A stretch of 36,098 nucleotides of DNA from Pirellulaceae bacterium (GCA_012744395.1 JAAYCB010000063.1:1-36098); one strand, 5' to 3'. Shown: positions 1 to 36,098, counted from the first letter of the stretch. Translations and numbers: made by a program. The notes: generated by a model not told the origin, from the sequence alone.

Positions 1-125
1 GCGGCCTTGCGGCACGAAGTCCTATTGTGTTTGCCTGGTGTTTTCGGTATGCACCGCCTTTTCGCAGACGTCATCTGAGCGTTCGGTCTGTCTCTTGCCA
101 TCCGGTCCCACTCTGCGCAAAAGCG

Positions 126-1658
126 ATGAACTTTCGAAACCGCTACCAGTGTGAATTTGTTCTTCTGGTGGGTCTCTGCTTGTGCGGGGGCCTGGTTGCC
201 GTGCCGGCGTATGGCCAGGCCTCGGGCGAGTCCGGCGCGAAGGCGGTCTCGCTCGTGCCGCAGCGGCTGCCGATCTGGAAGCCCTCCAGGCAAGACGGAG
301 ACGCGGGGGCCGATCGGGCGACGGCGGAGGCGGCTTCGCAAGGCGTGCCGGCGGCGGCCGTCTCGCTGCCGGTGGCGACCAGCGGCGGCGGCCGGCCGGC
401 TGGCGGCAGCCCTGCGGAGGCGGCGAACGCCGGCGTGGCCGCGCCGGTCGCTCCGCGGGTGGGAGATCTCCATGCTCCCTACGCGGTGAATTACGGCCCG
501 GCGCTGGAGCCCGTGATCACCGAGGGGCCCGGCAACGACCTGACGGTCGTGTTGCCATCCGCCCAGCAGGTCGTGCCGCAATACCAGCCGCGCCGGCCGG
601 CGCTGTGGTTTGACGCGAATTACCTGATGTGGTGGGTCGAAGGGAGCCGCACGCCGGCGCTGGTGACCAGCGGGATCGGCGGATCGACCGGCGCCCTGGG
701 CGAATTGGGGACGGAAGTCCTCTTCCCGAGCACAAGGCTGAATGCCGGCATGCGGCACGGCTTTCGCGCGCAAGGGGGTTATTGGTTCGACGAGGCCGGG
801 CTTCTGGGGATCGAGGGCGACTACCTGATCCTGCTCGAGGAGAGCGAGGGGTTTGCCGCCTCGGGCGACGGCGTTCCCGTCCTCGCCCGGCCGTTCTTCA
901 ACATTGTCACCGGGCAGGAAGACTCGCACGTGTTCGCCTATCCGGATGTCGCCTCCGGCTCGATCGACATCTCGTCCGACAGCCGGATGCAGGCGGCGGG
1001 ACTCTGGTTTCGCCGGGCGATTCTCGAGACCGCTGACTTCCGCTGCGACGGCGACGACCGGTCGGGCGCCCGGGTCGACTTCCTGGCCGGCTATCGATTC
1101 ATGCAACTGGACGAGGACCTGCGGATCCGCGAATCGTTCGAGGCGGCTGGTCCGACCCAGTTCGACCTGTTCGACTCGTTTTCGACCGAGAATACGTTCC
1201 ACGGGGCGAATCTCGGCGTCCTCGCGGAGTTCCGCTACTGGGCGTTTTCCCTGGAATTGTTGATGCAGCTCGGGCTCGGCCATTCGTCGGCCGACGTGGT
1301 AATCGACGGGGCGACGACCACGACCACCGGGGGCGGCCCGCCCGTCGTCTCCGACGGCGGACTGCTGGCGCTGACCACGAATTCCGGCTCCTATTCGCAG
1401 GGCGGGCTGGCCGCCATTCCGGAACTCGGCGTCTCGGTCGGCTGCAACCTGACGCAGCGGCTGCGGGCGACGTTCGGCTACACGTTCATCTACTGGAGCC
1501 GCGTGGCCCGGCCGGGCGAGCAGATCGACCGCAACCTCAACCCGACGTTCTTTCCCAACAACGGCCCGGCCGTCGGCGCCCCGCAGCCGGAATTCACGTT
1601 CGTGACCACCGATCTGTGGATCCAGGGCATGAATTTCGGGCTCGATTACCGGTTCTGA
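126..1658 (+). CDS. BBP7-family outer-membrane beta-barrel protein
   Basis: This is a 510-residue exported protein. The chosen ATG at 126 is followed directly by a Sec signal peptide (hydrophobic core LLVGLCLCGGLVAV, cleavage near YGQA). An in-frame ATG at 27 would add 33 residues in front of it and is less likely. After the signal come about 120 low-complexity Ala/Pro/Gly residues. From about residue 158 the sequence reads ALWFDANYLMWWVEGSR, which I recognise as the opening of the BBP7 barrel family of planctomycetes. The rest alternates polar and aromatic residues and ends in an aromatic-rich strand, NFGLDYRF, with a terminal Phe as expected for an outer-membrane barrel. The family's substrate is unknown; a structural or porin-like role is inference. 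It converges on the giant secreted-protein gene on the other strand. Confidence 0.88.
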   Translation: MNFRNRYQCEFVLLVGLCLCGGLVAVPAYGQASGESGAKAVSLVPQRLPIWKPSRQDGDAGADRATAEAASQGVPAAAVSLPVATSGGGRPAGGSPAEAANAGVAAPVAPRVGDLHAPYAVNYGPALEPVITEGPGNDLTVVLPSAQQVVPQYQPRRPALWFDANYLMWWVEGSRTPALVTSGIGGSTGALGELGTEVLFPSTRLNAGMRHGFRAQGGYWFDEAGLLGIEGDYLILLEESEGFAASGDGVPVLARPFFNIVTGQEDSHVFAYPDVASGSIDISSDSRMQAAGLWFRRAILETADFRCDGDDRSGARVDFLAGYRFMQLDEDLRIRESFEAAGPTQFDLFDSFSTENTFHGANLGVLAEFRYWAFSLELLMQLGLGHSSADVVIDGATTTTTGGGPPVVSDGGLLALTTNSGSYSQGGLAAIPELGVSVGCNLTQRLRATFGYTFIYWSRVARPGEQIDRNLNPTFFPNNGPAVGAPQPEFTFVTTDLWIQGMNFGLDYRF

Positions 1659-1674
1659 CGGGGAATCGTCCGCC

Positions 1675-1702
1675 TCGTTCCCACGCGCGGGCCTGGGAAC
1701 GA
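1675..1702. terminator. Perfect 9-bp hairpin between convergent genes
   Basis: The arms TCGTTCCCA (1675-1683) and TGGGAACGA (1694-1702) are perfect reverse complements around a 10-nt loop. The hairpin lies 17 bp past the stop of the BBP7 gene and 96 bp past the stop of the opposing giant gene, so it could end transcripts from both sides. There is no T tract on either strand. The core resembles a dispersed intergenic repeat type common in bacterial genomes, so it may be a repeat rather than a true terminator. Confidence 0.5.
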
Positions 1703-1797
1703 CGGTGAAAATGGGGCGCAACGGAAGGCATTCCGTGCCGCGAGAATAATCCGGGGTCGGCGGTCGATCGACCACGTCCTATGCGCGCCGGCGGCGA

Positions 1798-4700
1798 TCA
1801 GTTCCACGGACCAAGCGTCCTGAGGACGAAGTCGACCGTCTTGGCGATCGACTTGCTGTCCGTTCCTCCCGCTTGGGACCGTGCCTCGACGAAGGAGAAA
1901 TCCCGCAGGTCGCACGTGAGCTGGTCGTTTGCGAGGCTTGCCGAATTGAATTCCGCGCGCAGAACGTCGTCGAGGGCGGAATCATGGAGCACGGCCGTGT
2001 CGTATCCGCCGCCCCCGTAGATTCTGATCGAGGTGATCGCACCGGCCGAGAAGACGTGGCTCCATGCGCCCAGGCTCACGTGGTAGCCGTCGGCGCTGGG
2101 CAGAAACTCGACCGCCTCGTCGCGGCTCGTGCCGGTGATCATCACTTGCCGGCCGCGCCGGCCGACCTGGATCACTTCGCCGAGCCGAATCCAATCGGCG
2201 GCCTCGCTGTCGCCGGCGCGGTCTTCCGCCCGGGCCATCTGCTCGCGGAGGCTGTAAGGCCAGCCGTAGGTTGTCAGGCTGGTGTGGATCGTCGAACCGA
2301 GGAAGCTGCCGATCGAGACCGAGGTGGGCCGCAGCCAGCCCGTATAGAGGCCGCCGATCCGGCCTTCCTCGTCCGCGTCGAGCGTGATCGTCGCCGTCAG
2401 CTGATCTCCGGCATAGCACGCGGCCGGCTGCCGGGCGACGACCTGGTAGTCGCCCGCCCGGAGACCGTCGATGCGGAATCGACCCTGGTCGTCGGTGATC
2501 GTGTTGATCTCGACCACGCCGCGATGCTCCGTGTCGTCGATCGCCGTGAGGGTCACGAAGACGCCCGGCAGCGGCAACGCGGCGGGCTGGAATCGGCTGT
2601 CCGTGTTCCGTGCATAGACATAGCCGGTGACGGCGGAAGTCATGCCGACATCGACCCGGACAATCGCCTCGTGCTCCGAGACGGCGCCGTCTGCATCGCG
2701 AATCGTGTAGGTAAAGGTGACCTTGCCGGAATAGCCGTCGGGCGCGACGTAGACGAACGACCCGTCGGCGTTCCCCTCGAGCAATTCTCCGACGGTCGGT
2801 TCTCCCCAGGTGTCGACAACGATCGGGTCGTTGCCCGGGTCGGAGTCGTTGGCCAACACCCCCCGCGCCGCGTCGACTTCCAGCCGGCCGAAGCCGTCGA
2901 AGACGTAGTAATCGGCGTTGGCCACCGGCGGAGCGTTGAGCACGACCAGCTCGAAGGAAACGCTCGCCGCTTCGCCGTCGCTATCGGTGGCCGTGACCGT
3001 GACCAGGCGCGAATCGTCGGGCCCGTCGGATGTCGCGAGCGACCAGCTCCAGGCGCCGTCGCCGTGGTCGACGATCGTGCCCGCGGAAACGGTCAGCGTC
3101 ACCGAATCGTCGCCCGGATCGTGGTACGTGCCGCTGTTGGCCGCCGTCTGGCCCTCCACGACTTCGACTTCCGGCAGGGCGGCGCTCACCTCGGGCGCCA
3201 CGTTGGCGACGACGAGTTCGAACGTCTCCGAGGTCGCCGCGCCGTCGCTGTCGGTGGCGGTGACCGTGATCACTTGGGAATCGTCGGGCCCGTCGGATGT
3301 CGCGAGCGACCAGCTCCAGGTGCCGTCGCCGTGGTCGACGATCGTGCCGGCGGAAACGGTCAGCGTGACCGAATCGTCGCCCGGATCGTGGTATGTGCCG
3401 CTGTTGGCCGCCAGTTCCCCTTCGTCCACATTCACCGCTGCCTGGTCGACCGTGAGCACGGGGGCGGCGTTCTCGACCACCAGTTCGAAGGTGATCGTGG
3501 CCGCGGCGCCGTCGCTGTCGGTGGCGGTGATCGAGACCTGCTGCGAATCGATGGCGTCGTTGGCGGTTGTGAACGACCAGCTCCAGGTGCCGTCGCCGTT
3601 GTCGACGATCGTGCCGGCGGAGGCCGCGAGCGTGACCGAATCGTCGCCCGGATCGTGCAGCGTGCCGGTGTTCGTGGCCGTCTCGCCTTCGACGACCGTT
3701 ACCGTTTGATGGTCGACGGATAGCGCGGGGGCGACGTTTTCGACGAGCAGTTCGAAGGTGATCGTGGCCGCGGCGCCGTGGCTGTCGGTGGCGGTGATCG
3801 AAACGGTCTGCGAGTCGTCCGGGCCGTCGGTGGTTTCCAACGACCAGCTCCAGGCGCCGTCGCCGAGGTCGACGATCGTGCCCGCCGAGGCGCTAAGGGT
3901 CACCGCGTCGCCGCCCGGATCGGAGTAGGTGCCGGTGTTCGTCGCCGTGGTCCCTTCGGCGACGGTCACCGACTCGTCGTGGACGCCGATCGCCGGGGGG
4001 AGATTGACGATCTCGATGGTCGCCTGGGCCAGTTCGCTGACCGCTCCGGCATTGTCGGTGCAGCGGAGGTAGACCATCCAGGAGCCGGGCCCGGCCAGGC
4101 CGTGGGCCGAGAAGACGGGGTTTTGTAGGTTCTCGTCGCCGCGCTCCGCCGCCTCGCCGGTCTCGCCGAACAGTCCATCGCCGTCGAGGTCCCACTCGTA
4201 GACGAGGGTCGGCTGGTCGGCCGGCGCGTCGGCGCCCGAGCCAAACAGCTCGACCGTGCCGAATTCATCGACCAGGTAGGGGCCGTTCGCGTCGGCCACC
4301 GGCGCGGCATTGACGACGGTCAGCTCGAACTGCTCGGTCGTCGACATCCCGTGCTCGTCGGTGACCGTGATCGACACGATATAGGAGCCGTCGTCGGCGT
4401 AGACGTGGCTGGCGTCGATCGACCCGACCGCCGGCGGCCAGGTCTCCTCCGCGTCGGCTTCGCCCGAATCGTTGGCGGTGCCGTCGCCCCAGTCGATCTC
4501 GTAGAGGAACGGCCCGCTGCTGTCGGGATCGAGAAACGCGGCGATCTTGCCGAAGTCGATCAGGCCTTCTGGGCGGGTCAGGTTGCCGACGACCAGCACG
4601 CTCGGCGGCTGGTTGTCTTCCTCGAGCGCCGCGGCGGCGATATCCGCCGGGTTGGCCAGCGGCCCGATGAACGGTTGGCCCGGCGCGGCGGACGTGTCCG

Positions 4701-7700
4701 AACGGAGGCCGTCGCTGCTGGCGGGCTCGGCCGGCGGTTCGACGTCCTGGACCGTGACGAGCAACGTCTGCGCGTGGGTTCCGCCGTCGTCGTCCTCGAG
4801 CGTGACGGTCACTTCGTAGGGGATCACGTTGCCGAGCGGATCGCGCCGCGCGCTGGCATAGGTGTGGCTGGCCGTGATCGAGCCGGTCAGACCGGCGACG
4901 TCGCCCGGCGGGCCGAATGGAGATGCGACCACGGTCGCCTGGTCTTGCGTCCCGTCGCCCCAATCGACCAGGGCCGTGTGGGTGTCGAGCGTGCCCGAGT
5001 CGAGGAAATCCACCGGGCCGAGGGTGAACGGTTCGCCCGCGTTGACGCTCGCGTCGGCGATCGGGTCGAGCACGGGCGCAACGTTCACCACGGTGACTTC
5101 CAGTGTCGCCGTCCCCACCCCGCCGTCGTCGTCGGTAACCGTCACGGTGACCGTGTAGGGGATGACGTCGCCGGAATCGTCGGTGTTCTCGTCGGCATAG
5201 ACGTGGCTCGCGGCGACGGTTCGGGCGACTGGATCGACCAGGCCGGCCTCGGGTTCCGTGCCGTCGCCCCAGTCGATCATCGCGGTGTGCAGATCAAGCG
5301 AGCCGGCATCGGTGAAACTCGCCAGAACCCTGTCGAGCAACGCCCCTTCCGCGATCTCCTCGGGTCCGAGGGGCGTGACCTGCGGCGGGGCGTTGCGGAC
5401 CTCGGCCGTCTTGTCGACGCTGATGCTGCCGCCATCGCCGTCGGCCACGGTCACGCGGACGTTGTAGACGAAGACTTCGGCGGGCGGATCCGCGCCGGTG
5501 GAGTTCGGGCCGTCGTCAAGATATCGGTGCGGATCGGAAAGGGGCTCGACCGGGATCGTGAACTCCCTGGCCCCGACCGGCAGGGTGACCACCGTCTCGG
5601 GCGTCCCGTCGCCCCAACTGACGGTCACGGTGTGCTCGTCGAGGATGCCGCCGTCTTCGAACGTGCCGTGGACATAGGCGACGTCGCCCTCGGTCACGGG
5701 CGCGATGTCGTCGACAACCAGCGCTCGCGGCGCCGCGTTGTTCACGATCACGGTCATGTAGCGTTCGAGCGAGCGGCCGCCGCCATCGTCCTCCACGGCG
5801 ATGGCGACCACGTAGCGGCCGTCGTCCAAGTAGGTATGCGAACCGTCGAACGTACCCCAGGTGAGTCTTCCGGGGCCGCCGGGGACGTCAATCCGGGCGG
5901 TGCCGCTGTCGAGTGCCGAGCCGTCGGCCCAGTCGATTTCGTAGGTGAACGCCGCAGCGTCGAGTTGATGGTATCCGGGGTCGGTGAACATCCCGAGGTT
6001 GGCGATGTCCAGTTCGCTCCCCTCGGCGACGACGCGGATGCCGCGGACCCAAAGGCTCGGGGGGGCGTTTTGGACGGTCAGGGAAAACGTGCCGAGGCCC
6101 TCTCCGCCGCCGTCGTCCCGCACGCGGATCGAGACGGTGTAGACCTCCAAGGCGACCCCGTAGTCGTGCGCGAGCTTGACCGTTTTGCCGTCAATCGCCG
6201 CCGGCTGCCAACCCGAGCCGTCGCCGTAGTCGACCTCGGCCGTCCACTGATCGTCGCCGGGATCGGTAAAGACGACATCCAGCGTGAATGGAGTCCCTTC
6301 GTCGACGATCGCATCTTCGATGGGGCTGACAATCGGGGCCGCGTTGAGGACCGTGATGGGGATCGTCCTGGTGTCGCTGGCGCCGCCGGAGTCGGTGATT
6401 GCGACCGTGACCGTGTAGGGATCGCCCGGCAAGCCGGCCGAGTTCTCATCGAGATACTGGTGGGAGCGGGCGAAGCCGCGCTCGCCCTCGGTCAAGTCGA
6501 ACGTGTCGCTCCCGCCATCGCCCCAGTCGATCGTGATCGTGTGGACGTCGACGGGGCTCGGGTCGTCGAATCCGCAATAGAGGGTCGTCGAACCGCCCTC
6601 GTCGATGGTGGCCGGGTCGGCGTCCAGATCGGTGATCGTGGGGACGGGCTGGCCGACATGGATCGAGTCGGGGGCGTAGGCGTAGCGGACATGGTCCGCT
6701 GCGTCGCGGATCGCGCCGAGCACGAAGTAGTCGCCGATCGCGATACCGGCAAGGTCGCATGTGCCAGATTGCGCCTGCGGCGCCGCGGCAGTCTTCGCCA
6801 GGGTCTGGCCCGCCTCGCTGCTGACCAGGATCGCATTGTCGTTGTAGGGGTTGCGGTCCGGATCGAGGTAGAAATGGGCGGTGGCCGGGCTGTCGTAGTC
6901 CTGGTGGCGGAAATCGACGTCGAACGTGTCGCCCGAAATGAAGTTCCGCTGGGCGGAAGCGACCCGCAGATCGAGGAGATTCGGCCAAGTGGCATTGGTC
7001 CAGTCGATGGCCGCGCGGCTCCCTTCGCCGCCCAGAGCGGTCGCCAGACCCGCGGAGGGACGCGGTCCCCCAACGACCCGGCAATAATAATACCCCGTTT
7101 CGCCGCGTGGGCCGGGCATCTGTTGGGCCGTGTCGTACCAGGCGGCCAGCTCGGCCGCGGTCAACTCAACATCGCCGTCGTGGATGCCGTCGACCGTGTC
7201 GATTGTGCCGTGGTACCAGAGATGGACGTCGGAGTGCGCGCCCGGATAGCCCAGGTTGTCCTCCCCATCGAGGAGCTCCTCGTTGAGGAGGAACTCGTGG
7301 GCCCCGGGGACGGATTCGCCGTCGAAGTCGGTCACATTCGCGTCGGATCGCCAGTAGCTGTCGGCGAAGACCACGTTCTCGGTGACGGCGAAGCTGTTGT
7401 CTCCCCAATCGTCGGCGCCGACGGGAAAATCGATCGGGTGGGTGTCGAGGTAGGTGACCTGGTCGACCCAGACTCCCGCCTGGCCGAAATCTTCCGCCAG
7501 GGCGCCAACCAGGGAAGCGCCGCGGCTGTGCCCGACCAAGTGGATCGGCGAGGCGAGCAGATTGGCGCCGAGTGAGGCCAGACCGGTCAAGAGATGCGTG
7601 GAGACCGCTTCGGCGACGGACTGGGTGGTCGCCTCCCAGGGCGTGGCGACGGCGGACCAGTCGAGGCTGACGACCGCTTCACCACCGAGCGACTTCGCCA

Positions 7701-8076
7701 GGTCGTAGGTGGCCGCGATGTCTTCCGCGTCGGGCGCGAAGGTGCCGTGGAAGTCCCAGCCCGTGACTTGCACGCCGCCATCCACCTCTTGGACCGTGAT
7801 CTTGAATTGGGCGACGCTCTCCGCTTCGCCCCCGTAGGCCTCGCCAATCCGGCCGGCGACCTCCTCCGCCATTCGACCAACCCAGATCGGCAACTGGGGC
7901 TGATCTCCGGGCGGTTGGGCTCCATGCGTGATGAAGGTCACGCCGCTGAGCAGCCGCCGATCTTCCAGCGGTTCGCAGAGCAGGCGGCGGCGCTTCGGTC
8001 GAGAAGCGCGGAGCGGGGACGGCGAGTCGGGATGGAGGATCGAGCTGCGGATGCGTTCAAAGAGAAATCGGCGCAT
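1798..8076 (-). CDS. Giant secreted LEPR-XLL protein: hydrolase, PKD domains and tandem repeats
   Basis: This is a 2092-residue protein. I chose the ATG at 8076 because the planctomycete N-terminal motif EPLEDRRLLSG (residues 35-45) then falls where LEPR-XLL proteins carry it; the frame stays open 162 codons further upstream, but that stretch looks non-coding. Domains in order: an alpha/beta-hydrolase (about 48-330) with the nucleophile elbow GHSRG (Ser184) and candidate Asp and His in YLDTHPID and HSDVHLWYH; about eight PKD-like Ig domains carrying WGDG motifs (about 480-1350); four tandem 89-residue repeats (about 1360-1713); a cadherin/VCBS-type domain with NDSDPGND (about 1714-1812); an SdrD_B/CarboxypepD_reg-like domain (about 1812-1925); and a unique C-terminus. 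No dockerin is seen. It is probably a surface or extracellular esterase/lipase on a long stalk. The substrate is unknown, and the hydrolase assignment rests on the elbow and fold order. Confidence 0.85.
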   Translation of the reverse strand: MRRFLFERIRSSILHPDSPSPLRASRPKRRRLLCEPLEDRRLLSGVTFITHGAQPPGDQPQLPIWVGRMAEEVAGRIGEAYGGEAESVAQFKITVQEVDGGVQVTGWDFHGTFAPDAEDIAATYDLAKSLGGEAVVSLDWSAVATPWEATTQSVAEAVSTHLLTGLASLGANLLASPIHLVGHSRGASLVGALAEDFGQAGVWVDQVTYLDTHPIDFPVGADDWGDNSFAVTENVVFADSYWRSDANVTDFDGESVPGAHEFLLNEELLDGEDNLGYPGAHSDVHLWYHGTIDTVDGIHDGDVELTAAELAAWYDTAQQMPGPRGETGYYYCRVVGGPRPSAGLATALGGEGSRAAIDWTNATWPNLLDLRVASAQRNFISGDTFDVDFRHQDYDSPATAHFYLDPDRNPYNDNAILVSSEAGQTLAKTAAAPQAQSGTCDLAGIAIGDYFVLGAIRDAADHVRYAYAPDSIHVGQPVPTITDLDADPATIDEGGSTTLYCGFDDPSPVDVHTITIDWGDGGSDTFDLTEGERGFARSHQYLDENSAGLPGDPYTVTVAITDSGGASDTRTIPITVLNAAPIVSPIEDAIVDEGTPFTLDVVFTDPGDDQWTAEVDYGDGSGWQPAAIDGKTVKLAHDYGVALEVYTVSIRVRDDGGGEGLGTFSLTVQNAPPSLWVRGIRVVAEGSELDIANLGMFTDPGYHQLDAAAFTYEIDWADGSALDSGTARIDVPGGPGRLTWGTFDGSHTYLDDGRYVVAIAVEDDGGGRSLERYMTVIVNNAAPRALVVDDIAPVTEGDVAYVHGTFEDGGILDEHTVTVSWGDGTPETVVTLPVGAREFTIPVEPLSDPHRYLDDGPNSTGADPPAEVFVYNVRVTVADGDGGSISVDKTAEVRNAPPQVTPLGPEEIAEGALLDRVLASFTDAGSLDLHTAMIDWGDGTEPEAGLVDPVARTVAASHVYADENTDDSGDVIPYTVTVTVTDDDGGVGTATLEVTVVNVAPVLDPIADASVNAGEPFTLGPVDFLDSGTLDTHTALVDWGDGTQDQATVVASPFGPPGDVAGLTGSITASHTYASARRDPLGNVIPYEVTVTLEDDDGGTHAQTLLVTVQDVEPPAEPASSDGLRSDTSAAPGQPFIGPLANPADIAAAALEEDNQPPSVLVVGNLTRPEGLIDFGKIAAFLDPDSSGPFLYEIDWGDGTANDSGEADAEETWPPAVGSIDASHVYADDGSYIVSITVTDEHGMSTTEQFELTVVNAAPVADANGPYLVDEFGTVELFGSGADAPADQPTLVYEWDLDGDGLFGETGEAAERGDENLQNPVFSAHGLAGPGSWMVYLRCTDNAGAVSELAQATIEIVNLPPAIGVHDESVTVAEGTTATNTGTYSDPGGDAVTLSASAGTIVDLGDGAWSWSLETTDGPDDSQTVSITATDSHGAAATITFELLVENVAPALSVDHQTVTVVEGETATNTGTLHDPGDDSVTLAASAGTIVDNGDGTWSWSFTTANDAIDSQQVSITATDSDGAAATITFELVVENAAPVLTVDQAAVNVDEGELAANSGTYHDPGDDSVTLTVSAGTIVDHGDGTWSWSLATSDGPDDSQVITVTATDSDGAATSETFELVVANVAPEVSAALPEVEVVEGQTAANSGTYHDPGDDSVTLTVSAGTIVDHGDGAWSWSLATSDGPDDSRLVTVTATDSDGEAASVSFELVVLNAPPVANADYYVFDGFGRLEVDAARGVLANDSDPGNDPIVVDTWGEPTVGELLEGNADGSFVYVAPDGYSGKVTFTYTIRDADGAVSEHEAIVRVDVGMTSAVTGYVYARNTDSRFQPAALPLPGVFVTLTAIDDTEHRGVVEINTITDDQGRFRIDGLRAGDYQVVARQPAACYAGDQLTATITLDADEEGRIGGLYTGWLRPTSVSIGSFLGSTIHTSLTTYGWPYSLREQMARAEDRAGDSEAADWIRLGEVIQVGRRGRQVMITGTSRDEAVEFLPSADGYHVSLGAWSHVFSAGAITSIRIYGGGGYDTAVLHDSALDDVLRAEFNSASLANDQLTCDLRDFSFVEARSQAGGTDSKSIAKTVDFVLRTLGPWN
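2938..4005 (-). repeat. Four tandem 267-bp (89-residue) coding repeats
   Basis: Equivalent positions recur at 3011, 3278, 3545 and 3812, exactly 267 bp apart, so each unit is 89 codons. Each protein unit reads roughly VDxxxVxVxEGExAxNxGTYxDPGDDSVTL, then ASAGTIVDxGDGTWSWS, then VTATDSDGAA. The two units nearest the 3' end of the gene are almost identical over about 135 bp (3011 onward against 3278 onward), which suggests a recent duplication or ongoing gene conversion. The units are VCBS/Ig-like stalk modules in appearance. Confidence 0.85.
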
Positions 8077-8307
8077 GATGTCACACCCTTCGGCGGAGAC
8101 GGATGACAAAATCGCTGCGGAACCGTTGCGGCGAAAAGAACTCGACGGTTGTGAAACGTGATTACGCGCGCCCGGAACGCTTGCCGGCACGGCAAATTCA
8201 CGGAGTTTCCGCAAGCGTACGGGCCGTCGGCCACTCCTTGGCAGAGCGACGCCAAGGCGCGCTTCCGCCCGACAGATACACGCCCCATACCAACCGGGGC
8301 TGCCCCA

Positions 8308-8334
8308 GCGGAGTGCAGCCACTCTGCGCTCCGC
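8308..8334. repeat. 11-bp hairpin containing GGAGTGCAG
   Basis: GCGGAGTGCAG (8308-8318) pairs with CTGCGCTCCGC (8324-8334) around a 5-nt loop with one mismatch. It shares the GGAGTGCAG core with the larger inverted repeat at 8472-8565. It lies just downstream of the predicted -10 of the giant gene, so it would form at the very 5' end of that transcript. Confidence 0.55.
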
Positions 8335-8344
8335 GGTCCGGGTC

Positions 8345-8373
8345 ATCATGACTGCGGGAAAACGGCCTGTCAA
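8345..8373 (-). promoter_or_regulatory. Predicted sigma70 promoter for the giant secreted protein
   Basis: Reading the minus strand, a perfect -35 TTGACA (8373-8368) is followed by a 17-bp spacer and a -10 CATGAT (8350-8345), which matches 4 of 6 consensus positions. Transcription would begin near 8338, giving a leader of about 260 nt that includes the hairpin at 8308-8334. No TTGACA match this well placed was noticed in the other intergenic regions. Confidence 0.5.
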
Positions 8374-8384
8374 GCATTTGCCAG

Positions 8385-8414
8385 AAAAAAATGCCCGAAG
8401 CCCCCATCTTCCGG
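8385..8414 (-). terminator. Rho-independent-like terminator downstream of the BamA gene
   Basis: On the minus strand, CCGGAAG (8414-8408) and CTTCGGG (8400-8394) form a 7-bp stem with one mismatch and a 7-nt loop. CA and a run of seven T (8391-8385) follow. It lies about 190 nt past the BamA stop and just before the promoter of the next gene, so it would insulate the two units. Confidence 0.6.
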
Positions 8415-8471
8415 CCCCAGAGTGGGTCGGCCGGTCTTCGGAGTGCTCCGCCTGCCCGCCGCGCTGCCCGT

Positions 8472-8565
8472 GGAGTGCAGCGACGGATCGCCGCTTTGGA
8501 CGCGCGGCCACTTGAGAACGAGGTGCGTCTGGGGAGGGGACAGCGGCGATCAACCGCCGCACTCC
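8472..8565. repeat. Imperfect 24-bp inverted repeat, 46-nt spacer
   Basis: The left arm (8472-8495) begins GGAGTGCAGCG and ends GATCGCCGCT. The right arm (8542-8565) is its reverse complement at about 20 of 24 positions. The left arm shares the GGAGTGCAG core with the 8308-8334 hairpin; the right arm ends in the variant GGAGTGCGG (read on the minus strand). The pair looks like a member of a dispersed GC-rich intergenic repeat family. No open frame of the element type lies between the arms. Confidence 0.55.
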
Positions 8566-8601
8566 AAGGCCTCGATCGGCAAGCGGGGGAAAGGCGGCCC
8601 C

Positions 8602-11541
8602 CTACCGCAGAAAACCGATGAAGAACGAGAACACCTGCTCCCGGTCGCCCTTTTCCGAAACGATCGGGAAGGCGAAGTCGAGCGCGATCGGCGCCGGCCC
8701 CATCGCGGGGATCGTGATCCGCAGGCCGAAGCCGGGGGCGACGCGATAGCGGTCCTGCCAGTTGTCGATCGTCGGTTGCACCGCGCCGGTGTCGCAGAAG
8801 ACGACGCCCCGCACCATGTCGTTGGCCGTGATCGGGAACATGTATTCGGCCGAGGCCAGCAGGCTGTACTCGCCGCCGACGACGACGCCGCCGACGCGCG
8901 GCGAGGCTTCGCGGAACCGGAAGCCGCGGATCGTCGAGAACCCGCCGGCGAAGTAGTGCTCGTAGATCGGCGTCTTCTCGCCGGTATAGGAGGTCGTGCC
9001 CTTGACGCTGAGCACATGCCTTCCGGAACCGTCGGGCCGCTCGTGGAGCATGAAGTACTTGCGGAAATCGATCTCCGCGCGGGGATACTGGTAGGTGCCG
9101 AGCACCTGCTCGAACGACATCGAAAGCAGGTGCCCTTCGGTCGGCAGAAACGTGCTGTCGCGGGTGTCGTGCGTCAATTGGCCCATGAAGCCGTAGAGGT
9201 CCGATTCGCCTACCGCGTCGAGCAGATCGGGTGGCGCGCCGAGGATCGGGTCGGAAATCGTCACGTGGGCGTAGCGTACCGCTCCGGAGACCGACAGGTC
9301 GTGGGTCAAGGCGTAGCCGAGAGCCACCCTGCCGCCGATCCGCTGCTCGTCCCACTCGTTGTAGAAACGCGTGTAGTAGAACCCGTTCAGGTTCAGGCTG
9401 ACCTGCGAATCGAGCAGGTAGGGCTCGGTGAACGTGACCATGTAGCGTTGGACTTCCGTGCCCGGCATGGCCTCGACGCGGAATCGCTGGCCGCGGCCGC
9501 GAAACGCGGTTCCGTTGCGGATGTCGGCCCAGCTTCGCGGGGGGCGCTGCCAGTCGAAGTTCTGCTCGTCGATGACGACCGAGCCGATCAGGCCCGCTTC
9601 CGAGTTGATCCCGGCGCTGAACATGAACCGGCCGGTCTCCGTCTCCTGGCCCGTCGGTACCAGCGGCAGATCGATCAGCGGCTCCTGGTCGGGCGGCGTG
9701 CCGACCATCGGGCCCTGGTAGCGATCGCCAAACAGGCCGAAGTCGGGGAAGAACGAACCCGGCTGACCGGCCGAGCCGACGCTGGCCGGCGGCGGCAACT
9801 GGCCCGCTGGCGGTTGGGCGTAGGTGCCCGCCGGTGGTTGGGCGTAGGTGCCCGCTGGGGGCTGGACCTGGCCGGCGGGCGGTTGGGCGTAAGTGCCCGC
9901 CGGGGGTTGGGCGTAAGTGCCCGCTGGGGGTTGGACCTGGCCGGCGGGCGGTTGGGCGTAGGCGCCCACCGGCGGCTGGGCGGGCGGGCTGCTCGATTGG
10001 ACGCCGTAGGGCGGCAGCGACGGCGTCGATTTGCCCCAGTCGGCTGAATACTGGTATCTGACGATATTCTCGCTCGGCTGGGCCTGGGGGGGGCGGGAGT
10101 CCGCATCGGCCGGGTCTTGCTGGCCGCGAAACGCGCCGGTCTGCGCCTGCCGCCGGGCAAACTCGATTTTCGCCCGTTCGATGTCCTCCGGAGTTGGAGG
10201 GCTGAAGGCGATGTCGGGCACGACTCCCATGGCCGGATCGACCTTGAAGAGCTGGCTGGAACGGAGCCTTCGCTGGCTGTTGCGGAGTTCGCGGATATCG
10301 ACGATATCGCCCGGCTGGAGCGACATCCGGTTGAGCATCGTCGTGATCTGGGTGTGCGGATAGTCGCCGAGGATCTTGGGCTCGATTTTGCCCACCCGGT
10401 ATCGTTCCCCTTCCGTGATCTTGTAGACCAGGTCGAGTTGTCCCGGCTCTTCGAGGAATCGGATTTCCGGTTTGACGTCGGCGAAGACGTAGCCGACGGC
10501 CCCGTAGCGGTCCTTGATCGCGTTCTCCCCCTCGGTCATCCGGTCTTGATAAAAGGGCTCTCCCGGTTTCAGTTTCAGCAGCGCCTCGAGCTCCCCGGTG
10601 GCGATCTTTTCATTGCCGACGACGGACAGATTGCGGACGGCGTAGCGAGGCCCTTCGTCAATCACGAACTTCAGCGAGATCCAGGTGCGCCTGTCGCTGA
10701 ACTGGTGCTCCTCGAGCGTGCAGCCGATCCGCGCGCGGAAGAATCCCAGGCTATGATAGTAGGATTCGAGACGTTCCTCATCGAGGTCGATCTGTTTGCG
10801 GTCCAACTCCCCGCCGAAAACCCAAAGGATGCCTTGCTTGGACTTGATTTGCGTCCGCAGCCGTGCGTCGGTCGCGATCGAATTGCCCTCGAAACTGGTC
10901 CAGAGGATGCTCTGCTTGGAGCCTTCGTTGATGAGGAACACGACCCCTTCGTCCGTTGGCCGGCTGCCCTCGAAGAGGCTCACATGGGCCTTGGGGAATC
11001 CCTTTTTCTTGTAGAAGGCCTCGATCCGGCGGCGGGCTTCCTCGACGGCGAACGGGTCCAGGGCGTCGCCGGTCTTCAGCTTGGCTTCCTTCGCCAGGGT
11101 CTTCTTGCTGATCCGGTTGCCGACATACTTGACATAGCCGATGGTGGGCCGCTCGGAGACCTCGAAGACGACCACCTTGCCCTGCCCGTTGGGCGCGTCC
11201 TGGTATTGGGGGCGGACATGGAGCACGAGGCCGGAATCGGTCAAGCGGACGACGTCCTGCCCGACCGTCTCGGCGCTGTAGGGCCGCCCGGGACGCGTCT
11301 TGATCAGGCGCAGCAGGCGTTCCTCGGGCGTGTGCTTGTTGCCAACGATTCGCACCTCGACGACGATTTCGGCGGCGGGAATCTCGGCGGGAATCGCCGC
11401 CGGTTGAACAAGCGCCGGCAGGTTTGGCGGTTGGGACGCATGGCAAACCGCCCCAGCGCCAGCCGCCGAGAGGGCGCCGATTGCCAGGATCTGGAGAGCG
11501 GCGCGCGTAGTTTGGCTGGCGAGCGTGCGGACTGCGACCAT
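8602..11541 (-). CDS. bamA: BamA/Omp85-family outer-membrane assembly protein with proline-rich linker
   Basis: This 979-residue protein is predicted to insert beta-barrel proteins into the outer membrane. The ATG at 11541 has a clear ribosome-binding site (GGAAGGA) and opens a signal peptide; an upstream extension of 116 codons is non-coding in character. Residues about 55-445 hold roughly five POTRA domains, with motifs such as VVEVRIVGNKHTPEERL and RNLSVVGNEKIATGELE. Residues about 450-625 are a Gln/Pro-rich linker with tandem QPPAGTYA units, unlike classical BamA, where POTRA5 abuts the barrel. The barrel occupies about 630-979 and carries the Omp85 signature IRGFRF near residue 870. The C-terminus is FFIGFLR, so it lacks the usual terminal aromatic residue. 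It follows dnaB after 351 bp. The Omp85 family is certain; the exact ortholog (BamA or another Omp85) is inference. Confidence 0.88.
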   Translation of the reverse strand: MVAVRTLASQTTRAALQILAIGALSAAGAGAVCHASQPPNLPALVQPAAIPAEIPAAEIVVEVRIVGNKHTPEERLLRLIKTRPGRPYSAETVGQDVVRLTDSGLVLHVRPQYQDAPNGQGKVVVFEVSERPTIGYVKYVGNRISKKTLAKEAKLKTGDALDPFAVEEARRRIEAFYKKKGFPKAHVSLFEGSRPTDEGVVFLINEGSKQSILWTSFEGNSIATDARLRTQIKSKQGILWVFGGELDRKQIDLDEERLESYYHSLGFFRARIGCTLEEHQFSDRRTWISLKFVIDEGPRYAVRNLSVVGNEKIATGELEALLKLKPGEPFYQDRMTEGENAIKDRYGAVGYVFADVKPEIRFLEEPGQLDLVYKITEGERYRVGKIEPKILGDYPHTQITTMLNRMSLQPGDIVDIRELRNSQRRLRSSQLFKVDPAMGVVPDIAFSPPTPEDIERAKIEFARRQAQTGAFRGQQDPADADSRPPQAQPSENIVRYQYSADWGKSTPSLPPYGVQSSSPPAQPPVGAYAQPPAGQVQPPAGTYAQPPAGTYAQPPAGQVQPPAGTYAQPPAGTYAQPPAGQLPPPASVGSAGQPGSFFPDFGLFGDRYQGPMVGTPPDQEPLIDLPLVPTGQETETGRFMFSAGINSEAGLIGSVVIDEQNFDWQRPPRSWADIRNGTAFRGRGQRFRVEAMPGTEVQRYMVTFTEPYLLDSQVSLNLNGFYYTRFYNEWDEQRIGGRVALGYALTHDLSVSGAVRYAHVTISDPILGAPPDLLDAVGESDLYGFMGQLTHDTRDSTFLPTEGHLLSMSFEQVLGTYQYPRAEIDFRKYFMLHERPDGSGRHVLSVKGTTSYTGEKTPIYEHYFAGGFSTIRGFRFREASPRVGGVVVGGEYSLLASAEYMFPITANDMVRGVVFCDTGAVQPTIDNWQDRYRVAPGFGLRITIPAMGPAPIALDFAFPIVSEKGDREQVFSFFIGFLR
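9786..9985 (-). repeat. Tandem repeat encoding QPPAGTYA/QPPAGQVQ units
   Basis: Within the BamA-like gene, 7- and 8-codon units PPAGTYAQ and PPAGQVQ alternate. A higher-order 23-codon (69-bp) block, one QVQPPAG followed by two TYAQPPAG, occurs twice, flanked by diverged copies (GAYAQPPAG and QLPPPAS). The units are nearly identical in DNA, so copy number could vary by slippage. Confidence 0.8.
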
Positions 11542-11892
11542 CGGGGTCCTTCCCGTTTCGCGGTTGCTGATCGTCGAGAATAGCGCCCTAGCCTGGCACA
11601 TCGTTGCTTGCTTGTTGAGCTTACGGACGGCGCTGGCGGGCAGTTCAACCATCCCGGCAACGCCAGCGCCTGCCATCTCGGGGGTGCGGCGCTGGCCGGC
11701 TCTCCCGGTCGCGCGCGCCTCCCGCGCCGAGGGGCGATCCATGCGCCAAGAGACTCCACAATGGGCGTACAAATACAGAAAGCCCCTTGGGCTGGCAAGG
11801 CGAGTTCCGCCGGGGGCGAGAAGCTGCGGGTTTTGGAGAGGCTGTGCCGCCCGGGGCCGGAAATTCCCGCCCACCCGGCGACTCGGCACGGC
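11542..11892. other. 351-bp gap between dnaB and the BamA gene
   Basis: I see no gene here. On the minus strand there is a weak promoter-like pair, TTGCCA (11798-11793), a 17-bp spacer, and TATTTG (11775-11770), which would give a leader of about 220 nt for the BamA gene. The frame of the BamA gene is open through the whole gap, but the translation is Arg/Pro-rich and resembles no protein. Confidence 0.4.
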
Positions 11893-13326
11893 TCAAAACG
11901 GCTCGGCAGTCCCCTGGAAATCATTGAACTCGTCGTAACGGTCGACCGCGCGATTCTCGAACCGCGTGAACTCCTGCCGCCAGGTCAGCTTGACATCGTC
12001 GGTCGGGCCGTTCCGCTGCTTGGCGACGATCAGTTCCGCCTTGCCCACCAGGTCGCGTTCGCGGGCTTCCTCGCGCGACATGTAGTACTCCTCGCGGTGC
12101 ACGAACATCACCACGTCGGCGTCCTGCTCGATCGCCCCGGATTCCCGCAGGTGGCTCATCCGCGGCCGATTGTCCTTGGTGACCTCGGCCTGGCGGTTCA
12201 ATTGAGCGAGGCACAACACGGGCACCTTCAGCTCCCTGGCGAGCCCCTTCAGTCGCCGGGCGATCTTGGCCACCTGTTCTTGGCGCGGATCGGAGGGATT
12301 CTCCGGCTCGATCAGTTGCAGGTAGTCGATCACCACGAGGCCCAGCTGGTTGCGCCGCTTCAAGCGCCGCGCCGTGGCCGCGATCTCGGTGACCGTGCGG
12401 CTCGGCGAGTCGTCGATGAACAGGGGCGCCTTGCTCAGCTCGGCGGAGGCCTTGACGAGGTCCTCGCGATCTTCGCTGGAGAGGTATCCGGCGCGGAACT
12501 TGTGCCCATCGATCCGCCCGCGTGAGCAGAGCATCCGCTGGGCCAACTCGAGCCGGGCCATTTCCAGGCTGACCATCAGCGTGGTGACGTTCGATTCGAC
12601 CGCCACGTGATCGGCGATGTTGGTCGCCAACGCTGTTTTTCCCATGCTGGGTCGGGCGGCCAGGATGACCAGTTCGGAATCGTGCAGGCCGCCGGTCAGG
12701 CTGTCGAAATCGTTGAAACCGGTCGGAATTCCGGTCGCGCCGCCGTGCTTCAGGCGGTGGTCGATGTGGGCGAAAGCGTCGACGAGGACGTCGTGCATGT
12801 TGGCCACCTGTTCGGCGCTGCGCTCGTCGTGGACGGCGAAGATCTTCTCCTCCGCCCGGCCGACCAGCTCGCGCGGATTATGGGTTGGGTCGTAGGCGTC
12901 GCGGAGAATCTCGGTACTCGCATGGATCAGCGACCGCAACGTGGACTTGTCGCGGACGATCCGCGCGTAGTAGGTGGCATGGGCGGCAACGGGGACGGCT
13001 TGGAGGATCTCGGCCAGGAACGCCGTCCCGCCGACCGCCTCCAGATCGCCGGCCTGGCGGAGCCGCTCCACGAGCAGGGTGGTGTCGAGGCGGCCCCCCT
13101 CGCCGTGCATCGTGATCATGTGGTGGTAGAGCTTGCGATGGGCGTCGGCATAGAAGTCCTCCGCCCGCAGGATCAGCGCCACCTCGTCGCAGAGGACCGG
13201 ATCGAGCAGCAGGCTTCCGAGCACGCCCCGCTCGGCATCCAGGTTCTGGGGCGGCAGCCGGTCGAGAATCTCGGAACTCACGCGCGCCGCGCTGTGTCTG
13301 CCGTCCACGCGTCCTGCCGTCGCCAT
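11893..13326 (-). CDS. dnaB: Replicative DNA helicase DnaB
   Basis: This 477-residue protein has the normal length for the hexameric helicase that unwinds DNA at the replication fork and recruits primase. The ATG at 13326 has GGAG-type ribosome-binding sites. The N-terminal domain begins with LPPQNLDAERGVLGSLLLDP (about 24-43). The RecA-like C-terminal domain carries the Walker A motif ARPSMGKTAL (Lys230, Thr231), the Walker B motif LVVIDYLQL (Asp334), and the later motifs QLNRQAE, LRESGAIEQDADVV and VAKQRNGPT. No intein is present. It lies 44 bp after rplI in the rpsF-ssb-rplI-dnaB order seen in many bacteria and is probably co-transcribed. Confidence 0.97.
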   Translation of the reverse strand: MATAGRVDGRHSAARVSSEILDRLPPQNLDAERGVLGSLLLDPVLCDEVALILRAEDFYADAHRKLYHHMITMHGEGGRLDTTLLVERLRQAGDLEAVGGTAFLAEILQAVPVAAHATYYARIVRDKSTLRSLIHASTEILRDAYDPTHNPRELVGRAEEKIFAVHDERSAEQVANMHDVLVDAFAHIDHRLKHGGATGIPTGFNDFDSLTGGLHDSELVILAARPSMGKTALATNIADHVAVESNVTTLMVSLEMARLELAQRMLCSRGRIDGHKFRAGYLSSEDREDLVKASAELSKAPLFIDDSPSRTVTEIAATARRLKRRNQLGLVVIDYLQLIEPENPSDPRQEQVAKIARRLKGLARELKVPVLCLAQLNRQAEVTKDNRPRMSHLRESGAIEQDADVVMFVHREEYYMSREEARERDLVGKAELIVAKQRNGPTDDVKLTWRQEFTRFENRAVDRYDEFNDFQGTAEPF

Positions 13327-13370
13327 CGCTCCGTCTCCACGAGAATCCGTGCCCGCCACGAGGAACCGGC

Positions 13371-13916
13371 TCAGGCCTCGTCCTCGCCAACGGCCGGAAC
13401 CACCCAAACCTTGACTTCCGAGTCGACATCCTGGCCGACATGGAGTTTCACGGTGTACAAGCCGAGTTCTTTCAGGGGGCCTTCCAGCCGCACCTGGTCG
13501 AGGGCGATCGTGATCCCGGCCTTCTTCAGGGCGTTGACGATCTCCGGCGCGCCGACCGAACCGTAGAGGTGTCCCTCCTCGTTGGCGTTGGCCTCGATCG
13601 TCAGGCTCTGCTGCTTCAGTTCGGCGGCCAGCGTCCGCAGCCCGGCGAGCCGGGCTTTCTGGATCGAGAGCAGCTTGGCCTTGTGCTTCTCCACCATTCG
13701 CTTGTGGTGTTCCGTGGCAATCGTCGCCAACCCCTGCGGGATCAGGTAATTCAGGGCGTAGCCCGGTTTCACGCACACCACGTCGCCCTGCTCGCCGACG
13801 TCTTCAATCGATTGGATCAGCAGCAGTTCGATGCCGCCCGCGGGCCCTTTGGGAAGCCTCTTGAAGCGTCTCTCTCGGCCGGCCTTTGCTTGTTTTCTGG
13901 TCTTTGTCTGCGCCAT
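13371..13916 (-). CDS. rplI: 50S ribosomal protein bL9 with basic N-terminal extension
   Basis: This is a 181-residue L9. The usual start of the family (xxILLxDVExLGxxGDVVxVKxGYARNFLIPxGLA) is matched from about residue 29 by IELLLIQSIEDVGEQGD and GYALNYLIPQGLA. It is preceded by about 28 extra residues rich in Lys and Arg (for example RERRFKRLPKGPAGG). I chose the ATG at 13916, with GGAGAGG about 9 nt upstream; a further in-frame start at 13949 is possible. The connecting helix and C-terminal domain (GSVGAPEIVNALKKAGI) are present. L9 sits near the L1 stalk of the large subunit and supports translation fidelity. It lies between ssb and dnaB. Confidence 0.95.
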   Translation of the reverse strand: MAQTKTRKQAKAGRERRFKRLPKGPAGGIELLLIQSIEDVGEQGDVVCVKPGYALNYLIPQGLATIATEHHKRMVEKHKAKLLSIQKARLAGLRTLAAELKQQSLTIEANANEEGHLYGSVGAPEIVNALKKAGITIALDQVRLEGPLKELGLYTVKLHVGQDVDSEVKVWVVPAVGEDEA

Positions 13917-14090
13917 GAGTCTCGAACCTCTCCGAGTGGTCTGGTCCACATCTGTCTGTTTCTTTTTACGCCCCGGCCGACAAGGGAACCCGGCGGCGAT
14001 GCATCCCGGAACCGTCTGCCTCCGCGCGGCGGGCGATCGGCCGGCGGTGGGCAGCTCTGCGTGGAGTCCCGGAACGTGCTCCTGCGTGTC

Positions 14091-14585
14091 TCAAAAGGGG
14101 ATTTCGTCTTCGGGTGTTCCTCCCGCAGCGGGGGGGGCGCCGTAGGAATCTTCGGGCGGGGCATCCTGGCTATAGGCGTCGCCGTTGCGCTGTTGAGGCG
14201 GCCTGGCGCTTCCGCCACCGGCGCCTCCCGCGCCACCGCCCGCACCGCCGCCGCGCGACCCGACCATCTGCATCCGCTCGCAGACCACCCGGAGTTTGTT
14301 CCGCTTCTGGCCGTCGCCCGTCTCCCAGCTATCCAGCTTCAGCCGTCCTTCAATCAGCACTGGCGAGCCTTTGCTGAGGTATTCACCGGCCACTTCGGCG
14401 GTCCGCCCCCAGAGGGTCACGTCGACATAGGTTGTCTCATCGACCCACTGTCCCTCGGAATTCTTCCGCCGGTCTTTCACGGCCAAGCCGACGTCCGTAA
14501 CGGCCGTGCCGCTGGGTGTGTATCGGATTTCCGGGTCACGAGTCAAGTTGCCCAGCAGGATCACGCGGTTGTAACTTGCCGCCAC
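14091..14585 (-). CDS. ssb: Single-stranded DNA-binding protein SSB
   Basis: This is a 164-residue SSB that protects single-stranded DNA and recruits repair and replication partners. It begins with GTG at 14585, with GGAG 8 nt upstream. The OB-fold starts [20 protein letters not shown] and runs to about residue 110 (VCERMQMVG). A Gly-rich and then Gln/Pro-rich disordered linker follows. The acidic tip DEIPF matches the conserved partner-binding tail, with Glu-Ile in place of Asp-Ile or Asp-Leu. It lies between rpsF and rplI. Confidence 0.97.
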
Positions 14586-14719
14586 AGCGATTTCTCCGAT
14601 CGTTCAAGGCCCACGGATCGTGTCCGCCCCGGCTTGGACGTTTGCCGCCAGGGCACGTTGTCCACTTGAGGCCGCCCCCGCCACCGCCCCGACCGGCCGT
14701 GATTTGCCGATCGCCCGGC

Positions 14720-15184
14720 CTAGTCCTCGTCGTCGTCCGTCTGGTCGTCGTCCGTCGCATCGTCTTTGCCGACGGTCGCGGTCGCGGTCGCGGTCCGCGA
14801 CCGGACCTTCTCGGTCCCTTCGCCATCTGCGGGGCCCTCGCCCGAACGCGTCAAGCCGCCCTGGGCGTGCTCAACCAGAGCATCCACGATCCGCGGATCG
14901 ACCTTCAACAGCAGGAATCGGAGGATGCTGTCGCTGAGTTCGCACTGCCGGCGGATCGCGGAGAGCTGCGCGGCCGCCGCGCGGAAGTAGGTCAGCCAGT
15001 AAGTGCCCTTCTTCTGCCCCTTGATCGGGTAGGCCAGGCGCCGCTCTTCCCACAGGCGGCTGACCAGGATTTCTCCCCCCGCATCTTGAACGATCCGCGC
15101 AATCTCGCCGGAGACGGCCTCCGGATCTCGTCCGAAGCGCCCCGAATCGAAGATAAACATGCCTTCGTATGCGTTCGTCGCCAA
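14720..15184 (-). CDS. rpsF: 30S ribosomal protein bS6
   Basis: This is a 154-residue S6, a small-subunit protein that pairs with S18 on the platform. I chose the TTG at 15184 because GAGGAG lies 7 nt upstream and the product then starts ATNAYEGMFIFD, the normal start of S6. An ATG at 15226 would add 14 residues and overlap pth. The core has the family motifs EGMFIFD, WEERRLAYPIKGQKKG and YFRA. The tail from about residue 115 is extended and ends in a strongly acidic run (DDATDDDQTDDDED), as in S6 proteins that carry an acidic C-terminus. It lies 20 bp after pth and 134 bp before ssb. Confidence 0.93.
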   Translation of the reverse strand: MATNAYEGMFIFDSGRFGRDPEAVSGEIARIVQDAGGEILVSRLWEERRLAYPIKGQKKGTYWLTYFRAAAAQLSAIRRQCELSDSILRFLLLKVDPRIVDALVEHAQGGLTRSGEGPADGEGTEKVRSRTATATATVGKDDATDDDQTDDDED

Positions 15185-15204
15185 AGTTTTACTCCTCGTT
15201 GGCC

Positions 15205-15762
15205 TCAATTGTATTGATTCATGCAAACGGCGATACCGTCGCGGACCCAGACGGTCACGGCATCCGCGGCCCTCTGAACCGCTCGCTCCACCTCGGACTG
15301 CTCATCCTTGGAAAACCTGCCCAACACGTATCCCACGGCGTCCCAGCCCTGCGGCGGCGCACCGACACCGATTCTCAGCCGGGGGACTTCCTCGCTGCCG
15401 AGCCGACCGATCACGTCGGCAAGGCCTTTCTGACCTCCCGACGACCCCTTCATCCGGACCCGCAACTGCGCCAGGGGCAAGTTGATGTCGTCGCAGACGA
15501 TCAACAGGTCCTCTTCCGCCAATTTGTAAAAGTCCTTCGCCGCGGCCACGCTCGCGCCGCTGCGGTTCATGTAGGTCGTTGGGCAGAGCAGCACCACACG
15601 CTGGCCCGCCACGTCGACTTCGACCGTCTCTCCGTGAAACTTCCCCTTCGGTCTGCCGGCCGCATACCGCCGAGCCAACTCCGCAACGACGGCATACCCC
15701 ACGTTGTGGCGGGTCCCTTCGTACTTCCGGCCGGGATTGCCCAGCCCGACGACCAACTTCAT
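15205..15762 (-). CDS. pth: Peptidyl-tRNA hydrolase
   Basis: This 185-residue enzyme frees tRNA from stalled peptidyl-tRNA. The ATG at 15762 has GAGGAG about 9 nt upstream and starts MKLVVGLGNPGRKYEGTRHN. The conserved residues Asn9, catalytic His19, Asn66 (TYMNRSG) and Asp91/92 (CDDINLP) are visible. The loop usually written GGHNG is GGQKG here (residues 109-113), so the Asn that binds substrate in E. coli Pth is Lys; some bacterial Pth proteins vary at this site. It lies between rplY and rpsF, matching the common rplY-pth pairing, and is probably in the same operon. Confidence 0.96.
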   Translation of the reverse strand: MKLVVGLGNPGRKYEGTRHNVGYAVVAELARRYAAGRPKGKFHGETVEVDVAGQRVVLLCPTTYMNRSGASVAAAKDFYKLAEEDLLIVCDDINLPLAQLRVRMKGSSGGQKGLADVIGRLGSEEVPRLRIGVGAPPQGWDAVGYVLGRFSKDEQSEVERAVQRAADAVTVWVRDGIAVCMNQYN

Positions 15763-15821
15763 CCGACCGGGCTCCTCGGCACCGCTCCGGCACGCATTGC
15801 AGGCTGTTGCCGCGCAGCAGC

Positions 15822-16457
15822 TCAGGACTCGGCTTCCTCCTCCTCGGCCTTCTTCCGGCCGATCACTTCCGGCTCTGCCTCGGCGCCTTCGCCCGCCTCT
15901 TCCTCCGCGGCCTCGGCAACCATCGTGCACTGCACGATGACCGTCTCGGCCGGCGTCAGAACCGCCACCTTGTCGGGCAGCTCAAGATCGGCGACCGTGA
16001 TCGGCTGATCCAGCTCCAGATGGTTGATGCTGACCGAGAACTTCTCCGGGATGGCGATCGCCTCACATTCCACTTCGAGTTCGTGCACGAGGTGTTGCAC
16101 CGTTCCACCCGCCCTCGCCCCGGGCGATTCCCCGCGCAATTCCACGGAGACCTCGACCTTCACCCGCTCGTGCGCCGAGATGCGGGTGAAGTCCACGTGC
16201 GTGACCCGCATCCCCCACGTGTCCCACTGGCATTCACGAATGAACGCCGACTCGCTCACCGCGCCGGTCAACTTGACCATCCGGGCGCCGCGGCGGACGA
16301 TCGCATCGACCGCGTCGGCCGGGGCCGCCAGCGACACCGGCGGCTTGCCGTGGCCGTAAAGCGTGGCCGGAATTCTGCCCGAATTGCGCAGCCGGCGATT
16401 CTTGTGCTTGCCTCGCTCCGGGCGAGCCTCCACATTCAGTGCTTCCGTCTGATCCAT
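15822..16457 (-). CDS. rplY: 50S ribosomal protein bL25 (CTC type)
   Basis: This 211-residue protein binds 5S rRNA. The ATG at 16457 has GAGGA 5 nt upstream. The N-terminal L25 domain (LNVEARPERGKHKNRRLRNS, GRIPATLYG) is followed by the TL5/CTC beta domain (about 95-190; VKVEVSVELRGESPGARAGG and HELEVECEAIAIPE). The Glu/Ala-rich tail ends EEEEAES. This is the longer CTC form rather than the short E. coli form. It precedes pth by 59 bp, and a predicted promoter lies in the 221-bp gap behind it. Confidence 0.95.
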   Translation of the reverse strand: MDQTEALNVEARPERGKHKNRRLRNSGRIPATLYGHGKPPVSLAAPADAVDAIVRRGARMVKLTGAVSESAFIRECQWDTWGMRVTHVDFTRISAHERVKVEVSVELRGESPGARAGGTVQHLVHELEVECEAIAIPEKFSVSINHLELDQPITVADLELPDKVAVLTPAETVIVQCTMVAEAAEEEAGEGAEAEPEVIGRKKAEEEEAES

Positions 16458-16566
16458 CGAAATCCTCGGTCGCCAACCAGTCTGTCTGCTTGCTGAATAT
16501 CCGCTGTCCGCTCGCCGGCCGCGCGCTTGCCATCCGCCGGCGCTTGTCTTTCGCTCCGCTCGCGCT

Positions 16567-16597
16567 CCCCCACGCGCCGCGGCGCGCTGCATGGGGG
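16567..16597. other. GC-rich hairpin in the rplY leader
   Basis: The arms CCCCCA (16567-16572) and TGGGGG (16592-16597) enclose a perfect 14-bp palindrome (16573-16586, CGCGCCGCGGCGCG). The element lies about 115 bp ahead of the rplY start and within the predicted transcript of the 16608-16635 promoter. There is no T tract. It may be a leader structure or only high-GC sequence. Confidence 0.35.
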
Positions 16598-16607
16598 CAA
16601 ACTGCTT

Positions 16608-16635
16608 ATTGTGGACGATTTCGCGGGAATTTCAA
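16608..16635 (-). promoter_or_regulatory. Predicted promoter upstream of rplY
   Basis: On the minus strand, TTGAAA (16635-16630) matches 5 of 6 positions of the -35 consensus. A 16-bp spacer and CACAAT (16613-16608), 4 of 6 for -10, follow. It would start a transcript carrying rplY, pth, rpsF, ssb, rplI and dnaB with a leader of about 145 nt. Confidence 0.4.
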
Positions 16636-16678
16636 CCCCATCGGCCGTGGTTTCCTGCCAACCTCCCGCTCCCCCAAC

Positions 16679-17623
16679 CTACCGAAACAGCCCGCTGACC
16701 GATTCGTTGCGGTGGATTCGTTTGATTGCCTCCCCCAAAAGAGGGGCAATTGTCAACACCGTCAGTTTCGGAAACCTCCGCGCGGAGTCGAGCGGAATCG
16801 TATCGGTGACCACGACCCCCTCGACCGGCGCCTCGCGAATTCGCTCAATCGCCGATCCGCACAGGACGCCATGGGTGGCCGCCAGAAAGATCCTCTTGGC
16901 GCCGGCCATGTGGACCTTCTTGGCCGCTCCCGTGATCGAGCCGGCCGTGCTGATCATGTCGTCGAAAATCAGGGCGATCTTCCCCTCGACGGGACCGCCG
17001 ATGAGGTTCGCCTGCTTCGTCGTCTCCGCCCCGGTCCGCCGCTTGTCGACGATCGCCACGGGCACGCCGAGGTTGTTCGCGTGGGCCAGGGCCCGTTTGA
17101 TGCTCCCTTCATCGGGGCTGACCACGATGATCTCTTCCTTTGGGAAACCCATCGCCTCGAAATGGGCGTCGATCACCGGACTGCCGACCAGGTGGTCGAC
17201 CGGGATGTCGAAGAAGCCCTGAATCTGGGCCGCATGCAGGTCCATCGTCAGCACCCGGTCCGCGCCCGCCCGGGTGATCAGGTTCGCCACCAGCTTGGCG
17301 GTGATCGGCACTCGGCCTTCGTCCTTGCGGTCCTGCCGCGCGTACCCGAAGTAGGGGATGACCGCCGTGATCCGCTCGGCGCTCGCCCGCTTGAAGCTGT
17401 CGATCAGGATCAGCAGCTCCATCAGGTTGCTGTTGACCGGATGGCACGTTGGCTGCACGAGAAACACGTCCCGCCCGCGGACGTCCTGGTTGATCTTGCA
17501 CCAGATTTCCCCGTCGGGAAAGGTGTCGATCGCCAGTTTGCCGAGCGACAGTCCGAGGTAGGCGCAAACCGCATGGGCAAGGTCCGGATGCGCTCGGCCG
17601 CTGAAGATTTTCAGATCGTTCAT
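16679..17623 (-). CDS. prs: Ribose-phosphate pyrophosphokinase (PRPP synthetase)
   Basis: This 314-residue class I enzyme makes PRPP from ribose 5-phosphate and ATP for nucleotide, His and Trp synthesis. Family motifs are clear: DGEIWCKI, VFLVQPT, YFGYARQDRK, VPITAKLVANL and TMDLHAAQIQGFF. The ribose-phosphate loop reads DDMISTAGS (221-229) where the textbook form is DDMIDTxGT, and the usual DVGG reads DEGS (about 171-174). Both changes are conservative in position and may be lineage-typical. The start at 17623 has no strong ribosome-binding site. It lies 66 bp after the GlmU-like gene, the common glmU-prs order. Confidence 0.96.
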   Translation of the reverse strand: MNDLKIFSGRAHPDLAHAVCAYLGLSLGKLAIDTFPDGEIWCKINQDVRGRDVFLVQPTCHPVNSNLMELLILIDSFKRASAERITAVIPYFGYARQDRKDEGRVPITAKLVANLITRAGADRVLTMDLHAAQIQGFFDIPVDHLVGSPVIDAHFEAMGFPKEEIIVVSPDEGSIKRALAHANNLGVPVAIVDKRRTGAETTKQANLIGGPVEGKIALIFDDMISTAGSITGAAKKVHMAGAKRIFLAATHGVLCGSAIERIREAPVEGVVVTDTIPLDSARRFPKLTVLTIAPLLGEAIKRIHRNESVSGLFR

Positions 17624-17689
17624 AATGGTGGAACCGTCTCCGCGCTGTGGAGTCGCCTGGCGGACCTCCGCGCTTGCCGGCGGCCGGGT

Positions 17690-18433
17690 TCAGCGGCCGC
17701 CATCCTGCATCGCCGCTTCGACAGCCAGGAGCTCCTCGGCGGTGTTGATGCCGAGGACCTCGCCCGGTTTGAGCACCGGAAGCGCTCGGACCGGCAATCC
17801 GCGCCGCCGCAAGACCCCCGGCACGTCCGTAATGTAGTACTCGCCCTGGATGTTGTTCGGGCGGATTTCCTCCAGTGCGGCCAACAGGTCGTTCGTGCGG
17901 AACACGTAGTAACTCATGTTCACTTCCGTAATTCGCCGCTGTTCCTCGGTGGCGTCGCGATCCTCGACGATCCCCAGAAACCGGCCCTCGCCGTCCCGCA
18001 GGATGCGGCCGAGGCCCGCCGGGTCGTCCTTGAAGGCCGTGCCGAGGATGCAGGCCGCCGGCGTCCGGTCGTAATCGTCGAACAATCGGGCGACCGATTC
18101 GGCCTGAATCATCGGGCTGTCGCCGGCGATGACGAACGCGGGCCCGGCGTGCGCGGCCAACACCTCGCGGCAGGCCATCACCGCGTGGCCGGTGCCCAGT
18201 TGTTCCGTCTGCTCGACGAACTGAAGTCCCGGCCAGTCGGCCAGTTCCGCCCGCACCAGGTCGGACCGGTAGCCGACGATCACCACGATCTGGTCGATCC
18301 CGGCTGCGCCCAGCGCGTCGAGCACGTGGGCGATCATCGGCCGCCCGCGGACCGGAATCAGGACTTTCGGCAAATCCGACTTCATGCGGAGGCCCTTCCC
18401 CGCCGCCATCACCAGCGCAATCCGTTTCGCCAT
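17690..18433 (-). CDS. GlmU-like sugar-nucleotide pyrophosphorylase (N-terminal domain only)
   Basis: This 247-residue protein is the uridylyltransferase half of GlmU, which makes UDP-GlcNAc from GlcNAc-1-phosphate and UTP. The nucleotide-binding start reads LVMAAGKGLRMKSDLPKVL (about 7-25). It is followed by EQLGTGHAV, IAGDSPM, EVNMSYYVF and NNIQGEYYITDV, all close to GlmU motifs. The left-handed beta-helix acetyltransferase domain is absent, as the frame ends at 17690 and no hexapeptide repeats follow. GlcN-1-phosphate acetylation must be done elsewhere if this is the cell's GlmU. Its place directly before prs supports the GlmU assignment, but another sugar-1-phosphate is possible. Confidence 0.85.
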   Translation of the reverse strand: MAKRIALVMAAGKGLRMKSDLPKVLIPVRGRPMIAHVLDALGAAGIDQIVVIVGYRSDLVRAELADWPGLQFVEQTEQLGTGHAVMACREVLAAHAGPAFVIAGDSPMIQAESVARLFDDYDRTPAACILGTAFKDDPAGLGRILRDGEGRFLGIVEDRDATEEQRRITEVNMSYYVFRTNDLLAALEEIRPNNIQGEYYITDVPGVLRRRGLPVRALPVLKPGEVLGINTAEELLAVEAAMQDGGR

Positions 18434-18611
18434 TTAACAAGAACCTCGCAGTCTCAACGGGTCTGCCGCGCTCCTCGGCGGACCGGCGGTTCGGAGTGTT
18501 CCGGTGCCGCCTCGTGGAAATCTTCAGCCGGCGATCGATCCGCGACGGCCAATCCGCAAGTCCCCTATCTTGTCAGGAAACGGGACCGAGTGCCAGGGGG
18601 TCGGTTGGCCG

Positions 18612-18630
18612 GGCCGCACGGCGGGCGGCC
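18612..18630 (-). terminator. Possible terminator hairpin after the oxidoreductase gene
   Basis: GGCCGC (18612-18617) and GCGGCC (18625-18630) form a perfect 6-bp stem with a 7-nt loop. The hairpin is 9 bp past the stop at 18639. No T tract follows, so it is weak as a terminator. Confidence 0.25.
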
Positions 18631-18638
18631 GCGGTGGA

Positions 18639-20051
18639 TCAGATTTCCACCCACTTGCCGGGCACCGGCGCCGGGTAGCGGCCGCTCGGGTCGGCCTGGA
18701 CCGGGGCGGGGCTTTCGGCGGTCAGCCCGTCCACCCCGGCGAAGAACTGGAAATCGGAGGCGATGGCTTCCTCCCAGGTGATCGTCCGCCCCATGTGAAC
18801 GGCGGCGCGGCCGATGATCGCGCCGAGGTTCGCCAGGGCGGCCCGCCGGGTCTCGTTGTGCGGCCGGTCCTGGCGGATCGCGGCGAGGAGCACGTCCCAT
18901 TCGGCCTGCCAGGGGTTGACCTTTTCCTTCTCCGCCTCCCAGGCGATGTTCGCCCGCTCCATCTGCTGGTCCTTGTAGATCTTGCAGGTGGGCATGTGGA
19001 CGTTGCCGGAAAACTGCCCGGCACACCGGGTTCCCTGCACATAGGTGGCGAAATCGTTTTCGCAATTCGGGATGTAGCGCCCGGTGACCAGGGCCTTCGC
19101 CTGATCGGCGAAGGTGTACTCGATCGAGTAGCTGTCGAGGTTCTGGCTGCAATCCATGCTGCCCGCGTAGCGGCCGCCGACGCCGTGCGCCGAGATTGGC
19201 CAGGAATCCTTGATCCAGAAGCACTCGTCGATCTGGTGGATCATCAGCTCGATAAAGACTCCTCCCGAGGACCACATGAACTGGTAGGGATGGCCGGGGC
19301 TGAGCTGCCAGAGGAGTTCGTTCTGGTCTTTTGGGAACGGCCCCATGAAGTAGCCGGGGTCCATGCGGTAAGCGCGGATCAGCTGGATGTCGCCCATCGC
19401 GCCGTCGCGGATTTTCTGGATCATCGCCTGCCGCGCCGCGGAGTGGCGGCACATCAGGCCGGCCCCGATCTTGAGGTTCTTCTTCTCGGCCGCCTCGCCG
19501 GCGCGAAGCATCCGCTTGACCCCGCCCGGGTCGGCGGCGAAATCCTTCTCCATGAAAACGTGGAGGCCCTTGTCGACGGCGTATTCCAGGTGGGGAGCGC
19601 GGAACGCGGCGTGCGTGGTCAGGATCGCCACGTCGCCCGGCCGCAGGCAGTCCATCGCGCGGCGGTAACCGTCGAATCCCTGGAACCGCCGTTCGCCAGG
19701 CACGTCGACCCTCTTGCCCAGCAGTTGGCTGAGGACCTTGTGGGTCTGGTCGAGGCGGTCTTGGCGCAGGTCCGCCATCGCCACCAGCTCGATCGGCCCG
19801 CCGGCGGCCGAGCCAACCGCCCGGCCGGTTCCCGAATCGTCTTCCAGCACCAGGCCGCCGGCCGACATGGCGTTGGCCACGGCGCCGCGGCCCCGCCCGC
19901 CACAGCCGATCAGCGCCAAGCGGATCGTGTTGTCTTCGCCGGCGTGAACCGGCGGAACGGCGACGCTCGCCAGGGCCAGGCCCGCGGCGGCCCGGCCGCT
20001 GTCGGCAAGAAACTGGCGGCGTGGCGTGGTGTTTTGTTTTGATCTGCTCAT
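18639..20051 (-). CDS. Tat-exported Gfo/Idh/MocA-family oxidoreductase
   Basis: This 470-residue protein is a predicted NAD(P)-dependent sugar or cyclitol dehydrogenase exported by the Tat system. The start at 20051 opens a twin-arginine signal (TPRRQFLADSG, hydrophobic stretch, cleavage near VHAG at about 38). The Rossmann motif is ALIGCGGRGRGA (about 46-57). The usual EKP motif is EKD here (168-170, HVFMEKDFA). The C-terminal part has the shared pattern WDVLLAAIRQDRPHNE and TITWEEAIASDFQF. Exported members of this family are very common in planctomycetes, often many per genome. The substrate is unknown. It follows apt after 143 bp and is not an obvious partner of it. Confidence 0.93.
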   Translation of the reverse strand: MSRSKQNTTPRRQFLADSGRAAAGLALASVAVPPVHAGEDNTIRLALIGCGGRGRGAVANAMSAGGLVLEDDSGTGRAVGSAAGGPIELVAMADLRQDRLDQTHKVLSQLLGKRVDVPGERRFQGFDGYRRAMDCLRPGDVAILTTHAAFRAPHLEYAVDKGLHVFMEKDFAADPGGVKRMLRAGEAAEKKNLKIGAGLMCRHSAARQAMIQKIRDGAMGDIQLIRAYRMDPGYFMGPFPKDQNELLWQLSPGHPYQFMWSSGGVFIELMIHQIDECFWIKDSWPISAHGVGGRYAGSMDCSQNLDSYSIEYTFADQAKALVTGRYIPNCENDFATYVQGTRCAGQFSGNVHMPTCKIYKDQQMERANIAWEAEKEKVNPWQAEWDVLLAAIRQDRPHNETRRAALANLGAIIGRAAVHMGRTITWEEAIASDFQFFAGVDGLTAESPAPVQADPSGRYPAPVPGKWVEI

Positions 20052-20194
20052 GGGGGAAACCTGCTCAAGTTGCCATCGGCTGGAGGGAGTCTGCCTGTCT
20101 CTCGGAGGCGGCCCCATCCTACGTTGCCCGGGCGGCGAAATCAAGTTGGCGCCCGCCGGCGCCGCGCTGCAAGACCGTCGCCGGCCCCGGGCAT

Positions 20195-20728
20195 TCAGTC
20201 GTAACGCAGCAGGCTGATCTTTGCGTATCGGCTGATCTTCTCCGCACCGCCAAGCCCGCCAAGCTCCATCAGGAAGAGACACGCCGCCACCTGGCCGCCG
20301 GCCTTCTCCACCAGCCGGCAACAGGCGTCGATCGTGCCGCCGGTGGCCAGCAGGTCGTCGACAACGAGGACCTTGGCGCCGGGCGAGATGGCGTCGGTGT
20401 GGATTTCAAGCGTGTCGGTGCCGTACTCCAAATCGTAGCTCTGCGATCGGGTGCGGTAGGGGAGCTTGCCGGACTTGCGGATCGGAACCAGGCCGACCCC
20501 AAGCTCCAATGCCAGCGGGGCGGCAAACAGAAAGCCCCGCGCTTCGGCCGCGGCAACCAGGTCCACCCCCATCCCACGGACCCGATCGGCCATTGTCCGC
20601 ACGGCATACTGAAACGCTTGTGGATTACCCAGAAGGGGGGTAATGTCCCGGAAGAGGACGCCCGGCTTCGGAAAATCGGGTACCGAGCGGATGCAGGCCT
20701 GAAGGTCGATCGGAGACGTTGCGGACAT
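20195..20728 (-). CDS. apt: Adenine phosphoribosyltransferase
   Basis: This 177-residue enzyme converts adenine and PRPP to AMP in purine salvage. The start at 20728 has GAGG 7 nt upstream. The N-terminus shows IRSVPDFPKPGVLFRDITPLL. The adenine-side loop is EARGFLFAAPLA, and the PRPP-binding motif VLVVDDLLATGGTID lies at 120-134. Length and order of motifs match type 1 Apt closely. A nearby prs gene supplies its PRPP substrate, although the two are separated by the oxidoreductase and GlmU-like genes. A -10-like TAGAAT lies about 53 bp upstream. Confidence 0.96.
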   Translation of the reverse strand: MSATSPIDLQACIRSVPDFPKPGVLFRDITPLLGNPQAFQYAVRTMADRVRGMGVDLVAAAEARGFLFAAPLALELGVGLVPIRKSGKLPYRTRSQSYDLEYGTDTLEIHTDAISPGAKVLVVDDLLATGGTIDACCRLVEKAGGQVAACLFLMELGGLGGAEKISRYAKISLLRYD

Positions 20729-21096
20729 AGTGGAGCCTCATGAACTGGAGTCGGGCTGCTTGCCGGGGGGAGAATCGTCCATTCTAGCGGCAAACCGCCC
20801 AGTTCGCGCGATCCGCTGCGGGAGGCTGCCGTGGATCCGTCCGTGGATCCCTCCAACAATGCGGATTTTTCGGCCCTGGGGGGCTGTGCATTCTCCCTCC
20901 AAAGGCTATATTCTGGGTTTGGAAGTGTTTACCGCAACGGGCGGCGATTCGGGCAGCGCGGAAGCCTCGCCCGCCCGTCGGGAGCGATCTTCGTCGTGGA
21001 GATGGGGATGTTCCTGGTGAACGTTCAAGTGTCTTGTCGCGTAGAGCGGAATTGCACGCCAAGCGATGGATTTCGAGGGGGTTGAGGGTTCTGACA
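20729..21096. other. 368-bp divergent intergenic region (apt / Dabb gene)
   Basis: No gene is seen. On the minus strand TAGAAT (20786-20781, 5 of 6 for -10) could start the apt transcript with a leader of about 45 nt, but its -35 is poor. On the plus strand TATATT (20907-20912, 5 of 6) could serve the Dabb gene with a long leader, again with a weak -35. An 8-bp direct repeat GTGGATCC occurs at 20831 and 20843. Confidence 0.4.
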
Positions 21097-21504
21097 ATGC
21101 GAAAAGCACACGTGTGGACTTTGGTCGGTCTGTTAGCGCTCGCCGTGGTCGCCAGTTCGCTGAAGGCAAAGGAGCCCGCCCCGAAGAAGCCCAATTTGGG
21201 CATGTTGCGCCACGTCGTCCTCTTCAAGTTCAAGGAGGGTACTTCGCCCGCCGCACTGAGGAAGATCGAAGAGGGGTTCCGGGCATTGCCCTCGAAGGTC
21301 CCCCAGGTTGCCGATTTTGAATGGGGGACAAACAACAGCCCGGAGGGCCTGGACGACGGATTCACCCATTGCTTTCTCGTCACGTTTCACGACGAGGCCG
21401 GCCGCGCGGCCTATCTGCCCCATCCGGCCCACCAGGAATTTGTCGCGCTGCTCAAGCCCCACCTGGAAAAAGCGCTCGTCATCGACTACGTGGCCAAAGA
21501 GTAG
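21097..21504 (+). CDS. Exported Dabb (stress-responsive A/B barrel) domain protein
   Basis: This is a small 135-residue protein. The ATG at 21097 has GAGGG about 9 nt upstream and opens a signal peptide (RKAHVWTLVGLLALAVVASS). The mature part begins LRHVVLFKFKEGTSP (about residue 37), the start of the Dabb fold, and continues with FEWGTNNSPEGLDDGFTHCF and AYLPHPAHQEFV, the family's conserved His region. Dabb proteins form dimeric ferredoxin-like barrels; their role is poorly known. The end overlaps the 3' end of the decayed peptidase gene on the opposite strand by about 19 bp. Function beyond the family is not inferred. Confidence 0.9.
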   Translation: MRKAHVWTLVGLLALAVVASSLKAKEPAPKKPNLGMLRHVVLFKFKEGTSPAALRKIEEGFRALPSKVPQVADFEWGTNNSPEGLDDGFTHCFLVTFHDEAGRAAYLPHPAHQEFVALLKPHLEKALVIDYVAKE

Positions 21505-22521
21505 CGCGGCGCGCGACAGGGTGGGACAAGGGACGACGCATTCCGAACGAGGAGGGAAGTCAGAACTCCAATTCTGTGAACACATCTGTTCGTGCACGTG
21601 ATCACCAGCCAACAGGCGCCGGCCCCCAGAAGGCCCGCTGCAATCAGCGCCAGCGGCCAGGCAAACAAGCCCGAACACGAGACTGCGAACCCACGCTTCC
21701 GATTCCCGCAGGCTCCGCAGCAGCACCCACGCGGCGAGCACGGCTAGCCCGATCGCAACGGTCAGATCCGTATCGTTGGGAAGCACTTCGTAGATCGCAG
21801 GAAACGGTGACGTGGAAATCGTTCGCCGGCAGTCTCGCGACATGAGGCGGATCAGGCCGAGGTTGTCGGGCCCGGTCTCAGACATGAAGCTGGGTCCGCG
21901 CGTACCTCTTGCTTCCCAATTCAACACGACACGGATCTTGCTCATCAACGGATGCTCGGCGGCGAACGCTCGGGCGCCGAGCAAGCCATGCTCTTCCGCA
22001 TCGGTGATCAGGAAGATGACGTCGTTGGGCGGTGGCGGCCGCTGCGTGAGGATGCGGGCGATCTCCAGAATCGAGCACACCCCGCTGGCGTCGTCGGCCA
22101 CTCCCGGTCCTGCCGGCAGCGAGTCGTAATGGGCAACCAGAGCAATTGCATCGGCGCCCTCGGTTCCGCGCAGAGGAACAACGATGTTCTGGACCTGCTC
22201 GGCAAGACCACGGCCATCGCGGGCAAACGTGGCTTGCACCTCCGGCTCCAGGCCGAGCGCGCGAAACTCCCCGATCACCGCGTCTCGCAGACGTGCGTGG
22301 TCGAGACTTCCCGTCGGATGGGGCACGCCGGGCCGAATGATCTTCTGCAACAGAGTGCCGACTCGTCCGGCAGAAAACTCGTCTCGCGCCGCGTCGGGCC
22401 CCCTGGCATCGGGTGGCACGCATCGCAGCAGCGCCAATAGCAGCATCCGTAGAAAGGCCGCCGTCTGCACTGCGAACCACGAACCTGGCCTGGTTGGCCG
22501 ATCCTCCCACTGCGATGTCAT
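21486..22521 (-). pseudogene. Decayed M28-family zinc aminopeptidase with C-terminal membrane domain
   Basis: The N-terminal 255 residues are a recognisable M28 peptidase: an N-terminal hydrophobic segment, then zinc ligands and catalytic residues in VAHYDS (His131, Asp133), VADDASG (Asp143), TDAEEHG (Glu176/177) and LPNDTDLTV (Asp252). Directly after this the sequence jumps to a membrane segment (AIGLAVLAAWVLL), so the stretch holding the last zinc-ligand His and the end of the catalytic domain has been deleted (near 21756). A frameshift near 21660-21670 follows: the membrane text continues in another frame (FAWPLALIAAGLLGAGACWL) to a stop at 21486. The original frame instead reads on antisense through the Dabb gene. 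The start at 22521 keeps GAGG 7 nt upstream. It lies 24 bp after the URO-D-like gene, at the end of the hydrolase operon. Confidence 0.82.
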
Positions 22522-22545
22522 CGGTTTGCCTCGAACTGCTCCGCC

Positions 22546-23628
22546 CTACGTGCGATATCCCCGCACTTGATCCATCAGCCGGTTGGCCGCGTCGACCCCG
22601 GGCGCGCCGCGGACTCGATAGAGGACGCCGCCGGCCAGCGCGTGCCGATCGAGCGCGTCGGCGAAGCGGTTGAAATCCACGTCGAGCACCAGCGGCGTCT
22701 GTCCCACGCGCTGCTTGATCTCTCCGAGTACATCGAACGCCTTGGGGAAACCGCGGTCGTCGCCCAGATAGATCGCCTTCAGGCCTTCGAACTCCGCCAC
22801 CGCGGGGAGCAGGCGCCGGCCGTTGCCGTGGATGTGGAGCACGCCGCCGTCGAACCGGCGAAAAATCCGTTCGACCGGCCCGCGACCCCACTCTTGTAGA
22901 CAATCGACGGAGGTCATGTGGAACGGATCGACGCTCTCGGAGACGATCCGTCCGGGAATCCACTGGACCATGTTGCTGCACGTTCCCCCGCCGGGCGCGG
23001 CGGCGTGTTCGAAGAACGCCGCCTGAACGGCGACATTGATTTCATAGGCCAGTTCGATCGCCCGGCGGACCTCGCCCGGATGCTCGTAGAGGCCCAGGTA
23101 GGTTTGGGTGGCGCCGACCAGCTCGAAGACGAAATTCAGCCCGTCGATGAGAATGAAATGGCTGACGCCGAACTTGCCCGCCGCCTCCTCGGTGAAGACG
23201 CCAAGCTGGTCCAGGTAGCGGCGAAACCAGGGGTGGTCGGGGTCGAATCGCAGCCGCTCCAGCTCGGACCAGTCGCGGAGGATCGGGGCGACCATCGACG
23301 AGATCCAGCCGGAGTCGGGGTGGGCCATGAACTGCACCTTGCCGCCGACCAGGCCGCCATACAGCCCCTGGTCCATCTCGCTCAGGTAGGCGCTGGGCAC
23401 CGAGTCGTCTTCAACCGCCGCCCGCTCGGCGAGCAACCGGTCCCAGAAGGCGATTCGCTCGGCCGGATCGGGCGGGTCGCAGTAGCCCTCCCGGTATTCC
23501 CCTTGGAACGCCTCGATCGCCCGGCTGGGTGTTTCCATCACGGCAAAAATCCGCTCTTCGGCCCGGCGCTCGTAGAGCGCGCGGAGCCGAACCAGGACTT
23601 CGTTCATTGCCGGTTTGTAGGCAAACAT
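22546..23628 (-). CDS. Uroporphyrinogen-decarboxylase-fold (URO-D/MtaA-like) protein
   Basis: This 360-residue protein matches the broad URO-D superfamily, which includes true HemE and corrinoid-linked methyltransferases. Visible segments are DQGLYGGLVGGKVQFMAHPD, LRFDPDHPWFRRYLD, HIHGNGRRLLP (about 255-265), and the C-terminal LVLDVDFN and GGVLYRVRGAPG. It is probably not HemE, since the HemE N-terminal substrate motif (RxPVWxMRQAGR) is absent. I chose ATG 23628; a TTG at 23643 or ATG at 23607 is possible. The gene starts 20 bp past the end of the GH36-like gene, so it is likely co-transcribed with the hydrolases. Such proteins are frequent beside planctomycete catabolic genes, but the reaction here is unknown. 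Confidence 0.82.
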   Translation of the reverse strand: MFAYKPAMNEVLVRLRALYERRAEERIFAVMETPSRAIEAFQGEYREGYCDPPDPAERIAFWDRLLAERAAVEDDSVPSAYLSEMDQGLYGGLVGGKVQFMAHPDSGWISSMVAPILRDWSELERLRFDPDHPWFRRYLDQLGVFTEEAAGKFGVSHFILIDGLNFVFELVGATQTYLGLYEHPGEVRRAIELAYEINVAVQAAFFEHAAAPGGGTCSNMVQWIPGRIVSESVDPFHMTSVDCLQEWGRGPVERIFRRFDGGVLHIHGNGRRLLPAVAEFEGLKAIYLGDDRGFPKAFDVLGEIKQRVGQTPLVLDVDFNRFADALDRHALAGGVLYRVRGAPGVDAANRLMDQVRGYRT

Positions 23629-23648
23629 CGGGCAACCTGCCAACAGGG

Positions 23649-25673
23649 TCAGTCTTGGGGCACCGCCTCAATCAGGAGGGTTTCCAGGGGATTGAGCTTC
23701 AGTTCACACGGCTGGCCGGCGGCGAGCCGTTCGGGCACGCTGCGATCCGCGGCGGACCAGGGGGCCGAAATCCGATAGGCGGTCCGCGCGTTTGCCGGCA
23801 GTTCGAACGCAGCGGCCGGGTCAACCCGGATCGACCGCGGCGCAGCGGCCGGATTCCGCAGCACGAGGAGCCCCTTGCGGGGCGACCAGGCCGCGTAGCC
23901 GTACGGCTCCGCCTTGCCCGGGTCGCCTCCGATCCAGTGTACGTCGACGAGCAGATCGGCATTCTCCCGCGACCAGCGAGTGCACTCGGCCAGCACGTCC
24001 CAACCCTCGGCGGTCATCCGCGAGGGCGTTACGTAGAGCTCTAGCAACTGCGTGCCGCCGGCGAAGGCCATGCGGATCTCGTCGGCCAGGTCGCCCACGT
24101 CGCCGACCATCTTGGCCGCCAGACCCGACTGGGCCTGGCAAAGGCTGACGATCATCAGCGAGTTGAGCGGATAGAGAGGCGCCCGGTCGACAATCGCTCG
24201 TTTGACGAACATGTCGCGGTAGGTGATCGACTGCTGGCGGATCGAGCCGGCGCCGTGGAACCCCAGGTCGGCGCCGTTCCGCCAGACGGAGTCGCCGTAC
24301 CAGAGCCAGTAGGGCGAAGGCCACGTGCCGGTGGTAATGCTCAGGTAGACGTCGGGGCGCAGGGCGCGGAGCTCGCGCGAGAGCTTCAACAGCGCTTCGA
24401 CGTCGGCGGCCACCTCTTCTCCGGCGCCCGGCACGCCGAGGCCCTGGCCGATGCCGTCGAACTTGAAATAGTTGACGCCGTAGCTGGTGATCATCTGCTT
24501 GCATACGCCGGCAAATCGGGCGTAGTAGGTCGGGCCGGCCAGCGAGAAGCCGCGCGAGTTCGTCTCAAAGCCCTCCTTGCGCCCGAAAGCCAGCCGGTCG
24601 ACCTTGCCCTGGCCGTAGCCGCCCCACGGGGAGAGCCAGACGCCGACCGCCGATTTCTGCTTCGCGGCCGCCGCCTGGTGCGGTGCAAAGCCATTGGGAA
24701 AACCGCCGTGAAACTGCCAGAGCGTCTGCGGGTCGTCCCAGCCGTCGTCGAACACGAAGCTGTCGAGCGCCACGCCCCGCTTTTCGAAGAGCTCGCGGCC
24801 GAAATGGTCGATCACCGCCAGGCACCGGGCCTCGTCCATCTTCTGCCCGAAGCCGGCGATGTCCCACCAGGAATTGTAATGGAGAAACAAGCGGTAAGGC
24901 CGCGCCCGCTCCCTCTCCACGTAATAAAGGAACGCCCGCCGCATCTGGCCCGAGGGCGCAACGCCGATCACCGCTGTCCGCGACCACGCGTCCGTTATCT
25001 CCGGACCGCCGCGGTAGCGGCTGAAACAGGCGATCCGGTCCGGCTCGGCGCGGTTCTCCGCCAGCGGGTGCTCGCAGGCGAGAAACAGGTTGCCGACGCT
25101 CGCGGGCGACCCGCTGACCGTGCCGGCCACCTTGCCCTCGGCGGTGGGAAACTCCAGCACGATCGCGCCGGCCAGGCCGGCGGGCGACTGCCGGAACGAC
25201 AGGGCCAATTCGGTGCGGACATAGTTGGACCTGTCGCGGAGCGTCGCCTTCCAAACCACATGGAAGCGGTCGTCGGGCGATGCGAGCCGCACCACGGCCT
25301 GCCAGCCGGCCTCGCGAGCCGACGATTTCGTGCTCTTCTCGTCGGCTTCGAGCCGCACGAGTTCCGGTTTGGCGGCCTGGCGGAAACTGGAGGCGCCCAG
25401 CCGGCTCCCGTCGGCAAGCAGAACGGCGAACGCGTCGCTCCCCGATTTGAACTGCTTGCGGCCGATCCGGTCCTCCACCCGCTCCAGGCGAAAATCGCCG
25501 TCGGCCGCGGTCCAGGCGACGGCAATCGCGGCGTTTTCCAGGACGAATTCTCCGCCTTCCAGCCGCGCCGCGGCGGCGCCGGGATCGGGGCCGGGAAAGT
25601 CGATCGCCGCGGCCGGCGCGGCCAGCCCCGCCATCATGGCCAATACCGCGGCCAATGGATGCCTTGGTGACAT
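23649..25673 (-). CDS. Exported GH36-like (clan GH-D) glycoside hydrolase
   Basis: This 674-residue protein has a signal peptide (HPLAAVLAMMAGLAAPAAA) and a start at 25673 with AAAGG 7 nt upstream. The N-terminal half is beta-sandwich in style. The barrel holds LHYNSWWDIAGF (about 268), FVFDDGWDDPQTLW (about 305) and NYFKFDG, whose Asp406 fits the nucleophile of the alpha-galactosidase clan (K-Y/F-D). A later NGADLGFHGAGSIRQQSITYRD may carry the acid/base Asp. A small C-terminal beta domain ends the protein. GH36 and its relatives act on alpha-galactosides and similar sugars. Precise specificity is inference, and the GH36 label rests on these motifs only. It sits 16 bp after the GH20-like gene in the same operon. 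Confidence 0.8.
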   Translation of the reverse strand: MSPRHPLAAVLAMMAGLAAPAAAIDFPGPDPGAAAARLEGGEFVLENAAIAVAWTAADGDFRLERVEDRIGRKQFKSGSDAFAVLLADGSRLGASSFRQAAKPELVRLEADEKSTKSSAREAGWQAVVRLASPDDRFHVVWKATLRDRSNYVRTELALSFRQSPAGLAGAIVLEFPTAEGKVAGTVSGSPASVGNLFLACEHPLAENRAEPDRIACFSRYRGGPEITDAWSRTAVIGVAPSGQMRRAFLYYVERERARPYRLFLHYNSWWDIAGFGQKMDEARCLAVIDHFGRELFEKRGVALDSFVFDDGWDDPQTLWQFHGGFPNGFAPHQAAAAKQKSAVGVWLSPWGGYGQGKVDRLAFGRKEGFETNSRGFSLAGPTYYARFAGVCKQMITSYGVNYFKFDGIGQGLGVPGAGEEVAADVEALLKLSRELRALRPDVYLSITTGTWPSPYWLWYGDSVWRNGADLGFHGAGSIRQQSITYRDMFVKRAIVDRAPLYPLNSLMIVSLCQAQSGLAAKMVGDVGDLADEIRMAFAGGTQLLELYVTPSRMTAEGWDVLAECTRWSRENADLLVDVHWIGGDPGKAEPYGYAAWSPRKGLLVLRNPAAAPRSIRVDPAAAFELPANARTAYRISAPWSAADRSVPERLAAGQPCELKLNPLETLLIEAVPQD

Positions 25674-25689
25674 GCTTGCGCCTTTCCAG

Positions 25690-28092
25690 TTACTCGAACG
25701 TGATCTCGCGAATGATCAACCAGAAACGCTGGGCCTCGTTTGCACGCAGCCTGAGGGCGTTGATCTTCTCAGCCGGCAGGGTGGTTTCCACCCGGGCGGC
25801 GCCGAGCTCGGCGAGCTTCGTCCACGTTCCATTTTCCAACCGGACTTCGAGCACGCCGTTGTGGACATACTCCTGTTGATAGCGGCTCGTGCCCAGCAGG
25901 ATCGTGACCTTCTTCAGTCCCGCCGGCTCGTCCAGCAAGAGGGTGAAATGATCCCCGGCCTCCAGGCCGCGGTTCGACCAGTAGAACGTCTCCGGGTCGC
26001 CGTCGCAGGCGAACTCGGCGTAGTAGTCCTGGTAGTTTCCGAGCGACGACTCGATTCGGCCGGGCCGCGAAAGCCTCTCCGGTTTGGCCCAGAGTCGCAG
26101 CCCCAACTCAGCGGCATCGGGCAGCGGCTCGCCCTCTTCGAGCGCTTCGCGGGCCGCCGCCAGCCGCCCGGCGAGCGCGTCGCATCGGGCGATCGCCTGG
26201 TCGTAGCGGGCGAGCGACCAATCGAGCGCGTAGGGCTTGTTTTCCCGTTCCCAAAGCGCCTGCCACCGCGCGCGGAGCCTGCGAAACGCCTCGCCGGTTC
26301 GACTCGCGGCGGCGGCCGCGCGATCGAGCCGGGCGGCGGCCGGCGCGCCTCCCGTTCGCGCTTCCTCATAGGCCAACGCCGCGCTGACACGGTCGATCTG
26401 GCCTTGGTAGTGCTGCCGCAGCCGCTCGGCGCCGAAGCGGACTGGATCGACCAGATCGGCATCGGCCCTGGCCCCCGCGCGGCAGGCATCGAGATGCCCG
26501 ATCGCCTTTTCGATGACTCTCAGGCAGTCCTCGGCCTGCGTCTGGTCATCGCGGCGGACCAGCCCGCTCGGCGTTTCCCAAAAAGTCCGGTTCGGCAGCC
26601 CGCAGAATCGGCTGTCGGAAAGAAGCCGGATCGCCCGGCCGAACTCGTCGCCGGGCTCGCCGAAGAGCACCGCGCCGATCCGCCGGTCGAAATCTTCCCG
26701 CGCGGTCTGCGAGGCGTTCCAGGCGCACTCGGCGCCCCAGGCGAAGCCGTACCAGTTGGGCGCGTTGAGATTCTCGCCGTCGTCGTCCCACGACGTGTTG
26801 AGCATCCCGATCGCGCCGTGCCGGGCCCCATCGCGGACGAAGTTGCGGATGTTCGTCGAGGCTGCGCGAAAGTCGGGCAGCACCCGGCTCCAGTTGTTCA
26901 CGCCCGGGCAGACGAAGAATTCATAGCCCGAGGCGGCAAACGGGAGAATCTGGTCTTCAAAGCTGTCGCGGGCGGCGTAGCCCCAGGTGAGCATGACGAC
27001 GTCCTTGGGAATCTCGGCAAGCTTGTCGGGATGCTTCAGAATGATATCGCCCCACATCATCATCCGCTTGCCGTACTTGCCGTGCACCAGGTCGTAGACG
27101 CGGCGAATGTGCCGCACGTAGACCGCGCCGGGGCCGATCTTGTCGGCCAGGGCCTTCGACGGCCCGCGCGTCCCCAGGCCCCACGTCTCGTCGCAGCAGA
27201 CGTTGAACATCTCGAAGGGGAGGATCGGCAGCACCTCGGAATACAGGTCGTCGAGCAGCGCGTAGGTGCCCTCCTTGGCGGGCGAAAGGGTCCGGTCGTC
27301 TTCCTTCAAGGCGGCGTATTCCGGGTGCGCCAGCGCGTGCTGCATGTGGGCGAACGACTGCTGGTTGCCGAGAATCCCGATCCCCAGCGGCCGGCCATGC
27401 TCGACCAGCGCGGCCAGCTCCTCGGCACTCAGCGATCCGTCCTTCGGACCGAGCAGCGGGTGTTTCTTGAAGGCGAACTGGCTCTGCATGTAATAGGTGA
27501 ACAGGTTGAGCTTGAGCCGCGCGCCGCGGGCCAGGTCGCGCTGCAACTGGGAGAGCTTCGTGCTCGGGCCGCGGGTGATGTCGTCCTGGAAGGCCCGCCA
27601 GCGGATGCTCGGCCAATCGCGGACCACCAGGCAGGGAATCGCGCCGTCGCGGCGGTTGGCGCGGACGAGCTGCGCGAGCGTCGCCAGGCCGTGAACGAGG
27701 CCAGCGGGCTGCTTGGCCCCAACCACTGCCGCCTCGGGCGCGACCGACAGCGCGTAGTCTTCGCCGCCGGCTTCCGGGCGGAGGCTCGGCGGCGGGCCGC
27801 ACCGGCCGCCGGCCGGCATCAGCCGGGCGACCGGCTCTCTGCCGCCGCTGAGCCGTAACGCCGGCGGCGCGAGCCCGAGGCGCCGGAACTCTTCCAGCAG
27901 GAAGGCCTCCGCGGCGTGCCGGGCCGTCTCGGGAACCTCGACGACAAGCGGCCGTTCGAGGCGGAAGGCCCCGGCGCTGATCTCCACGTGCTTCGGAAAG
28001 GGGACCAGCCGCAGCAATGCCGCGTCATCGGCCAGAGCAGACGTGGCCGCCAAGATCGCCGCCGCGGCGGAGACCGAAAAAGCACCCTGCAT
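25690..28092 (-). CDS. Exported GH20-like beta-N-acetylhexosaminidase with C-terminal F5/8-type domain
   Basis: This 800-residue protein starts at ATG 28092 with GGAGGGG 7 nt upstream and a signal peptide ending near ALAD. It opens with a GH20b-type domain (LVPFPKHVEISAGAFRLERP, about 28-47). The TIM barrel begins RDWPSIRWRAFQDDITRGPS (about 150-170). The catalytic pair is Asp301-Glu302 in FNVCCDETWGLG, matching the GH20 D-E pair that acts by substrate-assisted catalysis. A helical segment follows (about 480-650). A discoidin-like (CBM32/F5-8) domain lies at the end (ACDGDPETFYWSNRGLEAGD). It probably removes N-acetylhexosamine from glycans; exact substrate is unknown. It is the first gene of the minus-strand operon, behind the promoter at 28175-28203. 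Confidence 0.88.
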   Translation of the reverse strand: MQGAFSVSAAAAILAATSALADDAALLRLVPFPKHVEISAGAFRLERPLVVEVPETARHAAEAFLLEEFRRLGLAPPALRLSGGREPVARLMPAGGRCGPPPSLRPEAGGEDYALSVAPEAAVVGAKQPAGLVHGLATLAQLVRANRRDGAIPCLVVRDWPSIRWRAFQDDITRGPSTKLSQLQRDLARGARLKLNLFTYYMQSQFAFKKHPLLGPKDGSLSAEELAALVEHGRPLGIGILGNQQSFAHMQHALAHPEYAALKEDDRTLSPAKEGTYALLDDLYSEVLPILPFEMFNVCCDETWGLGTRGPSKALADKIGPGAVYVRHIRRVYDLVHGKYGKRMMMWGDIILKHPDKLAEIPKDVVMLTWGYAARDSFEDQILPFAASGYEFFVCPGVNNWSRVLPDFRAASTNIRNFVRDGARHGAIGMLNTSWDDDGENLNAPNWYGFAWGAECAWNASQTAREDFDRRIGAVLFGEPGDEFGRAIRLLSDSRFCGLPNRTFWETPSGLVRRDDQTQAEDCLRVIEKAIGHLDACRAGARADADLVDPVRFGAERLRQHYQGQIDRVSAALAYEEARTGGAPAAARLDRAAAAASRTGEAFRRLRARWQALWERENKPYALDWSLARYDQAIARCDALAGRLAAAREALEEGEPLPDAAELGLRLWAKPERLSRPGRIESSLGNYQDYYAEFACDGDPETFYWSNRGLEAGDHFTLLLDEPAGLKKVTILLGTSRYQQEYVHNGVLEVRLENGTWTKLAELGAARVETTLPAEKINALRLRANEAQRFWLIIREITFE

Positions 28093-28174
28093 CGCAGTAC
28101 CCCTCCACGGATCGCCGGCCGGTGTTGACGGGAACATCGCCTGCCGGAATGCCAGAAGCCCTCGACCGCGCGGC

Positions 28175-28203
28175 ATTCTAGCACGCGGCTCGGACGCCGG
28201 CAA
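28175..28203 (-). promoter_or_regulatory. Strong predicted promoter of the GH20-GH36-URO-D operon
   Basis: On the minus strand the -35 is TTGCCG (28203-28198), the spacer is 17 bp, and the -10 is TAGAAT (28180-28175), preceded by TGC as in an extended -10. The start of transcription would be near 28168, about 75 nt ahead of the ATG at 28092. The element has the best -10 of any promoter seen in this window. Confidence 0.6.
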
Positions 28204-28250
28204 ACTCTCCCCGCAGACCGCGGCAAGGCCATGCCCTGGATCGCGGCTGC

Positions 28251-28279
28251 TTGCAGCCCGCACGGGCGTCCGCTAGGCT
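28251..28279 (+). promoter_or_regulatory. Possible promoter of the clan A hydrolase gene
   Basis: TTGCAG (28251-28256) is followed by a 17-bp spacer and TAGGCT (28274-28279). The -10 keeps the three most conserved bases (T, A and final T). The start codon of the next gene lies at 28330, 51 bp downstream. The region is divergent, with the GH20 operon promoter on the other strand about 48 bp away. Confidence 0.3.
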
Positions 28280-28329
28280 ACGGGGAAGGTTTGGTCGAGG
28301 GGGCCCGGGCGCGAACAGGGAGAACACCG

Positions 28330-30948
28330 ATGATTCCACGATTGCTGCTTTTCTCTGCCATCGTCTGGGCGGGAGGCGTGGGGCTGGCGGGCGAGGGGCC
28401 TGCCCAGACGCCGGGCGAATTCCCCTTCGTAATTTCGTATGACGCCCCGGACAACGTGACCAACGCCTCCAGCTGGCTGCCCAAGCCGGCTGGCGGGAGC
28501 GGTTTTGTCCGGGTAAAGGAGGGGCGGCTAACCACCGACGCGGGCCCGATCCGCTTCTGGGCGACGAATCTCTGCTTCGACGCCTGCTTCCCCAGCCACG
28601 AGGAGGCCCAGCGGGTCGCCGCGCGGCTCGCCCGGCTCGGCATCAACTGCGTGCGGATGCACCACATGGACTCGCGGTCGATCTGGGGCAAGAGCCCGAA
28701 CAAGACGATCATCGACCCCGAGCGGCTCGAACTGTTGGACTATCTGATCTACCAGCTTAAAGAGCACGGCATTTACACGAACATCAACCTGCACGTCTCG
28801 CGGTCGCTGGGCGATGCCGAGGGCTTTCCGCACGCCGACCGGCGGCCGAACTACGACAAGGGGATCGGCAACTTTGAACCGCGGATGATCGAGCTCCAGA
28901 AGAAGTACGCCCGCGATCTGCTCACGCACGTGAATCCCTACACGAAGACGGCCTATTGCGATGAGCCGGCCATCGCGATGGTCGAAATCAGCAATGAAGA
29001 CGCCCTGTTCGACATCTGGAACCGGGGCAACCTGGACGACCTGCCGGAGCCCTACGCGGCGACGTACCGCGGACTCTGGAACGCCTGGCTCGAAAAGAAG
29101 TATGCCACCACCGAGCGGCTCAAGGAGGTCTGGAACGCTGGCTCGGCGCCGCTTCAAGGCGAATTGCTCGCCGATCCCGACTTCCGCCAGCCGCTCGGCA
29201 GGGCCTGGTCGGTGCAGACCGACAGCGAGTCGGAAGTCGACGTGGCGGTCACCGAAGGCGGGCCCGAGGGCCGGCCCGTGCTGCGGCTGGAAATCAAGAA
29301 GATGGGGCGCGAGGCGTGGATTCCCCAGATCTGGCACGCCGGCCTGGCGGTCAAGAGGGACCGGCCCTACACGGTGGCCGGATACGTGCGAGCCAGCGAG
29401 CCGCGGCAGGTCGGCATCAACTGCATGATGGACCACGAACCCTGGCAGCGCGTGGGGCTTTCGGGCAGGCTCAGCGCGGCGGACGAGTGGAAGCGATTCC
29501 AGGTGACCTTCGTCGCCGAAGCGGACGAGCCCAGCGCGCGGGTCTCCTTCTCCGGGTTCCAGCCGGGAGTGTACGAGTTCTCGGGGGTTTCCTGCCGGCC
29601 GGGGGGGATCGTCGGCTTGCCCCCGGATGAACGGCTCGAGGATGCGAGCGTGGCCGTCGTCCCGCGGGGCAACATCAACGTGACCCCGGCCGCCAAGAGC
29701 GACTTTGTCGATTTCCTCTGGGACACCGAGCGCGACTACTGGTGGGGGATGCACCGCTTCCTCAAGGACGACTTGAAGGTCCGTTCGATCGTTTCGGGCA
29801 CCCAGTTGAGCTATAGTCCGGTGCATGTCCAGGCGGGGCTCGACTATATCGATGCCCACTCCTACTGGCACCACCCGGTGTTCCCCGGCCGGCCTTGGGA
29901 TTCGGCGAACTGGTACGTTCGCAACTTCGCGCTGGTCAACGCGGCGGATGGGGGCACGCTCGCCCGCCTGGCGGCGCGGCGCGTGGCCGGGATGGCCTAC
30001 ACGGTCAGTGAATACAACCACCCGGACCCCAACTTCTACGCGGCCGAGGGCTTTCCGATGATCGCCGCCTTCGGCCGGTTTCAGAAGTGGGACGGCATCT
30101 TCTCGTTCACCTATTCCCACAGCCGGGATTTCGAGCCCCGCAGGCTCAGCGGCTACTTCGACATCAAGGGCCAGACGGCGAAGATCGCCCACGGCATTGC
30201 CTGCGCCGCCCTCTTCCTCCGCGGCGACGCCGACGAAGCGAAGGCGGCGATCGCGGCCGATTTGCCGCCCGAGGCGGAACGCCAGATGCTCCACAAGACG
30301 CTCACCGCGTGGCGCCTGACGGCCGACAACCTCGGCCTTGGTGTGACCGAATCGATGCGGCACGCCGTCGCCCTGAACCTCGATCCGAAGGTAAAGAACG
30401 CGCTGCCATCGCCTTCCGAGGAGTCGAGGCAAATCACCTCGGACACCGGCCAACTCCGCTGGGACTGGAGCATCCCGGACGCCGGAACCTTCATCGCCGA
30501 CACGCCGCGGACCAAGGTTTTCACCGGGTTTGTCCGCGGCCGGACGTTCTCCTTGGGCGACATCGAATTGAAGATCGAGCGGGCAAGGCTCGACTGGGCC
30601 ACGGTCACGATCACGGCGATGGACGGGCCCGACCTCCGCTCGCCGGGCCGGATTCTGCTGGTGGCGACCGGAGAGGTGAAGAACACGGGGGCGCGAATCG
30701 AGGACCTCGGCGGAGGGCGGATCACGCTGGGCAACCGCTGGGGCAGTGCGCCGATTCTCTGCGAGGGGATCGGGGCGCGGGTCGCGCTGCCGGTCGACGC
30801 GGCAAGGGTCCGGCTCTACGCGCTCGACGAGGCGGGCAACCGCCGCACGGCGATCCCCGTGGCCGAACGCGGCGGCCGCGCCCTGCTGGCCATCGGACCG
30901 CAATACACGACCGTCTGGTACGAGATCGAGATCGTGCCGCAGCCCTAG
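28330..30948 (+). CDS. Exported clan A (GH5-like) glycoside hydrolase with inserted carbohydrate-binding-like domain
   Basis: This 872-residue protein starts at ATG 28330 with GGGAG 7 nt upstream and a signal peptide (LLLFSAIVWAGGVGLAG). The first half of the barrel shows PIRFWATNLCFDACFP, LGINCVRMHHMD and IYTNINLHVSR. The acid/base candidate is Glu223 in MVEISNEDALF, and the nucleophile candidate is Glu561 in YTVSEYNHPDP. Between them, at about residues 290-425, lies a beta-sandwich-like domain (HAGLAVKRDRPYTVAGYVRA, WKRFQVTFVAEAD) that resembles CBM4/9-type modules. C-terminal beta domains follow (about 700-872). The two-Glu pattern fits retaining GH-A enzymes, but the family number (GH5, GH39, GH42 or other) cannot be settled by eye. 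Probably cleaves a plant or algal polysaccharide. Confidence 0.8.
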   Translation: MIPRLLLFSAIVWAGGVGLAGEGPAQTPGEFPFVISYDAPDNVTNASSWLPKPAGGSGFVRVKEGRLTTDAGPIRFWATNLCFDACFPSHEEAQRVAARLARLGINCVRMHHMDSRSIWGKSPNKTIIDPERLELLDYLIYQLKEHGIYTNINLHVSRSLGDAEGFPHADRRPNYDKGIGNFEPRMIELQKKYARDLLTHVNPYTKTAYCDEPAIAMVEISNEDALFDIWNRGNLDDLPEPYAATYRGLWNAWLEKKYATTERLKEVWNAGSAPLQGELLADPDFRQPLGRAWSVQTDSESEVDVAVTEGGPEGRPVLRLEIKKMGREAWIPQIWHAGLAVKRDRPYTVAGYVRASEPRQVGINCMMDHEPWQRVGLSGRLSAADEWKRFQVTFVAEADEPSARVSFSGFQPGVYEFSGVSCRPGGIVGLPPDERLEDASVAVVPRGNINVTPAAKSDFVDFLWDTERDYWWGMHRFLKDDLKVRSIVSGTQLSYSPVHVQAGLDYIDAHSYWHHPVFPGRPWDSANWYVRNFALVNAADGGTLARLAARRVAGMAYTVSEYNHPDPNFYAAEGFPMIAAFGRFQKWDGIFSFTYSHSRDFEPRRLSGYFDIKGQTAKIAHGIACAALFLRGDADEAKAAIAADLPPEAERQMLHKTLTAWRLTADNLGLGVTESMRHAVALNLDPKVKNALPSPSEESRQITSDTGQLRWDWSIPDAGTFIADTPRTKVFTGFVRGRTFSLGDIELKIERARLDWATVTITAMDGPDLRSPGRILLVATGEVKNTGARIEDLGGGRITLGNRWGSAPILCEGIGARVALPVDAARVRLYALDEAGNRRTAIPVAERGGRALLAIGPQYTTVWYEIEIVPQP

Positions 30949-31328
30949 TGCCGCCGGAGGCAGGGTGAATGATCCGTTGCTGGCTGATCGGTCTGGGGTT
31001 TGCTCGTCTTGTTGGCTGGTCGGAATGCGGCTACAGCGTCTGGGATGCCAGCCTTGGCAGAGCGAGTGGCGACCGCCGCGCCGAGCGGGAGTTCTGGGCG
31101 GCAGTTGCCGAGGGGCGCACCCCGAGGCTGCGGGTCGCCGGCCGCCCGGCGGCTTGCCGGGATGCATGGAGGGCCCAGGCCAACCCCGTCGAGCAGGTGG
31201 TAGCTCCGGTCGACAACGAATCGCAAGAAGGCTAATCTAGTTGAGTCGGTCTGGGGTTCTCTTGCGGGCGACCCGCCGAGGCCTTGGACTTTGATCCCCC
31301 AAGAGGCCGATCGCGCACGAGGTGAACG
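30949..31328. other. 380-bp region before the HEAT-repeat gene: small doubtful frame, direct repeat, promoter-like pair
   Basis: A frame for 88 residues (30969-31235, +; begins MIRCWLIGLGFARLVG) has GGAGG 8 nt before its ATG but no recognisable domain, and I doubt it is a gene. TCGGTCTGGGGTT occurs twice (30988-31000 and 31246-31258). TCGACA (31210-31215), a 17-bp spacer and TAATCT (31233-31238) could be the promoter of the HEAT gene. A hairpin (31280-31287 with 31299-31308, two-base bulge) would sit in its leader. Confidence 0.4.
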
Positions 31329-32873
31329 ATGATCAGGTGTACGGCGATCCTTCCTGCGTTCGTGCTGGCAATTCTGCCGGTGGGACACGCCGAGGCGCAG
31401 CTCAAGGCGCCCGAAGAGCTGTTCTTCGCCAATCTTCCCGCCGAGATGAAGAACCTCGTCGAGCAGATGTACGTGGCGCCGACTCCGGCCCAGCAGGCCG
31501 CGGCGGCGGCCAAGCTGGCCGCAACGGGCGAAGCCGCCGTGCCGGCCCTTTCCTACATGATCCGCATCCTCGGCGAGCCGATCGATCCGGTCGTGCGGCG
31601 GGCGGTCGTTGATGGGCTTGTCAAGATCGGCAAGCCGGCCCTCGAGCAGGCGATCGGCGGCCTGAAGTCCTCCCATCCGGCCGCCCGGCAGAGTGCCATC
31701 GAGGTGCTGGGACAATTGGCCGACAAGGAGGCGATCGCACCGGTCCTCGACGCGTTCCTCCACGATCAAGCGGGATCGGTCCGCGAAGCAGCGCTCGCCG
31801 CCCTGGCGAAGCTGGTCGTCTTGCAACCGGCGGCGTTGGAGAAGGTGATGGCGACCGCACAGGACAAGGCCGCCAAGCCGGAGATTCGCGGACGCGCGAT
31901 CAAGCTGATCGGCAGGCTGGCCGGCCCGGCCGTGCCGGTCGAACCCCTGGTTGCCATCCTCCAGGACGCGGGGGAAGACATTCGCATGCGCTGCGCGGCG
32001 GCCGACGCGCTGGGCCGGAACAAGAGCCCCGCGGCCGTCGCCCCGCTGGTCGCCGCCCTTGCGGACAAGAGCGCTTCGATGCGGGTCTGGGCCGCGGTGG
32101 CCCTGAACGGCAGCTCCGATCCGAGTGCGATTGCGGCCCTGGTCAAGGCGATCGGCGACGAGAACGAGCGGGTTCGCGTCCGTGCGGCCGATGCCCTGGC
32201 TTCGGTCCACGATGCCAAGGTGATCGATCCGCTCACCAAGGCCCTCGGCGATGCCAACGCCGAGGTCCGCGCCTGGGCCGCCGTCGGATTGGGCAACTTC
32301 TCCGATCCGAGGGTCGTCCCGTCGCTCGGCGACGCGCTCCGCGACGCCGACGTGGGCGTCCGAGTCCGGGCGGCCGACGCGCTCGGGCGGACCCACCTTC
32401 CCGAGGCGACCCCATTACTGATCCAGACGGTCGGCAGCGTCACCGAAGACGCGCAAGTCCGCTGCGCGGCCGCCCGGGCCCTTGGCGGGCTCCGCGACTC
32501 GCGCGCCGTGCCAACCCTGATCGGACTGGTGCGCGACAATGATCCCGCCTTGAGGCAGTGGGTCGTGGCAGCCCTCGGCAGGATCGGCGACGCCCGGGCC
32601 GTCGAGCCGCTGATCGGCGCCGCGGAGGACGCGGAGGCGCAAGTGCGGGCCTGGGCCGTACTCGCCTTGTCGCGGTTTCGCGATCCGCGGATTATCGAGC
32701 CGCTCGTCAAGGCGGCCAAAGACGCCGATGCCCAGGTCCGCGCCCGAGCGGTCCTGGCGATGCGCGTGGCGATCAACGATCCGCGCGTCAAGGCGGCCTT
32801 GCAGGCCGCCGCGGAGGATTCCGACCCGGTGGTCCAGGAAAAAGCCCGGCAAGCCCTCGGCAAAGCCGGATAA
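31329..32873 (+). CDS. Exported HEAT-repeat protein
   Basis: This 514-residue protein has GAGG 6 nt before the ATG and a signal peptide (TAILPAFVLAILPVGHAEA). From about residue 60 to the end it is built from repeats of about 31 residues, with patterns such as VRVRAADALG, VRAWAAVGLG and RVVPSLGDALRDAD. These are HEAT/PBS-lyase-like helical pairs, at least 12 units. Such solenoids are protein-binding scaffolds; no catalytic residues are seen. The predicted export suggests a periplasmic role. It is 18 bp ahead of the rhomboid gene and likely co-transcribed with it, although a functional link is unproven. Confidence 0.92.
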   Translation: MIRCTAILPAFVLAILPVGHAEAQLKAPEELFFANLPAEMKNLVEQMYVAPTPAQQAAAAAKLAATGEAAVPALSYMIRILGEPIDPVVRRAVVDGLVKIGKPALEQAIGGLKSSHPAARQSAIEVLGQLADKEAIAPVLDAFLHDQAGSVREAALAALAKLVVLQPAALEKVMATAQDKAAKPEIRGRAIKLIGRLAGPAVPVEPLVAILQDAGEDIRMRCAAADALGRNKSPAAVAPLVAALADKSASMRVWAAVALNGSSDPSAIAALVKAIGDENERVRVRAADALASVHDAKVIDPLTKALGDANAEVRAWAAVGLGNFSDPRVVPSLGDALRDADVGVRVRAADALGRTHLPEATPLLIQTVGSVTEDAQVRCAAARALGGLRDSRAVPTLIGLVRDNDPALRQWVVAALGRIGDARAVEPLIGAAEDAEAQVRAWAVLALSRFRDPRIIEPLVKAAKDADAQVRARAVLAMRVAINDPRVKAALQAAAEDSDPVVQEKARQALGKAG

Positions 32874-32891
32874 TCAAGCCTAAAATTGGAT

Positions 32892-33824
32892 ATGGGCATT
32901 TACGACCGGGAATACTATCGCGACGAGCCGGGTGGGTTCCACTTCCGCAAGCCGGGCACGATCATCGGTTGGATCATCCTGATCAACGTTATCGTCTATC
33001 TGGCCGACGGCTTCATGGCGGCCGAGAAGGTCCATACTCTCCAGGGCGTTGCGGTCAGCGTCCCCTCCCACCCGGTCAATGACGGGCTGGCCCTCCATGC
33101 AAGCGATCTGGCCCGGCCGTGGCTCTGGTGGCGGCTGCTGACCTACGGGTTTGCCCATGATTCCTATCCGGCGATCGGGCATCTCCTGTTCAACATGCTG
33201 GGGCTGTTCTTCCTCGGCCCGCCGATCGAGCAGCGCTACGGGAAGCGGGAGTTTCTCCGGCTCTATCTCGCCCTGATTGTGTTCTCCGGACTGGTCTGGG
33301 CGAGCGTCGGCCTGCTGCGGGGAGTCCCCCCGCATGTCGGCGTGGTCGGGGCCTCCGGGGCGGTCGTCGGCGTGGTTCTGCTGTTTGCCCTGAACTATCC
33401 CAGACAGACGGTCTACCTCTACATGCTCTTTCCGGTTCCCGCCTGGGTGATCGGGGTGGTGATCGTCCTGGCCGACCTCTACGGCGCGCTGAACCCCGCC
33501 CGCGGCATGCACATCGCCGTCGAGGCCCACCTGGCGGGCGCGGCGCTGGCAATTCTCTATTGGCGCCTCGGGTGGAATTTCACCCGGCTGACCGACAAGC
33601 TCGCCCCGGGCAAGCTCTTCAAACGCCGCCCGCGGCTCAAGGTCCATCGTCCCGATGACTCCGCGGACGCGCAGGCCGCCGCCATTGGCGACGAGGTCGA
33701 TCGGATCCTGGAGAAGATTCACCGCGAGGGCGAAGCCAGCCTGACGCGCAAAGAACGCCGCACCCTCCAGGACGCGAGCCGCCGCTTTCAAGAGAAGCAC
33801 CGCGACGCGCCGTTGGACGAGTGA
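32892..33824 (+). CDS. Rhomboid-family intramembrane serine protease
   Basis: This 310-residue membrane protein has six or so hydrophobic segments (for example IIGWIILINVIVYL, LYLALIVFSGLVWA, VGVVLLFAL, LYMLFPVPAWVIGVVIVL). The catalytic Ser155 lies in VGASGAVVG, and the partner His213 in EAHLAGAA. The oxyanion-side motif GHLLFNMLGLFFLGPPIEQRYG is also present. A soluble C-terminal tail (about 230-310) ends LTRKERRTLQDASRRFQEKHR, the DUF6576-like end of many such proteins. I chose ATG 32892 (MGIYDREYY) over the TTG at 32886; neither has a strong ribosome-binding site. Rhomboids cut transmembrane helices; the substrate is unknown. Confidence 0.93.
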   Translation: MGIYDREYYRDEPGGFHFRKPGTIIGWIILINVIVYLADGFMAAEKVHTLQGVAVSVPSHPVNDGLALHASDLARPWLWWRLLTYGFAHDSYPAIGHLLFNMLGLFFLGPPIEQRYGKREFLRLYLALIVFSGLVWASVGLLRGVPPHVGVVGASGAVVGVVLLFALNYPRQTVYLYMLFPVPAWVIGVVIVLADLYGALNPARGMHIAVEAHLAGAALAILYWRLGWNFTRLTDKLAPGKLFKRRPRLKVHRPDDSADAQAAAIGDEVDRILEKIHREGEASLTRKERRTLQDASRRFQEKHRDAPLDE

Positions 33825-33839
33825 CGCACCGAATGTTCC

Positions 33840-34211
33840 GTGCCCACGCCCGCCGGCTGCTTTTTGCCAGAGGCGGCCGGGGCCGCCAACGCACGGGAAC
33901 CCGCCGAGGGCGCGCCGGCGCATGGCGGGGGCAAGAGCGCCGAGTTGTTCGCCGGCGTCCGATCCAGGATCGAGCAGGAGATGGCCGACTCAGGCATCCC
34001 CTCATTGGCCGTTGCGGTCGCCAGAGATGGTAAAATCCTCTGGGAAGAGGCCTTCGGAGGAATCGATCCGCCGCTACGGCAACATCGTGACTCCGCCCGG
34101 CGAGCGGTACCGCTACAGCAACTTCGCATATGGCATCCTCGACCACCTGCTCGCGCGGACGCCCGCCGGGCCGGACCGGACGGTTCGCCGCCGGCCGGCG
34201 GCAAGCCATAG
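33840..34211 (+). pseudogene. Remnant of a class C beta-lactamase-like serine hydrolase gene
   Basis: Three pieces lie in three frames. The first is signal-like (RAHARRLLFA, frame starting 33833). The second is the start of the mature protein (GVRSRIEQEMADSGIPSLAV and KILWEEAFGG, frame of 33840). The third carries the family's later motif TPPGERYRYSNFAYGILDHLL (frame of 33922, about 34078-34140), in which YSN corresponds to the YxN motif. The SxxK catalytic segment between pieces two and three is missing, and nothing follows the YSN region. The whole is about 380 bp against about 1.2 kb for an intact gene. It is non-functional. Confidence 0.82.
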
Positions 34212-34328
34212 CGCCATGGTGGAAAGGACATGAACCTCGTGCAAGATCATACGGATCCGACGACGGGGAGCGGCCCTGGGCTCCCCGATCGCCGCGCCGC
34301 GGGCGATTGACCAGTGGAGGATCGAACG

Positions 34329-36098
34329 ATGGAAGCGCGGTTGAAGTTTGCCGTGGCGCTCGGCGCGGCACTGGTGCTTCCGGCGGCCGTTCAAGGCGCC
34401 GACTACTTCGTCACCCGGCAGGGCAACGACGCCAATCGCGGCGCCGATTGGGCAACGTCCTTTCTGACCGTACAACGGGGCGTCGACGCACTCAAGCCCG
34501 GCGACACGCTGACGATTGGTCCGGGCGAATACCCTGAGAACGTCAAGTTGCACGGGTTCGGCGTACCAGGCAAGGAAACGCTGATCCGGGCGGAGCTGGC
34601 CGGCACGGTGGTTCTGCGAGGCGACCGCGATGTGGACCTCGACTTCGCTCAAGTACCGGGCCGGCGGTTCGTCTACATCGCCGACTGCAAGATGGATGTC
34701 TTATCGGTTCACGAGGTCGACACCCTGACGAACCTGGCGCCGGCGGCCGACCCGGGCGCGCTGGAGTTCGGTCCCGCCCGGTATTGGCACGACGCGGAGG
34801 CCGGAAAGCTCTACCTCTCCACTTCGGACTTTCAGCCCGCCACTTGCCACCGGTATACGATCGGTGTCCTCCGCGACCACGGCGTCGATATGCTCCAGTG
34901 CCGGCGGGTCGTGCTCGATGGGCTGGCGGCGGCCGGGTACAGGACGGCCGTCGGGAAAGAAGGTCTCCTCCTGCCTACCAGCGGCTTCATGCTGCATCAG
35001 ACGGAGCAGTGCACGGTCCGCCGCTGCACGGCGTTCTTCAATGGCAGCGGCATCACGATCAACAGCGGGGTCGGCGGGCGCACGGACCAGCCCGGCGAGG
35101 GGAAGGGCAACCTGGTGGAAGACTGCCGCGCGTTCGCCAACCGGCTCGACGGCATCGTCGCCTACAATCCCAGCGGTGAGACGATCCGCAATTGCCAGTC
35201 CTTCCTGAACCAGACCTACGGGGCGCGGTTCTACGGCGGGCGGGCGGGCGACGCCGTCTGCCTCATGTCCGACGTCCTGGCATGGGGCAATCCCGGCGCC
35301 GACTTCTGGACCAAGGGAGGCGGGCTGTCTGAGTACAACGAGGCGGTCTTGGCCGAACGGTGCATCGCGCTGAGGGACTGCAACTTCGGCAACTTTCAGC
35401 ACGGCATCATCGGGGGCCGCAACGTCTACCGGGGCGATCGTCCCCACACGATCATTCTGCCCGGCGAGCATGAGGAGTTTCACCAATTCAACGACGCCCA
35501 CTTCGCCGATCCGATGAATTTCGACTTCCGCCTCCAGGCGACCTCCTCGTTCCGCCAGTCCGGCGAGGGCGAGGCCGCCAGCGGGCCGCACCCGTACAAG
35601 GCCGACATCTACCATGTCAAGCCCGGCGGAAACGATGACCTCGACGGCCTTTCCTTGGCGGCCGCGTGGAAGACGCCGTCGCGCGCCGTCGCCAGGTTGA
35701 AGCCGGGCGACACCCTCTACATCGCGCCCGGGCGATACGCGGGCGACCTGGCCCTGACCGCGAGCAACATATGCATTCGGGGGCGCGGCATCGAGCCGGT
35801 CGTCATCGAGGGCGGCCTGCGTCTGGCCGAGTGCCGGGATGTGTCCGTCGAGCGGCTGCAATTCTCGGGTCCCGCTCGCGCGATCCGCGGCGGGAACATC
35901 GAATTGGCCAACTGCGTCCTCTTTGGGCAGTCCGTCGAAGCCGAACAGGTCGAGGGATTGCGACTGAACCACAACCTGTTGGTGGCGTCTCTCCGGCTCG
36001 TGGGCTGCTCCGGTGTGATCTTGAACGGGAATCTGCACGCCGCCGCGCCGGCTGTCCAAACCGACACGCGCCAGGCCGTCCGCTATTCCTCTTACAAC
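34329..36098 (+). CDS. Exported right-handed parallel beta-helix protein (partial, runs off window)
   Basis: The frame is open from ATG 34329 (GGAGG 8 nt upstream) to the last base, giving 590 residues with no stop. A signal peptide (LKFAVALGAALVLPAAVQG) comes first. Two related modules follow. The first opens YFVTRQGNDANRGADWATSF and VDALKPGDTLTIGPGEY (about 25-70) and runs through many short helix turns (VDMLQCRRVVLDGL, CTVRRCTAFFNGSG, NLVEDCRAFANRLDG). The second opens IYHVKPGGNDDLDG and RLKPGDTLYIAPGRY (about 425-475) and runs off the window. The pattern of N/C-rich turns fits polysaccharide lyase, PL9/DUF1565 or NosD-like folds. Catalytic residues cannot be fixed. It stands near other sugar-acting genes. 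Confidence 0.85.
   Translation, partial: MEARLKFAVALGAALVLPAAVQGADYFVTRQGNDANRGADWATSFLTVQRGVDALKPGDTLTIGPGEYPENVKLHGFGVPGKETLIRAELAGTVVLRGDRDVDLDFAQVPGRRFVYIADCKMDVLSVHEVDTLTNLAPAADPGALEFGPARYWHDAEAGKLYLSTSDFQPATCHRYTIGVLRDHGVDMLQCRRVVLDGLAAAGYRTAVGKEGLLLPTSGFMLHQTEQCTVRRCTAFFNGSGITINSGVGGRTDQPGEGKGNLVEDCRAFANRLDGIVAYNPSGETIRNCQSFLNQTYGARFYGGRAGDAVCLMSDVLAWGNPGADFWTKGGGLSEYNEAVLAERCIALRDCNFGNFQHGIIGGRNVYRGDRPHTIILPGEHEEFHQFNDAHFADPMNFDFRLQATSSFRQSGEGEAASGPHPYKADIYHVKPGGNDDLDGLSLAAAWKTPSRAVARLKPGDTLYIAPGRYAGDLALTASNICIRGRGIEPVVIEGGLRLAECRDVSVERLQFSGPARAIRGGNIELANCVLFGQSVEAEQVEGLRLNHNLLVASLRLVGCSGVILNGNLHAAAPAVQTDTRQAVRYSSYN

Follow-up and report, generated by a model that had tools for sequence, protein, structure and literature searches.

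A likely lipase-like hydrolase with a LEPR-XLL N-terminus, a modular rod and a shared C-terminal module in a Pirellulaceae bacterium

Introduction

In pancreatic lipase the catalytic acid lies behind the strand adjacent to the nucleophile. Among bacteria nearer to the subject of this work, lipolytic clones of planctomycetes fall in families IV and V (PMC4103521). PMC8567305 credits Studholme et al. 2004 with the proposal that the planctomycete LEPR-XLL motif is an export signal, and the PEP-CTERM system was defined by comparing homologues that have a module with homologues that lack it (PMC1569441), the same kind of comparison as is used here.

We describe a gene from a Pirellulaceae bacterium that we consider likely to encode an exported enzyme, a carboxylester hydrolase from an uncurated family of bacteria, with the fold of pancreatic and lipoprotein lipases and phospholipase A1, a LEPR-XLL motif for its export, and a rod and C-terminal module for its placement at or near the surface. 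The explanation draws on homology, conservation, a fold model, an exchange of N-terminal signals and a C-terminal module shared with other proteins. The family adds to the PVC bacteria a lipase-like enzyme for which Pfam and NCBIfam hold no model, and what makes it interesting is chiefly the natural exchange between LEPR-XLL and signal peptide, together with the paired C-terminal module.

Results

The window, which is one whole contig of 36,098 nucleotides (GCA_012744395.1, JAAYCB010000063.1), carries on its minus strand an ATG-initiated open reading frame of 2092 amino acids (1798..8076). The sequence-only reading of this frame was borne out, as it is open throughout and the LEPR-XLL motif, the GHSRG hydrolase and the PKD/Ig modules are all present. 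Its signal is not one of chance because homologues of the hydrolase head occur in other genomes (E down to 1e-47) and at 41 loci of a named collection; an overlapping plus-strand ORF (4351-7575) was set aside since homology favours the minus strand. In a sister species of the genus, the 3' end of the gene and the gene downstream of it were found at 93% DNA identity, the remainder being truncated by the contig end. This downstream gene encodes a putative beta-barrel porin-7 (BBP7, PF07585; 27-1658, plus strand) and is convergent with the lipase gene. Directly upstream and on the same strand lies a BamA-type outer membrane assembly protein of 1095 aa with a long N-terminal extension (8602-11889, minus), and beyond it a DnaB with about 170 additional N-terminal residues (11893-13776, minus). 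BamA and DnaB were rejected as functional partners as both are housekeeping proteins and are not common to the homologous loci, and a search for conserved neighbours in all the loci returned neither a candidate partner nor a hint of substrate. Rfam and tRNA scans gave no matches. Elsewhere in the window, a GH20-type hexosaminidase gene (25690-28263, minus) adjoins a plus-strand ORF with weak CBM_4_9/cellulase matches (28231-30948), and a HEAT-repeat Pfam match (E 9e-76) was found on the plus strand at 31329-32873, where the minus-strand ORFs tested had no Pfam match.

A Pfam search of the translated frame returned Planc_extracel at residues 29-45, five stretches of PKD_4, four of Big_9 and a prealbumin-like domain at about 1834-1903. 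The N-terminal LEPR-XLL motif (7942..7992, minus), noticed earlier as such, reads LEPLEDRRLL near residues 35-44 and ends one residue short of the first strand of the hydrolase. Against the Planc_extracel (PF07595) cut-off of 25.5 it scored 27.8 bits in the DNA/genome scan, which is above, and 21.2 for the whole 2092-aa protein, which is below. The motif is followed by a pancreatic-lipase-like alpha/beta-hydrolase domain (residues ~45-355; 7012..7944, minus), supported by the model and by fold and profile matches, and by an Ig-like beta-sandwich (residues ~360-475; 6652..6999, minus). Next comes a very acidic rod built from about 13 modules of the PKD, Ig and cadherin-like types (residues ~476-1815; 2632..6651, minus), containing 17% Asp+Glu vs 2.6% Lys+Arg, in which PKD_4 (PF18911, 109 bits) and Big_9 (PF17963, 102 bits) were both above the Pfam cut-offs; the NCBIfam matches to the stalk were under cut-off, reflected Ig repeats only and were discarded. 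The protein ends with the prealbumin-like domain (CarboxypepD_reg/SdrD_B/SpaA; residues ~1834-1903; 2368..2577, minus) and a C-terminal module (residues ~1983-2092; 1801..2130, minus) with the last residues TVDFVLRTLGPWN. The PKD/Ig stalk proposed from the sequence thus exists, but at about 1340 aa it is shorter than the ~1700 residues claimed: residues ~360-475, counted as its beginning, belong to the conserved enzyme unit, and residues ~1834-2092 are the prealbumin-like domain and the C-terminal module.

The extent of the enzyme unit was apparent from the homologues, most of which align from residue 40 to about 475, with residues 45-475 as the conserved unit. The first Ig-like domain therefore belongs to the enzyme as a constant second part, fused to the hydrolase, and does not open the stalk. 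In an alignment of 42 family sequences the residues His51, Gly52, Gly182-His183-Ser184-Arg185-Gly186, Asp205, Asp211, His281 and His285 never varied, and Ser184, Asp211, His281, His51 and Gly52 were identical in 42/42 even where relatives shared only 23-30% identity. An AlphaFold model of residues 40-475 (pLDDT 89.6, pTM 0.92; model numbering +39 gives protein numbering) places the predicted nucleophile Ser184 (GHSRG; 7525..7527, minus) in a strand-turn-helix elbow formed by strand 139-144, Ser145 and helix 146-160 of the model. The predicted catalytic acid Asp211 of the LDxH motif (7444..7446, minus; Asp172 of the model) stands immediately past the next strand (165-171), the position that the acid has in pancreatic lipase, and the predicted catalytic histidine His281 of the HSDVH motif (7234..7236, minus; His242 of the model) lies in a loop preceding a helix. 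The invariant pair His51-Gly52 (7921..7926, minus), just past the first strand, aligns with the HGF of the oxyanion region of pancreatic lipase. Ser184, Asp211 and His281 are well supported by conservation and the model as a predicted catalytic triad, though not proven, the sequence blocks having failed to align the histidine with that of pancreatic lipase. In the proposed mechanism Ser184, partnered by Asp211 and His281, would attack an acyl ester, and the region past His51-Gly52 would form part of the oxyanion hole. That the head is instead a degenerate, non-catalytic domain for binding lipids or esters might be thought from Thr212, which replaces the Pro of most relatives (LDPHP), and from Ala53, which replaces the Phe of many; as the Ser, Asp, His and HG pair are kept in 42/42 members, the window protein included, we regard this as very improbable.

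The assignment to the alpha/beta-hydrolases with GHSRG at Ser184, made earlier from the sequence, is now backed by the fold, the invariant Ser/Asp/His set and a distant homology to pancreatic lipase. In VIA, the best matches with a known function were lipoprotein and pancreatic lipases, at Z 12.5-14.8 over 194-211 residues. The top match overall was 3ds8 (Z 15.2, tied with lipoprotein lipase), a hydrolase from Listeria that is uncharacterised. As Ig-like matches dominated the Foldseek search of the two-domain model, the head was folded and searched separately, which gave hornet phospholipase A1 as the top match (E 1.3e-4), thioesterases and cutinases lower in the list, and modest TM-scores to lipases (0.35-0.45). 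The sequence search of the PDB with the whole protein gave no match, and with the head alone a chance-level match only. The family profile reached rat PLRP2 (1bu8) at E 4e-6 with HG, GHS and LDP aligned, and profile-profile comparison with pancreatic lipase, for which the human sequence identical to 1lpa_B was used, gave a probability of 95.8% and E 7e-9. PF00151 (Lipase) was matched by 7/42 family members (best E 6e-6); its Pfam cut-off of 27 bits was not reached by the window head (12 bits) or by the member L022 (13.8 bits). No Pfam or NCBIfam model reached cut-off on the head, the best weak ones being Thioesterase, Abhydrolase_6 and Lipase, all below wherever scored. The second domain matched Ig-like folds such as Spo0M and RbmA at a Z of about 10, and PLAT was not among the matches listed.

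On these grounds the head probably shares its catalytic layout with animal pancreatic and lipoprotein lipases and phospholipases A1, and it is a probable fat-splitting enzyme, a distant relative of animal pancreatic lipase. The same fold and triad could serve a natural substrate other than neutral lipid: the head might cleave polyesters or acylated algal polysaccharides, or act as a phospholipase A1 or a thioesterase. The phospholipase A1 at the head of the Foldseek list, the weak Pfam Thioesterase match in 33/42 members and the resemblance of the Ig-like domain to carbohydrate-binding modules, among many other folds, would agree with this. Since lipases lead the matches whose function is known and nothing specific points to another substrate, we hold this to be a serious though minority possibility and take a lipid ester to be the likeliest substrate.

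Apart from the catalytic residues, the homologues were informative on the N-terminus. In 15 of them, the window protein among these, exactly one residue separates the end of the LExRxLL motif from strand 1 (LLS/GVTLITHG) and no hydrophobic segment is present (best 12-residue hydropathy <=1.46), while 24 others carry at that position an ordinary hydrophobic signal peptide (hydropathy >=1.64), the last residues of which are usually small (A-x-A or A-x-G, for example). No protein was found to have both, the two hydropathy ranges not overlapping between the 15 and the 24. Across the loci L016-L056, LEPR-XLL and classic signal peptides interchange at the identical residue within this one enzyme family. 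On a maximum-likelihood tree the N-terminal states need three changes, at least two of which are forced by well supported branches, so the exchange occurred more than once. Such mutual replacement without co-occurrence points to LEPR-XLL as an export signal, the route and any cleavage lying outside what the exchange shows, and it speaks for the proposal that PMC8567305 credits to Studholme et al. 2004. The motif would act as an N-terminal export signal in the place taken by the signal peptide of relatives, and the head would adopt its lipase-like hydrolase fold at the free N-terminus.

The family occurs in many members of the Planctomycetes and Verrucomicrobia. With the window's own genome counted, in which the head is single-copy, head matches were found in 7/100 related genomes and head profile matches in 12/392 genomes across the phylum. 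The homologous loci of the named collection belong mainly to Planctomycetota (Pirellulales, Phycisphaerae) and Verrucomicrobiota; Zixibacteriota and Lentisphaerota contribute a single locus each. One contig labelled Candidatus Nealsonbacteria (JABMRB010000594.1) carries a planctomycete-type gene; the label is probably wrong, as the matching genome groups in the window's own family. Two more distant relatives of the head (L013 and L014), with Ser, Asp and His conserved, lie within very large open frames of 1697 and 2337 aa and have no LEPR-XLL directly before the head, which is either internal there or has its N-terminus cut off. Past the conserved unit, the tails of the homologues vary among dockerin, PPC, CARDB, SdrD_B, fn3, Calx-beta, a T9SS-type tail or nearly nothing, and the PKD/Big_9 rod was absent from all the homologue tails examined. 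We read the rod as the window protein's own variant on an enzyme with exchangeable tails. The earlier remark that no named enzyme has this exact order holds in so far as the order is particular to this protein among those examined; it is a variant and not the essence, because the head occurs widely with other tails.

The last ~110 residues proved to be a single copy of a repeat that stands at the end of many large proteins in the window's genome, closing on VDF(L/V)L..GxW, for which no model was found in Pfam or NCBIfam. A profile of it matched in 29/60 related genomes, with up to 50 copies in one, and in 19/20 loci examined the module ends 0-5 residues from the stop codon. Copies of the module, which stands at the ends of many giant LEPR-XLL proteins, include L099 1227-1556, L100 5672-6001, L101 3105-3434 and L102 3858-4187 (minus). 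LEPR-XLL was present in 15/17 module-bearing ORFs with a complete 5' end, against 49/588 other long ORFs of the fetched loci matching a loose LEPR-XLL pattern, a control that includes antisense ORFs and known LEPR-XLL proteins. The module is a natural candidate for a signal that anchors or sorts the protein.

An enzyme held off the surface on a rod, as first proposed, is plausible and needs such a C-terminal anchor: the acidic ~13-module rod, perhaps stiffened by calcium, and the shared module would together hold the enzyme at or near the cell surface. The protein might otherwise be released to act in the biofilm matrix or on particles, with the PKD/Ig modules being adhesive or glycan-binding. 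No membrane helix is visible in the window protein (best 19-residue hydropathy 1.3), and the dockerin, PPC, Calx-beta and other tails of relatives suggest varied modes of attachment; the C-terminal module is nonetheless common to many giant LEPR-XLL proteins, and among the proteins with the equivalent N-terminal motif detected in Tuwongella, 8/20 were exclusively in the Tris/SDS-soluble fraction (PMC8567305). Release is in our judgement the less likely of the two, and placement at or near the surface is preferred.

Discussion

A secreted alpha/beta-hydrolase with surface modules is of a known kind; the family is uncurated and the domain combination of the window protein is a variant. As the homologue set bears LEPR-XLL or a signal peptide at one residue, the LEPR-XLL export proposal becomes testable by swapping these ends, and the recurring C-terminal module offers a concrete candidate for the sorting or anchoring of giant planctomycete proteins. 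We advance only tentatively the further idea that LEPR-XLL is a true export signal able to stand in, one for one, for a signal peptide of the Sec type, and that the VDF-L-x-G-x-W module is its partner in sorting or anchoring, the two making up an undescribed route to the planctomycete surface that uses both ends of the protein. The lipase family would be a natural test case for such a route, since its enzyme occurs with one signal or the other.

Among known systems, the pancreatic lipase, lipoprotein lipase and phospholipase A1 family (PF00151) resembles the window family in its fold over ~200 residues, in the HG past strand 1, the GHSxG and the Asp right behind the following strand in LDP, and in having a catalytic domain followed by a beta-sandwich. 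The window family differs in falling under the Pfam cut-off, in having GHSRG in place of GHSLG, in a second domain that seems to be Ig-like where that of PF00151 lipases is PLAT, in lid-region residues that are unalignable, and in being bacterial with modular tails. The uncharacterised bacterial hydrolases 3ds8 (Listeria lin2722), 3fle and 3lp5 (putative cell surface hydrolase) share the alpha/beta-hydrolase fold (Z 12-15) but only ~10% identity, and are without a comparable second domain or tail. With the planctomycete extracellular LEPR-XLL proteins (PF07595) the window protein has in common the N-terminal RRL..E.LE.R.LL, the large size and the surface-type modules, whereas its enzyme family has relatives outside the group that bear an ordinary signal peptide at this position.
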